Source: Mumia sp. Pv4-285
GTDB taxonomy: Bacteria; Actinomycetota; Actinomycetes; Propionibacteriales; Nocardioidaceae
Assembly (NCBI RefSeq): GCF_041320275.1
Contig: NZ_CP162023.1
Coordinates: forward strand, 186,001 to 250,000
DNA length: 64,000 bases
Reading direction: 5' to 3'
Both the position numbers and the translations under genes were made by a program. The notes under the pieces were generated by a model. It had not been told where the DNA came from and did not search any database. It saw only the letters and a list, made by a program, of their open reading frames with translations. Positions 1 to 64,000 of the stretch are shown here, piece after piece. Positions within the stretch are counted from its first letter, which is position 1. Every line of letters starts with the position of its first letter.

Positions 1-43
1 CGAACCCGGAACGGGGCTGGTCTTCAAACGGCCGCGTCTTGGA

Positions 44-1291
44 ATGACCTATCACGCCACCGTCACCGAGGATGGAAAACTCGCACTGCCGGACGGCCGA
101 GCGTTCGCGTCGCCATCCCGTGCGGCAATCGTTGCAGCTGGCGGGTCCTTGGACGGGTGGCACGCGTGGCAGGTCGCGCCTGACGGAGAATTCTTGGACG
201 ATCTCCGGCAGCGGTTGTTGGATCGCGTTGCGGGGGTCGCGAGATCACACGAATCTGGTGACGGAGATGTGCCGAAGTGGCAATCGCATTACGACTTCTT
301 GCGTAACGCTCGCCGACTAGCTGAGGATGGCTCTCCCATTGAAATTCGGGTCCGCGATCTCTTGTCTCTGTGGGGTGCAAGCGGTAGAACGCAGGCTGCC
401 AGCGAGCAACTCGCCGCAGATCTCGATAACCACGGACTGACGACCGAACCGCACTTCTTGAAGATAGGGATTGACTCATACGTATTGGTGGTTGAGCGAC
501 CCACCGAGAACGAAGAAGCCTTCGTTGGGGCGAGTGAGGAAGCGGACCCGGAGTCTCCGGAGAATGATGCGGACGTGGGCCTCACGTTGGGTAACATCCC
601 CTCCGCGAACCTTGGAGTGGAGGCCATAACGCCGCAGGCGACATACGAAGAAGCGATCACTCGGATGCTCCTTAACGATTATTCGCAGCTTGCGGTAATG
701 ACGGGCCGCCGGTCAGTGCCCGACGCTGTCACCTGGCAGTCGATCGCTCGCGAACGTCACGTCCATCCGCAGGGCGGTTTGGCGGGTGCGGTGGTCAGCG
801 CCACAACCTTGTCGTACGACACCGAGCTCATCGATGTACTCCGCATACTAGAGTCGGAGGATTTCGTGTTCGTGAAGGATATGACAAACAAGGTGACTGG
901 AATCGTTACGACCACCGACGTTGTGCGCGCCTATGGTCAACTTGCAACCCCCTTCTTCCTTATTGGCGAACTGGATCAACTGCTGCGGCGGGTTATTGCG
1001 GACAACTTCACGATGGACGAAGTGCGCTCCACGTGTGCCGGTGATAGCGGCCGTAACTTGCAGACCTATGATGAGCTTACAATGGGAGATTACGAATACA
1101 TGCTCCGGAATGGAACTCATTGGTCCACCCTTGGTTGGCCGTTGGACCGGGCGACCTTTATTGCGCGGCTGTCGGAACTTCGTGAAATCAGGAATGACTT
1201 GGTGCATTTCAATCCAGATCCTCTTCCGGAACACACCGTAACTCAGATTCGATACATGATTCAGGTGCTCAAGAAGTATGCGTCAGCGTAG
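44..1291 (+). CDS. RAMA-like / CBS-pair / HEPN-like fusion protein
   Basis: A 415-residue protein in three parts. Residues about 5-48 look like a RAMA domain (restriction/adenine-methylase associated): an F-x-SPS-x-AA core followed by GWHAWQV. A winged-helix-like stretch with LLSLWGA and TEPHF follows at about 100-145. Two CBS repeats lie at about 182-303; the second carries the typical GIVTTTDVVRA. The C-terminal helical region (about 304-412) has an R-x4-H motif (RNDLVH, R383 and H388), the signature of HEPN ribonuclease-fold domains. By family knowledge CBS pairs bind adenosyl ligands and HEPN domains are often RNases, so a ligand-gated effector is inferred. The reading frame stays open upstream to the window edge and no good ribosome-binding site precedes this ATG, so the true start may lie outside. 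GC content is lower than in the following genes. Confidence 0.7.
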   Translation: MTYHATVTEDGKLALPDGRAFASPSRAAIVAAGGSLDGWHAWQVAPDGEFLDDLRQRLLDRVAGVARSHESGDGDVPKWQSHYDFLRNARRLAEDGSPIEIRVRDLLSLWGASGRTQAASEQLAADLDNHGLTTEPHFLKIGIDSYVLVVERPTENEEAFVGASEEADPESPENDADVGLTLGNIPSANLGVEAITPQATYEEAITRMLLNDYSQLAVMTGRRSVPDAVTWQSIARERHVHPQGGLAGAVVSATTLSYDTELIDVLRILESEDFVFVKDMTNKVTGIVTTTDVVRAYGQLATPFFLIGELDQLLRRVIADNFTMDEVRSTCAGDSGRNLQTYDELTMGDYEYMLRNGTHWSTLGWPLDRATFIARLSELREIRNDLVHFNPDPLPEHTVTQIRYMIQVLKKYASA

Positions 1292-1496
1292 CCAATAGCA
1301 GCTTGTGGAGCGGCCGAGCCAGACTCTCTGTGCCCGGTTCGCGCACCTGTTCAACCGAGGGCCGAGAATGAGCCGCCGCTCGCTTCGACACGGTGCGATC
1401 CGCGCCGTCAGGGACTTTGGTCGCCAGCGCCGCTCAACGCCAACGTCCACAAACTCAACCTCCGCTGAACCCCTGCCCTCGTACGGTCATTCCACA

Positions 1497-1546
1497 CCCA
1501 GCCCCTCGGGGGAAGGGCTGGGCTCCGATCCGTACTCGGCGGATCG
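1497..1546 (+). promoter_or_regulatory. tandem hairpins in the leader of the giant secreted gene
   Basis: Two inverted repeats lie just upstream of the 1568 start. One pairs CCCAGCCC (1497-1504) with GGGCTGGG (1515-1522). The other pairs CGATCCG (1526-1532) with CGGATCG (1540-1546). The rest of 1292-1567 shows no gene. They could be a terminator-like or mRNA-stability element; no known riboswitch consensus was recognised. Confidence 0.35.
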
Positions 1547-1567
1547 CACACACGGGGGAACACCAGG

Positions 1568-4500
1568 ATGCTTCGCGCTGCGCGCACGGCTGCGCTCATG
1601 CTCGCCACCACGTCGGCGCTAGTCGTTGGCACCTTCGCAGCCACCACCGCACCAGCCGCCGCGGCAAACCCGTACGTCGTCACCTCCACCGCCGACCACG
1701 CTGACGCCACCGCCGGCGACGGCCAGTGCCGTACGAGCCAGGCGAGCGGCGCTGTCTGCACCCTCCGCGCCGCCATCCAAGAAGCCAACGCCAGCGCGGG
1801 CGCGGACACGATCCGCTTCGCCATCGGCTCCGGCCCGGTCACGATCTCGCCGACCTCCGAGCTCCCGCAGATCATCGACCCGGTGACGATCGACGGGTTC
1901 AGCCAGCCCGGCGCGGGCACCACGCCGATCGTCCACCTCGCCGGTGACACCGTCGGCACGAACGGTGACGGCTTGCGCCTCGCCGCCGGCACGAGCTCGG
2001 TCTCCGGGCTCGTCCTCACCCACTTCGACGTCGCGATCTTCGTCTCCGGTCCTGGTGGCAACCTCGTCACCGGCAACTACGTCGGGATCGCCCCCGACGG
2101 CACAACCGCGCGCGGCAACACGTTCGGGATCGTCATCGACAAGTCCCCCGACAATGTCATCGGCACCTCCGCCAGCGCCAACGTGATCTCCGGCAACGCA
2201 AAGTCCGGCATCACGGTCAACGGCGCCGCCGCGCAGGGCAACGACATCGCCGGCAACCGCATCGGCACCAACGCCACAGGGACCGCGGCCGTCGCCAACC
2301 TTCTCGGCATCAGCCTCCTCAGCGGCGCCCTCGACACCCGCATCGGCGGCACCACCGACGCCGACGGCAACCTCGTGTCGGGCAATGTCTCCCACGGCAT
2401 CGAGGTCGCGGGTGCCGCCAAGGGGACGGTGATCTCGCGCAACCGCGTCGGCACCAACGCCGCGGGCACCGCCAAGCTGCCGAACCGAAGCCAGGGCATC
2501 GCCGCCATCACCGCCGCCAAGGTGACGATCCAGTCCAACCTGATCTCCGGCAACGGCGAGACCGGGGTCTGGGCCTCCGGCCTCGCGGGCTCCGACCCCC
2601 ATCTGATCGCCGACAACCTCGTCGGTACGAACGCGGCCGGCACCGCAGCCCTCGACAACGTCTCCGACGGGATCCGCCTCTCGGCGACCGGCGACCCCAG
2701 CGTCCCCACCGCGTACGCGAAGGTCACCGGAAACACGATCTCCGGCAACGGGCGTGACGGCATCCGTACGGCCGACAGCGGCTACAACGACATCAGCGAC
2801 AACACCATCGGCCTCGCCAAGGGGGCAACGACGACGCGGGTGCCCAACAAGGGCGTCGGCGTCCTTCTCGTCCGCGACCGCCGCTCGTCGGTGCGTACGA
2901 ACGTCGTCTCCGGGAACGACGGCGGCGGCATCTTCGCCGTCGGGGGCCACACGGGCAACCCGCTCGAGATCCTCAACAACAGGGTCGGCACCGACGGGAC
3001 CGGCGGATCGACCGCACCGAACAAGAACGCCGGCATCAAGCTCACCGCCGAAGCCGCGGCGCCGACCGCAGGCGCGTACGGCGACGTCCGCAGCAACCTC
3101 GTCTCCGGCAACGACGGCGACGGCATCGTGGTCGCGCACGGCATGTCGGCCAGCACGATCACCGACAACACCGTCGGCGCCAACCTCGCGAAGACCGGCA
3201 CCCTGCGCAACCAGGGCGTCGGCATCTGGGTCGAGAAGGGCAGCGGCCACGACGTCGGCACGCCGGGCCACGGCAACCTGGTGGTCGCCAACAGCGTCGG
3301 CATCCTCGTACGGGGTTCGTCCCACGTGTCCGTCGCCGCCAACACCGTCGGCGTCCTCCCCAGCGGGGCCAGCGCACCCAACCGCAGCCAGGGCGTCAAG
3401 GTCGACGGCGGTGCGACCAAGGTGACGATCGGCTCCAAGTCGACCGATGCGATCACCCCCGGCAGCTGCGCCGCGGCGTGCAACATGATCACCGACAACA
3501 CCGGAGCCGGCGTCGCGATCGAGGGCGACGACGCCACGACCGCCGTCACGGTCCGCGGCAACGTCACCGACAAGAACGGCGGCATCCCGATCGACCTCGG
3601 TACCGCCGGCCCGACCCCGAACGACGCCGCCGACGCCGACACCGGCCCCAACGGACTGCTCAACTTCCCGGTCGGCGTCTCCGCGTCGTACGACAAGGTC
3701 AAGGCGAAGACGTTCGTCACCGGCGTGCTCACCACCCCCGACCCGAAGGGCGCCGTCGTCGACGTCTACAAGGCGGCGGGCCCAGGACCGGTCAGCGGGT
3801 TCGGGACGGCAAAGGAGTGGGTCGGCAAGGCGACCTCCTACCCGACCGCGGCCGGCGCGCACTTCGTGCTCGAGCTGGCCGGCGACCAGACCGCGAACGC
3901 CACGTACTCCGCGACGGCGACCACCTCCGACGGCTCCACCTCCGAGGTCTCGATGGTCTGCCTCGACACCGACGGCGACGGCACGCTCGACGACGACGGT
4001 GACGCGATCTGCGACAGCTGGGAGACGAGCGGCATCGACTACGACGGCGACCGGGTGGTCGATCTCCCGCTCAACGCCGCGCCGTACAACGCCGACCCGA
4101 CCAAGCCCGACGTGTTCGTGGACGTCGACTACATGGAGGGCGCGCTGCACAGGGACCGCCCGTCCACGCACGCGCTCGGACGGGTCGTCAAGGCGTACGA
4201 GTTCGCGCCGAACAACGGCATCGCGCTACACCTCTCACCGGGTGCCGCCGGGCGCGCGGACGACGCCGTGGAGCACAGCGGCGACATCTTGGTGATGGGG
4301 CGTGGGTCAGGCGACGACGACGACTACTGGGACCTCAAGGACGGCACGCCGGGCGACCTCTGCGACGGCGCGTTCGGGACGAAGGCCGACCGCACGGGCC
4401 CGCGCTGCCACGCGGTGCTCGGGGCGAAGCGGCTGATCTATCGCTATGCGCTGTTCACCCACCGGTTCGACGAGTCCCCGCGGACCTCCGGCGTCTCGGA

Positions 4501-7500
4501 CCTCGGCGGACAGGACGTCCTCGTCAGCATCGGCAGCTGGGACGACGACGACGTCATCCGCGTCGGCGGGACGCTCAGCCGTTGCGTCACGCTCGAGTGG
4601 TGCAAGAGCGAGGTCGAGGCCGGCACCTTCATGCACGAGCTCGGCCACGCCCTGGGACTCGACCACGGCGGCGGTGACGACGTCCAGAACAAGCCCAACT
4701 ACCTCAGCGTCATGAACTACACCTTCCAGCTCCTCGGCTCGACGCCCGACCGTCCGCTCGACTACTCGCGGTGGAAGCTCCCGACCTTGTTCGAGAACAA
4801 CCTCGACGAGGCCGCCGGCATCGCGGCGAACGAGTCGGCCGCGACGAAGGCCGAGATCTCCCGGCGCTGGTCGGCCACCGCCTTCAGCTGGTACGACGCC
4901 GCGAAGGGCGAGTGCGTCTGGCGCAGCGGGTCGCCGATCTGGGCCATCGACTGGAACCAGGTCGGCGGTGCCGCGCAGACCGGTGTGGCTGCGGGTATCG
5001 CCGCCGACGGACGCGGCGGCACGGACTGCCAGACCATCCGATCGATCCCGCTCGCCGGTCACGACGACTGGGCGAACCTCCGGTACGACATGCGCAGCTC
5101 GGGCTGGTACCGGACCGAGGGCGTGCCCGCCACGGTCGCCGCGCGTGCCGGAGCTGCTCGGTCGGGGCAGGACGTCGAGGACGCAGCGGCGCTCGCAGCC
5201 GCCTCCGACAGCGACGGCGACGGCGTCCCGAACGCGGCCGACGTGTGCGTTCTGAAGGCCGACCCTGCCCAGCACGACCAGGACGCCGACGGCATCGGCG
5301 ACGCCTGCGTCGACGACATCACCGACCGCGACGTGTCCGTGGGCGTGACCGCGCCGACCGAGCAGCCGCCGGTCGGGTCGACGACGACGGTCCGGGTGAC
5401 CGCCTCGAACTCCTTCCCGCTCCCGGCGACCGACCTCGAGATCGAGGTACGGCTGCCCGAGGGCCTCGTCCCCGTCTCCGCGACGCCCAGCCACGGCTCG
5501 TACGGCGCGGGCTCGGGCACGTGGACGATCCCCTCGCTGGCGAAGCGATCCTCCGCCACGCTCGACCTCGCCGTACGCGTGACGCGTGCCGAGACCGATC
5601 TGGACGTCGAGGCCGAGGTCGTCGCGGCCGGTGAGGACGACCGCGACTCTGTGCCCGACAACGGCGACCCGCTCGAGGACGACCTCGCGTCGGTGGCGGT
5701 GCGGGCAAAGCTCGTCTACACGCTCGAGCCGCTGCCGAAGGATGTCGTTCTCGCGGTCCGCGACGGCGAGACGATCGCGATGTTGAGCCGTGACAGCACG
5801 GACACGCGCCGCATCACGCTCGAGCACGCAGGACGTACGACGACTCTGCCGGTGGCGTCGGACAACCTCGACCTCCTCGGCGTCAATGCCCACGGCGAGA
5901 TCGTCTACTGGCTGGACCGAGTGTCGTACCTGTGGCGTGACGGCGCGTCCGTACGCCTGCCGGACAACTTCGTGGCTTCGGCGCTCAACGACGCCGGCAC
6001 CGTCGTCGGCCGGTCGTACAACAAAGCGGCGACCTGGATCGACGGCACGGTCACGCTCCTGCCTGACCTCGATCCGACCCACCCGGCGGCAGGCGGCACG
6101 GCGACCGCGATCAACGACGACGGACTGATCGTCGGCTACTCGCTCTCTCGGTTCGGCCGCGAGAACGCCGTCCGCTGGGACACGGGCGGGATCGACTCGC
6201 TCGGCATGGACCCCGGCGACGTGTCGATGGCTCTCGACGTCGCGGACAGCGGCGCGATCGCGGGTGAGCTGATGAGCCGCCCGCTGCGGGTCGTGGACGG
6301 GAAGCGGACCGTCATCGAGGAGGGACCGGGTAGCGCCGCGTCGGTGAATGCGGTCGGTGACTTCGTCGGGCGCACGCAGGACCTGCGGGCATTCGTCCAC
6401 ACGTCGGGAAAGGCTTGGCGGCTTGAGGCGCTGCTCGCACCCGGTCAGGATTGGTTCCAGCTTCACGGCGCCCTCGATATTGCTGACGACGGGTCGATCC
6501 TGGGCGTCGGCGAGTACGGCAGTGAGCTCCGATACTTCATCGCGCATCCCGGGGCAGCCGCACGGACGGCCGGCGTCGTGGCCTCACCGAGCAGCCTGGA
6601 CGTCGGTGTGGTCGAGGTGGGCAGCAGCTCCGGTCCCGAGGAGGTGACGCTCACGAACGAGTCGTCCGCTGCCGTGGAGGTCGAGTCGCCGCGCATCGAG
6701 GGTGCGGCCGCGGCGAACTTCGCGGTCGACGCCGGGACGCTGCCTCGTACGCTCGCGGCCGGCGAGTCGGTCGAGGTGTCGGTCGAGTTCACGCCGACGG
6801 TGACAGGCACGCGTACGGCGTCGCTCGTCGTGCCCGCGGCGAGCGGAGACGTGACCGTCCCGCTGCGGGGCGAGGGCGTGGCCGCCGATGACACGGCTCC
6901 GAGCATCACGTGCGCGAGACCGTCGGCAGCCTGGTCGCGCACCGACGCCTCGATCTCGTGCTCCGCGACCGACAGCGGCAGCGGGCTCGCGAACGCCGCC
7001 GACCGCGCGTTCGTCCTGCGGACCTCGGTCGCGGCCGGCACGGCGACAGCGAACGCTTCGACCGGCACGCGGCGCGTCTGTGACAAGGTCGGCAACTGCG
7101 CGACGGCCGGACCCGTACGCGGTCTGCGCATCGACAAGCGGGCGCCGTCCGCGAAGGCCACCCGCACCACCCCGGTGACGCTCGACGGCAAAGCCGTCGT
7201 TCGGCTCGCCGGGACCGACGTCGGCTCCGGCGTCGCCTCTTACGACACGCGCGTCCGTACAGTCGCCCGCTCGGGAGCGACGTCGGGCTGGTCCGTGCCG
7301 AAGGGCTGGCAGGCGTCGCGGACGACATCGCTGGCCCGCACCGTGGCGGCCGGAACGACGGCGTGCTTCTCGACGCGGTCGCGTGACCGGGCGGGCAACG
7401 TGTCCGCGTGGAGCACGCAAGTGTGCATGAGCGCGCCGTACGACGATCGTGCGCTCAAGGCATCAACCGGGTGGAAGCGTACGAAGGGTGCGGCGTACCT

Positions 7501-7783
7501 GCAGCGCACGATCTCGACGACCACCCGCAAGGGCGCGACGCTCAAGACCGGACGAACTCGCGGAGGGGCGGTCGCGCTGGTCGTCACGCGGTGCAGGGGT
7601 TGCGGCACCGTCGACGTGCTCGTCGGCAAGCGCCGGGTCGCGCGCGTCACGCTGAGTGGGCGCGCGACCCGTCACCGCCAGGTGGTCGTGCTCCCGCGGC
7701 GTGCGTTCTCGGGGGCGATCACGATCAAGGCGGTGACGAAGGGGAAGCCGGTACGCATCGACGGACTGGCCCTCTTGCCGTAG
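1568..7783 (+). CDS. giant secreted beta-helix / metzincin / HAF-repeat protein
   Basis: A 2071-residue exported protein. It has a signal peptide (1 to about 33, cleavage near an AAA-rich stretch) and a CSLREA-like segment (CTLRAAIQEAN, GADTIRF). A long right-handed beta-helix follows to about 720, with repeated NxISGN / GTNxxGT turns. A metalloprotease-like region contains HELGHALGLDH (1023-1033) and a Met-turn SVMNY (M1049), the metzincin pattern. Thrombospondin-type-3 calcium repeats lie at about 1213-1250 and a DUF11-like domain at about 1257-1378. HAF extracellular repeats (LNDAGTVVG, INDDGLIVG) lie at about 1381-1665, then a choice-of-anchor-D/ASH-like domain at about 1671-1771 and a C-terminal carbohydrate-binding-like sandwich. 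There is no LPXTG sorting signal. A GGGGGA site lies about 10 nt before the ATG. Role inferred: surface or extracellular polymer binding combined with proteolysis. Confidence 0.85.
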   Translation: MLRAARTAALMLATTSALVVGTFAATTAPAAAANPYVVTSTADHADATAGDGQCRTSQASGAVCTLRAAIQEANASAGADTIRFAIGSGPVTISPTSELPQIIDPVTIDGFSQPGAGTTPIVHLAGDTVGTNGDGLRLAAGTSSVSGLVLTHFDVAIFVSGPGGNLVTGNYVGIAPDGTTARGNTFGIVIDKSPDNVIGTSASANVISGNAKSGITVNGAAAQGNDIAGNRIGTNATGTAAVANLLGISLLSGALDTRIGGTTDADGNLVSGNVSHGIEVAGAAKGTVISRNRVGTNAAGTAKLPNRSQGIAAITAAKVTIQSNLISGNGETGVWASGLAGSDPHLIADNLVGTNAAGTAALDNVSDGIRLSATGDPSVPTAYAKVTGNTISGNGRDGIRTADSGYNDISDNTIGLAKGATTTRVPNKGVGVLLVRDRRSSVRTNVVSGNDGGGIFAVGGHTGNPLEILNNRVGTDGTGGSTAPNKNAGIKLTAEAAAPTAGAYGDVRSNLVSGNDGDGIVVAHGMSASTITDNTVGANLAKTGTLRNQGVGIWVEKGSGHDVGTPGHGNLVVANSVGILVRGSSHVSVAANTVGVLPSGASAPNRSQGVKVDGGATKVTIGSKSTDAITPGSCAAACNMITDNTGAGVAIEGDDATTAVTVRGNVTDKNGGIPIDLGTAGPTPNDAADADTGPNGLLNFPVGVSASYDKVKAKTFVTGVLTTPDPKGAVVDVYKAAGPGPVSGFGTAKEWVGKATSYPTAAGAHFVLELAGDQTANATYSATATTSDGSTSEVSMVCLDTDGDGTLDDDGDAICDSWETSGIDYDGDRVVDLPLNAAPYNADPTKPDVFVDVDYMEGALHRDRPSTHALGRVVKAYEFAPNNGIALHLSPGAAGRADDAVEHSGDILVMGRGSGDDDDYWDLKDGTPGDLCDGAFGTKADRTGPRCHAVLGAKRLIYRYALFTHRFDESPRTSGVSDLGGQDVLVSIGSWDDDDVIRVGGTLSRCVTLEWCKSEVEAGTFMHELGHALGLDHGGGDDVQNKPNYLSVMNYTFQLLGSTPDRPLDYSRWKLPTLFENNLDEAAGIAANESAATKAEISRRWSATAFSWYDAAKGECVWRSGSPIWAIDWNQVGGAAQTGVAAGIAADGRGGTDCQTIRSIPLAGHDDWANLRYDMRSSGWYRTEGVPATVAARAGAARSGQDVEDAAALAAASDSDGDGVPNAADVCVLKADPAQHDQDADGIGDACVDDITDRDVSVGVTAPTEQPPVGSTTTVRVTASNSFPLPATDLEIEVRLPEGLVPVSATPSHGSYGAGSGTWTIPSLAKRSSATLDLAVRVTRAETDLDVEAEVVAAGEDDRDSVPDNGDPLEDDLASVAVRAKLVYTLEPLPKDVVLAVRDGETIAMLSRDSTDTRRITLEHAGRTTTLPVASDNLDLLGVNAHGEIVYWLDRVSYLWRDGASVRLPDNFVASALNDAGTVVGRSYNKAATWIDGTVTLLPDLDPTHPAAGGTATAINDDGLIVGYSLSRFGRENAVRWDTGGIDSLGMDPGDVSMALDVADSGAIAGELMSRPLRVVDGKRTVIEEGPGSAASVNAVGDFVGRTQDLRAFVHTSGKAWRLEALLAPGQDWFQLHGALDIADDGSILGVGEYGSELRYFIAHPGAAARTAGVVASPSSLDVGVVEVGSSSGPEEVTLTNESSAAVEVESPRIEGAAAANFAVDAGTLPRTLAAGESVEVSVEFTPTVTGTRTASLVVPAASGDVTVPLRGEGVAADDTAPSITCARPSAAWSRTDASISCSATDSGSGLANAADRAFVLRTSVAAGTATANASTGTRRVCDKVGNCATAGPVRGLRIDKRAPSAKATRTTPVTLDGKAVVRLAGTDVGSGVASYDTRVRTVARSGATSGWSVPKGWQASRTTSLARTVAAGTTACFSTRSRDRAGNVSAWSTQVCMSAPYDDRALKASTGWKRTKGAAYLQRTISTTTRKGATLKTGRTRGGAVALVVTRCRGCGTVDVLVGKRRVARVTLSGRATRHRQVVVLPRRAFSGAITIKAVTKGKPVRIDGLALLP

Positions 7784-7794
7784 GGAGGCGCGGA

Positions 7795-8529
7795 TCAACC
7801 GGTCAGGATGCCGAGCGCAATCTGCCCCTGTGTCCTCACCGCGACCGGCACGAGGGCCCAGGCGGCGTGTGTGTCGTCGAGGAGTGCCTTGGCTTGGAGA
7901 AGTCGTTGGCGATCCTTCTTGGTCAGCTCGTCGGCGAGCGTGAAGGGGTCTTCGACCAGCGAGCACAGGAGCGCCAGGTCTCGGTGGTGACGTTGAGGGT
8001 CCGGCAACGTCACGGCTGCTGCTTTCCCGATGATCGCCGCAAGGAGTGTCGGTCGTGGCACCCGGCCGCTTCGGCCATCGTGGACGACCGTCACGATCTC
8101 GGTGCGGGCCAGTGCTTGCGTGCCACCGGGAATCTCGACTGTCCGGCCGGGAGGTGTCGTCGTCAGGTTCGCCCGAGCCCCAAGGCCCTCGGGAGCGAGG
8201 ACGTCGATCACCACCGGACGAGGCTCGGCAGGCCGGATGTAGCGATGGGCCAGACCGTCGGCGCTCGGGGTATCCATCTGGAACTGCAGGCTCTGAAGCG
8301 CCTCGACGACCCGAGCGAGTGCGTTGGGGTCGGCGCGGATGTCGGCCACGACGTCGCCATCTTGGCTGATCTGCGGGGGGACCTGACCGTGCTCAAGAGC
8401 ATGAAGCAACACCATCTGCCCGCCGACCAGTGCCCAAGGGACGCGAATCCGGTCGTGGAGATCGAGGAGCACCCGCCACAGCTCGTCGACCGGAGCCGGC
8501 ATCGGGGGAAGCGTGATGACAATGCTCAT
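7795..8529 (-). CDS. nucleotidyltransferase-fold protein, AbiEii-like toxin candidate (copy A)
   Basis: A 244-residue protein with the nucleotidyltransferase pattern LVGGQM-x-LLHA followed about 20 residues later by D-G-D-V-V-A-D, then a conserved HRYIRP, VIDVLAP and a C-terminal RPTLLAAIIGKAAA with H-H-R-D-LALL. This is the layout of AbiEii/DUF1814-type NTase toxins of type IV toxin-antitoxin systems. Its start overlaps the stop of the upstream HTH gene by 4 nt (ATGA), so the two are translationally coupled. A clear paralogue with the same partner lies at 59508-60239. Function as a toxin is inferred from family and pairing; a housekeeping NTase is possible. Confidence 0.65.
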   Translation of the reverse strand: MSIVITLPPMPAPVDELWRVLLDLHDRIRVPWALVGGQMVLLHALEHGQVPPQISQDGDVVADIRADPNALARVVEALQSLQFQMDTPSADGLAHRYIRPAEPRPVVIDVLAPEGLGARANLTTTPPGRTVEIPGGTQALARTEIVTVVHDGRSGRVPRPTLLAAIIGKAAAVTLPDPQRHHRDLALLCSLVEDPFTLADELTKKDRQRLLQAKALLDDTHAAWALVPVAVRTQGQIALGILTG

Positions 8530-9227
8530 GCGCTCTGCCAGTCCCTAGAGAGCTCGTCCAGTCGCAGCTGGCCAGCCCGGACCGCTCGCGGCTCGGGCGC
8601 CTCGAGCAGGTCGGCCGCGAGTGCCGCGTCCGAGATGCCGGCATCCGATGCGAACGGCCACACCCGCTGCGGGATGCGGACGATCAGGTTGGGGGGTTCG
8701 AGCGCGCTGGCGTCTCTGAGCGCCAGTGCGCGGCGCACGGCCGACCAATCCTCCTCGGCGATGTAGACCTCGACCTGGCTCTCCAGTGCGACGAGGTCGA
8801 AGGCGCGGCGAGCCGCCACGTCCGGCCCCGCGGGATGGACGTCGGGTCGGGCAAGGAGTCGGGGCACGGCGGCCGGGTGGGCGACGGCGCGGACGATGCG
8901 GCTGCGACCGCGCAGGATGCTTCGCCACTGATCGGCGTCTGCATCGCTCAGTCGGGACATGTATCCGCGGACCTGGCTGCGCGCCGAGTACGACAGCCAC
9001 GACGCCTCGCCGCCTTCGAGGAGATCGAGAAGACCCCACGAACGCAGCGGACCGAGCGGGCGTCCTGGGCGACGGCGATGTCCCTGCAGGCGTGCAACGT
9101 CCTCGGCCGACACCATCCAGTCACGACCGACCCGACGTCCCACGAGGTCGCCGGCGAGCAGCATCTGGCGCACACGGGCAGGGCTCACGTCGAGGCGCTC
9201 TGCCGCTTCGGAGACAACGATCTCCAT
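8526..9227 (-). CDS. excisionase/MerR-type HTH protein, antitoxin candidate (copy A)
   Basis: A 233-residue protein. The first about 50 residues form an excisionase/MerR-like winged HTH (VSEAAERLDVSPARVRQML, then VGRRVGRDWMV). The rest is an uncharacterised alpha/beta region. The ATG is preceded by AAAGGTGG at good spacing. It overlaps the NTase gene by 4 nt, and the same HTH-NTase order recurs at 59.5-60.9 kb. By analogy with AbiEi, it would be the DNA-binding autoregulator and antitoxin; this is inference. The C-terminal half shows only weak resemblance between the two copies, unlike the NTase partners. Confidence 0.6.
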   Translation of the reverse strand: MEIVVSEAAERLDVSPARVRQMLLAGDLVGRRVGRDWMVSAEDVARLQGHRRRPGRPLGPLRSWGLLDLLEGGEASWLSYSARSQVRGYMSRLSDADADQWRSILRGRSRIVRAVAHPAAVPRLLARPDVHPAGPDVAARRAFDLVALESQVEVYIAEEDWSAVRRALALRDASALEPPNLIVRIPQRVWPFASDAGISDAALAADLLEAPEPRAVRAGQLRLDELSRDWQSA

Positions 9228-9240
9228 CGGATCACCACCT

Positions 9241-9254
9241 TTAGGAAATACTAA
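9241..9254. promoter_or_regulatory. AT-rich imperfect palindrome upstream of HTH-NTase copy A
   Basis: TTAGGAAATACTAA is an imperfect dyad in otherwise GC-rich sequence, 14-27 nt before the HTH gene start. The position suits autoregulation of the module by its own HTH protein. No equivalent was seen before copy B. Confidence 0.3.
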
Positions 9255-9305
9255 CGCAAGCGCGATGATTTCCGAAGGTGGCGGGGCGGTGGGGCGGCGT
9301 GCAGA

Positions 9306-9794
9306 TCAGCCAGGCCCCTCGCCGGACGACACCTGCTGGGCGAGGTACTGCTGGATGCCGATCCGTTCGATCGCGTCGAGCTGGCTCTCGAACCAGTCGG
9401 CGTGCTGCTCCTCGTCGCGGACCATGTCCTCGAAGACGTCAGCGGTGCCGTGGTCGCCGAGGTCGTGGCACTCCTGAGCGCCGGCGTTGAACTGGGCGAC
9501 GGCAGCCTTCTCGCTGTCGTAGGCGAGCCGGAGCATCTCCTCGGCGGTCTCGCCGACGGTGATCGCGTTCAGCCGCTGGACGTTGGGGTGGCCGTCGTAC
9601 ATCAGGATGCGGTTGATCAGCTCGTCGGCATCCTTCATCTCGTCGATGGACAGGTCGTAGAAGACCTTGCCCAGCTTGCCGAAGCCCCAGTTGTCGAGCA
9701 TCCGGGCGTGGAGGAAGTACGTGTTGGTGACCGTCAGCTCGAAGGTGAGTGCGTCATTGAGCAGCTCGACGATCCGCGGGCTCTTGGGCTGCAC
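9306..9794 (-). CDS. bfr: bacterioferritin with altered ferroxidase ligand
   Basis: A 162-residue four-helix ferritin of normal bacterioferritin length that stores iron as ferric mineral. Haem ligand M53 is kept (SIDEM). Ferroxidase ligands E19, E52, the helix-C glutamate, and E and H of RDEEQH are kept. However, the usual EMKHAD motif reads EMKDAD, so the His ligand is Asp55. GTG start with GGAGGT five nucleotides upstream. The bacterioferritin-associated ferredoxin gene lies just upstream on the same strand, with a hairpin between them. Co-regulation by iron is likely. Confidence 0.93.
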   Translation of the reverse strand: MQPKSPRIVELLNDALTFELTVTNTYFLHARMLDNWGFGKLGKVFYDLSIDEMKDADELINRILMYDGHPNVQRLNAITVGETAEEMLRLAYDSEKAAVAQFNAGAQECHDLGDHGTADVFEDMVRDEEQHADWFESQLDAIERIGIQQYLAQQVSSGEGPG

Positions 9795-9846
9795 CGTCCA
9801 CCTCCGGTATGCGACGACTGTGACGTCGATGCTGGCACACCAAAGC

Positions 9847-9866
9847 CCATCCGGAAAGCCGGATGG
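9847..9866 (-). terminator. hairpin between bfd and bfr
   Basis: A perfect 8-bp stem, CCATCCGG / CCGGATGG, with loop AAAG, lies after the bfd stop and before the bfr start. There is no U-tract. It may attenuate read-through so that bfd and bfr can respond differently to iron. Confidence 0.45.
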
Positions 9867-9881
9867 TGCGAGGTTCTCGGG

Positions 9882-10085
9882 TCAGCTTGCCGCGCCGTCG
9901 GCCTCCAGGAGCGCGTACTCCTCGCGTTCGTGCCGGCAGACGAGCGCCTTCACGCTGAAGATGCAGGCTCCGCAGTCCTGCGCGGCCCCGGTGGCCCGAC
10001 AGACCGCGCCGACGGTGCGCGCGCCGGCGGCCACGGCGGCATCCACCGCTTGGTCGCTGACGACCTTGCACTGACAGACGATCAC
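9882..10085 (-). CDS. bfd: bacterioferritin-associated ferredoxin, (2Fe-2S)
   Basis: A 67-residue BFD-like [2Fe-2S] protein with cluster cysteines C4, C6, C38 and C41 (CxC then CxxC), the standard arrangement. In the family it docks on bacterioferritin and passes electrons to the haem to release stored iron. Here it is transcribed toward bfr and sits behind an IdeR/DtxR-like iron box, which fits induction under iron limitation. The last about 20 residues are a short tail beyond the usual domain. Confidence 0.9.
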   Translation of the reverse strand: MIVCQCKVVSDQAVDAAVAAGARTVGAVCRATGAAQDCGACIFSVKALVCRHEREEYALLEADGAAS

Positions 10086-10116
10086 GGCACGCTCCGATAA
10101 GAAAGGCCAACCTTAG

Positions 10117-10135
10117 TTTGCTGAGGTTAACCTAA
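10117..10135 (-). promoter_or_regulatory. IdeR/DtxR-like iron box upstream of bfd
   Basis: On the minus strand the site reads TTAGGTTAACCTCAGCAAA. It matches 14 of 19 positions of the DtxR/IdeR consensus and contains a perfect AGGTTAACCT palindrome (10124-10133). It lies 32-50 nt before the bfd start, where a repressor would block transcription when iron is plentiful. The namZ gene on the other side starts about 150 nt away. Confidence 0.6.
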
Positions 10136-10212
10136 CTCGCCGCTCCTGGGGAAGAGGTATCAGGGTCACCTCTTGACCGGATCACAGCCGCAGGACTAGG
10201 TTCGCGGCAGTT

Positions 10213-10258
10213 GTGAAATTTAGTTCCACCCTGGCACCTCGTTATGGAAACCGTTTTC
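10213..10258 (+). promoter_or_regulatory. two operator-like dyads upstream of namZ
   Basis: Two palindromes lie in the namZ leader. GTGAAATTTAGTTCCAC (10213-10229) is an imperfect 17-nt dyad. GAAACCGTTTTC (10247-10258) resembles LacI/GalR-family operators (GAAA-CG-TTTC core). The second ends 25 nt before the ATG, placing it over the probable promoter or leader. This suggests carbohydrate-responsive repression; no regulator gene is adjacent. Confidence 0.4.
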
Positions 10259-10283
10259 TCATCACCCAAGCAGGGGAGAAACC

Positions 10284-11600
10284 ATGCGACGTAGGAATGT
10301 CCTCGCAGGCATGCTGGGGGTGGCCAGCGTGCCGGTCCTCGGCGGTCCGGCGGCTGCCGCAGCCGCGGCCAATCTAGGAACCAGCGGCCCAGGGAGCAAC
10401 GGAGGTGGCCCGAAGGTCCGCACCGGCTTCGAGACACTGGCCGCCTCGGGCTATCAAGAGCTGCGCGGACAGCGCGTCGGGATGATCTCCAACCCGACCG
10501 GCATCCTGCGCGACCTGACCCATGAGGTCGACGTGCTCGCGGCCAGCCCGGACGTCGACCTTGTCGCGGTCTTCGGGCCCGAGCACGGGTTCCGTGGTGT
10601 CTCCCAGGCCGGGGAGGGGCAGGCGTTCTTCATCGACGCCAAGACAGGCCTGCCGGTCTACAACGCGTACAACGACGCCGCCCGGATGTCCGAGCAGTTC
10701 GCCGAGGCCGGCATCGACACCGTGGTCTTCGACATCCAGGACGTCGGTGCTCGCTTCTACACCTACATCTGGACGATGTACCTCGCCATGGAGGCGGCCG
10801 CGGAGCTCGGCCTGAGGTTCGTCGTCCTCGACCGCCCGAACCCGATCACCGGCGTGCAGGCCGAAGGCCCGGTGCTTCACCCGGAGCACTCCACGTTCGT
10901 CGGGCTGAAGCCGATCAGTCAGCAGCACGGCATGACGGTCGGCGAGCTGGCCCAGTACTTCAACGGCGAGTTCCTGCCGCCCGCGATCGGCAAGCAGGTC
11001 GACCTCACGGTCGTACCCATGCGGAACTGGTTCCGCGACATGTGGTTCGACGAGACCGGTCTCCCCTGGGTGCTGCCGTCGCCCAACATGCCCACCGTCG
11101 ACACGGCGACCGTCTACCCCGGTACGGCGTTGTTCGAAGCCACCGCATTGTCGGAGGGGCGCGGCACCACCAGGCCGTTCGAGCTGATCGGCGCGCCGGG
11201 CATCGACCACCGCTGGGCGGAAGCGCTCAATGCCCGGGAGCTGCCAGGCGTGCGCTTCCGAGAGGCGTACTTCACGCCGACGATCTCCAAGCAGGCCAAC
11301 AAGGTCTGCGGCGGCGTCCAGGTGTACGTCGAGGACCGCGACGCCTTCGACGCCATCAAGACAGGGCTCGCCATGATCGTGACGCAGCGTGAGGTGTTCC
11401 CCCAGTACCGCTGGCGCAGCCAGGACGTCACGTCGTTCTGGCTCGACAAGCTCACCGGAACCGACCGCGCCCGCCTCGTCATCGACGCCGGCGGGGACGT
11501 CGACGAGATCGTCGACGGCTGGCAGGACGATCTCGCCGAGTTCCGCAAGAAGCGCAAGCAGTACCTCATCTACCACCACATCCGCGGCGGCCGGCACTAG
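10284..11600 (+). CDS. namZ: exo-beta-N-acetylmuramidase NamZ (DUF1343), exported
   Basis: A 438-residue protein of the DUF1343/NamZ family, which releases terminal N-acetylmuramic acid from peptidoglycan fragments. The N terminus is a Tat-like signal (MRRRN, hydrophobic stretch, AAAAAA). The diagnostic GPEHGFRG lies at residues 98-105 (E100, H101), followed by AGEGQ and DIQDVGARFYTY. GGGGAG precedes the ATG. Fourteen nucleotides downstream lies a secreted serine hydrolase gene, so the two form an operon. In Bacillus, namZ clusters with nagZ and amiE, so a role in cell-wall turnover or fragment scavenging is likely. Confidence 0.88.
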   Translation: MRRRNVLAGMLGVASVPVLGGPAAAAAAANLGTSGPGSNGGGPKVRTGFETLAASGYQELRGQRVGMISNPTGILRDLTHEVDVLAASPDVDLVAVFGPEHGFRGVSQAGEGQAFFIDAKTGLPVYNAYNDAARMSEQFAEAGIDTVVFDIQDVGARFYTYIWTMYLAMEAAAELGLRFVVLDRPNPITGVQAEGPVLHPEHSTFVGLKPISQQHGMTVGELAQYFNGEFLPPAIGKQVDLTVVPMRNWFRDMWFDETGLPWVLPSPNMPTVDTATVYPGTALFEATALSEGRGTTRPFELIGAPGIDHRWAEALNARELPGVRFREAYFTPTISKQANKVCGGVQVYVEDRDAFDAIKTGLAMIVTQREVFPQYRWRSQDVTSFWLDKLTGTDRARLVIDAGGDVDEIVDGWQDDLAEFRKKRKQYLIYHHIRGGRH

Positions 11601-11614
11601 GACGGGGAAGACTC

Positions 11615-13393
11615 ATGCGTCGTACGAGCTGGGGAGCAGCACTGGCGGGGGCGGTCGTCATCGGAGCACTCGGGATGCCGGCAGGAGCCGCCGACCCGCA
11701 GGGCCCGCAGACCGGACCGCCGACCGTGACCGGGGAGGACGTCAAGTTCTCCCCCGACCGCAAGCTCCGCGCGGGTGATCCGGAGGATGTGGGGCTCCTG
11801 CCGGAGCACATCGCCCGGATCATGCCTGATCTGGCGACCTACCTGGAGACCACGCCGGAGAACCCGAACTTCCCCATGTACGCCGGGGCGGTCGCGCTGG
11901 TGGCCAAGGACGGCGTCGTCGTCGAGCACGGCGCGGTGGGCGACGCGGTGCGGTACGCGAGGGCCGACGGCACCGAGCTGCCCGAGGACGAGCAGATCCC
12001 GGCGACCGAGGACACGCTCTTCGACCTCGCGTCGGTGACGAAGCTGTTCACGGTCGTGGTGATCCTCCAGCTGGTGGACCAGGGCGTTGTCGACCTCGAC
12101 GCTCCCGCGGCGCAGTACATCCCGGAGTTCGCCCAGAACGGCAAGGAAGCAGTCACGATCCGGCAGCTGCTGACCCACACCTCGGGCCTGCGGAGCTGGG
12201 TCAACCTCTACTCGGCGTACCCGACTCCGGAGGCGCGCACCGCGGCCGTCTATGCGCAGACCCTCCTGACCCCGCCGGGCACGGCGTACGTGTATTCCGA
12301 CCTTGGTCTGATCACCCTGGGCAAGCTCGCTGAACGCGTCACCGGCCAGACCCTCGACCAGCTCGTGGCTGATCGCATCACCGAGCCGCTGGGCATGACC
12401 GACACCATGTTCAACCCACCGGAGTCGCTGCTCCACCGTGTCGCGGCGACCGAGGACATGTCGTCGATCGGCCGTGGGATGGTGCACGGTGAGGTGCATG
12501 ACGAGAATGCCTGGTCTCTGGGCGGCGTCGCGGGACATGCCGGCCTGTTCTCCACCGCGAGCGACCTGGCCGTCTTCAGCCAGATGCTGTTGAACGGCGG
12601 TGAGTACGGGAAGGAGAAGATCCTCTCCGAGGACATCATGCGGCAGGCCATCACCGACCAGAACGTCGGCATTCCGCCCGCGATCACGTCCCGCCGAGGA
12701 CTCGGGTTCGAGCTGAACCAGCCCTTCTACATGGCGTCGCTCGACTCACCCGTGACGTTCGGGCACACTGGGTTCACCGGGACCTCGGTCGTCATCGACC
12801 CGCTGTCCAAGTCGATCGTCATCCTGCTCACCAACCGCGTCCATCCCAACCGCGCCTGGGGCTCGAACAACGGTGCCCGGCAGTCCATCGCCCGCAACGT
12901 CGGCCGTGCCATCCCGGTGAAGCCGGCCGTGGGTCGTACGGCGTGGTTCTCCGGGCGGCCGGATTCCACGACGCACACGTTGACCGCTCCGCTCACCCGT
13001 CCGGCACAGGACGGGTCGCGGCTGGCGTTCCGACTCTGGTACGACACGGAGGCTGACTACGACATCGGGCGACTCGAGGCCTCCACCGACGGCGGGGCGA
13101 CGTGGCAGCTGGTGCCTCTCGATCTGAAGGCAGGCCACACCCGCTGGTCTACCGACGGCACGTTCTCCGGCTTCGAAGGACGCCAGTGGCTGAAGGCGGA
13201 CGCAGCTCTGCCCACCGGCGCGACACACCTGCGCTGGAGCTACACCGGCCTCCGCGCCACTCCGTCTCGTGGGAGGGGTGTGTACGTGGACGGTGTGCTC
13301 GCCGCCGATCCGGTCGGCGTGTTGTTCAACGGTCAGCGGCCGGCTGACGCCACGCGCTTCGTGGCCGAGGGATGGGCGGAGTCGCGCAACTGA
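11615..13393 (+). CDS. secreted beta-lactamase-family serine hydrolase with C-terminal sandwich domain
   Basis: A 592-residue protein with signal peptide (1 to about 26) and a class-C beta-lactamase/PBP4*-type fold. S140 and K143 (SVTK) form the SxxK motif and Y227-S228-D229 the YxN-like motif. A GHTGFTG motif near residue 385 stands in for KTG. Residues about 435-592 form a second beta domain with EASTDGGATW, like those in immune-inhibitor-type exoproteins. It follows namZ in one operon, so its substrate is probably a peptidoglycan fragment, for example as a DD-peptidase or amidase. The reaction itself cannot be read from sequence. Confidence 0.85.
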   Translation: MRRTSWGAALAGAVVIGALGMPAGAADPQGPQTGPPTVTGEDVKFSPDRKLRAGDPEDVGLLPEHIARIMPDLATYLETTPENPNFPMYAGAVALVAKDGVVVEHGAVGDAVRYARADGTELPEDEQIPATEDTLFDLASVTKLFTVVVILQLVDQGVVDLDAPAAQYIPEFAQNGKEAVTIRQLLTHTSGLRSWVNLYSAYPTPEARTAAVYAQTLLTPPGTAYVYSDLGLITLGKLAERVTGQTLDQLVADRITEPLGMTDTMFNPPESLLHRVAATEDMSSIGRGMVHGEVHDENAWSLGGVAGHAGLFSTASDLAVFSQMLLNGGEYGKEKILSEDIMRQAITDQNVGIPPAITSRRGLGFELNQPFYMASLDSPVTFGHTGFTGTSVVIDPLSKSIVILLTNRVHPNRAWGSNNGARQSIARNVGRAIPVKPAVGRTAWFSGRPDSTTHTLTAPLTRPAQDGSRLAFRLWYDTEADYDIGRLEASTDGGATWQLVPLDLKAGHTRWSTDGTFSGFEGRQWLKADAALPTGATHLRWSYTGLRATPSRGRGVYVDGVLAADPVGVLFNGQRPADATRFVAEGWAESRN

Positions 13394-13405
13394 CGCGGAC
13401 GTCAG
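13390..13405. terminator. hairpin containing both convergent stop codons
   Basis: CTGACG / CGTCAG with loop CGGA. The left arm contains the TGA of the serine hydrolase and the right arm the complement of the TGA of the facing SnoaL-like gene. It is short and lacks a U-tract, so it may work weakly in both directions. Confidence 0.35.
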
Positions 13406-13785
13406 CCGCGTACGTCTCCGGCGGCGATCTGCCTGAACAGGTCCCACGGGATCTCGTGCACCAAGGCGTCCGCATGCCGATGGACCAGCTCCCACCGGTC
13501 GCCCGCACGTCGGAACACGAGCGTGACGCGCAGCGACCAGTCCTGGTCCTCGGACCCGCCGACAACCCCGTGCTGTCGCTCCACCGCGACCAGCACCGCC
13601 AGGTTGCCCGACACGTACGACTCGACGACGTCGAGACGCGCTTCTCCCGACTCGAAGAACCGGCTCGTCTCCTCGATCTCCTCGTCCGTCGGCGCGAAGC
13701 CCCGCTGGGTCTCGCCTCCGTACGGAGGCATCAGCGTGTAGTCAGCGGGATGGTCGCACCGCAGGGGCTCGTGCGCGGCCGACAT
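13402..13785 (-). CDS. SnoaL/DUF4440-like NTF2-fold protein
   Basis: A 127-residue protein with the cystatin-like NTF2 fold pattern: an N-terminal helix (ETSRFFESGEARLDVVESYVSG), then strands ending in SLRVTLVFRRAGDRWELVHRHAD. That last block is typical of SnoaL_3/DUF4440 ketosteroid-isomerase-like proteins. These proteins are often small-molecule binding and their substrate cannot be predicted. It is a single gene, convergent with the serine hydrolase and divergent from the arginase-like gene. Confidence 0.75.
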   Translation of the reverse strand: MSAAHEPLRCDHPADYTLMPPYGGETQRGFAPTDEEIEETSRFFESGEARLDVVESYVSGNLAVLVAVERQHGVVGGSEDQDWSLRVTLVFRRAGDRWELVHRHADALVHEIPWDLFRQIAAGDVRG

Positions 13786-13832
13786 TTGTCCTGCCAGTGG
13801 CGATTAAGGGAGTCGTGGGTGACGATGCGCTG

Positions 13833-14753
13833 ATGGACGGGTACGACCTCATCGGGGTGCCGTTCGACGGCTACGGACGCCCTGGCAACCAGGCAGCGGC
13901 CTCGGAAGCTCTGAGAGCAGCCGGCCTGGGGAACGCATTCGGGACGCATCACGTCGTCGATCACGGGGACCTTGCGCTCCCTGCTCCGGACCCGAGCCGG
14001 GGAGCAGCGACGTCGTTGATCAACGAGACAGCCCTCGTCGCGATGGTCGAGCGCCTCGGGGAACCCGTACGCCGGGCGATCGACGAGGGCCGGTTCCCGC
14101 TCGTGCACGGCGGAGACTGCACGACACTGCTCGGCAGTGTCCCTGCGCTGCGAGACAGCCTCGGGCCGGTTGGTCTGCTCTTCGTGGACGGCCACGAGGA
14201 CACCATGCCGCTCGACGTGTCCGAGGACGGCGAGGCGGCCAACACCGAGATCGGGATCCTTCTCGGTCTGACAGGTGGCCTCCTGACGGGTCCGCTGTCA
14301 CGCTCGCGCGGGGTGCTCGTCCGAGACGATCTTGCTGTCCTGGGTCCTCGAGACGAAGCCTGGCGTCAGCGTTTCAACGTCGGCTCCCTGCGGGACCACG
14401 GCGTGTGGTTCAGGGACTGCAGGGAAACGTCCGCAGCTCCCGAAGAGAGCGCGCGCGACGCCGTACAGCATCTCCGTTCGACGGCGGCGCGATGGTGGCT
14501 TCACGTCGACCTCGACGTGCTCGATCCTGAGGAGTTCGGCGCACAAGGAGTGCCAGGTGCGCCCGGCGAGCCCGACGGCCTCAGCTGGGACGGTCTGACG
14601 AGACTGCTCACCGCGGCGGTCGGCGCGGGCGGTTGCGTCGGCTGGAGCCTGGCGATCTACGACCCGGAGCAAGATCCGTCCCGAACAGACGCCGCACGAA
14701 TCGTGAAGCTTGTCAGCGAAGTCGCGTCGGTCATCTCTGGTCCGGCCGAGTGA
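13833..14753 (+). CDS. arginase/agmatinase-family protein with GGDC variant
   Basis: A 306-residue ureohydrolase-fold protein. The metal motifs are recognisable: GGDC (C96; the family usually has GGDH), DGHED (usual DAHxD) and DLDVLDP. One Mn ligand His is therefore Cys, so arginase activity should not be assumed. The start was chosen at ATG 13833 because MDGYDLIGVPFDGYGR matches the usual N terminus. An in-frame GTG at 13797 or 13815 would add 12 or 6 residues, and AAGGGAG lies between. It stands alone, between small genes. Confidence 0.75.
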   Translation: MDGYDLIGVPFDGYGRPGNQAAASEALRAAGLGNAFGTHHVVDHGDLALPAPDPSRGAATSLINETALVAMVERLGEPVRRAIDEGRFPLVHGGDCTTLLGSVPALRDSLGPVGLLFVDGHEDTMPLDVSEDGEAANTEIGILLGLTGGLLTGPLSRSRGVLVRDDLAVLGPRDEAWRQRFNVGSLRDHGVWFRDCRETSAAPEESARDAVQHLRSTAARWWLHVDLDVLDPEEFGAQGVPGAPGEPDGLSWDGLTRLLTAAVGAGGCVGWSLAIYDPEQDPSRTDAARIVKLVSEVASVISGPAE

Positions 14754-14790
14754 ACGCTACAGCGCGGAGAACCCTCGCCGACGACCCGCG

Positions 14791-15087
14791 TCAGCCCCGA
14801 CTGCCCTCAGCTCGCGACGTGCGTGCACGGATGAGCCGCCAGAGCAGCAGCGCGACGACGGCGCCGAGGATCGAGAAGATCAGGCCGCTCGGCTGGAAGA
14901 AGCCTTCGTCCTCGTCCCAGCCGAACAGGAGATATCCGCCGAAGCCGCCGATGAACGAGCCGACGATCCCGAGCAGCATGGTCTGCCACCACGTCATCGG
15001 ATCGGACCCCTTCACCAGCAGCCGCGCGAGGTAGCCCGCGACGATGCCGATGAAGATCAGGTAGACCACGGTCCAGAAGTTGAACAT
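14791..15087 (-). CDS. GlsB/YeaQ/YmgE-family small membrane protein
   Basis: A 98-residue protein with three hydrophobic segments: WTVVYLIFIGIVAGYLA, MLLGIVGSFIGGFGGYLLFG, and GLIFSILGAVVALLLW. The glycine-rich GIVGSFIGGFGGYL is typical of the YeaQ/GlsB (transglycosylase-associated) family of stress-induced inner-membrane proteins. Biochemical role unknown. The C-terminal tail is basic. It forms a monocistronic unit divergent from the VOC gene. Confidence 0.85.
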   Translation of the reverse strand: MFNFWTVVYLIFIGIVAGYLARLLVKGSDPMTWWQTMLLGIVGSFIGGFGGYLLFGWDEDEGFFQPSGLIFSILGAVVALLLWRLIRARTSRAEGSRG

Positions 15088-15249
15088 CGCGCCCCCTCGT
15101 ACCTTTCCCTGGCCTTGCCGTGCTCAGCGTCAGCCCATCATCACACCGGCGGTGGCTACCTGCCGTGTTGCTGCGGCGCGCATGTCGAGAACGCGGTCGC
15201 GGCTGCGTCCCCTGGGCAAGACCACAGTCCAGCGTTGGAGGATGAAGGC

Positions 15250-15690
15250 ATGGCACGCATCAAGCAGTTCGACCACGTAGGGATCACCGTCGACGACCTC
15301 GACACGGCCGTGGCGTTCTTCGTCGGTTTGGGTCTCGAGGTCGAGGGCCGCACGTTCATCGAAGGCGAGTTCCTCGACACCGTCTGCGGCATCCCGAACT
15401 CGCGGACAGAGGTGGTCATGCTGCGGCCGCCGGGCGGAGGAACCGCGCTCGAGCTGGGGAGATTCATCAGGCCGAACCACGTGCCCGGATCGCCCACCGC
15501 GATGGCGAACGAGCTGGGGCTGCGAAACGTCTGTTTCGAGATCACCGAGCTTCGCGCGACGGTCGACAGACTGGCCGCGGACGGGTACGGACTCGTCGGT
15601 GGGATCGGCCAGCACGAGAACAGCTGGCTCATGGCGTACGTCCGCGGACCCGAAGGGATCGTCGTCGCGCTCGCCGAACAGATCGGCTAG
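15250..15690 (+). CDS. VOC-family (glyoxalase-like) protein
   Basis: A 146-residue protein of the vicinal-oxygen-chelate superfamily. The N-terminal FDHVGITVDDLDTAVAFF and C-terminal YVRGPEGIVVALAEQIG are the two metal-side beta-alpha-beta-beta-beta modules. H9 and the E of the final strand are candidate metal ligands. The start ATG was chosen because GGAG lies about 10 nt upstream; the frame is open further upstream without sense. Its TAG stop shares the CTAG tetranucleotide with the stop of the convergent racemase gene. Confidence 0.85.
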   Translation: MARIKQFDHVGITVDDLDTAVAFFVGLGLEVEGRTFIEGEFLDTVCGIPNSRTEVVMLRPPGGGTALELGRFIRPNHVPGSPTAMANELGLRNVCFEITELRATVDRLAADGYGLVGGIGQHENSWLMAYVRGPEGIVVALAEQIG

Positions 15691-16745
15691 TGCTCGTGCT
15701 TGGTGACGAACGGTGACGTCATCGCCCGTACGAGGGCGCCGTACCCGAGTCCGAACGAAACCTCCTCGCCGACCGTGACGTCGTGGTCGCCGACATCGAT
15801 GACGAGGTGGTCGCTGCTCGCCGCCAGCACCGCCATGCCCGGTGGTGCGACGAGTCCGTCCGGGTCGATGTCCTGTCGGCCGATCGCTGCGATCGCCTGT
15901 CGGACGAGCCCCGGGCGTCCGCGGTCGGGCTCGTGGCCGAAGGCGGTCTGACCACGATCACCCCAGGACTGCGCCGGCTTCGTCTTGACCTCGATCAGCT
16001 CGGCGACGAGCGTGAACGCATCCGTACGGAGGCCGTCGATCGGCTGCCGCTGCAGCGGCTCCGTACCGAGGAGGATCGACTCGCCCAGACGCAGGTCGTC
16101 GATGCGGCCAACGTCGCTGGTCGCCAACGCCCAGTCGAGGTTGGCGGAGTTGCCACCGGTCACGACGGTCAGTCGCTCGCCGACGGCTGCCTCGACCTTC
16201 TCGACCAGCTCTGACAGCTCGTCCATCTTGTTCTGGTCGGGTACGACGCCGCTTCGGCATGCCAGGTTGGTGCCGAGACCGACCAGCCGCAGGCCCGGCC
16301 GGCGCGTGACGGTGGCGGCGAGGTCGACCACCTCGTCGACGGGCACCCCTTCACGCAGGTCACCGAGCTCGACCATCAGGACGACGTCGTGGGTGGTGCG
16401 TTGTCTGACCGCAGCGGCCGAGAGCGCGTCAAGCACCACGCCCTCGGTGTTGAGGCTGAGGTCGGTGTCGCGGACGACGCGGTCGACCTGGCTCAGCATC
16501 GGGGACCGGATCAGCATGAACGCCGCGTGGACGTCACCGGCGCGCAGTCGCGCGACGTTCTCCATCCGCGACTCGCCGATGCCGCCGGCCCCTCCGCTCA
16601 GCATCGCCGCGGCGACGCTCGGCGAACCGAGCGAAGCCTTGGAGACGCCGGTGACCCGAATACCTCGTGGCGCGAGGCGCTCGACGAGCGTGCGCGTGTT
16701 GTGCGCGACCGCGCCGAGGTCGATGTCCAGCCGGGGTGCTGTCAC
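15687..16745 (-). CDS. PLP-dependent alanine/ornithine racemase-like protein
   Basis: A 352-residue protein with the alanine-racemase N-terminal barrel. The PLP lysine is in VTGVSKAS near residue 35, followed by GGIGESR, LMVELGDLREG and GGNSAN(L). This is the YhfX/Orr branch of amino-acid racemases, which differs from Alr. Its ATG overlaps the stop of the DUF1611 gene (ATGA), so the two are translationally coupled and very likely work together on a D-amino acid. The substrate is unknown. Confidence 0.82.
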   Translation of the reverse strand: MTAPRLDIDLGAVAHNTRTLVERLAPRGIRVTGVSKASLGSPSVAAAMLSGGAGGIGESRMENVARLRAGDVHAAFMLIRSPMLSQVDRVVRDTDLSLNTEGVVLDALSAAAVRQRTTHDVVLMVELGDLREGVPVDEVVDLAATVTRRPGLRLVGLGTNLACRSGVVPDQNKMDELSELVEKVEAAVGERLTVVTGGNSANLDWALATSDVGRIDDLRLGESILLGTEPLQRQPIDGLRTDAFTLVAELIEVKTKPAQSWGDRGQTAFGHEPDRGRPGLVRQAIAAIGRQDIDPDGLVAPPGMAVLAASSDHLVIDVGDHDVTVGEEVSFGLGYGALVRAMTSPFVTKHEH

Positions 16746-17905
16746 CGGACGCTCGAGGCTGAGGTCGCCTCGAGCTCGGGGAACGACAGCAGCACCATGT
16801 CGACGAGCTGGTCGAGCGGGCGGGTCAGCGGATCGGTCGCCGGTACGCCGAGCTCGAGCTCGATCGCGTCGATCGCATCACCGATCTCGCGGTCGTCCAT
16901 CTGCTCGTGGTTGACCGTGACGCCGATGACCCGGGTGTCGGCGAACGCCTCGATCAGCTCGACCTCGCTGGCGACCGAGGGCATCGGGACCATCGGGAAG
17001 TCGCCGAGGACGTCACGCTTCGGTGCGTGCTGGACGATGACGCCCGCGGGTCGGCTGCCGCGCAGGATGTGGGCAGAGGTCAGGTAGGCGGGGTGGCTGA
17101 GTGCGCCCTGACCCTCGACGACGATCACGTCGGGGTTCTCGCCCTCGAACGCGGCGACGACCTGGTTCTCGACCTCGCCCGAGCAGAACTGAGGGACCAG
17201 CGCGTCGAGCGCGACGCCGTACTTGCCGCCCTGGATCAGCGTCGTCTGGCCGGTGCCGACCATCACCGCGTGGATGCCGCGGGCGTTCAGTGCCTGGACC
17301 AGCAGGGTCGCCGTCGTGCGCTTGCCGATCGCCCCGTCGGTGCCGAGGACGGCGATGCGGGGACAGGTCACGTCGAAGATCCGCCCGGAGAAGAGGTGGA
17401 GGTCCTTCTTCTCCTTCGGGCGGCGGATGTCCGTGATCGTCACGCCGGCGACGAGGCTGGCGGCGACGAACTCGGCGTCGTCGTTCAAGAACTCGTGGAG
17501 CCCGTTGATGATGTGCATGCCGCGAGCGATGCCGTCGAGAAGGACCACGCGCTGGGCGGACGAGAGCAGCCCGTCGGCCGGAGCCACGCCGCAGATGAGG
17601 TAGTCGGGGACGTAGCCCGCGTGCGCGATGGCCTCGCTGAGGTCGGCGAGCACCGGGATGCCCGCGGGGGTGCCGTCGAGGAACGACCCGGCGTCCACGC
17701 CGGCCTGCATGCTGTCGATGACGCTGAGGATCTCGTACCGCTCCGAGTGACGTACGAGGCCGTTCGCCGTCTTGCCGTCCTGCTCACCGAACTGCCCCTC
17801 GCAGTACACGATGGCCGAGGTGCCGGTCGGCGGCGCGACGGGCGTTCCGGGCATCGTCTCGGGGTAGGAGTCGGCGGCGTCAGAGCAGGGAATGGTGGGG
17901 GACAT
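16742..17905 (-). CDS. DUF1611 (DgcN-like) P-loop protein
   Basis: A 387-residue DUF1611 protein. It has a Rossmann-like N-terminal domain, then a P-loop GTDGAIGKRTT and GQGALSHPAY. The founding member DgcN was described as a D-glutamate N-acetyltransferase, and the coupled racemase gene fits a D-amino-acid pathway. The start was set at the second ATG (17905) because AGGAGA lies just upstream; the first ATG would add six residues. The neighbour context is conserved-looking, but the exact reaction here is inferred. Confidence 0.8.
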   Translation of the reverse strand: MSPTIPCSDAADSYPETMPGTPVAPPTGTSAIVYCEGQFGEQDGKTANGLVRHSERYEILSVIDSMQAGVDAGSFLDGTPAGIPVLADLSEAIAHAGYVPDYLICGVAPADGLLSSAQRVVLLDGIARGMHIINGLHEFLNDDAEFVAASLVAGVTITDIRRPKEKKDLHLFSGRIFDVTCPRIAVLGTDGAIGKRTTATLLVQALNARGIHAVMVGTGQTTLIQGGKYGVALDALVPQFCSGEVENQVVAAFEGENPDVIVVEGQGALSHPAYLTSAHILRGSRPAGVIVQHAPKRDVLGDFPMVPMPSVASEVELIEAFADTRVIGVTVNHEQMDDREIGDAIDAIELELGVPATDPLTRPLDQLVDMVLLSFPELEATSASSVR

Positions 17906-18425
17906 GAGTCTCCTCGAGGTCATTCAGAGGAGGCGTCAGAAACGAAAGAGGCCGTGGAAGGCCGGACGGTCGACAAGAAGTCTTCCCTGATAGCCGGCAA
18001 GCTGCCCGCTGTGGCCAACGTAGCAGGGAGGTGCGCGCGGGGGGCGGTTCTGGTCGAGCTCGAGCCGCTCGCCATTCGAATGCCTCGACGCATTGCAGAC
18101 CAGACGTTCTGACTGTCTGGAGCATCTCAACGGGTCCTTGACGAAGTGTTGCGGAAATGACGCGGCCTTCGAAATGTGCCATGCGCGTATCGGATATGGC
18201 GTGAGTTGATGCGCTCCGCGAGGGTGGCTTCTGCTGAGCCAGGGCAATCGGATGTACAGCATCAACTAGGAGGTTAGCAACGGCCCGTCTTCCGACAATT
18301 GTCATCCATTCAGTGGCCGCGCGCACGTGGGCGTGCTTTTGCGCCTACTCTCTCGGACGTCCGAAATCTTCAATAATTGCACCCAAACCCGGCTGGGAAG
18401 ACCGCGTAGTAGCCCTCACGCCTCG
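17906..18425. other. intergenic boundary region, no gene seen
   Basis: About 500 nt between the DUF1611 gene and the RelA/SpoT-like gene. No convincing coding frame or RNA gene. From about 18100 the base composition becomes distinctly more AT-rich, marking the left side of the defence-like island. A 12-nt palindrome TCGGACGTCCGA lies at 18353-18364. No integrase, tRNA or obvious direct repeat was found. Confidence 0.5.
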
Positions 18426-19427
18426 TCACTCAAAGGCAGAAATCAGTCGAGGATCGCCTCCGATTGATGTAGACCCTAACAGCTCGGGCCGTCGCAGACC
18501 GATAATGGCGCCAATGGTTACGAACGCAGAGGCATTCTCTGGCAAATAACCTGCCGGGTCCGACTCCGCGTATCTGCGGATTACCGCCTGCGAATCGGGC
18601 GAAGCAAGGGCAGACATGAGATCATCAACGGTCAGTATTCCTGAAGCGCGAAGCAATTTCGATAGAAGAAACGCATCTTCTATCTCGAGCGCGAGTCCGT
18701 GTGGACCCAATGGCGCCGCATGGCGCCGAGCGGCCGCCATGACGCCGAGCAACTGGATGGTGGAGATTGGGTCGGAGAGCATTCGTCCGCTGGAGTAGTG
18801 CCGACACAGTTCAGAGATTTCGTCTACGATAGCCTTCTCGATGCCCGAGAACTCGCGATCGATTAGTTCGAGCGCGCCCGCCAGCGCATCGAATCTGCGT
18901 AACAGTTCGTTTGGAACGCCAGTGCCAATCTTGTACCTCAATGAGTGTTCGATCTCGGCCCATGCATGGGCGACGACGCTCCGAATTTGGACCTCTACGC
19001 GGGTCGACTCGAGAATACGGGAGGTTCGACCCAAGCCCGATTTCCTCGGCTTGAGCACGAGGTGGCTGCTGCGATATCCCACCTGGCCCATCCCAAGCTG
19101 CTTGGTCTTGTCGCCGGAGCGCGACTCATCAACTTCGAAGGCCGCGCGCAGACGATCGGCGACCTCGACCACGTTGTGCTCATACAGCGTGATGATCCGT
19201 ACGCCCAAGATATCGTCCATTTGCTGACCAGGGCGGCCGTACTTCTTTCGACCTACCTTCTCGGCCGCGGATCCGGGGTCTTTGGCGCGGGCCTCAATGA
19301 CCTGAACGGAGAAGGGACGACCAGATATCGACTCCTCGATCTGCTTCCTAACCTCTTTCGCGGCGTCTCGAAATACCGAATAATTCCGCCGATAATTCTC
19401 CAGCCAGGCGTCGGCCATAACTCCCAT
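18426..19427 (-). CDS. RelA/SpoT-domain (p)ppNpp synthetase-like protein
   Basis: A 333-residue protein with an intact RelA/SpoT synthetase domain (about 10-170). It has R47-x-K49, S53 and K57 of the nucleotide loop, DDILGVRII (D71-D72), G-loop GYRSSH (Y118, H122) and EVQIRSVVAHAWAEIEH (E145 to H161). There is no HD hydrolase, TGS or ACT domain. The C-terminal half (about 180-333) is an unrecognised helical region. It starts 3 nt after the DUF262 gene, in one operon. Known relatives include toxSAS/CapRel toxins, which synthesise ppApp or pyrophosphorylate tRNA during phage infection. An effector role here is inferred. Low-GC composition suggests acquisition by transfer. Confidence 0.8.
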   Translation of the reverse strand: MGVMADAWLENYRRNYSVFRDAAKEVRKQIEESISGRPFSVQVIEARAKDPGSAAEKVGRKKYGRPGQQMDDILGVRIITLYEHNVVEVADRLRAAFEVDESRSGDKTKQLGMGQVGYRSSHLVLKPRKSGLGRTSRILESTRVEVQIRSVVAHAWAEIEHSLRYKIGTGVPNELLRRFDALAGALELIDREFSGIEKAIVDEISELCRHYSSGRMLSDPISTIQLLGVMAAARRHAAPLGPHGLALEIEDAFLLSKLLRASGILTVDDLMSALASPDSQAVIRRYAESDPAGYLPENASAFVTIGAIIGLRRPELLGSTSIGGDPRLISAFE

Positions 19428-19430
19428 CGG

Positions 19431-20453
19431 TCAAACCTTGCCGAGGATGACGTTCTTTAGAATGTCGATCCGAGTCCGTCTAGGTTTGACGTTGTCAGTC
19501 TGGCGACTCTGGGCGATGATGTATCGTGTGTGCTCAGGCCTGCGGGCGTCTTCCGACGCATTGAGACCCAAGTTGAATGCGTCCAGCCGTTCGCGCATTA
19601 GGTCAGGTTTCGGGAGCGGTTCGTCCTCGGCGCGCAGTTCACTGAGTGCGCCAACTAAGGCATACAGGTTGACTGGCCTCTTGAGAAGTGGATACTGGCG
19701 CAGGTTGGGTATGGCGGTTCCGATTGCGTCAAGAATCGCCTTCAATTCCCCTTGCAGTGCCGGGCCTGCTTCGAAACTTTCGCGGAACGAGTTGTAATAG
19801 AGGTCGACTGACTCCTTCTTGTCCTGCGGGCCCTCGTTTAGCAGGATGAGTAGTTCGGCTACCAACTCATCAGCTCTCATGCGGTCCTTGGCCTGACGAG
19901 TCACTATTCCTTGATCGACCCAGAAAGGCCAGGATCCTATCGCCTCGACGAGGATCTTGAATGCACCTTCGTGCGAGGCGTGGCGAAGTTCCTGAGGATT
20001 GAGCGCTACAACGTATCTATTCATTCGTTGAAACATGTCACGAATCCGGCGGGGATCATACCCACTTAACTCTTGCACAACAAAATCGTACGAGAGAATG
20101 CGTTCGCGTTCGTCCGATGACAGAGTCTTCCACCGCTTCCGGTGCCACGGAGCGTCTTCAGGTGACTCTGTGAGTGAGAAGCGGTTCTCCATGAATAGAA
20201 AGACGGCGTTGAGACGCTGTTGTCCGTCAACAACAGCATATTCAACGCGGCTGGTTTGCGCACTGACGCTGCGTTGGAAATAGAGGACCGGAATGGGGAT
20301 ACCGGCAAGAATAGTATCGATCAGATACGCTTTCGCGGGGCGCGACCACACGGCGTTCCTTTGGAACTCGGGTGAGATGCTCAGTTGTCCCGCCTCGTAC
20401 AGTTGGCGAAGTAGGCCCACATCTTTTGTCGTCGTCACGTACTTCCCGGCCAC
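19431..20453 (-). CDS. DUF262 (GmrSD N-terminal / ParB-fold) protein
   Basis: A 340-residue DUF262 protein. It has PEFQRNAVW (28-36), IPIPVLYF (52-59) and the nucleotide-binding DGQQR (76-80). In GmrSD/BrxU-type enzymes DUF262 senses or hydrolyses NTPs and is followed by a DUF1524 HNH nuclease. No DUF1524 or HNH motif is present here. Instead the next gene, 3 nt away, encodes a RelA/SpoT synthetase-like protein. GTG start with AAGGG 7 nt upstream. Inferred role: sensor or regulator of the synthetase partner in a phage-defence operon. Confidence 0.82.
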   Translation of the reverse strand: MAGKYVTTTKDVGLLRQLYEAGQLSISPEFQRNAVWSRPAKAYLIDTILAGIPIPVLYFQRSVSAQTSRVEYAVVDGQQRLNAVFLFMENRFSLTESPEDAPWHRKRWKTLSSDERERILSYDFVVQELSGYDPRRIRDMFQRMNRYVVALNPQELRHASHEGAFKILVEAIGSWPFWVDQGIVTRQAKDRMRADELVAELLILLNEGPQDKKESVDLYYNSFRESFEAGPALQGELKAILDAIGTAIPNLRQYPLLKRPVNLYALVGALSELRAEDEPLPKPDLMRERLDAFNLGLNASEDARRPEHTRYIIAQSRQTDNVKPRRTRIDILKNVILGKV

Positions 20454-21075
20454 CTCAACGCCCTTCCCTAGCCACTACGGCCACGAATGTACCGCGCTGG
20501 GGTCTGAATGCCGAGCTTCTCGCGACGCGTTGCGCGATCGATGCGAGACCTGAACCGAAGGCAGGGCCTGCGGGGGATGAAGTCATACCTGCGTTGTCCC
20601 ATGGATGCGGCGCTGCCGCCATCCGCGTCCTACGCCGAGCTTGATGCCCGCTGCGGTGCCCGCATTGCGCGCCTAGCCAAACGCCATCCGCCGTTCTCCT
20701 GCTCCGCGGGAGGGGCGGTCAGCGCACTCCCACGGCACCCGTCGTTGACCTCAGGATCGGCTCGATTCGTGTCGACCGCACCGTCAGAGTGCGGTACGAG
20801 GCTGACGACGCCATCCGGCAGAGTCGATGCCCGTAACCCGTCAGGGATAGCGATCGGATTTGGCGGGCGGTTGCCGTCGGTCCGCCTTGATGCGGATCGG
20901 AAACCGTCCGAGTGGTCCTTTGAGCGGATGACCGCGCCCCAACTATTGAGTGCCGCTGCGTCTTGCCCGCCCGGTATGGATCAATCCGCAACCTCAGCCC
21001 ACGAGGCATGAGTTCTACCACGGGGCCACCGAGGAGCGGTATGGTGGTTGAACGTTTTCGCCCTGATGGAGCATT
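20454..21075. other. intergenic region between divergent defence-like genes
   Basis: About 620 nt without a convincing gene. Frames of 100-167 codons exist on both strands but have arginine/serine-rich, patternless translations and no ribosome-binding sites. The region must hold the divergent promoters of the DUF262 and AAA genes. A decayed gene remnant is possible but unsupported. Confidence 0.4.
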
Positions 21076-23226
21076 ATGAGATTCAATTCCCTTTCAGTAA
21101 GGAACTTTCGAGCGATCCGCTCCTTCGAAGCGTCGAAGCTTGGGGACTTCGTCGTAATTGCTGGGCCAAATGGATGTGGCAAGTCCTGCGTCTTGGACGC
21201 GGCGCGGCTCCTCAAGTCGGCGTACGGTGGGTACAGTGCGAACGAAGTCATGCAGTGGTTCGGCGAGTTCCAAATCGACCTCCGGGACCGCTCCAACGTT
21301 AGGTCGCTATTTCGCGATCCCTCAAGAAGCATCGAGATCTCTGCTTCGATGTCGTTGGCTGCTGAGGAACGGCAGTATCTCGATGAGGAAGCCGAAGCAT
21401 TGATCGAGCCGGTGGTGTGGCGTGGGTTGTTAGGCCCTCAATTCGATGAGTATCGGAATCACCAGACTGCGCTCGCAACGCTGTACCGGCAACACGGGGA
21501 ACGTGCCAATCAGGAGATTGCGACCAAATCAGCTCTCCTTCGAGAAGGTCTGCAACAGACCGTGCACAATCTGTCACTATCGATCGCCCCGGATGGGAGG
21601 CTCGGCCCCGGACACTCGCTGGTGGCGGAGGTGCTGTTTCAGACGTATAGTCCTGAGAAGTTGGGGATCATTGATTTTCATGGCGCAAGTAGAAACTACG
21701 CTCGCGAGACTCTCGGGGGCGTGAACGTAAACCTCCATGATTCTTCGGACAGTCGCCGTGAGATGTCTCTCTATAACCTTCAGGGTAAGTATTCGAACAT
21801 AAAGACTGAGTTGGCGGGCGCGTATATTAGGGACCTGATCGCTAGAGATGCCGGGACTGTACCAGAGGGTGATTCTGGCCTTGACTCTACGCTTCAAGAA
21901 CTCTTTCGCACATTCTTCCCCGACAAAGAGTATCTGGGAGTACGACCTGAAAGCTCAGGAGGCCTACGATTCTCAGTACGCACCGTCGATGGCGCTAGTC
22001 ACGATATCAATGACCTCAGCTCTGGCGAGAAGGAGGTTTTATACGGCTACCTTAGACTTCGCAGCACAACGCCTCGTCACTCGATGATTTTGATCGACGA
22101 GCCGGAATTGCATTTGAATCCGGCTCTGTTGCGCGGGTTTCCTGACTTCTATCATCGAAATATTGGTCGTGCTCGCGACAATCAGCTATGGCTGGTGACA
22201 CATTCAGACACTCTGTTGCGGCAGGCCGTGGGGAACGCGAACTATAACCTCTTTCACATGACGCCAGCGACGGCCGTTGGCGATGTAGCCGAAAACCAAG
22301 CTGCCGAGATCTTGGCTGATGACCAGCTGGACACCGCAATCGTCTCTCTTGTCGGTGACCTTGCAATGTATCGTCCGAATGCCAAGGTGGCCATCTTTGA
22401 AGGCGGAGGGGGGAGTGACTTCGATGTCACTGTTGTGACTCGACTATTCCCAAAGTTCGCCCAACGTGTGAATTGTGTCAGCGGTGGTAGCAAACGGCGA
22501 GTACGCGATCTATACGGAGTGCTTGCGGAAACGGCGAAGGGCGCCGGGCTCGCGGACAAATTTTACGCGATTGTCGACCGGGACTCGGACCATGAGCGCA
22601 GCGGATTGGAGGAAGGGCACGCCCTCGAATGGGACGCCTATCACATCGAGAATTACTTTCTTTCTCCGACTTACCTTCGGCGCGCTCTGGTAACGCTGGG
22701 CTCCGCAGGGCATTTCGCGGATGACGCGGCAGTCGCCTCTGCTTTGGAAGATACCGCGCGCGAAGTTGTCGATACTCTCGTCATGGAAATCTTGCGGCAG
22801 GATCTAAACGCCGAGATTCGGCGCGCGATCAACCTTGGTGGACGTCCTGGCGACGTCGACCCCGTGACAGCGATTGAACCAGCGTTGGCTGGAACTTGGC
22901 AACGCTTGGCTGACATTCGGACGGCGTTGGACACCGAACAGCTCCGTGAAAGAATTGCGAACTACCGGGAGTCTCTCGAGGTCTCGTTTGAGAAGCAATC
23001 GTGGTCCGTCGATATGCCGGGCCGATCAATCCTGAAGAGGTTTGTCGACAGATACCTTGATGGCAAGGCGGAATACTCGGCGTTTATGGGGGTCGTTCTT
23101 GATAAGATGGCCGACGACAATTATCAACCTCCGGGCATGCTTCGAGTCATCGAACAGATACTGTCGCCAGATCTGACGGAGCATTCGGAGCCCAGGATTC
23201 ATGGTTCCGAGCAGTTGGCACCGTGA
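21076..23226 (+). CDS. AAA (ABC-type) ATPase fused to DUF4435/Toprim-like nuclease, PARIS-like
   Basis: A 716-residue protein. The N-terminal part is an ABC/OLD-like ATPase: Walker A GPNGCGKS (30-37), signature LSSGEKE (314-320), Walker B MILIDEPELHL (D341, E342) and H-loop VTHSD near 374. The C-terminal part is DUF4435/Toprim-like: FEGGGGSDFD (E442), VSGGSKRRV, AIVDRDSD (D501, D503) and WDAYHIENYFL. AriA and AriB of the PARIS anti-phage system carry these two halves, and fused forms are known. This assignment is from domain order only. GGAG lies 4 nt before the ATG. It is divergent from the DUF262-RelA/SpoT operon and shares its lower GC. Antiviral effector role inferred. Confidence 0.78.
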   Translation: MRFNSLSVRNFRAIRSFEASKLGDFVVIAGPNGCGKSCVLDAARLLKSAYGGYSANEVMQWFGEFQIDLRDRSNVRSLFRDPSRSIEISASMSLAAEERQYLDEEAEALIEPVVWRGLLGPQFDEYRNHQTALATLYRQHGERANQEIATKSALLREGLQQTVHNLSLSIAPDGRLGPGHSLVAEVLFQTYSPEKLGIIDFHGASRNYARETLGGVNVNLHDSSDSRREMSLYNLQGKYSNIKTELAGAYIRDLIARDAGTVPEGDSGLDSTLQELFRTFFPDKEYLGVRPESSGGLRFSVRTVDGASHDINDLSSGEKEVLYGYLRLRSTTPRHSMILIDEPELHLNPALLRGFPDFYHRNIGRARDNQLWLVTHSDTLLRQAVGNANYNLFHMTPATAVGDVAENQAAEILADDQLDTAIVSLVGDLAMYRPNAKVAIFEGGGGSDFDVTVVTRLFPKFAQRVNCVSGGSKRRVRDLYGVLAETAKGAGLADKFYAIVDRDSDHERSGLEEGHALEWDAYHIENYFLSPTYLRRALVTLGSAGHFADDAAVASALEDTAREVVDTLVMEILRQDLNAEIRRAINLGGRPGDVDPVTAIEPALAGTWQRLADIRTALDTEQLRERIANYRESLEVSFEKQSWSVDMPGRSILKRFVDRYLDGKAEYSAFMGVVLDKMADDNYQPPGMLRVIEQILSPDLTEHSEPRIHGSEQLAP

Positions 23227-23230
23227 CCGT

Positions 23231-23851
23231 TTAGCCGGCGATCGTAATGGCGGCGGCGACGGCGGTGAGGACACGTTGCGCCGTACGGTCGCCTGCGCGG
23301 CGGCCGAGAGTGGCGCGGTCGCTGGGGTTGCGCCAGAAGTGGTGCACGACCGCCATCAACGGGTAGGTCTCCACGGGGCCGACGAGGTGCAACGTCGTGG
23401 GCTCGCCTTCGACCGGCACGGTGATCGCCAGGAGTTCTCGTCCGTCGACGAGCTCGGCACGGACGTCGACCACGTCACTCCATGGCAGCGAGCTCAGCGT
23501 GTCGCCGGTGAGGATCGCGACGGTGTCGGGGGTGAGCCGCGCAAGGACGACCTTCGGACGCGACGAGAACAGTGACGCGAGCACGCCACCCCCGAACACG
23601 ATGGCCATCAGGACGCCGACGGAGAACGGGAGCCACACGGGAACTGTTCCGCGCCTGGACTGGATCGGCGCGGTCGGGCCTTCGTTGAAGAACGTCGGCC
23701 CTGCGTACTGCAGAACGAAGACCGTCAAGGTGCCGAACGCCAGCGCCGCGACGGCGTACAGGGCGACGTCTCGTACGCGGCGCGGGGCAGGCGTCTCAGC
23801 CAGCAGGGCGCCGTACTGTGTGCGCCAGGTGGCGGGCCGGGGTCGGGACAC
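23231..23851 (-). CDS. two-TM membrane protein with PH-like domain (paralogue A)
   Basis: A 206-residue protein of unknown function. It has two transmembrane segments (about 27-50 and 72-92), then a small beta domain resembling bacterial PH-like domains (VVLARLTPDTVAILTG, LPWSDVVDVRAE). It ends with VVHHFWRNPSDRATLGRRAGDR. The same layout and closing motif occur in the protein at 25016-25675, so these are paralogues separated by two genes. GTG start. High GC returns here, marking the right edge of the island. Confidence 0.65.
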   Translation of the reverse strand: MSRPRPATWRTQYGALLAETPAPRRVRDVALYAVAALAFGTLTVFVLQYAGPTFFNEGPTAPIQSRRGTVPVWLPFSVGVLMAIVFGGGVLASLFSSRPKVVLARLTPDTVAILTGDTLSSLPWSDVVDVRAELVDGRELLAITVPVEGEPTTLHLVGPVETYPLMAVVHHFWRNPSDRATLGRRAGDRTAQRVLTAVAAAITIAG

Positions 23852-23872
23852 GGCGACAAGTATCGCCGACCG

Positions 23873-24232
23873 TCAGGTCGTCTCTGCGTGCTGCCGCCCG
23901 AGCGCGAAAGCGACCTTCTCGATGAGGTCGTACGGGATGGTGTCGCGGTACGGAAACCGCAGGCTGTCCTTGCCGGACCGGTAACGCGCGACCTGGGCTT
24001 CGAGGTCGGGCTCGAGCTCCGCGACGGGATAGATGCCGAGGTGCTTCTTCCAACCGGCAAGGTGTATCGCGTACCGGCCGCCCATGATGATCGCGGCCAT
24101 GCCGTAGCGGACCTTCTCAGGTGCGCCGGGGAGACCGCCGCGGATCGCGTCGGCGGCGAGGGTGACCGGCTCGCGGATGTCGTCGGGGAGGCTCGCGATG
24201 TAGTCGTCGACGGCGGTCATGGGTGTAGTCAA
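23873..24232 (-). CDS. DUF1801 (YdhG-like) protein
   Basis: A 119-residue DUF1801 protein. VDDYIASLPDDIREPV, EKVRYGMAA, YAIHLAGWKKHLGIYP and SLRFPYRDTIPYDLI follow the family pattern in order. Relatives are annotated as iron chaperone-like or simply DUF1801, and the biochemical role is unsettled. A second ATG four codons in is a possible start. Monocistronic; a dispersed repeat follows upstream. Confidence 0.85.
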   Translation of the reverse strand: MTTPMTAVDDYIASLPDDIREPVTLAADAIRGGLPGAPEKVRYGMAAIIMGGRYAIHLAGWKKHLGIYPVAELEPDLEAQVARYRSGKDSLRFPYRDTIPYDLIEKVAFALGRQHAETT

Positions 24233-24240
24233 GCAGCGAG

Positions 24241-24339
24241 TGGTCTCGATCGCTTTGCGCCTCGACCAGCGGATGGGGAGGACCGCGAGCAGCGGAAGGG
24301 AGCGCCTCGACCAGCGGAAGGGAGCGCCTCGACCAGCGT
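24241..24339. repeat. dispersed 28-bp repeat with two half-units
   Basis: One full unit, GGTCTCGATCGCTTTGCG followed by CCTCGACCAG, at 24242-24269 (one mismatch to the others). Two extra half-units of GCGCCTCGACCAGCG type follow downstream at about 24302 and 24324. It lies between DUF1801 (-) and LysE (+). Confidence 0.7.
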
Positions 24340-24411
24340 GAGTGCGGATCTTTGTGCTTGCTGGCGCTAAACGGGGTGCTCCATCCCGGTTTGTCCTGGA
24401 AGGCTTGGAGC

Positions 24412-25050
24412 ATGATCGACACCGCTGCCGCCGTCGGCATCACCCTCGTCGCGCTCGGCATGGTGCTCACACCGGGGCCGAACATGATCTACCTCGTCTC
24501 GCGGAGCATCAGCCAAGGCCCCGCGGCCGGGCTCGTGTCGCTGCTCGGCACGATGGTCGGGTTCGCGGTCTACATGGTGATGGCGAACGTCGGCCTCGCG
24601 GCGGTGTTCGTCGTGGTGCCGTGGCTGTACGTCGCGCTCAAGATCGCCGGCGCCGCGTACCTCTTCTGGCTCGCCTACAAGACCCTGCGCCCAGGCGGCC
24701 TGTCCGCCTTCGAGGCGCGCAACCTGCCGCGTGACTCGCACCGAAGGCTGTTCACGATGGGGCTGACGACGAACCTGCTCAACCCCAAGGCCGCGATCAT
24801 GTACGTCTCGCTGATCCCGCAGTTCGTCGACCTCTCGCGGGGCGACGTGGTGCTCCAGGGCTTCGTGCTCGGCAGCATCCAGATCACCGTGAGCGCGGTC
24901 GTCAACGCGACGCTGATCGTGGTCGCCGGTGCCATCGCCGCGTTCCTCGTACGCCGCCCCGCGTGGATGGCGTGGCAACGCCGGGTCAGCGGCAGCCTCC
25001 TCGGACTCGTCGGAGTCAAGCTTGCGGTGGACGCTCCGAAGCCGGCCTGA
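24412..25050 (+). CDS. LysE/RhtB-family amino-acid exporter
   Basis: A 212-residue membrane protein. It has the LysE signature TPGPNMIYLVSRSISQG near the N terminus, followed by about six hydrophobic segments and the conserved TTNLLNPKAAIMYVSLIPQF. The family exports amino acids or similar small metabolites, and the substrate is not predictable. The ATG was chosen because GGAAGG lies about 7 nt upstream. Its 3' end overlaps the convergent membrane-protein gene by 35 nt. Confidence 0.9.
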   Translation: MIDTAAAVGITLVALGMVLTPGPNMIYLVSRSISQGPAAGLVSLLGTMVGFAVYMVMANVGLAAVFVVVPWLYVALKIAGAAYLFWLAYKTLRPGGLSAFEARNLPRDSHRRLFTMGLTTNLLNPKAAIMYVSLIPQFVDLSRGDVVLQGFVLGSIQITVSAVVNATLIVVAGAIAAFLVRRPAWMAWQRRVSGSLLGLVGVKLAVDAPKPA

Positions 25051-25675
25051 CCTCGGCCTGCAGCGCCTCGACGATGTCGACGACGCGGCGCTCGCCGCGA
25101 CGACGTCCGATCGCCTCGCGGTCCGCCGGCTGGCGCACGAAATGATCGACCACGGCCACCGCCGTACGTGCATCCACCAGGTCGACCGCCAGCAGCGTCG
25201 TCTCCGCGCCGTCGACCACCGCCCGTACGGCGACCCGCTCGCGCCCGTCGATCTCCTCGAGCGTCACACCGACCACGTCGTCCCACGGGACGGTGACCTC
25301 CACCGTCGGGCGGGTGGCGCGCCGACCGGACGGCAGTACGGACAGTCCATCCGCGCGGAGTCGCAGGATCGCCTGCACCTGTCGCGTCTTCCGGTGGTCG
25401 AGGACGAGCATCGTCACGGCGAGTGCGGTGATGCCGACTCCGCCGCCGAGCGTGATCCACGCCGACCGAGGTCCGTACCGGCCACCCGTCTGCGCGGACG
25501 CGCCGTCGGCGATCAGTGCCGTGCCGGCGGCGACGAGGTACAGCGCGCCGAGCACACCGATGACTCCGGCGATCACGAACAGCCCGACGCGCGGCCCGAT
25601 CGGGCGCGGGGTCGGGGCTTCGACCAGGAGCGACCACTGGCGGTACACCCAGGGGGTACGGCGTCGCTTCGGCAC
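25016..25675 (-). CDS. two-TM membrane protein with PH-like domain (paralogue B)
   Basis: A 219-residue protein of unknown function with two transmembrane segments (about 29-54 and 71-92) and a PH-like beta domain (VTVPWDDVVGVTLEEIDGRE). It closes with VVDHFVRQPADREAIGRRRGER, matching the paralogue at 23231-23851. GTG start. The 3' end overlaps lysE-like by 35 nt. The family probably acts at the membrane. No catalytic residues are evident. Confidence 0.62.
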   Translation of the reverse strand: MPKRRRTPWVYRQWSLLVEAPTPRPIGPRVGLFVIAGVIGVLGALYLVAAGTALIADGASAQTGGRYGPRSAWITLGGGVGITALAVTMLVLDHRKTRQVQAILRLRADGLSVLPSGRRATRPTVEVTVPWDDVVGVTLEEIDGRERVAVRAVVDGAETTLLAVDLVDARTAVAVVDHFVRQPADREAIGRRRGERRVVDIVEALQAEVRPASERPPQA

Positions 25676-25776
25676 CCGGCTCAGTATCCGGGATGCCCGA
25701 CCAGCGATGCTTATCGCGTCGCTTCTGACACCCGTGGCGCATAACGTAGTACAGAAGTGCGGATCAGGAGGCGTTG

Positions 25777-26892
25777 GTGGACGACACGACTCGGGGCTCT
25801 GCGCACCCCGATGCGACTGACGCGGTGGACGCTCCGGCCGACGCGACGCCGGACAGTGCCGTGCCGGCCGACGTCATGCCTGCCGACGCCGCGCCCGAAG
25901 ACAACCCGCTGACCTCGCGCCGGGGCCGTGCCGCGGCGATGGTCGCCTTCGCGGGCGGTTTCGCCCTGTGGATCACGTTCATCGGGCTGCCGACCGACGT
26001 CGTCCAGATCGTCGCCTGGCTCTGGGTGCTCACGATCGCCTGGAACATCGGCGCCGGCTGGCGCTCGCACCTGACGTTCCTCCGTGACTGGTGGGGGCCG
26101 GTCGCGTTCCTGCTCGTCTACCTCTACAGCCGCGGCCTCGCCGACGAGCTGTTCGCGATGCCGGTGCACTTCACCGAGCCGATCCGGTTCGACGAGTGGA
26201 TCGGCGGCGGCACGACCCCGACGCGCCACCTCCAGGAGTGGCTGTGCGACCAGCCGTGCTCCGCGGGCGGGTCGGCGCCGCACTGGTACGACGCGATACT
26301 CACCACCGTCTACTTCACGCACTTCGTCGCCGGGCTCACGATCGCCGTGATCCTCTGGATGGTCAGCCGGCGCGAGTGGGTCATGTGGATGCGCCGCTAC
26401 CTCGCGATCAGCTTCGGTGCGCTGGTGATCTACATCCTCTATCCGATGGCGCCGCCGTGGATGGCCTCGCAGGACGGCTACCTCAACGAGGAGGTCGTAC
26501 GCCTCACCGGGCGCGGGTGGTCCACGTTCGGTCTCGGCGGGTTCCACCTCGCGCTGGCGAACGTCGGGAACCCCGTCGCGGCGATGCCGTCGCTGCACGC
26601 TGGACTCGCGGCGTTGATCGCGTTCTACGGGGTGCAGCGGCTCCGCTCGAGCTGGCGCTGGCTCCTGCTGCTGTATCCGCTGGTCATGTCGTTCGCACTC
26701 GTCTACTACGCCGAGCACTACGTGATCGACATCCTCGCCGGGTTCGCGCTCGCGGGTGCGGTGCTGCTCGGTTGCAACGCGTGGGAGCGATGGCGCGGCC
26801 AGGAGGCTCGCTCCGTACGCCGCCGGCGCCACACGCACACGCCGCACGCATCGCAGCCGCCGGCGCCCACGCAGGAGAAGTCGAGCACCTGA
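25777..26892 (+). CDS. PAP2-superfamily membrane phosphatase / lipid phosphotransferase
   Basis: A 371-residue protein. A disordered, acidic, alanine-rich N terminus (about 45 residues) is followed by at least six transmembrane segments and the PAP2 motifs AMPSLHAG (about 270-277) and YYAEHYVIDILAG (about 310-322). This resembles the Aur1/inositol-phosphoryl-ceramide-synthase-like branch. Family members dephosphorylate or transfer headgroups of lipid phosphates at the membrane. The GTG at 25777 was preferred to the TTG at 25774 because GGAG is then 6 nt away. The C terminus is basic and His/Pro-rich. Confidence 0.83.
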   Translation: MDDTTRGSAHPDATDAVDAPADATPDSAVPADVMPADAAPEDNPLTSRRGRAAAMVAFAGGFALWITFIGLPTDVVQIVAWLWVLTIAWNIGAGWRSHLTFLRDWWGPVAFLLVYLYSRGLADELFAMPVHFTEPIRFDEWIGGGTTPTRHLQEWLCDQPCSAGGSAPHWYDAILTTVYFTHFVAGLTIAVILWMVSRREWVMWMRRYLAISFGALVIYILYPMAPPWMASQDGYLNEEVVRLTGRGWSTFGLGGFHLALANVGNPVAAMPSLHAGLAALIAFYGVQRLRSSWRWLLLLYPLVMSFALVYYAEHYVIDILAGFALAGAVLLGCNAWERWRGQEARSVRRRRHTHTPHASQPPAPTQEKSST

Positions 26893-26901
26893 CTAGTACG
26901 G

Positions 26902-27300
26902 CTAGGGGCGCCGCGCCTCCGCCAGCGCCCGCTCCTCCTCGGGCGTCAGCGTCTGCTCGCTGGCCCACGCCGCGACGCTCTTCGCGTACGTCCGCGTCTC
27001 GTTGCGCCCGTGGATCGACGTCAGCACCACGCCGGAGCCGCCGTCGTCGACCAGCGCGATGCTCCACGACAGCGCGCCACCGGAGTCGCCGAACGCGTCG
27101 TACCGGACCACCGCGAGATTCCGCAGGGCGTGCTGCTGCGCCTGCGCCAACGCGGCGACCTCGCGTCGCAGCGCGGCCGTGTCACGCGGGAGGTAGTCGA
27201 CCGGCCGGTTGCGCGACCGTACGCCCCGCGCCGCCGCGAGGGTGACGCCGAACGCGCCGAGGGCCACCACGAGGGCGACGACCGAGATCACGAGAGTCAC
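26902..27300 (-). CDS. DUF4446-family membrane-anchored protein
   Basis: A 132-residue protein with one N-terminal transmembrane helix (about 3-25), a short coiled region and the DUF4446 core VVRYDAFGDSGGALSWSIALVDDGG, then SIHGRNETRTYAK. Function unknown. In actinobacteria and firmicutes this family is a conserved single-copy membrane protein. It is convergent with the PAP2 gene and divergent from arcA, whose start lies 22 nt away. Confidence 0.85.
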   Translation of the reverse strand: MTLVISVVALVVALGAFGVTLAAARGVRSRNRPVDYLPRDTAALRREVAALAQAQQHALRNLAVVRYDAFGDSGGALSWSIALVDDGGSGVVLTSIHGRNETRTYAKSVAAWASEQTLTPEEERALAEARRP

Positions 27301-27322
27301 GCGGTCAGCCTAGGGTGAAGAG

Positions 27323-28531
27323 ATGGATCACAGCGTCAACCCGCCGGACGTCGCGAGCGAGGTCGGTCGCCTGCGGACGGTCATGCTGCACCGCCCCGGC
27401 CCCGAGCTGAAGCGTCTCACCCCTCGCAACAACGACTCGCTGCTCTTCGACGGGCTGCCGTGGGTGGGGAAGGCGCAGGACGAGCACGACGTGTTCGCGA
27501 ACGCGCTGTCCGACCACGGGGTGGAGGTGCTGTACCTCCGCGACCTGCTCGTCGAGACCCTCGAGCAGCCCGCCGCGCACGCGACCGCGGTCGCCGAGGT
27601 CACCGCCGACCTGCGGCTCGGAGACACCGTCGCCGAGTACCTTATCGGCGCCCTCACCACGTACGAACCCGAGCGCCTCGCCCACATCCTCACGGCCGGG
27701 CTCCGCAACGACGAGCTCGACGGCGTACGCAGCGTGGTGACCGCCCTGCTGCAGCCCGACGACTTCCTCATCGATCCGCTGCCCAACCTGCTCTTCACCC
27801 GCGACTCGTCGGCGTGGCTGCGCAGCGCGGTCGCCCTCACCAGCTTTGCGATGCCGGCCCGTGCGCGGGAGTCGCACCTGACGCAGATCGTCTACGAGCA
27901 CCACCCGCGGTTCGCCCACGTGCCTCGCATCCACGGGCCGCAGCTCGAGCACCTCGAGGGCGGCGACATCCTCGTGCTCGGCGAGGGCGTCATCGCGGTC
28001 GGCGTCGGGGAGCGTACGACTCCGGCCGGGTTCGAGCGTCTCGCTCGGCAGTGCTTCGAGCACGGGCTCGCGTCGACCGTCCTCGCCGTCCCCATCGCCC
28101 AGGACCGCGCCACCATGCACCTCGACACCGTCGTCACGATGGTCGACGTGGACGCGGTCGTCATGTACCCGGCTGTCGCCGACACCCTTCGCGCGTACGC
28201 CGTCACGCCCGGCGGCGACACGGCCCTGCACGTCGACGAACCGATGCCGTTCCTCGAGGCCGCCGCGAAGGCGCTGCAGATCGACCGCATGCGCGTCATC
28301 GACACCGGCCTCGACGCCGTCACCGCCGAGCGCGAGCAGTGGGACGACGGCAACAACACGCTTGCGATCGCGCCGCGCCTCGCCGTCGCGTACGAGCGGA
28401 ACGTCGAGACCAACGCCCGGTTGGAGTCCGCGGGGGTCGAGGTGATCCGGATCCCGGGGTCGGAGCTCGGTACGGGCCGTGGCGGGCCGCGCTGCATGTC
28501 GTGTCCGATCGCGCGAGACGCGGTGAGCTAA
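27323..28531 (+). CDS. arcA: arginine deiminase
   Basis: A 402-residue arginine deiminase of full length, converting arginine to citrulline and ammonia. Family blocks are present: [59 protein letters not shown] and the C-terminal catalytic GGPRCMSCP, with nucleophile C391. GAAGAG precedes the ATG. No arcB, arcC or arcD gene is adjacent, so the full deiminase pathway is not encoded as an operon here. A repeat-rich stretch follows the stop codon. Confidence 0.95.
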
Positions 28532-28532
28532 C

Positions 28533-28714
28533 CGCTGGTCGAGGCCACCCCTCCCGCTGGTCGAGGCCACCCCTCCCGCTGGTCGGGGCCGCACCCTTCC
28601 GCTGGTCGAGGCGCGAAGCGATCGAGACCATGGTCTCGAGACGGGCTCGTTCCTCGCCCTCCTCGACCAGCGAAGTGTGGGCCCGCTGGTCGAGGCGCGA
28701 AGCGATCGAGACCA
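28533..28714. repeat. cluster of dispersed-repeat units downstream of arcA
   Basis: Two full 28-bp units on this strand (28602-28629 and 28686-28713, beginning CTGGTCGAGGCGCGAAGC), plus three half-units of CCGCTGGTCGAGGCCA type at 28533-28580. An inverted half-unit CTCGACCAGC also lies near 28661. A perfect dyad CGAGACCATGGTCTCG sits at the junction 28623-28638. The whole 290-nt gap before the MFS gene is otherwise empty. Confidence 0.75.
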
Positions 28715-28823
28715 ATCACCCGGAGCACAATCGGGGGGTCCGGGAATGAACTCTGACACCCTGTGGTTAGTTGCCATACGGAACTAGGTCGCGCCGCGGC
28801 CTCCACTCGCAAGGGGGCCATCG

Positions 28824-30266
28824 ATGATCTCGTCCGCGCGACGGTCGAACTATCTCGTCACCCTCGCGGTGCTCAGCATCGGTGTGGCGTCGTTCGCGCT
28901 GGTCCAGTCGCTGACGATCCCGGTCCTCCCGCGGATCCAGGACGAGCTCAACACCGACCCGACGACGGTGACGTGGGTCGTGACCGCGTACCTCGTCTCC
29001 GCCTCCATCTTCACCCCCGTCGCCGGCCGCCTCGGTGACGCGATCGGCAAGGAGCGCGTCCTCGTCTTCGCGCTCGCCGCGCTCTCGATCGGCTGTGTCG
29101 TCGCTGCGCTCGCCCCGAGCATCGGCGTGATGATCTTTGCCCGCGTCATCCAGGGCATCGGCGGCGGCGTGATCCCGCTGTCGTTCGGCATCATCCGCGA
29201 CGAGTTCCCCGAGCCGAAGATCGCCGGCGCCATCAGCTTCACCTCGGCTCTCCTCGGCGCGGGCGGCGGACTCGGCACGGTGGTCGCGGGACCGATGGTG
29301 AACACCTTCGGCTACGCCTGGCTCTTCTGGCTGCCGGCGATCGTCACCGGTCTCGCCGCGATCGCCGCCTGGCTGCTCGTGCCCGAGTCACCCGTACGCA
29401 CCCCCGGGCGTATCCCTCTCCTCCCCACCCTGCTGTTCGCCGGATGGCTCACCGCACTGCTCATCGGCATCAGCGAAGGCTCCCGCGCAGGCTGGGGCTC
29501 CGTCCTCGTGGTCGGGCTCGTCGTCGCCGCGGTCGTCCTGTTCGTCGGCTGGGTGATGGTGGAGCAGCACGCCACCGTCCCGTTCATCGACCTGCGGATG
29601 ATGCGCATGCCGGCGGTGTGGACCGCGAACCTCGTGGCATTCCTGGTCGGCGTCGGCATGTATGCGTCTTTCGCGTTCACGCCGCGGCTGTTGCAGACGG
29701 ACGTGGACGTCGCCGGGTACGGCTTCGGAGCCACCGTCACGGAGGCGGGGCTGCTGATGCTCCCGGCGTCGGTGGGCACGTTCATCATGGGACTCGTCTC
29801 GGCGCGTCTCGCGCGCATCCGCGGCCCGAAGCCGGTCGTCGTGATCGGCTGTGTCGTCGCCGCGATCGGCCTGACGTCCACCGGGCTGGTCCACGAGCAG
29901 CCGTGGCAGACGGCTGTCGCGAGCGGCCTGTTCGGGCTCGGGCTCGGCGCGGTGTTCGCGAGCCTCGCAAGCCTTGTCGTCGCAGCGGTCCCGCCGGAGC
30001 AGACCGGCGTCGCGAGCGGCATGAACGCCAACATCCGTACGATCGGCGGCGCCGTCGGCTCGGCAGTGATGGCCACGATCGTCACGGGCCACCTCGGTCG
30101 CGGCGGCGAGCCACGCGAGTCTGCGTACGTCGCCGGGTTCCTCTTCCTCGGTGCGGCGATGCTCGTGGCAGCGCTGGTCGCCCTCCTCATCCCGGGCATG
30201 TCGGGACGCGAGATGGAGGACGCGCTCGAGGTCGAGCCCGAGCCAGAGCACGTCTTGGCGGACTGA
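28824..30266 (+). CDS. MFS transporter, DHA2-type drug exporter
   Basis: A 480-residue protein with about 14 transmembrane helices. Motif A is at the loop between helices 2 and 3 (GRLGDAIGKERVL), and a motif-C-like glycine run is in helix 5 (GAGGGLGTVVAGP). This is the H+-antiport drug-efflux layout. Substrate unknown. AAGGGGG lies 6 nt before the ATG. The C terminus is acidic (EVEPEPEHVL). Convergent with the dioxygenase gene across a long hairpin. Confidence 0.9.
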   Translation: MISSARRSNYLVTLAVLSIGVASFALVQSLTIPVLPRIQDELNTDPTTVTWVVTAYLVSASIFTPVAGRLGDAIGKERVLVFALAALSIGCVVAALAPSIGVMIFARVIQGIGGGVIPLSFGIIRDEFPEPKIAGAISFTSALLGAGGGLGTVVAGPMVNTFGYAWLFWLPAIVTGLAAIAAWLLVPESPVRTPGRIPLLPTLLFAGWLTALLIGISEGSRAGWGSVLVVGLVVAAVVLFVGWVMVEQHATVPFIDLRMMRMPAVWTANLVAFLVGVGMYASFAFTPRLLQTDVDVAGYGFGATVTEAGLLMLPASVGTFIMGLVSARLARIRGPKPVVVIGCVVAAIGLTSTGLVHEQPWQTAVASGLFGLGLGAVFASLASLVVAAVPPEQTGVASGMNANIRTIGGAVGSAVMATIVTGHLGRGGEPRESAYVAGFLFLGAAMLVAALVALLIPGMSGREMEDALEVEPEPEHVLAD

Positions 30267-30286
30267 CCGCGGCCACCCCCTCCGTA

Positions 30287-30360
30287 CCGTCCGCGATTTG
30301 TGCACTTGATCAAGGAGTTGCAGCCCCGATTCCTTGACCAGCTGCACAAATCGCGGACGG
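30287..30360. terminator. long near-perfect hairpin between convergent genes
   Basis: A 74-nt inverted repeat. The outer 18 bp are perfect (CCGTCCGCGATTTGTGCA at 30287-30304 pairs with 30343-30360). About 12 inner pairs with two mismatches and one G-T follow, then a loop of about 14 nt (30317-30330). No U-tract. The position suggests a bidirectional terminator, but the stem is much longer than usual, so a mobile REP/MITE-like element is also possible. Confidence 0.6.
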
Positions 30361-30379
30361 GGCGGACGGGGCGGAAGGG

Positions 30380-31252
30380 TCAGATGTTGGACCCGTCCGG
30401 GGGTGCGTCGGGGGTGGCGGGGTCGCCGGTGGGAGCTCCCGCGCCGGCGTCCGGGCAGTCGAGGTCAAGCGTGTACGCGGTCATCGAGAGCGACCCGTAC
30501 GTGTAGCCGTCGACCAGCACCTCCGCCCCGCGCCCGGTCTCGTCGGCCATGCCCGCGAGGTAGAGCAGCGGCAGGAAGTGGTCGGGCGTCGGCACCGCGT
30601 GGCGGTAGTCGGCGTGCGCGTCCAGCGTCGGGATGTTCGTCGGGTCGTCAGCCATCAGCTGCTTGGCCGACTCGTCGAAGCGGTGCGCCCAGTCGTACCC
30701 CTCGTCCGCGAGCGACCAGTCCATGCCGCCGAGGTTGTGGACGACGTTGCCGCTGCCGAGGACGAGGACGCCGTCGGCCCGCAGCGCGTTGAGCTTCTGG
30801 CCGAGGTCCAGGTGGTAGTCGAGCGGCTTGTCGGCGTTGATGCTGAGCTGCACGACGGGGATGTCGGCGTCGGGGAAGACGTGCGTCAGGACGGACCAGG
30901 TGCCGTGGTCGATGCCCCACGAGTCCTTGTCCTCACCGCACCACGTCGGGTGCACGGCGTCGGAGACCTCCTCGTACAGCTCCGGCATCCCGGGTGCCGG
31001 GTACTCGACGTCGAACAGCTCCCTCGGGAACCCGTAGAAGTCGTGGATCGTCCGCGGGCTGCGCATCGCGGTGACGGCGGTGGCGTTGATGTACCAGTGG
31101 GCCGACACGACGAGGATCGCGCGCGGCCTCGGCAGCGACTCGCCGAGCGTGCGCCACGCCTCGGTGTAGCGGTTGCGCTCGAGGGCGTTCATCGGGTTGC
31201 CGTGACCGATGAACGCGGCGGGCATGAGGGAGGGCGTTGCGGCGTCGGCCAT
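30380..31252 (-). CDS. extradiol ring-cleavage dioxygenase, DODA/YgiD type
   Basis: A 290-residue class III (LigB-like) dioxygenase. FIGHGNPMNAL, SAHWYINATAV, FYGFPRELFDVEYPAPG, WGIDHGTWSVL, LGSGNVVHNLGGM and TPDHFLPLLY follow the 4,5-DOPA-dioxygenase family pattern, including the metal-binding histidines. It would open catechol rings with O2; the natural substrate is unknown. The start was chosen at ATG 31252 because the frame upstream loses family similarity and GGGAGG lies close by. A tail of about 30 Asp/Pro/Gly-rich residues extends past the domain. Confidence 0.87.
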   Translation of the reverse strand: MADAATPSLMPAAFIGHGNPMNALERNRYTEAWRTLGESLPRPRAILVVSAHWYINATAVTAMRSPRTIHDFYGFPRELFDVEYPAPGMPELYEEVSDAVHPTWCGEDKDSWGIDHGTWSVLTHVFPDADIPVVQLSINADKPLDYHLDLGQKLNALRADGVLVLGSGNVVHNLGGMDWSLADEGYDWAHRFDESAKQLMADDPTNIPTLDAHADYRHAVPTPDHFLPLLYLAGMADETGRGAEVLVDGYTYGSLSMTAYTLDLDCPDAGAGAPTGDPATPDAPPDGSNI

Positions 31253-31310
31253 GCCTCCATCCTCCCGTACGGGTCGGAATACCGCGCAGGTAGTTGACGC
31301 TTCACCCATC

Positions 31311-32342
31311 ATGAGCGGTGTGAAGAATGTCGGATTCCTGTCCTTCGGCCACTGGCAGGCCGTCCCCGGTTCCCAGGTCCGTACGGCGCAGGACGCGCTG
31401 CTGCAGAGCATCGAGCTCGCGGTCGAGGTCGAGAGGCTCGGGCTCGACGGCGCGTATGTGCGGGTGCACCACTTCGCGCGCCAGCTCGCGAGCCCGTTCC
31501 CGCTGCTCGCCGCCATCGCCGCTCGCACCTCGCGGATCGAGATCGGCACCGGTGTGATCGACATGCGCTACGAGAACCCGTTCGCGATGGCGGAGCAGGC
31601 GGCCGCCGCGGACCTGATCAGCGCGGGCCGGCTCCAGCTCGGCGTCAGCCGCGGATCACCGGAGAACGCCCAGCGCGGCTACGAGTCGTTCGGGTTCGTC
31701 CCGACGGAGGGCACCACCGACGCCGACATGGCGCGGACCCACAACGAGCTGTTCCTGGCAGCGATCGAGGGCGCCGGCGTGGCGCTGTCTGACCCGAAGA
31801 TGACCGGCCAGCAGGTCCCGCTCGCGATCCAGCCGCAGTCGGACGGCCTGCGCGAGCGCATCTGGTGGGGTTCCGGGACGCGCGCGACCGGCGAGTGGGT
31901 CGCGAAGCAGCAGATGAACCTGATGTCGTCGACGCTGCTCACCGAGGACACCGGCGTCCCGTTCGACCAGCTGCAGGCCGAGCAGATCACGCGCTACCGC
32001 GAGACCTGGGCCGAGCAGGGCTGGGAGCGCGAGCCACGCGTCTCCGTCAGCCGCAGCATCGTCCCGCTCCTCGACGACACCGATCGCGCCTACTTCGGTG
32101 AGCGCTCCGACTCCGACCAGGTGGGCGTCATCGACGGGCTCGTGTCGCGGTTCGGGAAGTCGTACGTCGGTGAGCCGGCCGCGCTCGCCGAGGAGCTCGC
32201 CGCGGACGCCGCCGTACGGGATGCCGACACGTTGCTGATCACGGTGCCGAACATGCTCGGCGTCGCCTACAACGTCGAGCACCTTGCCGCGCTGACCGAG
32301 GAGGTCCTGCCGGCGATCGGGTGGGAGCCGCGTACGGCCTGA
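31311..32342 (+). CDS. luciferase-like (LLM-class) flavin-dependent monooxygenase
   Basis: A 343-residue bacterial-luciferase-like protein. Characteristic blocks: VGFLSFGHW, VERLGLDGAYVRVHHFARQ, PFPLLAAIAARTSRIEIGTGVIDMRYENPFAMAEQAAAADLIS, LQLGVSRGSPE. Family members use FMNH2 or F420 to oxidise small organic molecules; the substrate is unknown. The ATG at 31311 has no ribosome-binding site, so the mRNA may be leaderless. It is divergent from the dioxygenase gene with only about 58 nt between, so shared regulation is plausible. Confidence 0.87.
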   Translation: MSGVKNVGFLSFGHWQAVPGSQVRTAQDALLQSIELAVEVERLGLDGAYVRVHHFARQLASPFPLLAAIAARTSRIEIGTGVIDMRYENPFAMAEQAAAADLISAGRLQLGVSRGSPENAQRGYESFGFVPTEGTTDADMARTHNELFLAAIEGAGVALSDPKMTGQQVPLAIQPQSDGLRERIWWGSGTRATGEWVAKQQMNLMSSTLLTEDTGVPFDQLQAEQITRYRETWAEQGWEREPRVSVSRSIVPLLDDTDRAYFGERSDSDQVGVIDGLVSRFGKSYVGEPAALAEELAADAAVRDADTLLITVPNMLGVAYNVEHLAALTEEVLPAIGWEPRTA

Positions 32343-32377
32343 GCTGCCCTTGAGCGAAGCGTCGCGACCAGCGGACC

Positions 32378-33313
32378 TCACGCGCGGACGCGGTGCTCCT
32401 TGGGACTGATGCCGCGCTCACGCTTGAACGCCGTGCTCAGGGCGAACCCGCTCCCGTAGCCGACCTCGCGCGCCACCGTCTCGAGCGTCGCGTCCGGGTC
32501 GAGCAGGCGGTCGGCGGCGAGCGCGAGCCGCCAGCCGGTCAGGTACGTCATCGGCGGCTCGCCCACCAGCTCCGCGAAGCGCCGCGCGAGCCCGGCGCGC
32601 GAGACGCCCGCGCTCGTCGCGAGGTTCTCGACCGTCCAGGGGCGGGCCGGGTCCTCGTGCAGCATCCGCAGTGCGCTGCCGACGACCGGGTCGCCGTACG
32701 CCCGGTACCACGCGGGTTGCCCCGCGCCCGCGCTCCGCGCGAACCACGCCCGCAGCACCGACACGAGGACCAGGTCGAAGAGCCGGTCGAGCACGGCGTC
32801 CTGTCCCGGCCCGTCCTTGGCGATCTCGTCCGCGAGCAGCGCGACGACCGGGGACTCGAGCTCGTCGGCGTCGAGGCTGAGCATCGTCGGCAGCGCGGCC
32901 AGGAGTCGCCTGCTGACCTCGCCCCGCAGCTGGTAGCAGCCGATCAGCATGACGGTCGACCCGTCGGCGCTGTTGCCCCACGTACGCCGCCCGAGATCCA
33001 TCCGCTCGGAGAGGTCCTCGCCGTCGGGGCTGGTGCACAACAGCCCGGGGTGGAGGACCACCTGCGGCTCGGTGCTCGCACCGTCCGCGAAGGTGAACGG
33101 CTCCGGTCCGCGCAGGATGGCGACGCCGCCCGGACCGAGCGTCACCGACTCGCCCGAGTCCGACGCGAGCCACGCCGACCCCTCCAGCATCGCGACGACA
33201 CCCACCGGCGCGCGGTCCTGCACGCGCACGGCCCACGGCGGTTCCATCTGCACGCGCAGCAGGTAGGCGCCGCGGCCACGAGGACCGTCGAGCAGACGAG
33301 CCAGGGCGTCCAT
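32378..33313 (-). CDS. AraC-family transcriptional regulator with cupin sensor
   Basis: A 311-residue protein. The N-terminal cupin_6-type domain (MDALARLLDGPRGRGAYLL, WAVRVQDRAP) is followed by a C-terminal AraC double HTH (PWTVENLATSAGVSRAGLARRF, TLETVAREVGYGSGFALSTAFKRERGISPKEHR). The start at MDALARLL fits the family N terminus. It is divergent from the NmrA-like and MFS operon, about 80 nt apart, and probably controls it. Confidence 0.88.
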   Translation of the reverse strand: MDALARLLDGPRGRGAYLLRVQMEPPWAVRVQDRAPVGVVAMLEGSAWLASDSGESVTLGPGGVAILRGPEPFTFADGASTEPQVVLHPGLLCTSPDGEDLSERMDLGRRTWGNSADGSTVMLIGCYQLRGEVSRRLLAALPTMLSLDADELESPVVALLADEIAKDGPGQDAVLDRLFDLVLVSVLRAWFARSAGAGQPAWYRAYGDPVVGSALRMLHEDPARPWTVENLATSAGVSRAGLARRFAELVGEPPMTYLTGWRLALAADRLLDPDATLETVAREVGYGSGFALSTAFKRERGISPKEHRVRA

Positions 33314-33394
33314 GGGTCGCATTCTAGACGCTCGCACATGTTTTTGAGCCCTGAAGCCATGGAGCATCCACGCGTGCTGCAGTCGACTGGAGTC

Positions 33395-34279
33395 ATGGAC
33401 ACCACAGCTCACCACCCAGACCTGACCCTCGTCACGTGCGGCACCGGCAAGACCGGTCGCCGCGTCGCCTCCCGACTCACCGCCGCACGGCACGCCGTCC
33501 GTGTCGGCTCACGGTCGGCTCACCCACCGTTCGACTGGTCCGACCGGGCGACGTGGGAACCCGCGCTCGCCGACGTCGACGCGGTCTACCTCGCTTACCT
33601 GCCCGACATCGGCGCTCCGAGCGCGCCCGCCGACATCGGCGCCTTCGCCGACCTCGCGACGTCGATGGGCGTACGCCGAGCGGTCCTGCTGTCCGGTCGC
33701 GGCGAGCAGCAGGCGCAACGCTGCGAGGAGGTCGTACGGAGTCGTCCGTGGGACTGGACGATCGTGCGTTCGGCGGTCTTCAGCCAGGACTTCAGCGAGG
33801 CATTCCTCTACGAACCGGTGCTCAGCGGTGTCGTCGCGTTCCCCGCCGGCCGGGTCGCCGAACCGTTCGTCGATGCCGACGACGTCGCGGACGTGGCGGT
33901 CGCGGCGCTCACCGAGGCGGGGCACGCCGGCCAGACGTACGAGGTCACCGGTCCGCGATCGCTGACGTTCGCGGAGGCCGTAGCCGCGATCGGAGCTGCC
34001 ACCCATCGGTCGCTCCGCTATGTCCCCGTCCCACCCGACGCGTACGCGGCGGCCCTCGTCGAGGAGGCCGGGTTGCCGTCAGAGGAGGCCGGCTTCCTGG
34101 CCGCGCTCTTCACGACCCTCTTCGACGGTCGCAACGCCGCGACGACCGACGGAGTGGAGCGCGCCCTGGGCCGGGCGCCGCGGGACTTCACCGACTACGT
34201 ACGCCGTACGGCGCGCGAGGGCGTGTGGGATGTCGCTGCGCCGGTCGCCCCGCCGATCTCAGAACCGGCGACGCCATGA
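33395..34279 (+). CDS. NmrA/SDR-like NAD(P)-binding protein
   Basis: A 294-residue atypical short-chain dehydrogenase. LTLVTCGTGKTGRRVASRL is the dinucleotide-binding loop, and DVDAVYLAYLPDIG, AVLLSGRGEQ, WTIVRSAVFSQDF and VDADDVADVAVAAL follow the NmrA-like pattern. The active-site Tyr-x3-Lys of classical SDRs is not seen, so it may be a redox sensor or a quinone reductase of the YtfG kind. Its stop overlaps the start of the MFS gene (ATGA). Confidence 0.82.
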   Translation: MDTTAHHPDLTLVTCGTGKTGRRVASRLTAARHAVRVGSRSAHPPFDWSDRATWEPALADVDAVYLAYLPDIGAPSAPADIGAFADLATSMGVRRAVLLSGRGEQQAQRCEEVVRSRPWDWTIVRSAVFSQDFSEAFLYEPVLSGVVAFPAGRVAEPFVDADDVADVAVAALTEAGHAGQTYEVTGPRSLTFAEAVAAIGAATHRSLRYVPVPPDAYAAALVEEAGLPSEEAGFLAALFTTLFDGRNAATTDGVERALGRAPRDFTDYVRRTAREGVWDVAAPVAPPISEPATP

Positions 34280-35802
34280 CCACCCCGGGCCGGCCCGCCG
34301 ACGGGCATCCGCGGCGGTGGGTCATCCTGCTCGTGCTGTGCGCGAGCCTGCTGCTGATCGCGCTCGACACCCTCGTCCTCAACCTCGCCCTCCCGATGAT
34401 CCAGACCGATCTCGCAGCCACGAGCACCGAGCTGCAGTGGATCGTCGACGCGTACGCGGTCACGTTCGGGGCGCTGCTGCTCCCGGCCGGCAACCTCGCC
34501 GACCGCTACGGACGCAAGCGGATGCTGATCGTCGGGATGCTGGTCTTCCTGGCCTTCTCGATCGCGGCAGCGTACGCGAGCGACGCTGGCACCCTCATCG
34601 CCGCGCGGGGCGCGATGGGCGTAGGCGCGGCGCTGATCATGCCGTCGACCCTCGCCATCATCAAGCACACGTTCCCGCCCGGCGAGCAGGCCCGGGCGAT
34701 CGGCATCTGGGCGGGGACGGCCGCTCTCGGCATCCCGCTCGGCCCGATCCTCGGAGGCGTGCTGCTCGAGCGGTTCTGGTGGGGATCGGTCTTCCTCGTC
34801 AACGTGCCGATCGTCGTCGTCGCTGTCGTGGCCGGGCTCTTCCTCGTCCCCGAGTCGAAGAGTCCCCGACCGACACCGTTCGACGCACCCGGCGCAGCGC
34901 TCGCGGCGGTGGGCTTCGGTGGCCTCGTGTTCGGGATCGTCGAGGCGTCCCGCCACGGGTGGACCGATCCGATCACCCTCGGATCGATCGCTGCAGCCGT
35001 CGCCGTGCTCGTCGCGTTCGTCGCCTGGGAACGCCGTACGACCCATCCGTTGCTGCCGCCCGAGCTGGTGCGCGAGAGGCAGTTCAGCGGGGCGGCCGTG
35101 GTCGTCGTCGCGGTCGCCTTCGGCTTGTACGGCACGCTGTTCGTACTGACCCAGCTCCTGCAGGTGGTCCAGGGCCGCGAGCCGGTCGACGCCGGGCTGC
35201 AGCTGCTCCCGATCGCCACCCTGGTCGTCGCGGCGCCGCTCGGTGCGAGGCTGGTGGAGCGAGTCGGGCTCCGCGCGACGGTGTCCGCCGGGCTCGTGGT
35301 GATCACGACCGCTCTGGTCGTCACGGCCGGTGCGACCGCCGCCTCGGGGCTGCCGGTCCTCGGCGGCGTCGCTCTCCTCGGCTTCGGCATGGGGCTCGCG
35401 ATGCCTTCCGCCGCGAACGCGATGCTCGCCGTCGCACCCATCGGGAGGTCCGGCGCCGCGGCCGCCGTCACCGACACGGCGATGCAGATCGGCGGGTCGC
35501 TCGGGATCGCCGTCCTCGGCAGCATGCTCACGACGTCGTACCGCGGCGGTCTCCCCGAAGGCGTCACACCCGCTGCCCAGGACTCGGTCGGGGTGGCGCA
35601 CACCGTCGCCGCCGACTTCGGCGCGACCCCTGCAGCAGGGCAGCTGGTGTCGGCAGCGAACACCGCGTTCGTCGGCGCTCTCGGCGACGCGCTGCTCGCT
35701 GGCGCTGTCGTCACGGGCCTCGGTGCGGTCGTCGCTTGGGTCGTGCTGCCGGCCAGAGCCCGGTCCTCGGCACCGCGCCGGGCCACGGTCGTACGGCAGT
35801 GA
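34276..35802 (+). CDS. MFS transporter, EmrB/QacA (DHA2) type
   Basis: A 508-residue transporter with 14 predicted helices. Features: LDTLVLNLALPMIQTDL in helix 1, WIVDAYAVTFGALLLPAGNLADRYGRKR (motif A), and GPILGGVLLERFWWGSVFLVNVPI, the EmrB/QacA hallmark of helices 5-6. It starts inside the stop of the NmrA-like gene (ATGA overlap), so the two are co-translated. Under the divergent AraC regulator this forms a likely inducible efflux cassette. Confidence 0.92.
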   Translation: MTTPGRPADGHPRRWVILLVLCASLLLIALDTLVLNLALPMIQTDLAATSTELQWIVDAYAVTFGALLLPAGNLADRYGRKRMLIVGMLVFLAFSIAAAYASDAGTLIAARGAMGVGAALIMPSTLAIIKHTFPPGEQARAIGIWAGTAALGIPLGPILGGVLLERFWWGSVFLVNVPIVVVAVVAGLFLVPESKSPRPTPFDAPGAALAAVGFGGLVFGIVEASRHGWTDPITLGSIAAAVAVLVAFVAWERRTTHPLLPPELVRERQFSGAAVVVVAVAFGLYGTLFVLTQLLQVVQGREPVDAGLQLLPIATLVVAAPLGARLVERVGLRATVSAGLVVITTALVVTAGATAASGLPVLGGVALLGFGMGLAMPSAANAMLAVAPIGRSGAAAAVTDTAMQIGGSLGIAVLGSMLTTSYRGGLPEGVTPAAQDSVGVAHTVAADFGATPAAGQLVSAANTAFVGALGDALLAGAVVTGLGAVVAWVVLPARARSSAPRRATVVRQ

Positions 35803-35866
35803 GCGACGTCTGCAACCACGAAGCGACGGTGAGAAGCTGCGCTCCGTGGTCGTCAACGTCGCTCAG

Positions 35867-36015
35867 TGGTCTCGATCGCTTCGCGCCTCGACCAGCGGGG
35901 GAAGAACGGCTCGACCAGCGGGGGAAACGGCTCGACCAGCGGGGGAAGAACGGCTCGACCAGCGGGGGAAGAACGGCTCGACCAGAGGGTGGGGCGACTC
36001 GAGCAGCGAGTGCTG
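35867..36015. repeat. dispersed repeat followed by five tandem half-units
   Basis: One full 28-bp unit (35868-35895), then CTCGACCAGCGGGGGAAG-type units repeated five times with 21-23 nt spacing, the last degenerate. No unique spacers, so not CRISPR. It lies between the MFS gene and the giant FN3 gene and partly explains the 320-nt gap. Confidence 0.75.
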
Positions 36016-36039
36016 CGCGCCTCGACCGGGCAACGGTAG

Positions 36040-36063
36040 ATGAATATTCACGTTCCTGAGACA
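36040..36063 (+). promoter_or_regulatory. motif shared by both PA14-FN3 genes (copy 1)
   Basis: TGAATATT, a 3-nt spacer, GTTC, one nucleotide, TGAGACAC. The same arrangement occurs at 46666-46690 upstream of the paralogous gene, in both cases about 60-66 nt before the start codon. The surrounding sequences differ, so this is probably a conserved promoter element or operator. Confidence 0.55.
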
Positions 36064-36122
36064 CGGGATGGAAGCGCTTCATAGTCTCGCGTCATCCCTC
36101 CGGCCCAGTCTCGGGAGCAGTC

Positions 36123-39100
36123 TTGAACAACGTCGTTCGTTCGCCCCGCCCGCTTGCCCTCCTCGTCGCCTTCGTGCTCATCGCCAGCACGCTCGCACTC
36201 GCCCCCGGACTGGCCGACCCGGCCTCCGCAGCGCCGACCGCGACCAAGTGCGCCAAGTCCGGCCGCTGGCTCGCGCAGTACTACAAGGGCACCGCCTTCA
36301 AGGGCCGCCCCGTCGTCACCCGCTGCGAGAAGCGTGTCGCCGCCTCGTACCCGGCCAAGCGCAAGCCGTTCTCCGTGCGCTGGTCCACGACGCGCACGCT
36401 GAAGGGCTCGTACGAGGTTCGCGCCCGCGCCGTCGGCAAGGCCACCTTGCGGATCGACGGCCGCACGGTTGCCACGACGACGAACGGCCGGTACGCCGCC
36501 GGCGTGCGCAAGCTCCGCAAGGGCAAGCACACGATCGAGGTTCGCTACGTCAAGAGGTCCGGCGCCGGTTCCGTCGCTGCCGAGTACGTGAAGGCTCCCG
36601 ACCGCAAGGCGCCCGCCACGCCGACCTCCGTACGACCGGTGGCCGGCGATCGTGCCGTGGCCCTGACCTGGAGGGCTTCCTCGTCCCTCGACCTACGGGG
36701 CTACCGGGTCTACCGCAACGGCCGCCTGATCCGCGAGGTCAGCACGCCGCGCTTCACCGACACCCGACTGACCAACGGCACGGCCTACACGTATGCGATC
36801 AGCGCGGTCGACCACCGCGGCAACGCCTCGCGCCTCAGCGGTGCGGTGCGCGCCATCCCCCGCGACCGGGTCGCCCCCAGGACCCCCGCCGGGTTCGTCG
36901 CCGACGCCGGTGACGGCAAGGTCACGCTGACGTGGAAGAAGAACGCCGAGTCTGACCTCGCCGGCTACGTGCTGCGCCGCACCGGCGGCGGCACCGCAAA
37001 GAGCTGGAGCCTCGCCAAGACCACGACGACATCGACCGACTCGAGCGCGGTCAACGGCACGACGTACGTGTACTCCCTCGTGGCCCGCGACACGTCGGGC
37101 AACTCCTCGTCGCCGGCGCTGCAGGGCGCGACGCCGATCGACAAGAGCGCGCCGGCCACGCCGACGGGTCTGACAGCCTTCGGTGGCGACGGCGAGGTCG
37201 CACTGAGCTGGACGAAGAACACCGAGCCCGACCTCGACGGCTACGTCATCACCCGGACGCGCGCGGACGGCACGGGCGTGGTGGTGGAGATCGAGGCCGG
37301 CGTGGACGCCACCACGCTCACCGACACGAGCGCGGAGAATGACGTCGCCTACCTCTACACGATCCGTGCGGTCGACGGACGCGGCAACGCCTCGGCTGAC
37401 TCCATGCCCGTCCCGGCGACACCGAAGGCCGACGTCCCGGACGACACGACCCCACCCGCAGCTCCGAAGGGTCTTGCCGCCGAGGCCGGCGACGGCGAGG
37501 TCGCGCTGAGCTGGGACGCGAACGGTGAGCCCGATCTCGACGGCTACACGGTCTACCGCAAGAGCGGCGCCGGGAGCTACATCGCGATCGGCGAGGTCGC
37601 CGGCGGCACCGCCGCGTACACCGACGAGGACGCCGAGAACGACACGCTCTACACGTACGCGGTCGCCGCGTTCGACGAGAGCGGCAACACCTCGGAGTTC
37701 AGCAACGAGGCCACGGCCACACCCACCGACACCTCCCCGCCGGCCACGCCGGCGACCCCCACGGCGGTCGCCGGTGACGAGCAGGTCGCCCTGACGTGGA
37801 CCGCGAACACCGAGAGCGATCTCGGCGGCTACCGCGTGTACCGCTCCGAGACGGCAAATGTGCCGACGACCGGTGACGGCATCGCGGGTGTGGTCCCGAC
37901 GGCGAGTTTCGCCGACGAGTCGGTCACGAACGGCACGACGTACTACTACGTCGTCGTCGCGGTGGACACCCACGGCAACCGGTCGGCGGCTTCGGGCAGC
38001 GCCTCGGCCACGCCGGTCGACACCACGCCGCCGGCCGCGCCGACGGGACTCACCGCCGCGGCGACCGAGCGCCAGATCGCGCTCGACTGGGCTGACAGCA
38101 CGGCGCCCGACCTCGACCACTACGCGGTCTACCGCTCCGGCGGCGCCGCGGGTCTCGCCGCCGAGGACACGCCGATCGCTGAGGTGGACGACTCCGAGTA
38201 CGTCGACACGACCGTCGAGCCCGGCACGGCGTACGCGTACTGGGTGGTCGCCGTCGACGCTGCCGGCAACCCGTCTGCTGCGTCCGAGACGGTCGACGTC
38301 ACGAGCGTCGAGCCCGCGCCCGAGCCGGTCCACCAGAAGTTCGTGTTCCAGTCCGCGTCCGGCCCGGGAGTCTCGGGCTACACGAAGCAGACCGGCACCG
38401 CCTGGAGCGACGCGGCAGGCAACGGCTTCGTCCGCCAGGACAGCCTGAGTGCTGCCACGCACGTGCCGCTCGACATGACGACCAACACGCGTTTCCGCAC
38501 GCGGCCGTCGCCCGTCACTGCGCTGCAGAACAGCCTCGTCCACCTGCAGTACGCCGACGCCACCCCGCCCCTCACCGCTGGACAGAACACCGTGCCGGGC
38601 GCCTTCGAGATCGCCGTCCCCGACGGCTGGTACGCCGTGAAGGTCTCGGTCGGCGACCAGGGCGGGGCCAACGGCTGGGACAGCACCCACGTCGTGAACG
38701 TCGAGGGTGAGAAGGCGATCGACGCCTTCAAGAGCTCGGCGGCGAAGGAGTACGAGACGGGTACGGCGACCGTCGAGGTCATCGACGGACGGCTCACCGT
38801 CGACGCGCTCGGCGGCACCAACACCAAGATCAACTACGTCGAGGTCGACAGCACCGACGAGCCCGAGCCGCCGGTCGACGTGGACGAGAAGTACGTCTTC
38901 ACCACGGCTGCGGACAACGCGGTCCCGACCGGCTGGACCAAGAACGACGGGTCCGCGTGGACGAGCGGGTCGGGCATCGGCTGGGTGACCCAGGCGAGCC
39001 TTGCGACGGCGACGCACGAGCCGGTCGACCTCACGAAGAACACCCGCGCCCGGGCCCGTACGGCTCCCGTCACGGCACTCCAGAACCGGCTTATCCACAT

Positions 39101-42100
39101 GCAGTACGGGGACGTGCCCAACGGGACGGACGCCAACGGCAACAAGACTGCGGGCGCCTTCGAGCGGGCGGTGCCGGACGGCTGGTACTCGGTCACCGTC
39201 AGCGTCGGCGACCAGATGGGCGCCACCGCGTACGACAGCCTGCACACGATCCGCGCCGAGGGCGTCACGATCGTCGGCGGCTTCCAGGCGACCGCGGCCA
39301 AGGAGTACGAGGTCGCGACCGGTGTGGTCCACGTGACCGACGGTCGCCTCACCATCGATGCCATCGGCGGCACGAACACCAAGATGAACCACCTGTCGAT
39401 CGTCACCACCGAAGCGCCGAGCGAGCCCGACGTGCACCGTGCGGTCCGCTTCGCCGACGAGGCCAGCGCCCCGCCGGCCGGCTACCTCAAGGACTTCGGT
39501 GAGGCGTACGGTCTGCGGACCGGGGCCGGCCAGGGCACCGGGCTCGCGTACGGGTGGCTGCGCCTCGGCACGGTCGACCCGCTGAGCATCGTCGGCAACG
39601 GACGCAACCGCCTCGACGGCAGCGCGGGCTCGGCACCCGCCGGGACACCCCTGCTGCGAGCCGGCACGATCCACATGCAGCTGCCGGACAACGCGAGCCA
39701 GGGCGTGAAGATCCCGGCCTACTGGGAGATGGCGGTGCCCAGCGGGTCGTACCGTGTCGAGGTCTCCGTCGGCGACGCCGGTACCGCGATCGACTCCGTG
39801 CACTGGCTGAACCTCGAGGACCAGAACGCGATCGCCGGGTACGTCCCGACGGGCGCTGCAGGATCTGCGACGAAGCACGCGACTGCGACCCGTACGGTCA
39901 ACGTCACCGACGGCCGGCTCACCATCACCCCGACGGGCGGCACGAACACCAAGATCAACTGGGTGACGCTCGACAGCGTCGCTGGTGCGTCGCTGCGGCC
40001 GTCGGTGCGCAAGTCGACACCGGCCAACCTCGCCACCGGCGTCTCGCCGACCGGCAGCGTCGTCAGCGACCTGAACCTCGTCGGCGGCGGTGTCGCACCG
40101 GCGTCGCTGCACGGCGGCACCGTTCGTCTGGTGAAGGTCTCCGACGGCAGCGCGGTCGACGGCAGCGCTCTGACGAGTGGCGGCGCGGACACGATCAACT
40201 TCTCGCCCACCGCGTCGCTCGCCGACAGCACGGCGTACCGGCTCGAGATCACCGACGGCGTGAAGGACGTCGACGGTCGCGCGTTCCTCCCGTACTCGAT
40301 GGTCTTCACCACCGGCACGGGCACGACGCCTGCTGGTCCGATCGCGTTCGCCAAGAGCGACTCCGGTGCACCGGCCGGCGGGATGTACACGTCGGTCGTC
40401 AAGGGACCGGACGGCAAGATGTACGCCGGCTCCATCACCGGTGAGATCTATCGCTTCGACATCCAGGCCGACGGCACGCTCGCCAACCGGCAGACGATCA
40501 ACAGCGTCAAGAACTACTCGAACGGCGCAGCCAGCGGCGACACCTACAACAAGGGCACGCGCACGGTCATCGGCCTCGCGTTCGACCCGGCGTCGACCGC
40601 GAACAACCTGATCCTGTGGATCAGCGACAACGCGCCGTACCTGGGGACGAGCAACGTGCCCGACTCGAGCGGGCGCATCGCGAAGCTGACCGGCGCGAAC
40701 CTGGAGAACTACCAGGCGATCGTCTCCGGCCTCCCGCGTTCGGTGAAGGACCACGAGGCCAACTCGGTCGCGTTCGGGCCCGACGGCGCGCTGTACCTCA
40801 ACGTCGGTGCGAACAACGCGATGGGTGCCCCCGACGGAGCGTGGGCCAACCGCGAGGAGCGGCTGCTCTCCGCGGCGGTCCTGCGGCTCGACCCGGCCAA
40901 GCTGCCGACCGCCGCGCAGCTTCCGGTGAACGTGCGGACCGGCGACGCCGGCCCGTACAACCCGTTCGCGACCGACGCCCCGCTGGCGCCGTACGCGACG
41001 GGCGTCCGCAACGCGTACGACCTGGTGTGGCACAGCAACGGACACCTCTACGTGCCGACGAACGGGTCCGCTGCGGGCGGCAACGTCCCCGCCGTCCCGG
41101 ACACGCTGCCCGCGGTCTGCGCGAACCGTCCCGACGGCGGCTACACGGGCCCGAAGGTCGCGGCGCAGACCAGCAACCCCGAGGAGACGGACTACGTCTT
41201 CGACATCAAGAAGGGGAAGTACTACGGGCACCCGAACCCGTCGCGCTGCGAGTACATCCTCAACAACGGCAACCCGACCGCCGCGAAGGACCCGTTCGAG
41301 AACTCGAAGTACCCGGTGGGGACGCAGTCCGACCCCAACTACGCGCTCTCCGACGTGTACGACGCAGGGCTGCACGCCAGCGCGAACGGCGTCATCGAGT
41401 ACAAGAGCAGCGCGTTCGGCGGTGCGCTCAAGGGCAAGCTGCTCTACGTCCGCTACAGCAGCGGCCGCGACATCGTCTCCTTCGACGTCGGCGCCGACGG
41501 CAAGCTGTCGAACCGCAAAGAGGCGCTGAGCGGCACGACCAACCTGCAGCAGCCGCTCGACCTCACCGAGGACGCGGCGACGGGCAACATCTACGTCACG
41601 CAGATGACCGACAACCCGGCGACGACGTCCATCGCGCTGCTCAAGCCGCAGGGCGGCAACGGCGGTCCGGGAGCGGAGGTCTCGCCGCGGGTCGTCCTCA
41701 GCGGGCCGGTCAACGTCACGTCGCCCGCCGCGACGGCGAAGGTGACCAACACCGGGTCGCAGACACTGACGATCCCCGCCGGCGGCCTCGCGCTCACCGG
41801 CTCCGACGCGACGGCGTTCATGGTCACCACGCCCAACACCGCGCCCATCACGGTCGCGCCGGGCGGGTCGACGACGATCGCCGTCACGTTCCGTCCCACG
41901 TCGGTCGGCGTGAAGTCGGCCTCGCTTCAGATCACGACCGACGCCGGCGCGCGGACCGTCGTGCTCCGCGGCCTGGCAGCGGCCGGGCTCGGCGGATCCA
42001 ACGAACCGTCGCTGCAACGCATCATGGACACGCTGCAGATCCCGATCAACGTCGGCGACACCGATCCGAGCAACGCGTCGATGCCGTCGACGCAGGGCCT

Positions 42101-44390
42101 GATCGGTGACGAGATCGCGGCGCAGCGCTTCCAGAAGGCCGCGTTCGACTCGCCGATCAGCATCACCCCGCTGGCGGCGTACGGACCGCAGAACAACGAT
42201 CCGGCTGTGCACGTCGGCTGGTACGACGCCGGGCAGCCGGCGAGCCTCCACGCGCAGTTCTCGATCAAGGCGTCCGAGGCGCAGGGGCTGATGCTCAACC
42301 CGACCGGATCGACGACCAACATCGACCCGGGCGAGGAGAACGTCTTCGGGTTCTACTCCGAGTGGCCGTACTTCAGCGGACGCAAGGCCTACACCGAGGA
42401 CGCCCTCAACACGTGGGACGCAGCACTCCCGCACCACCTCCGCGTCTATCCGTACAAGAACGCCGACGGGTCCGTCGAGCCGAACGCGTACGTGGTCGCG
42501 ACCGAGGAGGTGCCGGGCTCGCCGTTCGACAGCCAGGACATCGTGCTGCTGGTCCGCAACGTCAAGCCGTACGTCCCCGCCGAGGCGGAGGGCGCGGTGC
42601 TCAGGGCCGTGAACGCCGACCCGGTGCCGTTCGAGGACCAGATCGCGTTCAACCGGATCCAGGCCCCCTTCGACGGGAGCCAGAAGGTCGCCGACACCGG
42701 CACCGTACGGATCAGCAACCCGGGGACCGCGCCGCTGCAGGTGACCGGGCTCCCCGTCACAGGCCAGTTCGAGCTGGTGAACGCGCCGTCGCTGCCGTTG
42801 ACGGTCGCACCCGGTGCGACGCGAGACCTGACCGTGAAGTTCGTCGCGCAGTCGACCAAGGTCCACACCGGCACGCTCACCGTGCAGTCCAACGCCGAGA
42901 CCAATCCCGTGCAGGTGATCCAGCTCGGTGGCCTCTGGCAGTCGCAGAGCGAGGGTGGTCAGGAGCCGAACCTGTCGCAGATCGCGAAGGCGTTCGGCAT
43001 CGGCAGCAACATCCCGAACGGGTTCTCCAGCAAGGGTGAGTTCGCGCCCATCGGCGACGAGGTCCTCTCCCCGTACTGGTCGCGCATCGACACCACCAAG
43101 CCGGTGGCCGTACGGCAGCTCGCCGGGTTCCACACCTACCCGAACGGCGCCTCGCTGCGGTGGCAGAACAAGACTGGTTCCCTGGGGAATCTGTTCGGGA
43201 TGGGCGGGCAGTACGCGCAGTCGCTGCTGCCTCGCAACTCGAACAACGTCGGTGCCGCACCGGCTGCGGGCTCGTTCACTCCGGGGACTTCCTTCGGCTT
43301 CGCCGTCGACGGCGAGCACGGTGATCGCACCAAGAACAACGAACAGGTCGACATCGAGAACGGGTGCGTCGCCCCCTGCGGCCAGCACGTTCGCCTGTGG
43401 CCGGTCAAGGACCGTACAGGGGCCCTGGTCCCAGGCACGTACGTGCTCTCGATGGACTACGCGGGGATCAATTACGACTACCAGGACAACGTCTACCTCG
43501 TCAGCAACATCCGGCCCGAGGTCATCACCGCGCCGCAGGTGGTCGCGACCCCCGGCAACAACAAGGTGACGCTCTCGTGGGGACGCAACCCGTACGACGT
43601 GGGTGTCGGCTACCGGGTGTGGCGCGGGACGACCGCCAACTTCACCGTCAACGACGCTTCGCTGATCAGCGGGCCGACCTCGACCGCTCCGATCTCGGCG
43701 ACGACGTTCACCGACAACGCTGCGGTGAACGGGACGACGTACTACTACGTGGTGCGCGCCGTCTACCAGGGCCTCGGCAACTCCGAAAACGGCACCGCCT
43801 CGGCGACCCCGACAGCGGCTGCGCAGACGGTCGACGTCAAGGTCGACTTCGGCAACGAGGCCGCGACGCTCCCGTCGGGCTACCTGAAGGACTTCGGTCA
43901 GGCCTTCGGTGCTCGCACGCGTCCTGACCAGGGCACCGGGCTGACGTACGGCTGGCTCGGTGAGAGCACGTTGCAAGCGCTCGACCTCTCCGTCGGCGGC
44001 ACGACGGGCCCCGGGAACGGGCGTTGGCGCAAGTCGGTGCAGCCTGACCTCCGGCTCGACACGTTCATGCACATGCAGGCCGACGACGTGCCGAACTTCA
44101 ACGGGACCCCGTTGCCGGGACGCTGGGAGCTCGCGGTGCCGAACGGCACGTACGCCGTCACCGTGGCCGTTGGCGATCCCAACGTGGGCTCCGACCCGGA
44201 GATCCACACGCTCAACGTCGAGGGGAGGAAGGCGATCGACGCGTTCGCACCGACCGGCGCGGCGGGCAGCGCGACGCGGCACAGGACGGCGACCGTCCAG
44301 GTCACGGTGAACGACGGTCGGCTGACGGTGGACGCACTCGGGGGCACGAACACGAAGATCGACTACGTGGACGTCGCCAGCGTCGGCTGA
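36123..44390 (+). CDS. giant secreted PA14 / FN3 / malectin-like / beta-propeller protein
   Basis: A 2755-residue exported protein. Signal peptide to about 38, then a PA14-like domain (about 40-160: GRWLAQYYKG, FSVRW, ATLRIDGRTV, HTIEVRYV). Six fibronectin-III repeats (about 162-732) precede three malectin-like domains (about 738-910, 920-1097, 1103-1287; each ends GGTNTKIN or similar). Next come an SbsA/Big_5-like Ig domain (about 1293-1400), a glucose/sorbosone-dehydrogenase-like propeller (about 1403-1840) and two choice-of-anchor-D domains alternating with a duplicated unknown domain (about 1847-2460). A seventh FN3 and a fourth malectin-like domain close it. TTG start with GGGAG 6 nt upstream. 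No sortase signal. Inferred role: extracellular carbohydrate binding or adhesion. Confidence 0.87.
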   Translation: MNNVVRSPRPLALLVAFVLIASTLALAPGLADPASAAPTATKCAKSGRWLAQYYKGTAFKGRPVVTRCEKRVAASYPAKRKPFSVRWSTTRTLKGSYEVRARAVGKATLRIDGRTVATTTNGRYAAGVRKLRKGKHTIEVRYVKRSGAGSVAAEYVKAPDRKAPATPTSVRPVAGDRAVALTWRASSSLDLRGYRVYRNGRLIREVSTPRFTDTRLTNGTAYTYAISAVDHRGNASRLSGAVRAIPRDRVAPRTPAGFVADAGDGKVTLTWKKNAESDLAGYVLRRTGGGTAKSWSLAKTTTTSTDSSAVNGTTYVYSLVARDTSGNSSSPALQGATPIDKSAPATPTGLTAFGGDGEVALSWTKNTEPDLDGYVITRTRADGTGVVVEIEAGVDATTLTDTSAENDVAYLYTIRAVDGRGNASADSMPVPATPKADVPDDTTPPAAPKGLAAEAGDGEVALSWDANGEPDLDGYTVYRKSGAGSYIAIGEVAGGTAAYTDEDAENDTLYTYAVAAFDESGNTSEFSNEATATPTDTSPPATPATPTAVAGDEQVALTWTANTESDLGGYRVYRSETANVPTTGDGIAGVVPTASFADESVTNGTTYYYVVVAVDTHGNRSAASGSASATPVDTTPPAAPTGLTAAATERQIALDWADSTAPDLDHYAVYRSGGAAGLAAEDTPIAEVDDSEYVDTTVEPGTAYAYWVVAVDAAGNPSAASETVDVTSVEPAPEPVHQKFVFQSASGPGVSGYTKQTGTAWSDAAGNGFVRQDSLSAATHVPLDMTTNTRFRTRPSPVTALQNSLVHLQYADATPPLTAGQNTVPGAFEIAVPDGWYAVKVSVGDQGGANGWDSTHVVNVEGEKAIDAFKSSAAKEYETGTATVEVIDGRLTVDALGGTNTKINYVEVDSTDEPEPPVDVDEKYVFTTAADNAVPTGWTKNDGSAWTSGSGIGWVTQASLATATHEPVDLTKNTRARARTAPVTALQNRLIHMQYGDVPNGTDANGNKTAGAFERAVPDGWYSVTVSVGDQMGATAYDSLHTIRAEGVTIVGGFQATAAKEYEVATGVVHVTDGRLTIDAIGGTNTKMNHLSIVTTEAPSEPDVHRAVRFADEASAPPAGYLKDFGEAYGLRTGAGQGTGLAYGWLRLGTVDPLSIVGNGRNRLDGSAGSAPAGTPLLRAGTIHMQLPDNASQGVKIPAYWEMAVPSGSYRVEVSVGDAGTAIDSVHWLNLEDQNAIAGYVPTGAAGSATKHATATRTVNVTDGRLTITPTGGTNTKINWVTLDSVAGASLRPSVRKSTPANLATGVSPTGSVVSDLNLVGGGVAPASLHGGTVRLVKVSDGSAVDGSALTSGGADTINFSPTASLADSTAYRLEITDGVKDVDGRAFLPYSMVFTTGTGTTPAGPIAFAKSDSGAPAGGMYTSVVKGPDGKMYAGSITGEIYRFDIQADGTLANRQTINSVKNYSNGAASGDTYNKGTRTVIGLAFDPASTANNLILWISDNAPYLGTSNVPDSSGRIAKLTGANLENYQAIVSGLPRSVKDHEANSVAFGPDGALYLNVGANNAMGAPDGAWANREERLLSAAVLRLDPAKLPTAAQLPVNVRTGDAGPYNPFATDAPLAPYATGVRNAYDLVWHSNGHLYVPTNGSAAGGNVPAVPDTLPAVCANRPDGGYTGPKVAAQTSNPEETDYVFDIKKGKYYGHPNPSRCEYILNNGNPTAAKDPFENSKYPVGTQSDPNYALSDVYDAGLHASANGVIEYKSSAFGGALKGKLLYVRYSSGRDIVSFDVGADGKLSNRKEALSGTTNLQQPLDLTEDAATGNIYVTQMTDNPATTSIALLKPQGGNGGPGAEVSPRVVLSGPVNVTSPAATAKVTNTGSQTLTIPAGGLALTGSDATAFMVTTPNTAPITVAPGGSTTIAVTFRPTSVGVKSASLQITTDAGARTVVLRGLAAAGLGGSNEPSLQRIMDTLQIPINVGDTDPSNASMPSTQGLIGDEIAAQRFQKAAFDSPISITPLAAYGPQNNDPAVHVGWYDAGQPASLHAQFSIKASEAQGLMLNPTGSTTNIDPGEENVFGFYSEWPYFSGRKAYTEDALNTWDAALPHHLRVYPYKNADGSVEPNAYVVATEEVPGSPFDSQDIVLLVRNVKPYVPAEAEGAVLRAVNADPVPFEDQIAFNRIQAPFDGSQKVADTGTVRISNPGTAPLQVTGLPVTGQFELVNAPSLPLTVAPGATRDLTVKFVAQSTKVHTGTLTVQSNAETNPVQVIQLGGLWQSQSEGGQEPNLSQIAKAFGIGSNIPNGFSSKGEFAPIGDEVLSPYWSRIDTTKPVAVRQLAGFHTYPNGASLRWQNKTGSLGNLFGMGGQYAQSLLPRNSNNVGAAPAAGSFTPGTSFGFAVDGEHGDRTKNNEQVDIENGCVAPCGQHVRLWPVKDRTGALVPGTYVLSMDYAGINYDYQDNVYLVSNIRPEVITAPQVVATPGNNKVTLSWGRNPYDVGVGYRVWRGTTANFTVNDASLISGPTSTAPISATTFTDNAAVNGTTYYYVVRAVYQGLGNSENGTASATPTAAAQTVDVKVDFGNEAATLPSGYLKDFGQAFGARTRPDQGTGLTYGWLGESTLQALDLSVGGTTGPGNGRWRKSVQPDLRLDTFMHMQADDVPNFNGTPLPGRWELAVPNGTYAVTVAVGDPNVGSDPEIHTLNVEGRKAIDAFAPTGAAGSATRHRTATVQVTVNDGRLTVDALGGTNTKIDYVDVASVG

Positions 44391-44392
44391 TC

Positions 44393-44441
44393 GGTCTCGA
44401 TCGCTTCGCGCCTCGACCAGCGGGGTTGGGGCGCCTCGACC
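44393..44441. repeat. dispersed repeat, full unit plus half-unit
   Basis: A full unit at 44393-44420 (GGTCTCGATCGCTTCGCG then CCTCGACCAG), followed by a half-unit GCGCCTCGACC at about 44430. It begins three bases after the stop of the giant gene and precedes the terminator hairpin. Confidence 0.75.
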
Positions 44442-44460
44442 ATCGCAACTCTGGGCAGCA

Positions 44461-44496
44461 CGACGCCCCACCACCTGCGTGAGGGGCGGGGCGTCG
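44461..44496. terminator. bidirectional hairpin between giant FN3 gene and pckG
   Basis: CGACGCCCC (44461-44469) pairs with GGGGCGTCG (44488-44496), a perfect 9-bp stem between convergent genes. GC-rich without a U-tract, as is usual in actinobacteria. Confidence 0.6.
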
Positions 44497-44514
44497 CGCG
44501 GGGGTCGTTGGTGG

Positions 44515-46350
44515 CTACGCCTCCAGGCGCGCCTTCAGTCCGTCGAGCTCGGTCCAGAGAACGGCCGGCAGCTTGTCGCCGAACTTCTCGAACCACTCGT
44601 TGATCTGCGGGATCTCGGCCTTCCACTCGTCGACGTCGACGGCGAGGGCCTTCTCGAGCTGCTCGTCGGTCACGTCGAGGCCGTCGGTGTCGAGTGCCCC
44701 CGGCGCCGGCACGAGGCCGATCGGGGTCTCGACGGCGTCGACCTTGCCCTCGATGCGCTCGACGACGTACTTGAGCACACGGCTGTTCTCGCCGAAGCCC
44801 GGCCAGAGGAAGCCGCCGTCCTCGTCACGTCGGAACCAGTTGACGTAGAAGACCTTCGGGAACTTCGACTCGTCGTTGTTCTTGGCCATCGAGATCCAGT
44901 GGCTGAAGTAGTCACCGGCGTCGTAGCCGATGAACGGCAGCATCGCCATCGGGTCGCGGCGGACGACGCCGACCGCGCCGGTGGCGGCAGCCGTGGTCTC
45001 CGACGAGAGCGTGGCGCCCATGAAGGTGCCGTGGGTCCAGTCGCGGGCCTCGGTCACCAGCGGGATCGTCGTCTTGCGCCGACCGCCGAAGAGGATCGCG
45101 TCGATCGGGACGCCGTTGGGGTCGTCGTACTCCGGCGCGAGGATCGGGCACTGGCGGATCGGGGTGCAGAAGCGGCTGTTCGGGTGCGACGAGAGCTCGT
45201 CGGACGCGGGCGTCCAGTCGCGGCCCTTCCAGTCGGTCAGGTGCGCGGGGGCGTCCTCGGTCATGCCCTCCCACCAGATGTCGCCGTCGTCGGTGAGAGC
45301 GACGTTGGTGAACACCGAGTTGCCCTGGGCGATGGTGCGCATCGCGTTGGCGTTGGTGTCCCAGCCGGTGCCCGGCGCGACACCGAACAGACCGAACTCG
45401 GGGTTGACGGCGTACAGGCGGCCGTCGGCTCCGACGCGCATCCAGGCGATGTCGTCGCCGAGGGTCTCGACCTTCCAGCCCTCGATCGTGGGCTCGACCA
45501 TCGCGAGGTTTGTCTTGCCGCAGGCGCTCGGGAACGCGGCGGCGACGTACTTGACGTCACCCTCCGGCGAGGTGAGCTTGAGGATGAGCATGTGCTCGGC
45601 GAGCCAGCCCTCGTCGCGGCCCATCACCGAGGCGATGCGGAGCGAGTAGCACTTCTTGCCGAGGAGGGCGTTGCCGCCGTAGCCGGAGCCGAACGACCAG
45701 ATCATGCGCTCCTCGGGGAACTGCACGATGTACTTGGTGTCGCTGCAGGGCCACGGGACGTCGGCCTGGCCCGGCTCGAGCGGGGCGCCGACGGAGTGGA
45801 GCGCGGGGACGAAGGACGCGTCGGTGGCCTCGATCTTGTCGAGGACCTCGCGGCCGACGCGTGCCATCACGCTCATGGACGCCACCACGTAGGCGGAGTC
45901 GGTGATCTCCACGCCGAACATCGGGTGGGCGGAGTCGAGGTGACCCATCACGAACGGGATCACGTACATGGTGCGGCCGCGCATCGAGCCGTCGTACAGC
46001 TCGATCATGAGCTTCTTCATCTCCGACGGCGCCATCCAGTTGTTGGTGGGACCGGCGTCGGCCTCGTCGACGCTGCAGATGAAGGTGCGGTCCTCGACGC
46101 GCGCGACGTCGGTCGGGTCGGAGGCGCACCAGAAGGAGTTCGGCTTCTTGGTCTCGTCGAGTCGGACGAAGGTGCCGGCCTCGACGAGGTCGTCGGTGAG
46201 GCGGGTCCACTCGTCGGGGGTGCCCTCGATCCAGGTGATCGAGTCGGGCTTGGTCAGCGCGGCGACCTCGTCGACCCAGGCCTGGAGCTCGGCGTGTGTC
46301 GAGCGGTAGGAGGTCGTCACTGAGTCGTACGTGGTGGTGTCTGCGGCCAT
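44515..46350 (-). CDS. pckG: phosphoenolpyruvate carboxykinase (GTP)
   Basis: A 611-residue GTP-dependent PEPCK of canonical length and sequence, interconverting oxaloacetate and PEP in gluconeogenesis. Key blocks: [30 protein letters not shown]-loop FPSACGKTN (C277, K279), [25 protein letters not shown] and [12 protein letters not shown]. The start was set at 46350 (MAADTTTY), since the frame upstream lacks family similarity and GAAGGA is about 11 nt away. A divergent second PEPCK lies at 53595-55442. The 400-nt gap upstream holds its promoter and that of the facing FN3 gene. Confidence 0.97.
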
Positions 46351-46665
46351 GGTGTGTGTAGTCCTTCTCGCATCGCGATTCAAGCGTGTTGATCGCACTG
46401 CCTGATCCATCCTGTGGACGGGCAGCTGATGTGGATAGGTGGTCGCGGCCCGCGCGATCTCAGCCGGGAACCGGTCCGAACCACGCGGGTCGTGTGGTCA
46501 ATGTATGCCCCGTGTCGCCACATCCATGAGTTCGGGTCCAGGGAAGTGAACTAAGTCACAAAGGGCCTCTGACCTGCGGTTTTATGTTGATTGAACCCAC
46601 AAATGCGTGGACGCTCGTGTCGCCCCAGGTCACGGCGTCCCGGCGGCACCTTTCGCCGCGCGTGC
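46351..46665. other. divergent promoter region of pckG and the second FN3 gene
   Basis: No gene is visible. It contains an AT-richer patch around 46550-46610 (TTTATGTTGATTGAA) in otherwise GC-rich sequence, which is a plausible promoter zone. No operator could be assigned with confidence. Confidence 0.35.
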
Positions 46666-46690
46666 TGAATATTGGAAGTTCGTGAGACAC
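46666..46690 (+). promoter_or_regulatory. motif shared by both PA14-FN3 genes (copy 2)
   Basis: TGAATATT, a 4-nt spacer, GTTC, one nucleotide, TGAGACAC, 66 nt before the GTG start. It matches the copy at 36040-36063 at 20 defined positions, apart from a one-nucleotide spacer difference. Co-regulation of the two paralogues is inferred. Confidence 0.55.
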
Positions 46691-46755
46691 CGGTCATGCC
46701 CGGCGCTTACGGTTCCCGTACGACGTCCAGCCAGCCCCAGCTCGGGAGAGACCAG

Positions 46756-49700
46756 GTGATCCACGTCCTCAGGCGTGCACGCACGCTCGGCGCCATCGTC
46801 GGTGCCACCCTGGTCGCGAGCCTGCTCGTGCTGGTGCCGGGTGCCTCCGACCCGGCCTCTGCGGCGTCCGCGGCGCCGACCGCGGCGTCGTGCGCGAAGT
46901 CCGGACGCTGGCTCGCCCAGTACTACAAGGGCACCTCTTTCACGGGCAAGCCCGTCAGGAAGCGGTGCGAGAAGCGCATCGCCGCCTCGTACCCCGCCAG
47001 CCGCCAGCCCTTCGCCGTGCGGTGGAGCAGGACCCGCACCATGAAGGGCTCGTACGAGCTGCGTGCTCGCGCCACCGGCACGGCCACGTTGCGCATCGAC
47101 CGGCGGAAGGTCGCGACCGCGTCGCAGGGTCGGTACGCCGCCGCGGTGCGCACGCTGCGCAAGCGCAAGCACACCGTCGAGGTCCGCTACGTCAAGGGTG
47201 TCGGCGCCGGTTCCGTCCACGCCCAGCTCGTCAAGGCTCCCGACCGTACGCCGCCGGCGAGGCCGGGCGGCCTGCGTGCGGTCGCCGGTGACCGGGCCGT
47301 CGCCCTCGCGTGGAAGGCCCCGAGGGCGATCGACGTGCGCGGCTACCGCGTGTACCGCGACGGGCGACTGGTCCAGCAGGTCGCGACCCGGGCCGTCACC
47401 GACATCGGGCTGACGAACGGCGTCGCCATGGCGTACGCCGTCGTGGCCGTCGACCACCGCGGCAACGCGTCGCGGGCCGCGCGTGTCAGCGTGACGCCCA
47501 AGGACCAGGTCGCACCCCAGACCCCGACCGACCTCGTCGCCACCGCCGGTGACGGCACGGTCGCGCTCCGCTGGGACCAGGGTGCCGCGAGCGACCTCTC
47601 GTCCTACGTCCTCCGCCGCTCGGGTGGTGGAGCCGACAAGACGTGGACGCTCCCGACCTCGGCGACGAGCGTGGTCGACGCACCTGTCGTCAACGGCACG
47701 GTGTACGCGTACTCGCTCGTCGCCCGCGACACCTCCGGCAACACGTCGGCGCCTGCGCTTGCCGGAGCGGTGCCGGCAGACGCCGCCGCGCCATCGACAC
47801 CTGCGGGCTTCGAGGCCATCGGCAAGGACGCCTGCGTCGAGCTGAGCTGGACCGCCAACACCGAGAGCGACCTCGCCGGCTACGTCATCACCCGCATGCG
47901 CTCCGACGGGATCGGCGCGCCCGCAGAGTTCGCCCTCGGAGCGGGCGCCACGCGGTTCTCCGACACCAGCGCCAAGAACGGCGTCGCCTACGCCTACACG
48001 ATCGTCGCGCGCGACACCTCGGGCAACCGCTCGGGCGGGTCGACGGCCCCGGCGACTGCACGCGACATGGTCCCGCCGGCGGTGCCGCAGGGGCTCGCGT
48101 CGGCTGTCGACGACGGCGCGGTCGTGCTGCGCTGGACGGCTCCCACGGACGACACCGCCTCGTACACGGTCTGGCGGTCCGACGACGGCGACGAGTTCGT
48201 CAAGATCGGTGTGGCGGTCGGTACGGCGCCGACGTACACCGACCACGACGTCGCCGAGAAGGTGCTGTACCGCTACCGCATCGTCGCCGTCGACGGTGCC
48301 GGCAACGTCTCCGCCCCCTCCGGACCTGCCGACGTGACGCTGCCCGACACCGATGCCCCCGAGACGCCGCGGGGCCTGGCGGTCGAAGCCCGCGACGGCC
48401 GCGTCGAGCTCACGTGGACGCCGAACGGCGAGGACGACCTCGCGGGCTATCGCGTCTACCGGTCCGTCGCCGGCGCGCCCTCCCAGGAGCTCGCCGACCT
48501 GGGTGCCAGCGCCGCAGGCTTCAGTGACGTCGACGTGGTCAACGGCACCACGTACACGTACGCGATCAGCGCCTACGACGACGACGACAACGAGTCGGGT
48601 CGTACGACCGGTCGCGCCGCGACGCCGCTCGACCGCGCCGCTCCGGCGGTGCCCTCGGGCCTGGCGGCCGAAGCCGGTGAGGGACAGGTGGCGCTGCGCT
48701 GGAACGCCAATGCGGAGGGCGATCTCGCCGCGTACGTCATCGTCCGCACCGGCGGTGCTGGCGACCCGACGCAGTTCCAGGTGGATGCGGGCACCGCGAC
48801 CTACGTCGACACGACGGCGAGGAACGGCACGACCTACGCGTACGTGATCCACGCGCGCGACCGCGTCGGCAACGTGTCGGCTGCGTCGCTGCCCGTGACG
48901 GCGACCCCGCAGGACGTCACCCCGCCTGCCGTTCCGCAGGCGTTCGCCGCCGTCCCGGGCGACCGCGAGGTCAGGCTGAGCTGGGACGCCGGCACGGAGG
49001 ACGACCTTGCCTCGTACACGCTCTTCCGGGCTGCAGGGGCCGGAGCCCTTGCCGAGCTGGCGACCGTCGACGGGACGGTCACGGCCTACACCGATGCGGC
49101 TGTCGTGAACGACACGCGCTACCGCTATGCGATCGCCGCGACCGACGCCGCCGGCAACGTGTCGGTCGTGTCGGCGGAGGTCGCCGCTGCGCCGACCGAC
49201 CTCACGGCGCCGGCGCCACCGGCGACGCCGACCGCTCGTGCCCGTGACCGCGAGGTCGCGCTGGCGTGGACGGCCAACACCGAGCGCGACATCGCCGGCT
49301 ACCGCATCTACCGTGCAACCACCCCCGACGTGCCGATCGTCGGCAACGGCATCGCCCGGCTCCTGCCGACGCCGGCGTACACCGACAAGGACGTCGCGAA
49401 CGGGACGACGTACTACTACGTCGTCGTCGCGGTCGACACCCACGGCAACGTGTCTGCTCCCTCGGGAAGCGTGGCCGCCACTCCAGAGGACGTGACGCCG
49501 CCCGCCGAGCCGACCGGGCTGGTCGCTCTGGTCGCGCGCGGCGCCGTCGCACTCGACTGGGCCGACAGCGACGCGAGCGATCTCGACCACTACCTGGTCT
49601 ACCGCGTGACCGTCGGCGGAGAGCCGCCGCTCGGCGACGAGCCGCCGCTGGCCGAGGCCACGGCTTCGTCGTACGTCGACGCAGAGGTCGGCGCCGGCAC

Positions 49701-49794
49701 CTCGTACGAGTACTGGGTCGTCGCCGTCGACACGGCCGGCAACGCCTCCGCGGCCTCGCTCACCGTCGCGGTCACCACGCCCGCGCAGGAGTGA
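46756..49794 (+). CDS. secreted PA14 / nine-FN3-repeat protein
   Basis: A 1012-residue exported protein paralogous to the N-terminal quarter of the 36123 gene. It has a signal peptide (to about 37), a PA14-like domain with the same blocks (GRWLAQYYKG, FAVRW, ATLRIDRRKV, HTVEVRYV) and nine fibronectin-III repeats of about 95 residues. Each FN3 begins with a (P/A)P-x-x-P turn and has V-x-L-x-W, GYRVYR-like and NG-T-YTYAI-like strands. The malectin and propeller parts of the paralogue are absent. The GTG at 46756 was chosen because GGGAG lies 7 nt upstream and the signal peptide then starts properly. Adhesion or matrix role inferred. Confidence 0.85.
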   Translation: MIHVLRRARTLGAIVGATLVASLLVLVPGASDPASAASAAPTAASCAKSGRWLAQYYKGTSFTGKPVRKRCEKRIAASYPASRQPFAVRWSRTRTMKGSYELRARATGTATLRIDRRKVATASQGRYAAAVRTLRKRKHTVEVRYVKGVGAGSVHAQLVKAPDRTPPARPGGLRAVAGDRAVALAWKAPRAIDVRGYRVYRDGRLVQQVATRAVTDIGLTNGVAMAYAVVAVDHRGNASRAARVSVTPKDQVAPQTPTDLVATAGDGTVALRWDQGAASDLSSYVLRRSGGGADKTWTLPTSATSVVDAPVVNGTVYAYSLVARDTSGNTSAPALAGAVPADAAAPSTPAGFEAIGKDACVELSWTANTESDLAGYVITRMRSDGIGAPAEFALGAGATRFSDTSAKNGVAYAYTIVARDTSGNRSGGSTAPATARDMVPPAVPQGLASAVDDGAVVLRWTAPTDDTASYTVWRSDDGDEFVKIGVAVGTAPTYTDHDVAEKVLYRYRIVAVDGAGNVSAPSGPADVTLPDTDAPETPRGLAVEARDGRVELTWTPNGEDDLAGYRVYRSVAGAPSQELADLGASAAGFSDVDVVNGTTYTYAISAYDDDDNESGRTTGRAATPLDRAAPAVPSGLAAEAGEGQVALRWNANAEGDLAAYVIVRTGGAGDPTQFQVDAGTATYVDTTARNGTTYAYVIHARDRVGNVSAASLPVTATPQDVTPPAVPQAFAAVPGDREVRLSWDAGTEDDLASYTLFRAAGAGALAELATVDGTVTAYTDAAVVNDTRYRYAIAATDAAGNVSVVSAEVAAAPTDLTAPAPPATPTARARDREVALAWTANTERDIAGYRIYRATTPDVPIVGNGIARLLPTPAYTDKDVANGTTYYYVVVAVDTHGNVSAPSGSVAATPEDVTPPAEPTGLVALVARGAVALDWADSDASDLDHYLVYRVTVGGEPPLGDEPPLAEATASSYVDAEVGAGTSYEYWVVAVDTAGNASAASLTVAVTTPAQE

Positions 49795-49832
49795 CTCGCA
49801 GTCCGGCGGGGGCGACTCGCGCCTGAGATGAC

Positions 49833-49868
49833 GCAGGGCCCGCACCCCGGTGGGGGTGCGGGCCCTGC
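49833..49868. terminator. perfect 16-bp bidirectional terminator hairpin
   Basis: GCAGGGCCCGCACCCC pairs perfectly with its complement across loop GGTG, between the convergent FN3 and S55-like genes. Very stable; no U-tract. Confidence 0.8.
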
Positions 49869-49883
49869 CTCGTACGCCGTCGG

Positions 49884-51767
49884 TCAGCGCTTCTTCGGCT
49901 TGCCGTAGACCATCACCGGCACCATGACGTCACCGCTGACGACCGTGGCGGTGGCCTTGCGTGCCTTCTTCTCGACGGCCTTTCGCCCGCTGCCGAGGCT
50001 CAGCGACGCGAAGACGTCGTTGCCGTGCTCCGCCCGCGACATCGCCGAGAGCAGACCGGGGAGCGACGTCACGTCGCTCATCGTCTCGTACTCCTCGTCG
50101 GCGTACTCGTCGTAGTACATGTCCTCGAACTCGTCCTCGTAGTCGTCCGACGAGCCGAAGGAACCACCGCTGACGGACAGGATGCCGATCGGCGACTTGA
50201 ACTTGCGCCGCGGCACCGCGACGTTGAGCCGCACCGTCTTCGTCGCCACGCCTGTCGCTCCGGTCTCGCGCTTGAGCACGGCGCGCAGCTTCAGCGTGCC
50301 GCCACGACGCACGAGCAGCGGAGAGGACGCCTTGACCCGGGTCCAGCGACCGAACTGCTTCGCCTCGACACGCGAGATCGCGTACGCCTGGTAGCCCTCG
50401 GTGATCGAGGTCGACTCGGTGGCGCCGAGGATCGTCACGTCCTCGAACCCGTTGGACAGGATCGATTCGATGTCGCCGGCGAAGGCCTCGGCGGCGCCCG
50501 CCGAGACGTCGAACCGGTCCGCGCTGATGTCATTGCGCGTGTACGTCAGGACCTGACCGTTGGAGCGACGCAGCTTGATCGCGCGGTTCGTCCGGACGAC
50601 GCCGCCGAACATGCCGTCGGTGAGCGTCATGCTGTCCATCGTCGACTGCATGCCGGCGACCGTTGACAGCCAGTCAGGGGACAGCACGGTCGTGGAGGAC
50701 GTACGGCTGCGGGTGCCGACGCGGTTCGTCGTACGGACCGCGGTGCCGGTCGGTGCGGCGCCGAGGCCGCCGACGATGGCCGTCAGCCGGTCCTGCGTGA
50801 TGGTCCCGATCGGAGCCCCGATGTTGGCGATCTTGAAGGAGCCGTCGTAGTCACGCTCGACGTAGACGGAGTCTGCGCCGTGCAGGGAGAGCCTGGTCTT
50901 GCCGAGCCAGTCCATCGGGTGGCCGAACCCGTAGACCTTCGTGCCGCAGACGGCGGTCGTCGTGCCGACACCGGCGAGCGGGAAGGATCCGTACGCATAG
51001 CCGGCGGCGAGGTTGGATCCGGCCGAGACGCCGATCCGCGTGGAGCTGGTCTTGCTGCTGCTCGACCCGTTGCGGAAGGTGACGTTCTTGAGCCGGGCCT
51101 TCTTGGCGATCGCCTTCGCGGACGCCGGCGAGAATCCGGCGGGGATGGTGACCGGGGTGGGAAGACGGCGCATCGCGCCGGTCGACGCCTGCGGGCTGGC
51201 ACCGGTGGCGCGCATCGAGGCGGCGACCTTGGTGGGGATCGCAGCAGCGGCAGAGCCTGCAGCGTACGACCCGGCGCGATAGAGGTCGGCGGCCGGCGTC
51301 ACACCGGCGTAGTCGCTCGGCGCCCACGACTGGCCGTACGCGACCGCGCCGACGAGCCGTCCGTCGGCCGCGTACAGCGGGGTGCCGGACATGCCGGACC
51401 AGATCCCGCGATCGACGGCACCGTTGGCGTCGGTGATCCGCGAGCCCTTCATCTTGAAGATCAGCATGTCGACGCCGGGCGCGATGCCGTCGTCGATCGT
51501 GCCGACGTACTCACCGCTCACGACGTCGGGCGTCGTGCCGGAGGTCACGGTCAGGCCCTGGACGGCGGTGCCTGCGGCCGTGGTCGTCGCGCGTACGAGG
51601 CCGGCCGGCGGGTACGCGGCGGGACACGCGGACCCGATCACGGGCGCCGAGGCGGGATCGTCGGCGAGTGCCGGGCCCGTCGCGGCGAGCGTCGCCGCCG
51701 TGACGGCGATCGTCGCGGCAGCCACGATCGTGAGGGTGCGCCGCCGGGCGGGCGCAGGTGCGGTCAT
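49884..51767 (-). CDS. secreted SpoIVB/S55-like serine protease with permuted motifs
   Basis: A 627-residue exported protein (signal peptide to about 36, ending ALADD). The S55 nucleophile motif GMSGTPLY (S127) with GRLVGAVAYG comes first. The His motif VYGFGHPMDWLG (H283), with ERDYDGSFKIANIGAPIGTITQDR, comes about 155 residues later. In SpoIVB the His motif precedes the Ser motif, so the order here looks permuted. An acidic, Tyr-rich low-complexity stretch (YEDEFEDMYYDEYADEEYE) lies near 555-575. GAGG lies 5 nt before the ATG. The organism shows no sporulation genes here, so a surface-maturation role is guessed. Confidence 0.75.
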   Translation of the reverse strand: MTAPAPARRRTLTIVAAATIAVTAATLAATGPALADDPASAPVIGSACPAAYPPAGLVRATTTAAGTAVQGLTVTSGTTPDVVSGEYVGTIDDGIAPGVDMLIFKMKGSRITDANGAVDRGIWSGMSGTPLYAADGRLVGAVAYGQSWAPSDYAGVTPAADLYRAGSYAAGSAAAAIPTKVAASMRATGASPQASTGAMRRLPTPVTIPAGFSPASAKAIAKKARLKNVTFRNGSSSSKTSSTRIGVSAGSNLAAGYAYGSFPLAGVGTTTAVCGTKVYGFGHPMDWLGKTRLSLHGADSVYVERDYDGSFKIANIGAPIGTITQDRLTAIVGGLGAAPTGTAVRTTNRVGTRSRTSSTTVLSPDWLSTVAGMQSTMDSMTLTDGMFGGVVRTNRAIKLRRSNGQVLTYTRNDISADRFDVSAGAAEAFAGDIESILSNGFEDVTILGATESTSITEGYQAYAISRVEAKQFGRWTRVKASSPLLVRRGGTLKLRAVLKRETGATGVATKTVRLNVAVPRRKFKSPIGILSVSGGSFGSSDDYEDEFEDMYYDEYADEEYETMSDVTSLPGLLSAMSRAEHGNDVFASLSLGSGRKAVEKKARKATATVVSGDVMVPVMVYGKPKKR

Positions 51768-51932
51768 GTCTACCTCATGGAGTCGGGTCGGCGGCGGGGG
51801 ATTGCCGACAGTCGGTGAAAGATATCCTCTCGACGGGGTCGCGCGGGCCCGATCGGACAGACTGGGGAACCCGATTTCGGTCTTCGCGAGCGACCCGCTA
51901 GAGTAGGTGTCGCTTCGCCAGTGGCGGGGCAA

Positions 51933-52005
51933 GCGCTCGTAGCTCAACGGATAGAGCATCTGACTACGGATCAGAAGGTTAGGGGTTCGAATCCCTTCGA
52001 GCGCG
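51933..52005 (+). tRNA. tRNA-Arg (anticodon ACG)
   Basis: A 73-nt cloverleaf. Acceptor GCGCTCG pairs with CGAGCGC. The D arm is AGCTCAACGGATAGAGC. The anticodon stem TCTGA/TCAGA has loop CTACGGA, giving anticodon ACG. The T arm is AGGGGTTCGAATCCCT. CCA is not encoded. It is followed at once by a strong hairpin. Confidence 0.95.
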
Positions 52006-52013
52006 CAGAACGA

Positions 52014-52051
52014 CGAGAGGCCGGACCCCTGCTGAGGGGTCCGGCCTCTCG
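52014..52051. terminator. 17-bp hairpin after tRNA-Arg
   Basis: CGAGAGGCCGGACCCCT pairs perfectly with 52035-52051 across loop GCTG. It separates the tRNA gene from the convergent sigma-factor gene and would terminate both. Confidence 0.8.
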
Positions 52052-52079
52052 TGCTTCTCGGGTCTCCGGGGTGGCGGCG

Positions 52080-52982
52080 TCAGCCGAGCACCGCGCTCAG
52101 GTCGAGCGCGTCGAGGCGGTCCGGGTCGGCGAGGACGTCGATGGCGGCGATCTTCTGGTCCACGATCGTGAAGGCCATCACCACCTGCGCCTTGCGCTTC
52201 GGCACCACCAGCAGGCCGGGCGCGCCGTTGACGAGGACGCGGTGCGTGAACGGGGCCAACGCCTCGGCGCCGCGGGCCTGCGCGGCGACCTGCTGGGCCC
52301 CGCGCAGCGTCAGCGTCAGCTGAGGTCGGGCGGTGCCGCCGTCGGAGCGCAGCACCACGTCAGGATCGAGCACCGCGACGAGCGCGTCGAAGTCGCCGCC
52401 GCGGGCCGCGGCCAGGAAGGCGTCGACCACCTGACGCTGGCGAGCCAGGTCCGGGTCCGGCGTCGGCGCCTGGCCGCGTACGCGCCGGCGGGCACGGCTG
52501 GCGAGCTGGCGTGCGGCCGCGGGCGAACGATCGAGCAGCGACGCGATCTCCTCGAAACCGACCCCGAACATGTCGTGCAGCACGAAGGCCAGCCGCTCAG
52601 CAGGGCTGAGTGAGTCGAGGACGACGAGCAGGGCCATGCCGACGCCGTCGGCGACCACCGCCGACGCCTCCGGGTCCACGCCCGGGTCTGGGCTGACGAC
52701 CGGGTCGGGCACGTGGACCAGGGACTGCTCTCGGCGCTGTCGCCGGGTCCGGAGCTGGTTGAGGCAGACCCGTGACAGGACCGTCCGAAGCCAGGCGCCG
52801 ATGTTCTCGACCGACTCGGTGTCGGCCCGGCTGACCCGGATCCAGGTGTCCTGCACCGCGTCCTCGGCGTCAGCGGCGGATCCGAGCATCCGGTACGCCA
52901 CCGCGCGCAGCTGTGGTCGGTGCTGCTCGAAGACCTGCTCGAGCCAGCCCTCAGGGTCGGTTCGTCGGTCGGGCTCGGTCAC
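52080..52982 (-). CDS. ECF41/SigJ-type extracytoplasmic-function sigma factor
   Basis: A 300-residue sigma factor. Region 2 (FEQHRPQLRAVAYRMLGSAADAEDAVQDTWIRV) and region 4 (LSPAERLAFVLHDMFGVGFEEIASLLDRSPAAARQLASRARRRV) are followed by a C-terminal SnoaL/NTF2-like domain (about 185-300) with a DGG motif. This is the ECF41 architecture, in which the fused NTF2-like domain replaces an anti-sigma factor. It is divergent from a DoxX gene, a common ECF41 target, with inverted TGTCACA elements between them. Confidence 0.9.
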   Translation of the reverse strand: MTEPDRRTDPEGWLEQVFEQHRPQLRAVAYRMLGSAADAEDAVQDTWIRVSRADTESVENIGAWLRTVLSRVCLNQLRTRRQRREQSLVHVPDPVVSPDPGVDPEASAVVADGVGMALLVVLDSLSPAERLAFVLHDMFGVGFEEIASLLDRSPAAARQLASRARRRVRGQAPTPDPDLARQRQVVDAFLAAARGGDFDALVAVLDPDVVLRSDGGTARPQLTLTLRGAQQVAAQARGAEALAPFTHRVLVNGAPGLLVVPKRKAQVVMAFTIVDQKIAAIDVLADPDRLDALDLSAVLG

Positions 52983-53036
52983 GGTCCTCTCCCCTCAGCC
53001 GGCGTTCTCATCAGCAGGACCCGCCGGCCGTCGCGA

Positions 53037-53069
53037 GTGTGACACGTCACGTGCGGATCGGTGTCACAC
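53037..53069. promoter_or_regulatory. inverted ECF41-type -35 elements
   Basis: GTGTGACAC (53037-53045) and GTGTCACAC (53061-53069) form a perfect inverted repeat with a 15-nt spacer. Each arm carries TGTCACA, the reported ECF41 -35 box, pointing to the sigma gene (minus) and the DoxX gene (plus). A clear CGTC -10 box was not found at the expected distance. Confidence 0.5.
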
Positions 53070-53139
53070 CTCAGAGCCGAGCCGGGACATCCCTTCTGAA
53101 GGACACCACCAGGGTGGTCCCGCAAGGAAGGACATCATC

Positions 53140-53487
53140 ATGAGCACGGTCGCAGTCGTCATCGTGGTCCTTGCGTCGGCCTGGATCGGCTTCTCCGCGT
53201 ACGGGGTGCTCGCGCGTCGCGCCTTCGTGGTCGACAACCTTCGCCAGTACGACGTCCCGGAGCGTTGGTGGCCTTGGCTCGGGCTCGCCAAGGCACTCGG
53301 TGCCGTGGGCCTGCTCGTCGGCCTCGCGGTTCCGGCGGTCGGCGTCGCGGCCGCGGTCGGTCTGGCGCTGTACTTCGTCGGCGCGATCGTCACCGTTCTT
53401 CGCGCCCGGAGGTTCACCCATCTCCCGTTCCCCGTGCTCTACCTCGTCCCGGCGGCGATCGCGGGCTGGCTTCTCGCGGCGGCGTGA
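53140..53487 (+). CDS. DoxX-like small membrane protein
   Basis: A 115-residue protein with about four hydrophobic segments (VAVVIVVLASAWIGFSAYGV, LGLAKALGAVGLLVGLAVP, VGLALYFVGAIVTVL, VLYLVPAAIAGWLLA) in the DoxX-like pattern. The family is linked to redox or stress processes at the membrane. GGAAGG lies about 10 nt before the ATG. Its place opposite the ECF41 sigma gene suggests it is the sigma factor's own target. Confidence 0.85.
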   Translation: MSTVAVVIVVLASAWIGFSAYGVLARRAFVVDNLRQYDVPERWWPWLGLAKALGAVGLLVGLAVPAVGVAAAVGLALYFVGAIVTVLRARRFTHLPFPVLYLVPAAIAGWLLAAA

Positions 53488-53594
53488 TCGCTCGGGAATG
53501 ATGCCCGCAGCAACAAATCGGGGTCGCCATTCGCGGCCAGAATCAAGGGGTACTCTCAAACGCACCCGCTGCCCAGCGAAAGGACGCGCAACAA

Positions 53595-55442
53595 ATGGCC
53601 GACCCCGAAAAGGCGATGGACGAAGCCGGCCTCACGAACCCGCAGGTCCGTGAGTACGTCCGCCACTGGGCAGAGTTCACCGGAGCCGACCGGGTCGAGG
53701 TCGTCAGCGCCGCCGACGACGCACGCCTGATCGAGGAGGCTCTCGACGCGGGCGAGCTCGAGCCTGCGGGCACGGGGCGCTACTACTCCCGCAGCTACCA
53801 CAAGGACACCGCGCGCTCGGAGGAGCGCACCATCGTCGCGACGAGCGATCCGAAGGACAAGGGCGTCTACAACAACTGGCGCCCCGCCGACGAGATGCGG
53901 CCGCTGCTCGAGAGCAAGATGCGCGGCGCACTGGCCGGCAAGACGATGTACGTCGTCCCGTACCTCATGGCGCCTCCCGGCAACGCCCTCGCACCGTGGG
54001 CTGCCGGGGTCGAGCTGACCGACACCCGCACGGTCGTGCTCCACATGATCCGCATGGCGCGCGTCGGCATCGACCACGTCAACACCCTCGAGGACCCGGA
54101 CAGCTTCGTCCGCGCGGTCCACGTGACCGGCGAGCTCGAGTCCCTCGGGCACGGCACGCCTGATGACCAGCGCTACTTCGTCACGGTCGCCGACGAGCGT
54201 ACGATCCTGCACTTCGGCTCCTCGTACGGTGGCAACGCGCTGCTCGGCAAGATCGCCCACGGCCTGCGCCAGGGTGCGTACGACGGGTGGGACTCGCGCA
54301 AGTTCCTCGCCGAGCAGTACATGCTGATCGGCATCCACGACAAGCAGACCGGCGAGACCCACCACATCTGCGGCGGGTTCCCGAGCGCGTCGGGCAAGAC
54401 GAACCTCGCGATGATGCTGCCGCCGGACGCCCTCGGCGACCGCTACCACGTGTCGTTCTACGGTGACGACATCGCGTGGCTGTGGGTCGACGAGAAGTCC
54501 GGACGCCTCTACGGCATGAACCCGGAGTACGGCGTGTTCGGCGTCGCGAAGGACACGAACGAGACCACCAACCCCACGGCGCTGCACTCCATCGACGAGG
54601 GCACGGGCGCGATCTTCACCAACGTCGCCTACAACCCGGTCACGCAGGAGGTCTGGTGGGAGGGGCGTACGCCGGAGCCGCCGGCCGACCCCACGGGCTG
54701 GCTCGACTGGATGGGCAGCCCGATCGCCGACCGCGAGCCCGGCGACGACTCGCCCTGGGCGCACCCGAACAGCCGCTTCACCACCACGCTCGACAACGTG
54801 CCCAACATCGCGCCCGACTACAGCGCGCCCGAGGGCGTCCCGATCGACGCGATCATCTTCGGCGGCCGCACCCGTGACCGCGAGCCGCTGGTCCGCGCGA
54901 TCGACGACCTCGCCGAGGGCGTGTACGACGGCCTGACGCTGGGCGCCGAGGCGACCTTCGCGGCGGAGGGCGTCGAGGGCCAGCTGCGCTACGACCCGAT
55001 GTCGAACCGTCCGTTCATGGCGTACGGGGAGGGTGACTACGCCCGCCACTACCTCGACGTCGTCGGGGCCGCGTCCGAGCAGCCGATCTTCGCGCACGTC
55101 AACTGGTTCCAGCGCGATCCGGAGGACGGCCACTTCCTGTGGCCCGGCTACCGCGAGAACCTGCGCCCGCTCCTGTGGCTGATCCAGCTCAAGAAGGGTG
55201 AGGTCACCGGTCGCCAGACCCCGGTCGGCATCATCCCGACCGAGGACGAGCTGCTGCTCGAGGGGCTCGACATCGCCCCCGAGGACCTCAAGACGATCCT
55301 CTCGATCGACGTCGACCGCTGGCGCCAGGAGATCGGCTTCCGCGAGGAGCACCTCGCGCAGTTCGAGAACATGCCCGAGGAGATCTGGGAGGCGCACCGT
55401 CGCGTCGCGGCTGCGCTCGCCGACGAGGCCGCACAGGGCTGA
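53595..55442 (+). CDS. divergent PEP carboxykinase (GTP-type) paralogue, P-loop Cys to Ser
   Basis: A 615-residue PEPCK-family protein clearly homologous to the pckG product but only distantly so. [50 protein letters not shown] (S266, K268), GDDIAWLW, NPEYGVFGV, HPNSRFTTT and FGGRTRDREPLV align with the catalytic blocks. The highly conserved P-loop cysteine of GTP-PEPCKs (ACGKTN) is serine here, while lysine and threonine are kept. The N-terminal region (YYSRSYHKDTARSEERT) looks closer to archaeal-type enzymes, from memory. GAAAGGA precedes the ATG. It may be a PEPCK with different regulation or another substrate. Confidence 0.85.
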   Translation: MADPEKAMDEAGLTNPQVREYVRHWAEFTGADRVEVVSAADDARLIEEALDAGELEPAGTGRYYSRSYHKDTARSEERTIVATSDPKDKGVYNNWRPADEMRPLLESKMRGALAGKTMYVVPYLMAPPGNALAPWAAGVELTDTRTVVLHMIRMARVGIDHVNTLEDPDSFVRAVHVTGELESLGHGTPDDQRYFVTVADERTILHFGSSYGGNALLGKIAHGLRQGAYDGWDSRKFLAEQYMLIGIHDKQTGETHHICGGFPSASGKTNLAMMLPPDALGDRYHVSFYGDDIAWLWVDEKSGRLYGMNPEYGVFGVAKDTNETTNPTALHSIDEGTGAIFTNVAYNPVTQEVWWEGRTPEPPADPTGWLDWMGSPIADREPGDDSPWAHPNSRFTTTLDNVPNIAPDYSAPEGVPIDAIIFGGRTRDREPLVRAIDDLAEGVYDGLTLGAEATFAAEGVEGQLRYDPMSNRPFMAYGEGDYARHYLDVVGAASEQPIFAHVNWFQRDPEDGHFLWPGYRENLRPLLWLIQLKKGEVTGRQTPVGIIPTEDELLLEGLDIAPEDLKTILSIDVDRWRQEIGFREEHLAQFENMPEEIWEAHRRVAAALADEAAQG

Positions 55443-55474
55443 CGGGCTGTCCCGTTTCCCACGCTCCGTGGCAA

Positions 55475-55516
55475 ACGCCCCTCACGCCCCGCAGGTTCGC
55501 GGGGTGCGAGGGGCGT
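55475..55516. terminator. nested hairpin between PEPCK-like and amidase genes
   Basis: ACGCCCCTC with an inner CGCCCCGC pairs with GCGGGGTGCGAGGGGCGT. An outer dyad, TTCCCACGC / GCGTGGGAA (about 55456 and 55520), extends it. It lies between convergent genes. Confidence 0.65.
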
Positions 55517-55548
55517 CTGCGTGGGAAGCGTGGCAGACGCCGCCGGAG

Positions 55549-57753
55549 CTAGTGCTTCACCTTCCCGGTCGGGAGTGACGGCGCGATCATCGGGTGCAGC
55601 GTCGGGTCGTCCACCGACACCACGGCGACCACCCGCTTGCCGGCGTCGGACGGCTTCAGCGTGTACGTGTACGACGTCGCGTCGGCGACCTTGCGTCCAC
55701 CGACGAGCCACGTGTAACCGAACCCGTGGACCTCGCGCGACCACGAGCCGTTGCTGACCGTGAGCGTCGCTCCGACCTTCGGCCCGCCGGTGATCCTCGG
55801 CAGCCTGGTCGGGATGACCGCCCGCTTGCCCGGGTCCGTGAGGGTCACGTCACCGGCCTTCACGAAGACCTGCTTGTGGGCGTACCAGAGCTGGTAGTAC
55901 TCCAGCTGACCCTTCACGACCGTGCGGTCGTCGGGGATCGACCCGTCGAAGGTCTTCGCGTAGTAGTAGTCGGTCTCGACGTCGTCGTCGCTCACGGCGT
56001 ACGACTGGCCGACCCCGAGCGTGTACTCCAACGGGGCGATCGCCTGGACCGGGATCGCGTACGGCGCGTACGCCTCGGGCTCCGGGTAGGCCCGTCCGAA
56101 GATCGGCGCCGCCGTCGTCGGCGACGTGACCGTGACCGTCTTCGCGGTCGTACGGAGCACGACCGGCTTCGCGGCCGGGTTCTCGATCCACACCAGCGAG
56201 CCCGCCCACCAGACGCCGAGCCAGCCGTCACGCACCTCGGCGACGACCAGCTTGTGCCCGGACTGGATGCGAGCGCTGATGTCGCTCGCGTACGTCGTCC
56301 CGGCCGAGCCGTCCGGCTTCCAGCCCGGATCCTTGGCCAGCGGCGCGTCGGCGGACGGCGCCTGGCGGGCGACGACGTAGTTCGTCCCCTGCCCGACCAC
56401 GCAGTCTCCGGAGCCCGGCGAGGCCTGCTGGCACCCGGTGACGGGGTTGACGTTGCCGGCGTATCCCGAGCGGACCTCCACGACGTCGCCGGCCTTCACG
56501 GCGGCGGTGTTCCTCGCGGACTGCCCGATCGGTGCGTCGATCAGGTCGAAGTAGTGCTCCCAGTCCCAGTACGGCCCCGGGTCCCAGTGCACGCTCCTGG
56601 TCGCACCGGCGGTGATGCCGGGGACCTGGTCGTGGCCGATGATGTGCGCCCGGTCGAGCGGGATGTCGTGCTCCTCGGCGAGGTAGCGGACGAGCTTGGC
56701 TGACTGCTCGTACATCGCCTCGGTGAACCAGCCGGCCGAGCCCGCCCAGCCTTCGTGCTCGATGCCGATCGAGTGCGCGTTCACGTACCAGTTGCCCGCG
56801 TGCCAGCCGACGTCCTTCGGGTCGAGGTGGTTGGCGATGTGGCCGTCGGACGAGCGGATCGTGTAGTTCCACGCGAGGTACGTCGGGTCGGTGACGAGAC
56901 GGATCGTGGGGTCGTACGCCGTCTCCGTGTCGTGGATGACGATGTACTTGATCTTCGGCCCGCCGGGTCCGGTGCGGTCGGCCTTGTCGTGGTTGCCGTA
57001 GTTGCCGGTGCTGTCGGGATCGGTGGGGTTGCCCTTCGCGTAGCCGGCGGGGATCCACTCGCAGCCGAGGTCGACGGGGCAGTCGGTCTCGGGGTCGCTC
57101 GTCGTCGTGTCGGGCACCTCGATGCTCGGGTCCGCCTCCAGCGTCACCGCCTCGCCGCTCGACGTCACGCGGGACTGGCCCGTGCGCAGCGTCGTCAGGA
57201 CCTGGCGGGTGAAGGTCGCCGCCGAGCCGAACTGCGCGATCGCGCCGCTCCACTCGTCGACGGGAGCACCGGCGTCGAGACCGTCCGCGTACGAGGACGT
57301 GAGGGCCGCGGCCGCGCAGAGGTTGGCGCGGTCGTCGCTGCGGACCGTCGGGACGTCGAGACCGGTCAGATCCGAGGCGCGCTCGAGCTGGCTCGTCGTA
57401 CGGCCGTCGCCGTCGCTGCCCTTGCCGACGGCGTCGGGCACGGCGGTGGTCGACGACCGGAGGTTGAACATCCCGTAGCCGCCGTCGTTGCTGGCCTGAC
57501 CGTCGTGGCCCTCCCAACGGGACTGCATGTAGGACACGGCCTTGAGCACGTCGGCGGGGACGTCGGCCGATCGGGCGGCGGCGTCGAACGCCGCATCGAG
57601 CGTCGGGGCCGCGAGGACTGGGGCGCAGTCCACGGCCGGTGGGTCAGAGGTCGGTGTGGCTGAGGCCCACGAGGCGAGCGCCGTCGGGAGAGCGGTCAGC
57701 AGCAATGCCGTCGCGCTCCCGGCGAGGCCGACTCGTACGAGTGAGGATCGCAC
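55549..57753 (-). CDS. secreted N-acetylmuramoyl-L-alanine amidase (Amidase_2)
   Basis: A 734-residue exported protein. The signal peptide (to about 32) is followed by a small helical domain (about 45-205) with lysozyme-like GGYGMFNLR. The zinc amidase domain is at about 270-410: YIVIHDTE, YTIRSSDGHIANHLDP, GWHAGNWYVNAHSIGIEHEG, AHIIGHDQVPG and HWDPGPYWDW contain the metal and catalytic residues. Two SH3-like segments (about 420-530) and a C-terminal Ig-like repeat with NGSWSREVHGFGYTWLVGG close it. It would cleave the lactyl-peptide bond of peptidoglycan. A perfect dyad lies 43 nt upstream of the start. Confidence 0.9.
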   Translation of the reverse strand: MRSSLVRVGLAGSATALLLTALPTALASWASATPTSDPPAVDCAPVLAAPTLDAAFDAAARSADVPADVLKAVSYMQSRWEGHDGQASNDGGYGMFNLRSSTTAVPDAVGKGSDGDGRTTSQLERASDLTGLDVPTVRSDDRANLCAAAALTSSYADGLDAGAPVDEWSGAIAQFGSAATFTRQVLTTLRTGQSRVTSSGEAVTLEADPSIEVPDTTTSDPETDCPVDLGCEWIPAGYAKGNPTDPDSTGNYGNHDKADRTGPGGPKIKYIVIHDTETAYDPTIRLVTDPTYLAWNYTIRSSDGHIANHLDPKDVGWHAGNWYVNAHSIGIEHEGWAGSAGWFTEAMYEQSAKLVRYLAEEHDIPLDRAHIIGHDQVPGITAGATRSVHWDPGPYWDWEHYFDLIDAPIGQSARNTAAVKAGDVVEVRSGYAGNVNPVTGCQQASPGSGDCVVGQGTNYVVARQAPSADAPLAKDPGWKPDGSAGTTYASDISARIQSGHKLVVAEVRDGWLGVWWAGSLVWIENPAAKPVVLRTTAKTVTVTSPTTAAPIFGRAYPEPEAYAPYAIPVQAIAPLEYTLGVGQSYAVSDDDVETDYYYAKTFDGSIPDDRTVVKGQLEYYQLWYAHKQVFVKAGDVTLTDPGKRAVIPTRLPRITGGPKVGATLTVSNGSWSREVHGFGYTWLVGGRKVADATSYTYTLKPSDAGKRVVAVVSVDDPTLHPMIAPSLPTGKVKH

Positions 57754-57795
57754 GCGAGTGGCTCCTTCCGCCGCCCGATGGGTTCAGGCGGATCC

Positions 57796-57807
57796 CTTGC
57801 ATGCAAG
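57796..57807. promoter_or_regulatory. 12-bp palindrome upstream of the amidase gene
   Basis: CTTGCATGCAAG is a perfect dyad 43-54 nt before the amidase start, a plausible operator position. No regulator can be assigned. Confidence 0.3.
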
Positions 57808-57926
57808 CGCACGAAGGACTGGTTGCGCTATGCGCCGTATCAGCCTGTGGGATGAAGATTTGTAACGTAAGGATGTTTGAGACGTCGATCATCCTCTAGT
57901 TGGCGGCGTTTCGCGATGAAGATCGG

Positions 57927-58829
57927 TCACGCATCAGTTGGCGACGAGAGGCGCGCGAGCTCGTCGGGACTGAGGCGGAGTGCAGCCGCGGCGACGTTCT
58001 GCCGGAGGTGGTCCGGGTCGCCCGTGCCCGGGATGGCGAGCACGTGAGGTCCCTGCTGGAGCGTCCAGGCGAGCCGCACCTGCGCCGGCGAGACGCCGTG
58101 GGCCGACGCGACCGTGAGTGTCGCGTCGTCCTCGGCGACAGCGGCGCGGCCGCGCTCAGCACCTCGTCCGGCGACGGCGAAGAACGGGACGAACGCGATC
58201 CCCATCTCGCCGCAGGCTGCAAGGAGGTCGTGTTCGTTCTGCGACGCCCCGACGCCGAACCGGTTCTGCACGCAGACCACCGGCGCGATCGCGCGGGCCT
58301 CGTCGAGGTGCGTGCGGTCGACCCCGGAGATGCCGATGTGCCGGACGAGGCCGGCGTCGCGCAGCTCGGCGAGCGCACCGACGTGCTCGCTGACCGATGC
58401 CAGGATCGGCATCCTGCGGAAGTTCACCAGGTCGAGGTGGTCGCGACCGAGCTGGCGAAGGTTCTCCTCGACCTGGCCGCGAAGCTGGTCGGGGCGGGCA
58501 GGCGGGAGCCATCCGCCGGACGCGTCGCGTCCCGGGCCGACCTTGGTGGCGATGACGAGGTCGTCCGGGTACGGCGCGAGGGCGGAGCTGATCATCTCGT
58601 TCGCCGAGCGGGTCGGTGAGAAGTAGAAGGCGGCCGTGTCGATGTGGTTCACGCCGAGGTCGATCGCGCGACGGAGTACCTGGATCGAGCGGTCGCGATC
58701 GCTGGGGACACCGAGGTCGAACGCGGCGCTACCGGTCAGGCGCATCGCGCCGAAGCCCAGTCGGTTCACGGTCAGGTCGCCGAGCTGCCAGGTGCCTGCT
58801 GCGTCCGCGGAGATCGTCGTCGGGGTCAT
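57927..58829 (-). CDS. aldo-keto reductase, YdbC/PdxI-like
   Basis: A 300-residue AKR barrel. NHIDTAAFYFSP provides the catalytic Asp and Tyr and VIATKVG the Lys. At the position of the usual catalytic His, LVNFRRM has Asn, as in the YdbC group (PdxI, pyridoxal reductase, in E. coli). NADPH-binding SPAQVRLAW and IPGTGDPDHLRQN are present. The ATG at 58829 is the first with family similarity. A role in vitamin B6 recycling is possible but not proven. Divergent from the GNAT gene. Confidence 0.85.
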   Translation of the reverse strand: MTPTTISADAAGTWQLGDLTVNRLGFGAMRLTGSAAFDLGVPSDRDRSIQVLRRAIDLGVNHIDTAAFYFSPTRSANEMISSALAPYPDDLVIATKVGPGRDASGGWLPPARPDQLRGQVEENLRQLGRDHLDLVNFRRMPILASVSEHVGALAELRDAGLVRHIGISGVDRTHLDEARAIAPVVCVQNRFGVGASQNEHDLLAACGEMGIAFVPFFAVAGRGAERGRAAVAEDDATLTVASAHGVSPAQVRLAWTLQQGPHVLAIPGTGDPDHLRQNVAAAALRLSPDELARLSSPTDA

Positions 58830-58922
58830 CGCAGGAGTCTGGCACGCGCGACCAGGCGGATCGCGGCGACCGGGGCCGAAACTGCTTTGCCTTCGTCGTT
58901 GGCACCTGGTTGGCTCGCTCGC

Positions 58923-59498
58923 GTGACGACACCCGACATCGCGTGGCCTCGTACGACGGCGCGCCTGGAGCTGCGCCTGCCGACCGAGGCGTCGCTCGAC
59001 GAGGTGCTCGTGTGGCGCAACGACCCCGCCGTGACCCGCTGGCTCATCCGGACCGTCGTCGAGCCCGAGTCCTTCCGCAAGACCTGGCTCGCCAGCGTCG
59101 ACGACCCGAACGATCACGCCGTCGTCGTGCACCTCGACGGCGCCGCAGTCGGCATCGCGTCGCTCGAGGTCCGCGACGGGGTGGGTCAGCGCGAGGGCAG
59201 CGAGCCCTGGCACGGCGTCGAGGGATCGCTCGGTTACACGTTCGACGCGGCGGTCGCCGGTCGGGGTTTCGCGACCGAGGTCGCCACGGCGTTGCTCGAC
59301 CTCGCGTTCACCGACCTCGGCCTGCTGCGCGTCACCGCGGCCTGCTTCGCCGACAACACCGCGTCGTGGCGCGTCATGGAGAAGCTCGGCATGCGGCGCG
59401 AGCAGCACGGCCTCCGCGACTCGTGGCACGCCGAGCTCGGGTGGCTCGACGGCTACACCTACGGCATCCTCGCCGAGGAGTGGCGCAGTCGTCGCTGA
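58923..59498 (+). CDS. GNAT N-acetyltransferase (RimJ/RimL-like)
   Basis: A 191-residue acetyltransferase. RLELRLPTEASLDEVLVWRNDPAVTRW opens it, GSLGYTFDAAVAGRGFATEVATALLDLAF is the acetyl-CoA pyrophosphate loop, and VTAACFADNTASWRVMEKLGMRRE closes it. Substrate unknown. The GTG start was set at the first codon with family similarity. The TGA lies inside a hairpin shared with the facing NTase gene. Confidence 0.87.
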   Translation: MTTPDIAWPRTTARLELRLPTEASLDEVLVWRNDPAVTRWLIRTVVEPESFRKTWLASVDDPNDHAVVVHLDGAAVGIASLEVRDGVGQREGSEPWHGVEGSLGYTFDAAVAGRGFATEVATALLDLAFTDLGLLRVTAACFADNTASWRVMEKLGMRREQHGLRDSWHAELGWLDGYTYGILAEEWRSRR

Positions 59499-59512
59499 GC
59501 AGCGCGCTCAGC
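59494..59512. terminator. hairpin spanning both convergent stop codons
   Basis: GCTGAGC / GCTCAGC with loop AGCGC. The left arm holds the GNAT TGA and the right arm the complement of the NTase TGA, the same arrangement as at 13390-13405. Confidence 0.4.
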
Positions 59513-60239
59513 CTGCTGGCGAGCGCTCGACCGTGCGGGACAGCCGGGCCAGGCCGTCCGGAGCGCCGTCGATCATCGTCGTGGCGAGGTGGTTCTGAGC
59601 GACGGGGACGGCCTCGCGGACGTACTTCGCCTCGCCGTTGGAGAGCTCCGCGCCCCGCAGGTCGCGAGCGGTGAGCATGGACGCGAGGAGCGCGATGTCG
59701 TCGAGGTGGCGCTCGCGGGCCGGGTCGACGGTGATCGAGTACGCGGCGGCCTTGATCACGAGCGCGCCGAGCAGCGTCGGCCGGCGTACGGTGCCGGTCG
59801 TCGAGCCGACGGTGACCTCCACAGCCTCGGAGCGGCGCAGGGCGTAGATCGCGCCGGGCGTGGCGAGGCCCGGGTAGCCGCTCGCGCCCGCGCTGCGGCC
59901 CGGTTGACCGGTGAACGCGGGGATCAGCACGTCGATCGTGGCCGCGCCCCGCACCCATCGGTGCTGCTTGCCGCTCGCGGTGAGGCCGCGCGGCTCGAAG
60001 TCGGCCTCGGCGAGCGCGGACGTCACCGTCATCAGGATCTGGGGGTGGCCGCGGACGTCGAGGACGGCGTCGACGTCGGGGGTCGACCGGTAGGGCTCGA
60101 CGCCTCGCTCGGCGCAGTGGAGGTGGACCATCTGGCCGCCGACCAGGGTCCACCCGTCCGGGACGGTCCTGGCGAGGTGGAAGAGCCCGAGCCAGGACTC
60201 CTCCTGCTGGGCGCTCATCACGGGTAGCGCGATGCTCAC
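59508..60239 (-). CDS. nucleotidyltransferase-fold protein, AbiEii-like toxin candidate (copy B)
   Basis: A 243-residue paralogue of the protein at 7795-8529 (244 residues). Shared blocks: LVGGQM-x-LH, D-x-D-x-V-LDVR, RWVRG, IDVLIP, TVRRPTLLGALVIKAAA and RHLDDIALLASM. GTG start overlapping the upstream TGA by 4 nt (GTGA), with GGAGGT nearby; the frame upstream of that GTG is not coding. A type IV toxin-like NTase is inferred from family and pairing. Confidence 0.68.
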   Translation of the reverse strand: MSIALPVMSAQQEESWLGLFHLARTVPDGWTLVGGQMVHLHCAERGVEPYRSTPDVDAVLDVRGHPQILMTVTSALAEADFEPRGLTASGKQHRWVRGAATIDVLIPAFTGQPGRSAGASGYPGLATPGAIYALRRSEAVEVTVGSTTGTVRRPTLLGALVIKAAAYSITVDPARERHLDDIALLASMLTARDLRGAELSNGEAKYVREAVPVAQNHLATTMIDGAPDGLARLSRTVERSPAG

Positions 60240-60907
60240 GGGGACACCTCCTGACCTCCCGACGGCGCGAGCCGGACGAGCTCGTTCGCACGAGCGCTCT
60301 CGCGGGATCCTAGGTGCTCGGCAAGGTCCGTTGCCAGGACCGGCCACGCCGTCGTGTCGGGCACCACGGTGGTCACGTGGAGGACGACGTTGCCGTCCTG
60401 GCGGTCGGCCGGCACGAGGAAGTAGTCGTCGACCAGGCTGGGGACGTCGGACGGGACGGCGTACGCCTCGAACGTCGCGCTCACGATGAAGCTGGTCTCG
60501 GCGCTCACCCCCGAGGGGCGGAGGCGTGCGTCGTCGCGGAGATCGGCCAGGTCGCCGGCGGCGACGCGGAACTCGGCGCGCTCGGCTCGCCGTGCCATCC
60601 ACGCCCTCAGCAGCGCGGCAGGATCGTCCGCCGACCACAGACGCTCGGCGTACGTGCGCAGGCGAGCGCGCTCGGTCGACGCGACCGTGGGCTCGACGCC
60701 GGCGAGCACGTCGAGCAGCGCCCACGCCATGCGCGGGGAGAGCGGCCGCGAGCTCCGCGGCGCCGCCAGCGGGAGACGTGCGGGGTCGATCGCCCACTGG
60801 GACCCGACTCTCACGGCGGGCAGCGTGCCGTCCTCGATGCGCTGCTGCACGCGTCGAGGGCTGATGGCGAGGCGTTCGGCCGCCTCGCGCACACCGATGA
60901 GGGCCAC
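60236..60907 (-). CDS. excisionase/MerR-type HTH protein, antitoxin candidate (copy B)
   Basis: A 223-residue protein. The N-terminal HTH (IGVREAAERLAISPRRVQQRIEDGTLPAVRVGSQWAI) corresponds to that of the 8526-9227 protein; the rest is an unrecognised alpha/beta region. It is followed by the NTase gene with a 4-nt overlap. GTG start. The C-terminal halves of the two HTH proteins are more divergent than their NTase partners, as expected if each antitoxin is specific for its own toxin. Confidence 0.62.
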   Translation of the reverse strand: MALIGVREAAERLAISPRRVQQRIEDGTLPAVRVGSQWAIDPARLPLAAPRSSRPLSPRMAWALLDVLAGVEPTVASTERARLRTYAERLWSADDPAALLRAWMARRAERAEFRVAAGDLADLRDDARLRPSGVSAETSFIVSATFEAYAVPSDVPSLVDDYFLVPADRQDGNVVLHVTTVVPDTTAWPVLATDLAEHLGSRESARANELVRLAPSGGQEVSP

Positions 60908-61024
60908 AACACAAGCCTACGCGATCACGAAGGCAAGTGTGCGCTCATCTAAAGAATTGCCCGTGTCGACGTCGAGCATCAGCATTGGTGATACCAACGA
61001 ATTTGCCCGATGAGAGGCGGCCGG

Positions 61025-61879
61025 ATGCCGACGATCGAGATTCTCGAGTCCTACCTGCACTACTCCGACACCGGCGATGGCAGGCCGATCGTCTTCCTGC
61101 ACGGCAACCCGGCCTCGTCGTACATGTGGCGGCACGTGCTCCCCGCGGTCGGCCCGGCGCGGCTGCTGGCGCCGGACCTGATCGGCATGGGTGGCTCGGG
61201 CAAGCCGGACATCGCGTACCAGCTCGCCGACCACGCGTCGTACCTCGACGCCTGGTTCGACGCACTCGGACTCGACGACGTGACCCTGGTCGGCCACGAC
61301 TGGGGCGGTGCCCTGGCGTTCGACTGGGCGAGCAGGCATCCCGACCGGGTGCGCGGCATCGCCTTCTTCGAGAGCATCGTGAAACCTCTCGCCGCCGAGG
61401 ATCTCTCCGCCCAGGCGCTCGAGCGCAGGCGCACGATCCTGTCGGAGAAAGGCGAAGCGCTGGTGCTCGGCACCGACTTCTTCACCCGGACCGCCTACAC
61501 CGGCGGCGTGCTCGATCCGCTCGACGAGGACCAGCTCGCCGTGTACCTCGAGCCCTTCCCGACACCTGAGACACGGATCCCCGTCCTCGCCTGGGCGCGG
61601 CAGATCCCGGTGGGCGGCGAGCCCGCTGCGGTGATCGAGCGCATCGAGGCGTATGACGCGTGGCTCGCCTCCAGCCCCGAGGTTCCGAAGCTCCTGCTGA
61701 CCTTCGACGGCTCGCCGACCCTGCTGATCGACGAGCAGACGGCGCGATGGTGCCGCGAGAACATCGCGGGTCTCGAGACCGTCCACGTCGGAAGCGCCGG
61801 GCACCACGCCGGGGAGGACCGCCCGAAGGAGATCGGCGTCGCGATAGACGCCTGGCTCGAGAGGCGCGGTCTTCGCTAG
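61025..61879 (+). CDS. alpha/beta hydrolase, haloalkane dehalogenase-like (HLD-II)
   Basis: A 284-residue alpha/beta hydrolase. HGNPASSYMWR (N28, halide-stabilising Asn of the family), nucleophile D92 in GHDWGG with W93 next to it, E116 in FFESI and H260/H261 in SAGHHAGED correspond to the DhaA-type N-D-W-E-H set. It would hydrolyse carbon-halogen bonds, although several HLD-like proteins have no detectable dehalogenase activity. The ATG at 61025 was preferred to 61010 because AGAGG then has normal spacing. Monocistronic. Confidence 0.85.
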   Translation: MPTIEILESYLHYSDTGDGRPIVFLHGNPASSYMWRHVLPAVGPARLLAPDLIGMGGSGKPDIAYQLADHASYLDAWFDALGLDDVTLVGHDWGGALAFDWASRHPDRVRGIAFFESIVKPLAAEDLSAQALERRRTILSEKGEALVLGTDFFTRTAYTGGVLDPLDEDQLAVYLEPFPTPETRIPVLAWARQIPVGGEPAAVIERIEAYDAWLASSPEVPKLLLTFDGSPTLLIDEQTARWCRENIAGLETVHVGSAGHHAGEDRPKEIGVAIDAWLERRGLR

Positions 61880-61892
61880 CGGCCGCGCCCGG

Positions 61893-62297
61893 TCACCCCG
61901 CGAGGAAGCTGAACCGCACCTCGCGGACCGGGTTGTCGACGTTCGTGTCGACCAGCACGACGCTCTGCCACGTGCCCAAGGCGAGTGATCCTCCGAGCAC
62001 CGGCACGGTCACCGACGGCGCCATGAACGCCGGGACCACGTGGTCGCGCCCGTGACCCGGAGTCCCGTGCTGGTGGCGCCACCGGTCGTCGCGAGGCAGA
62101 AGGTCGTCGAGCGCGGTCAGCAGGTCGTCGTCGGAGCCGGCTCCGGTCTCGATGATCGTCACGCCCGCGGTGGCGTGCGGGACGTACACGTTGAGCAGGC
62201 CGTCGCGTTCCTCTCCGACGAACCGCTCGCACTCGCGGGTCAGGTCGTGGACGACGGCGCGGTCGCCGGTACGGATCTCGATGGTGTCGCTTCGCAT
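61893..62297 (-). CDS. YjbQ-family protein
   Basis: A 134-residue YjbQ/UPF0047 protein. VPHATAGVTIIE, GHGRDHVVPAFMAPSVTVPV and GSLALGTWQSVVLVDTN are the family blocks with conserved His and Glu residues. E. coli YjbQ shows weak thiamine-phosphate-synthase-like activity, but the physiological role is unsettled. A dispersed-repeat variant separates it from the ABC genes upstream. Confidence 0.92.
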   Translation of the reverse strand: MRSDTIEIRTGDRAVVHDLTRECERFVGEERDGLLNVYVPHATAGVTIIETGAGSDDDLLTALDDLLPRDDRWRHQHGTPGHGRDHVVPAFMAPSVTVPVLGGSLALGTWQSVVLVDTNVDNPVREVRFSFLAG

Positions 62298-62324
62298 GAG
62301 TCGATCGTCGCGCGTGCAACCCCC

Positions 62325-62362
62325 GCTGGTCGAGGCCGTAGCGCTAGCGGAGGATCGAGACC
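62325..62362. repeat. variant copy of the dispersed repeat
   Basis: CTGGTCGAGGC at the left and ATCGAGACC at the right match the ends of the 28-bp unit. The middle is replaced by a longer segment containing the dyad CGCTAGCG. Located between YjbQ and the ABC ATPase gene. Confidence 0.6.
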
Positions 62363-62372
62363 CGGCGCCGCC

Positions 62373-63161
62373 TCACCCGATGGCCGCGCGCACCCGGTGG
62401 GTCATCTCGGCGAACTCGGGCGTGGCGCGCAGCTCCGACGGGGCCACGTCCGCGGATGCCGCGGCGAACGGCGCCGGCTCGTCGAACACGATGCTGCCCG
62501 GACGGGGGCTCATCACCAGCACACGTGTCCCGAGCAGCACCGCCTCTTCGACGCCGTGCGTGATGAACAGGACCGTCTTGCCCGTCGCCCGCCACAGCGC
62601 GAGCAGCTCGCCCTGGAGCCGCTCGCGGGTGAGGGCGTCCAGCGCGCCGAAGGGCTCGTCCATCAGCACGATGTCGGGATCGTTCGCCAGCACCCGAGCG
62701 ATCTGGGTCCGCTGCTGCATGCCGCCGGACAGCTCGTACGGTCGCCGCTGGGCGAAGTCCGTGAGACCGACCATGGCGAGGTACTCGTCGGCCCGCGCCG
62801 TACGGTCCGCCTTGGAGACGCCACGCAGCTTGGGCCCCAGCGCCACGTTCGCGCGGACGTCGAGCCACGGGTACAGCGTCGGCTGCTGGAACACGACTCC
62901 GCGGTCGGCGCCGGCGCCACGCACCTCGTGGCCGCCCACCGTGATCGTGCCCGACGTGGGGCGCATGAACCCCGCTGCCAGGCGCATCAGCGTCGTCTTG
63001 CCGCACCCCGACGGCCCGGCGAGCGTCACCAGCTCGCCGGGCTCGATCGTGAGGTCGATCCGGTCCAGGGCGGGCACGGCGGTGCCGCGGGAGCCGAACA
63101 CGTGCTCGACCCCCGCGACGCGTACGGCGCCGGCATGCGTACGGACCGCCTCGAGGGTCAC
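62373..63161 (-). CDS. ABC transporter ATPase, nitrate/sulfonate/taurine type
   Basis: A 262-residue importer ATPase. Walker A GPSGCGKTT, Q-loop VFQQPTLYPWLDV, signature LSGGMQQR, Walker B IVLMDEPFGALD and H-loop ITHGVEEA are the SsuB/TauB pattern. GTG start overlapping the TGA of the substrate-binding-protein gene by 4 nt (GTGA), so they are co-translated. No permease gene follows; one would be expected upstream, beyond the window. Confidence 0.92.
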   Translation of the reverse strand: MTLEAVRTHAGAVRVAGVEHVFGSRGTAVPALDRIDLTIEPGELVTLAGPSGCGKTTLMRLAAGFMRPTSGTITVGGHEVRGAGADRGVVFQQPTLYPWLDVRANVALGPKLRGVSKADRTARADEYLAMVGLTDFAQRRPYELSGGMQQRTQIARVLANDPDIVLMDEPFGALDALTRERLQGELLALWRATGKTVLFITHGVEEAVLLGTRVLVMSPRPGSIVFDEPAPFAAASADVAPSELRATPEFAEMTHRVRAAIG

Positions 63162-64000
63162 TTCGACGAACCCGCCTCGGCCGCCGCCTCCGCCGGGCTC
63201 GCGTCGACCCCGTCGGCGTACGCGGACTCGGGCCCGACGGCGGCGATGCCGTCCTGCGTCAGCAGGAACTGCGCGGTCGCGAACAGGTCCTTGCCGAGCT
63301 TGCCGCCCAGGTAGTCCGGACCAGCCTGTTCCTCGGCCGACAGGTAGACGAAGCCCTCGAACTGCGCCTTCGCCTCGTCGGTGCTCACACCCACCTCGAC
63401 CGCGACACTCTCGGCCGCCTTGTCCGGCTCGTCGGCGATCTGCGCGATCGCGTGGTCCTGCGCCCTCGCCCACAGCTCGAGGAAGTCGGGGTTCTTCTCG
63501 ACGAAAGACGTGTCGGCGATGCCCACGTCGAACGTCGGCTTGCCCGCCTTCGCGGTGTCCTCGCTGGTGAGGATGACGGCGCCCTTGTCCTTCTCGAGCT
63601 CGCTCAGCGTCGGGTCCCACACCCACGAGGCGTCGATGTCTCCGCGCGACCACGCCGGTGCGATCTGCTCGGGCTCGGCGTTGACGAGCTTGTAGTCGGC
63701 CGCGTCCTCGCCCGCGTCGGCGATCGCCTGGAGCAGCGAGAAGTGGGCGGTCGACCCGAACGGCGTCGCGATCGTCTTGCCCTTCAGCCCGACGATGTCC
63801 GTCGCGGCTCCGTCCCGTACGACCAGCGACTCCGCGGACCCGATGACGTCGTGGATCCACACCACCGACACCGGGAGGTTCAACGGAGCGGACAGTGCCT
63901 TCGTCGCTGGTGACGAGCCCACGAGTCCGAGATCGAGGCTCTTGCCGCCGAAGGCCTGCACGACGTCACCCCCGGACGCGAAGTTGCTCCACTCGATCGT
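63158..64000 (-). CDS. ABC substrate-binding protein, taurine/sulfonate type (5' end outside window)
   Basis: At least 280 residues of a TauA/SsuA-like periplasmic-type binding protein, partial at its N terminus. The frame remains open to the window edge (IEWSNFASGGDVVQAFGGKS before the first in-window start). Blocks: LDLGLVGSSPATKAL, VVWIHDVIGSAESLVV, LKGKTIATPFGSTAHFSLLQ and PAWSRGDIDASWVWDPTLSEL. The signal peptide or lipobox is outside. It feeds the downstream ATPase. The ligand class is assigned by family resemblance. Confidence 0.87.
   Translation of the reverse strand, partial: TIEWSNFASGGDVVQAFGGKSLDLGLVGSSPATKALSAPLNLPVSVVWIHDVIGSAESLVVRDGAATDIVGLKGKTIATPFGSTAHFSLLQAIADAGEDAADYKLVNAEPEQIAPAWSRGDIDASWVWDPTLSELEKDKGAVILTSEDTAKAGKPTFDVGIADTSFVEKNPDFLELWARAQDHAIAQIADEPDKAAESVAVEVGVSTDEAKAQFEGFVYLSAEEQAGPDYLGGKLGKDLFATAQFLLTQDGIAAVGPESAYADGVDASPAEAAAEAGSSK

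Follow-up and report, generated by a model that had tools for sequence, protein, structure and literature searches.

Two genes for secreted proteins in Mumia sp. Pv 4-285 are preceded by the same compound motif, TGAATATT-N3/4-GTTC-N-TGAGACAC, which raises the question of whether a shared regulator or shared descent accounts for it. The window, meaning the whole 64,000-nucleotide stretch that was analysed, covers bases 186001-250000 of the 4,649,352-bp chromosome (PMC11737086). An earlier note on this DNA suggested that two surface proteins are served by one sigma factor or activator. Sequence comparison across the genus instead makes it probable that the motif forms the 5' half of an ordinary ancestral promoter, which was duplicated with its gene around a PEP carboxykinase (PEPCK) gene. 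The relevant features, in window coordinates, are:

36041-36057, + strand: AT-rich block directly 5' of the large-gene -35, forming the left part of the motif; putative UP-like or activator site (65% AT over 20 nt in a window of 69% GC; letters partly kept in orthologues)
36058-36063, + strand: large-gene -35-like hexamer GAGACA (GAC invariant in seven Mumia promoters)
36082-36087, + strand: large-gene -10-like hexamer TAGTCT (TANNNT), 18 nt past the -35 (TA...T unchanged, and always at this spacing, in seven promoters)
36110-36117, + strand: large-gene ribosome-binding sequence CTCGGGAG, also present in the paralogue
36123-44390, + strand: large gene, encoding a 2755-aa secreted protein with a PA14-like domain, FN3 repeats, a GSDH-like propeller and Ig-like domains
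44515-46410, - strand: PEP carboxykinase (GTP) gene, flanked by the two copies; the divergent promoter region of this gene marks where the family was located ancestrally
46666-46683, + strand: AT-rich block directly 5' of the small-gene -35 (60% AT over 20 nt; exact motif match)
46684-46689, + strand: small-gene -35-like hexamer GAGACA
46708-46713, + strand: small-gene -10-like hexamer TACGGT (TANNNT), 18 nt past the -35
46741-46748, + strand: small-gene ribosome-binding sequence CTCGGGAG
46756-49794, + strand: small gene, a paralogue of the large one, encoding a secreted protein of 1012 aa with FN3 repeats

A scan of the window finds exact motif matches at 36041-36064 and 46666-46690, both on the + strand, where shuffled versions of the window predict none. 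The motif is thus present in two copies as reported, although the first had been placed one base too far left (36040-36063), and the distances of 60 and 66 nt to the start codons become 58 and 65 nt when measured from the motif end. Inner spacing differs by one base between the copies. The whole-genome scan that had been proposed as a check returns exactly two matches in 4.65 Mb, before the 36123 and 46756 genes, and no further site with up to three mismatches at either spacing; many random genomic hits, named earlier as a ground for rejecting the shared-regulator idea, do not occur. Outside this strain, the exact motif occurs in none of five congener genomes, of which four do carry the gene, and a search of 197 other genomes of the family with a relaxed form gave no match.

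Both predicted proteins begin with an apparent signal peptide and a PA14-like domain followed by FN3 repeats, and their paralogy is evident from 65% amino acid identity over the N-terminal 260 residues; the GSDH-like propeller and Ig-like domains are additional to the larger protein. The position of the large-gene start codon is kept in orthologues. Calling both "giant PA14-FN3 genes" fits the first better than the second: they encode 2755 and 1012 residues, and the PA14 domain, scanned alone, exceeds the Pfam cut-off of 24 bits only in the former (26.8 versus 18.9 bits). Because inspection by eye revealed no LPXTG-type motif at either C-terminus, "secreted" is a safer label than "surface" for both proteins.

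Seven promoters of this gene family, from five Mumia species, were compared; being related, these promoters do not constitute independent tests. GAC-N19-TANNNT occurs exactly once within 160 nt of the start in all seven, compared to one occurrence in 1-2% of shuffles, and in the alignment neither GAC nor TA...T varies and no gap opens between them. The -35/-10 hexamers are GAGACA/TAGTCT, AGGACG/TACGCT, CTGACG/TAGAGT, CGGACA/TAGGGT, GAGACT/TAACCT, GAGACA/TACGGT and GAGACA/TACCGT, always 18 nt apart, while the other letters of the motif drift even in the sister species. The part of the earlier reading that gave the motif a role in transcription initiation is therefore supported, with a -35-like right end and a -10 located 18 nt further on in every copy; the part that called for a special sigma factor or activator of surface proteins is not. 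Streptomycete promoters have a TANNNT -10 and a BTGACN -35 (PMC8780764), and the -35 is reported to be weaker than consensus in most HrdB promoters (PMC6344877). When the Mumia promoters are compared with this principal-sigma form, TANNNT is found in 7/7 and NNGACN at 18 nt in 7/7; full BTGACN occurs only in G003, so that the -35 match is a weak one. They resemble actinobacterial SigA/HrdB promoters (PMC8780764, PMC6344877) in the TANNNT -10, the GAC core of the -35, the 18-nt spacing and a short leader with a ribosome-binding sequence, but most copies depart from the TT of TTGACA at -35 positions 1 and 2. An E. coli-style promoter scan gave nothing at either site, its match rule being too strict for these hexamers.

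The wider genome of Pv 4-285 is enriched in TTGAC-N18-20-TANNNT (47 versus 12 in the control), whereas the GAGAC-N18-20-TANNNT class is not enriched (19 versus 26). The narrower GAGACA-N17-19-TANNNT form occurs four times against none in the control. Of its two further sites, one precedes a 464-codon open frame and the other a frame judged by eye to be membrane-transporter-like; neither frame is a relative of the genes studied here, and the TGAATATT block is missing at both sites. The site before the 464-codon frame, GAGACA-N17-TACGTT at G000:C1:185846-185874, lies 127 bases left of the window. Among 21 other window genes, with starts taken roughly, none has GAC-N18-20-TANNNT within 250 nt. 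Homologues from genus g9 (G013, G035) have no NNGAC-N18-20-TANNNT in the stretch examined, and the two-box layout is established for Mumia only. In G001, the spacer between -35 and -10 of the large-gene promoter (contig C1) is taken up by a perfect palindrome of 14 bp, GTCGGCGCGCCGAC, and GTCAC-N6-GTGAC lies just upstream; these are possible operators in that species alone.

Gene order indicates how two copies arose. The large gene occurs in four congeners, M. xiangluensis (G005), M. quercus (G002), G003 and G001, and the small gene is found among them only in M. xiangluensis. M. quercus, G003 and G001 have a single copy that is divergent to the adjoining PEPCK gene, whereas Pv 4-285 and M. 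xiangluensis have the order large gene, PEPCK, small gene, where the small gene, with PEPCK on one side and the 49884-51959 neighbour on the other, is the one in the ancestral place. Copies that flank PEPCK in two species, against one copy in three, imply that the motif was inherited by duplication. Judged from synteny, the simplest history would be a segmental duplication around PEPCK, after which the copy in the old position was shortened. A tree of the N-terminal gene region, built to date the duplication, fits two groupings about equally well (AU p = 0.45 and 0.44).

The neighbourhood of PEPCK has features of its own. A perfect CRP-like palindrome, GTGA-N6-TCAC, lies at 46546-46559 in the intergenic region between PEPCK and the small gene. 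It is kept at the PEPCK gene in all five Mumia with the locus examined, with the M. xiangluensis copy located upstream of the small gene, and it probably places PEPCK under cAMP-receptor control. Five Mumia genomes share a strongly conserved box, TCTGACCTGCGGTTTTATGTTGATYG..ACAAA (46569-46604 here), in the stretch that separates PEPCK from the gene divergent to it. The window also has two GTP-type PEP carboxykinase-like genes within 11 kb (44515-46410 and 53595-55442), which are about 39% identical.

The best local alignment of the upstream regions of the two Pv 4-285 genes begins with the motif, continues across the spacer and reaches CTCGGGAG; it scores 27, compared to a highest score of 20 among 2000 shuffles. 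Similarity of the motif-to-start part alone is significant when the ribosome-binding part is included (p = 0.005) and loses significance when that part is left out (p = 0.28); 5' of the motif none is detectable (p = 0.40). The earlier statement that the sequences around the motif differ thus applies to its 5' side, whereas on the 3' side the alignment continues to a shared ribosome-binding sequence. Duplication of the upstream region, which the earlier note had named, if recent, as something that would refute its idea, largely holds; but the event lies far back, and constraint is still needed for the string to have survived. Fourfold-degenerate sites of the paralogues are only 55% identical, near the level expected from composition alone, whereas the shared string is identical at 20 of 24 letters. 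Neutral retention of such identity has a probability of 4e-5 to 4e-3 at 42-55% identity, a figure that applies to one preselected stretch and grows once choice of stretch is allowed for. With neutral sites so nearly saturated, a string that persists must be under constraint, and a core promoter with an UP-like block would explain this. Duplication thus accounts for the motif being in both copies, and purifying selection on a promoter for its still being readable.

The left block is kept better between the two copies than core-promoter needs alone predict (20 of 24 letters), and this counts against the promoter reading, as do the departures of most -35 hexamers from TTGACA, the GAGAC class without genome-wide enrichment and the 21 other window genes without the layout. 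AT content in the 20 nt before the -35 is 60-75% in five of the seven promoters and 45-50% in the other two. Block letters are kept in both Pv 4-285 copies and, for the most part, in the promoter of the M. xiangluensis large gene (TGAATTTTCACGTTT), and they drift in the small-gene promoter of that species and in other species. The simplest reading would be an UP-like role. With mycobacterial RNA polymerase, such sequences give about threefold stimulation (PMC5511352), and the Mumia block resembles such elements as AT-rich DNA directly 5' of a -35 in a GC-rich genome; it differs in having no A-tract of the SELEX consensus and in being weak in 2/7 promoters. Just upstream of the large-gene promoter, 4.6 tandem copies of a 23-bp unit (CTCGACCAGCGGGGGAAGAACGG) occupy 35887-35989; a different repeat-like stretch occurs at the same place in M. 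xiangluensis.

The two-box layout and its conservation, the paralogy, the synteny and the lack of a regulon have been established at the level of sequence, and a mechanism can be proposed on that footing. TGAGACAC would carry the -35 (GAGACA), with the -10 (TANNNT) 18 nt downstream, and TGAATATT-N3/4-GTTC would be the AT-rich stretch directly 5' of the -35. The -35 and -10 would be bound by RNA polymerase carrying a sigma factor that is presumably of principal type (SigA/HrdB-like), and the AT-rich block may assist; the simplest way would be for the alpha C-terminal domains to contact it as an UP-like site. Transcription is predicted to start about 28 and 35 nt before the respective start codons; a principal-sigma promoter would be expected to start about 7 nt past the -10.

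Other readings of the motif must be weighed against this promoter. A dedicated activator that binds TGAATATT-N3/4-GTTC 5' of a weak -35 and co-regulates both paralogues by class II activation would suit the non-consensus -35 and the block, which is exact in both Pv 4-285 copies and largely preserved before the large gene of M. xiangluensis. Such a regulator is nevertheless unlikely: the two sites within three mismatches both precede paralogues, whereas a regulon would have sites before further, unrelated genes of a shared function and none is found, their spacing differs by one base, and the letters drift in the M. xiangluensis small-gene promoter and in other species. The nearby candidates, an AraC-type regulator (32378-33493) and an ECF sigma factor (52080-52982), are rejected since they are not conserved with the promoter, having no match at the corresponding locus of M. 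xiangluensis, where both promoters are present. Together with the absence of the string from congeners, these results leave the proposed common sigma factor or activator unsupported. A narrower form of the idea, in which a Mumia-specific activator encoded elsewhere binds the same block by the weak -35, controls only the two secreted paralogues and has a site that drifted with the species, is quite unlikely.

Much lower odds attach to the remaining readings. WhiA, acting with WhiB, could bind GACAC, the WhiA consensus (PMC3781837), with which the motif ends, and the genome encodes WhiA; but GACAC is present in only four of the seven orthologous promoters, the AC not being conserved in three, and only the GAC expected of a -35 is invariant. 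This pentamer is also very common in actinobacterial genomes, with about 15,000 occurrences in S. venezuelae (PMC4850268). A WhiA site is rejected as very improbable. An alternative sigma factor such as the product of 52080-52982, an ECF-sigma gene with a SnoaL-like tail located 2 kb past the small gene, is still harder to credit as the reader of the motif. Promoters of ECF sigma factors have an ECF-type -10 in place of TANNNT, so the principal-sigma form TANNNT in every copy makes one unlikely, and the gene has no match in the syntenic stretches of M. xiangluensis, M. quercus and G003. That the shared string is a functionless leftover of duplication would agree with the paralogy of the genes and with the failure of most of the string to persist across species, but GAC-N19-TANNNT persists in 7/7 promoters, and fourfold sites near composition level make neutral retention of 20/24 letters unlikely; the chance that this reading is correct is almost nil.

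A striking motif in two copies within one genome can therefore be an inherited promoter rather than the mark of a regulon, and comparison of orthologous promoters among congeners tells the two apart. Although the wider importance of the finding is low, a testable promoter has been gained for an uncharacterised and very large secreted protein of Mumia.

Follow-up and report, generated by a model that had tools for sequence, protein, structure and literature searches.

The locus and its two PEPCK genes

The window, that is, the whole 64-kb stretch of DNA analysed here, contains two genes for homologues of GTP-dependent phosphoenolpyruvate carboxykinase (GTP-PEPCK). One is a canonical pckG gene, and the other is a divergent relative, referred to here as Ser-type, which lies on the opposite strand across a gap of about 7.2 kb. 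The two genes and their neighbours are as follows:

44515..46410, minus strand: canonical pckG paralogue, 631 aa, active-site Lys, His and Cys kept (open reading frame, pairwise alignment, family profiles)
46630..49845 and 49884..51959, minus strand: reading frames of 1071 and 691 aa between the PEPCK genes, no Pfam match
52083..52982, minus strand: ECF-type sigma factor with Sigma70 r2 and r4 and a weak SnoaL-like domain, just upstream of the Ser-type gene
53595..55442, plus strand: Ser-type GTP-PEPCK homologue, 615 aa (open reading frame, both family and domain profiles, predicted fold)
55552..57753, minus strand: N-acetylmuramoyl-L-alanine amidase domain protein, convergent with the Ser-type gene

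The Ser-type reading frame is intact from its ATG start to its TGA stop. Residues 260-270 of the protein read GGFPSASGKTN, with Ser266 placed within [28 protein letters not shown], and the HPNSRF block is also present; the P-loop of the canonical paralogue reads SACGKTN. The first-pass annotation had described a second, divergent PEPCK with Ser266 some 7 kb from its paralogue, and the reading frame, P-loop and HPNSRF block are all as it claimed. The two proteins share 39% identity over 599 aligned positions, and the one-contig, 4.65-Mb source genome holds exactly two PF00821 matches. Close matches to the Ser-type protein in named genomes come from Mumia xiangluensis (94%), M. quercus (91%) and Mumia sp. 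zg.B17 (89%), which places the source genome in Mumia (Nocardioidaceae) or near that genus. Seemingly conserved matches just past the 3' end of the Ser-type gene had no Pfam match and are read as shadow reading frames.

Family membership and fold

Both proteins of the source genome carry the two Pfam PEPCK domains (PF00821/PF17297) and exceed the cut-off of 504 bits for the NCBIfam GTP-PEPCK equivalog NF003253, with 620 bits for the Ser-type and 990 bits for the canonical protein. Chance similarity to PEPCK is not an issue, because the Pfam C-terminal domain matches the Ser-type protein with E = 2.5e-119. An AlphaFold2 model of this protein, built from a 46-row alignment, has a mean pLDDT of 85.3 and a pTM of 0.88. 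The model matches GTP-PEPCK structures end to end (4wou by VIA: Z 43.5, rmsd 2.1, 573 residues), and all matches among the 50 rows listed by Foldseek and VIA-align are PEPCKs. The predicted fold is that of a PEPCK, with the P-loop poorly modelled (pLDDT below 50 at 264-267 and 269-278) and the region around 452-469 also uncertain. By descent and fold, the Ser-type protein belongs to the GTP-PEPCK family, yet it is not filed as a canonical GTP-PEPCK because its metal-site-1 triad departs from Lys/His/Asp.

Metal site 1 and the retained pockets

Active-site columns were compared across 117 Ser-type, 117 canonical and 5 archaeal-like PEPCK frames from 241 loci, each with at least 380 matched residues. 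Rows identical to one another and the query's own copy were removed before residues were counted. Because Ser-type rows were chosen by their better score to the query, some of the uniformity in this group is to be expected, and the contrast with the other groups is what matters. The columns of main interest, all on the plus strand, are the following:

54252..54254, plus strand: Ile220 codon (ATC), replacing the metal-site-1 lysine (rat K244, M. tuberculosis [Mtb] K229); Ile in 117/117 Ser-type rows, Lys in 117/117 canonical and 5/5 archaeal-like rows
54315..54317, plus strand: Gln241 codon (CAG), replacing the metal-site-1 histidine (rat H264, Mtb H249); Gln in 117/117 Ser-type rows, His in 117/117 canonical and 5/5 archaeal-like rows
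54390..54392, plus strand: Ser266 codon (TCG), replacing the reactive P-loop cysteine (rat C288, Mtb C273); Ser in 117/117 Ser-type rows; Cys in 115/117 canonical rows, Ser in 1 and Thr in 1
54465..54470, plus strand: Asp291-Asp292 codons of the kinase-2 GDD; 117/117 in both Ser-type and canonical rows

The first-pass annotation had singled out the serine; beyond it, the residues equivalent to rat Lys244 and His264 are also exchanged, for Ile220 and Gln241. The metal-site-1 triad thus reads Ile, Gln and Asp in all 117 Ser-type rows, while the Lys and His ligands are invariant across all 122 other rows compared. Asp292, present in every row, is the single site-1 ligand retained. The alignment runs without gaps at 219-220, and the Glu preceding position 241 is universal in the Ser-type and canonical groups. 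Two further differences lie among the compared positions: position 222 is His in 117/117 Ser-type rows and mostly Tyr or Phe in canonical ones, and the residues after GVA, in an earlier and smaller set, are Lys319-Asp320 in 90/90 Ser-type rows, in place of Pro (108/108) and Gly (107/108).

In PMC4370629, metal site 1 of the Mtb enzyme is predicted to consist of Asp295, His249 and a lysine that appears in print as 'Lys249'; going by its neighbour C230 in PMC5279734, this lysine is read here as Lys229. According to PMC2684135, the metal is bound by the second Lys of the PCK-specific motif, so the Ser-type protein keeps one of the three site-1 ligands. PMC2684135 also describes the Aeropyrum pernix PEPCK as lacking this second, metal-binding Lys, like the Ser-type protein; unlike it, the Aeropyrum enzyme belongs to the ATP-type lineage.

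The other catalytic elements are conserved. The Lys, Thr and Asn of the P-loop and the kinase-2 GDD occur in 117/117 Ser-type rows. The aromatic GTP triad (Mtb F502, F510, F515) is represented by F505, F514 and Y519, is aromatic in all ungapped rows, and has Tyr as its third member in 113/117 Ser-type rows. Apart from this change of Phe515 to Tyr519, the GDP-contacting side chains listed for the Mtb enzyme are retained, including the equivalents of Ala272 and Gly274. The substrate residues (rat R87, Y235, N403, R405) are likewise present, R74 in 116/117 rows with one gap, and Y211, N392 and R394 in 117/117. The Ser-type protein therefore shares length, fold, GKTN, GDD, aromatic clamp and substrate Arg/Asn/Tyr with GTP-dependent PEPCKs (EC 4.1.1.32) such as M. 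tuberculosis PckA (4wou, 4r43), to which it is about 40% identical, but differs in Ile/Gln for the site-1 Lys/His, Ser for the P-loop Cys, Tyr for the third clamp Phe, Lys-Asp for the Pro-Gly after GVA, and the disappearance of conserved cysteines.

Isoleucine is unable to bind a metal, and substitutions at metal site 1 would normally be expected to cripple a PEPCK. As judged from these columns, the serine is the lesser change, and the main interest lies in a remodelled metal site within an otherwise intact and widely used PEPCK clade. Retention of the GTP pocket and substrate residues notwithstanding, the change at the metal site may leave room for a new substrate.

Loss of cysteines

The serine is part of a wider depletion of thiols. 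With shorter rows excluded, the aligned core contains 0-4 cysteines in Ser-type rows (median 1, n=115) and 4-14 in canonical rows (median 8, n=114). At six columns, 70% or more of the canonical rows have Cys, namely 82, 221, 266, 396, 402 and one without a Ser-type counterpart; no Ser-type row has Cys at any of them. Columns 396 and 402 align with Mtb C391 and C397, a pair that PMC5279734 describes as a regulatory disulfide. According to this source, the substitutions C391A and C397A also make the Mtb enzyme less stable and subject to inhibition by oxaloacetate (OAA), so loss of these cysteines has effects besides redox.

The first-pass annotation proposed both redox insensitivity and altered kinetics, and these two ideas fare differently. 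Loss of the P-loop cysteine is confirmed, and because five further conserved cysteines are gone as well, the Mtb disulfide pair included, the prediction is stronger than it first appeared; redox insensitivity of the Ser-type enzyme is a plausible and sound prediction from its residues. As a cause of altered kinetics, Ser266 makes a weak case, since the introduction of PMC5279734 describes the Mtb P-loop cysteine as non-essential in both directions, and the two exceptional canonical rows, from otherwise ordinary actinobacterial PEPCKs (L052, L037), have Ser or Thr there. As these two enzymes keep the metal-binding Lys and His, the P-loop cysteine is able to change alone. For the same reasons, Ser266 was downgraded as the key feature of the protein. 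Among the canonical rows compared, serine at this position is rare (1/117).

The same P-loop replacement is known elsewhere. Thermoplasma volcanium and T. acidophilum PEPCKs have Ser in place of the reactive Cys, according to PMC2684135. The M. tuberculosis C273S enzyme (PDB 5i67) has the same serine, but it is engineered and keeps Lys, His and the other cysteines.

Clade placement, selection and distribution

The Ser-type proteins form one clade with SH-aLRT support of 100, outside canonical pckG, both in a tree of 74 of the 203 rows and in a second tree of 39 rows, and the stem branch of the clade is very long (3.6-3.8 changes per column). The proposal that the protein represents another clade is upheld by this fully supported group (100%). 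Clustering within the actinobacterial pckG clade, which would have made it an ordinary member, is not what the trees recover, although an AU test does not reject a joint clade of Ser-type and actinobacterial pckG (p 0.173). Because of this result, an old duplication and an old transfer are indistinguishable. The suggestion of a transferred gene finds no support as far as a recent event is concerned: the Ser-type gene is present in 6/6 genomes of the genus examined, its GC is normal, with GC and GC3 like those of the canonical pckG paralogue, and its dN/dS of 0.12-0.17 indicates purifying selection. Recent horizontal transfer into the source genome was rejected on these grounds.

This selection also bears on whether the Ser-type protein might be a catalytically weak or regulatory PEPCK-like protein, as the loss of two metal ligands could imply. 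Such a role is very improbable, given the low dN/dS, the invariance of the P-loop, the GDD and the substrate residues, and the many genomes that have the gene as their sole copy.

Among the nearest relatives sampled, 11 of 58 genomes, source included, carry the Ser-type gene: the six of the genus plus five others (G011, G015, G016, G018, G024). In the class-wide sample, in which at most three candidates per genome were scored, it occurs in 41/394 genomes, 26 of which have a single PEPCK match. Ser-type members there are at least 68% identical to the query, and all others among the matches listed are at most 43% identical. The phylum sample yielded 3/396 genomes, one of them (G213) from another class. 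In its family, G213 is the only one of 150 genomes with a Ser-type gene, and it has no other PEPCK match, whereas 134/149 other members have a GTP-PEPCK match, none Ser-type. This suggests functional replacement of the canonical enzyme in G213, although, in this 160-contig assembly, it could be contamination.

A scan of named genomes found the patterns of the clade at 452 stretches, of which 403 encode relatives. The best 80 of the 403, at 77-94% identity, come from Nocardioidaceae (62), Intrasporangiaceae (9), Geodermatophilaceae (5), Jatrophihabitantaceae (1) and Sporichthyaceae (1), with 2 lacking a family rank. A canonical gene lies within the 10-kb flanks in at least 29 of these 80 loci. 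In 27 of the 29 pairs it is downstream on the same strand; in the other two, both from Mumia, it is upstream on the opposite strand, as in the window.

Gene content of Ser-type genomes and probable function

Fifty Ser-type genomes were compared for gene content. A canonical copy is also present in 31, and 19 lack one, 17 with a single Ser-type gene and two with two; for the second copies, in G469 and G500, bit score is the sole basis of the assignment. ATP-PEPCK was found in none of 26 genomes checked, 22 of them Ser-only. The PPDK_N domain is absent from 7 of the 22 Ser-only genomes: G024, A. massiliense (G482), A. camelliae (G484), A. phragmitis (G485), Aeromicrobium sp. Root495 (G486), Nocardioides sp. 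CER19 (G494) and N. daejeonensis (G469). The other 15 have PPDK_N matches, so the Ser-type enzyme need not be the only PEP source there. The search for PEP-forming enzymes covered canonical PEPCK, ATP-PEPCK and PPDK/PEP-synthase domains; PEP could also come from a PPi-PEPCK. For genomes reached through named loci, completeness is unreported and the absence of a gene may be an assembly gap; G024, one contig and 100% complete, is the safest Ser-only case.

GlpX FBPase is encoded in all seven PPDK_N-free genomes and in G000. PEPC is found in G024, G484, G485 and G486, and pyruvate carboxylase in G482, G484 and G494. As anaplerosis is thereby covered in six of the seven, the function missing there would be a PEP-forming enzyme. 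Isocitrate lyase gives a clear match in G024 alone and weak ones in G482, G484 and G494 (also in G000), and is absent from G485, G486 and G469; use of the glyoxylate route to grow on acetate is therefore unsupported for most of the seven, and gluconeogenesis from other acids or amino acids is possible.

These data weigh on a division of labour in which the Ser-type enzyme would be specialised for anaplerosis (PEP + CO2 to oxaloacetate) and the canonical copy for gluconeogenesis. Paralogue pairs are common and often tandem (the 27/80 best named loci above), and a Cys-poor form could escape the reducing conditions that, according to the introduction of PMC5279734, the anaplerotic reaction of Mtb PEPCK requires. 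N. daejeonensis, with neither PEPC nor pyruvate carboxylase and with two Ser-type copies, would also fit. However, of the seven genomes with no PEP-forming enzyme detected other than the Ser-type one, six are already equipped with PEPC or pyruvate carboxylase, and this specialisation is quite unlikely.

It is also doubtful, if somewhat easier to conceive, that the clade, its metal site 1 dismantled, no longer performs PEPCK chemistry and uses the retained nucleotide site and substrate arginines for a different reaction, a phosphoryl transfer or a decarboxylation, with a related oxoacid as substrate. The long stem branch, the invariance of I220/H222/Q241/S266 and K319/D320 and the retention of a canonical PEPCK alongside in 31/50 genomes would agree with such a departure. 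It is countered by the genomes in which the Ser-type protein is the sole GTP-PEPCK (19/50 and 26/41), seven of them without another searched PEP-forming enzyme, and by the retention of substrate-binding Arg74, Arg394, Asn392 and Tyr211. Moreover, nothing conserved was found beside the PEPCK pair in the 64-kb window, and no pathway gene adjoins it.

The Ser-type protein, a member of an actinobacterial clade, is probably a second PEPCK isozyme that works in gluconeogenesis with a rebuilt metal site, its activity being inferred from gene content. As a gluconeogenic PEPCK, it most likely converts oxaloacetate to PEP using GTP, like ordinary PEPCKs. The site-1 metal would be held, or its role replaced, by Asp292 and Gln241 together with the candidates His222, Lys319 and Asp320, and metal needs would differ accordingly. 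With few thiols, the enzyme would be unaffected by redox and thiol reagents, and genomes with both copies would possess one redox-sensitive and one insensitive isozyme.

Significance and further relatives

PEPCK is a textbook two-metal enzyme. Chances are about even that a widespread lineage runs its housekeeping gluconeogenic PEPCK without the Lys and His ligands, with altered metal chemistry behind an unchanged reaction or with a new reaction on the PEPCK scaffold. If the clade drops two site-1 ligands and in some genomes still carries gluconeogenesis alone, it would test how much of the accepted metal mechanism is essential. For work on redox and thiol effects, the Ser-type protein also provides a PEPCK almost devoid of cysteine. 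No description or biochemical record of the clade was found in open-licence papers; it is widespread and apparently unstudied, and automatic annotation as GTP-PEPCK conceals its active-site change.

Several other PEPCK relatives were encountered. Plasmid carriage of the Ser-type gene was rejected, as the 59 plasmid records that matched PEPCK all stayed at or below 60% identity. Some actinomycete genomes (G107, G291, G817) have two to four GTP-PEPCK matches and no Ser-type copy. The five archaeal-like GTP-PEPCKs (L149-L153), at about 30% identity, have a GKTS P-loop, keep Lys and His, and come from other classes of the phylum. Finally, seven IMG/VR contigs (L235-L241) encode GTP-PEPCK relatives at 37-39% identity.
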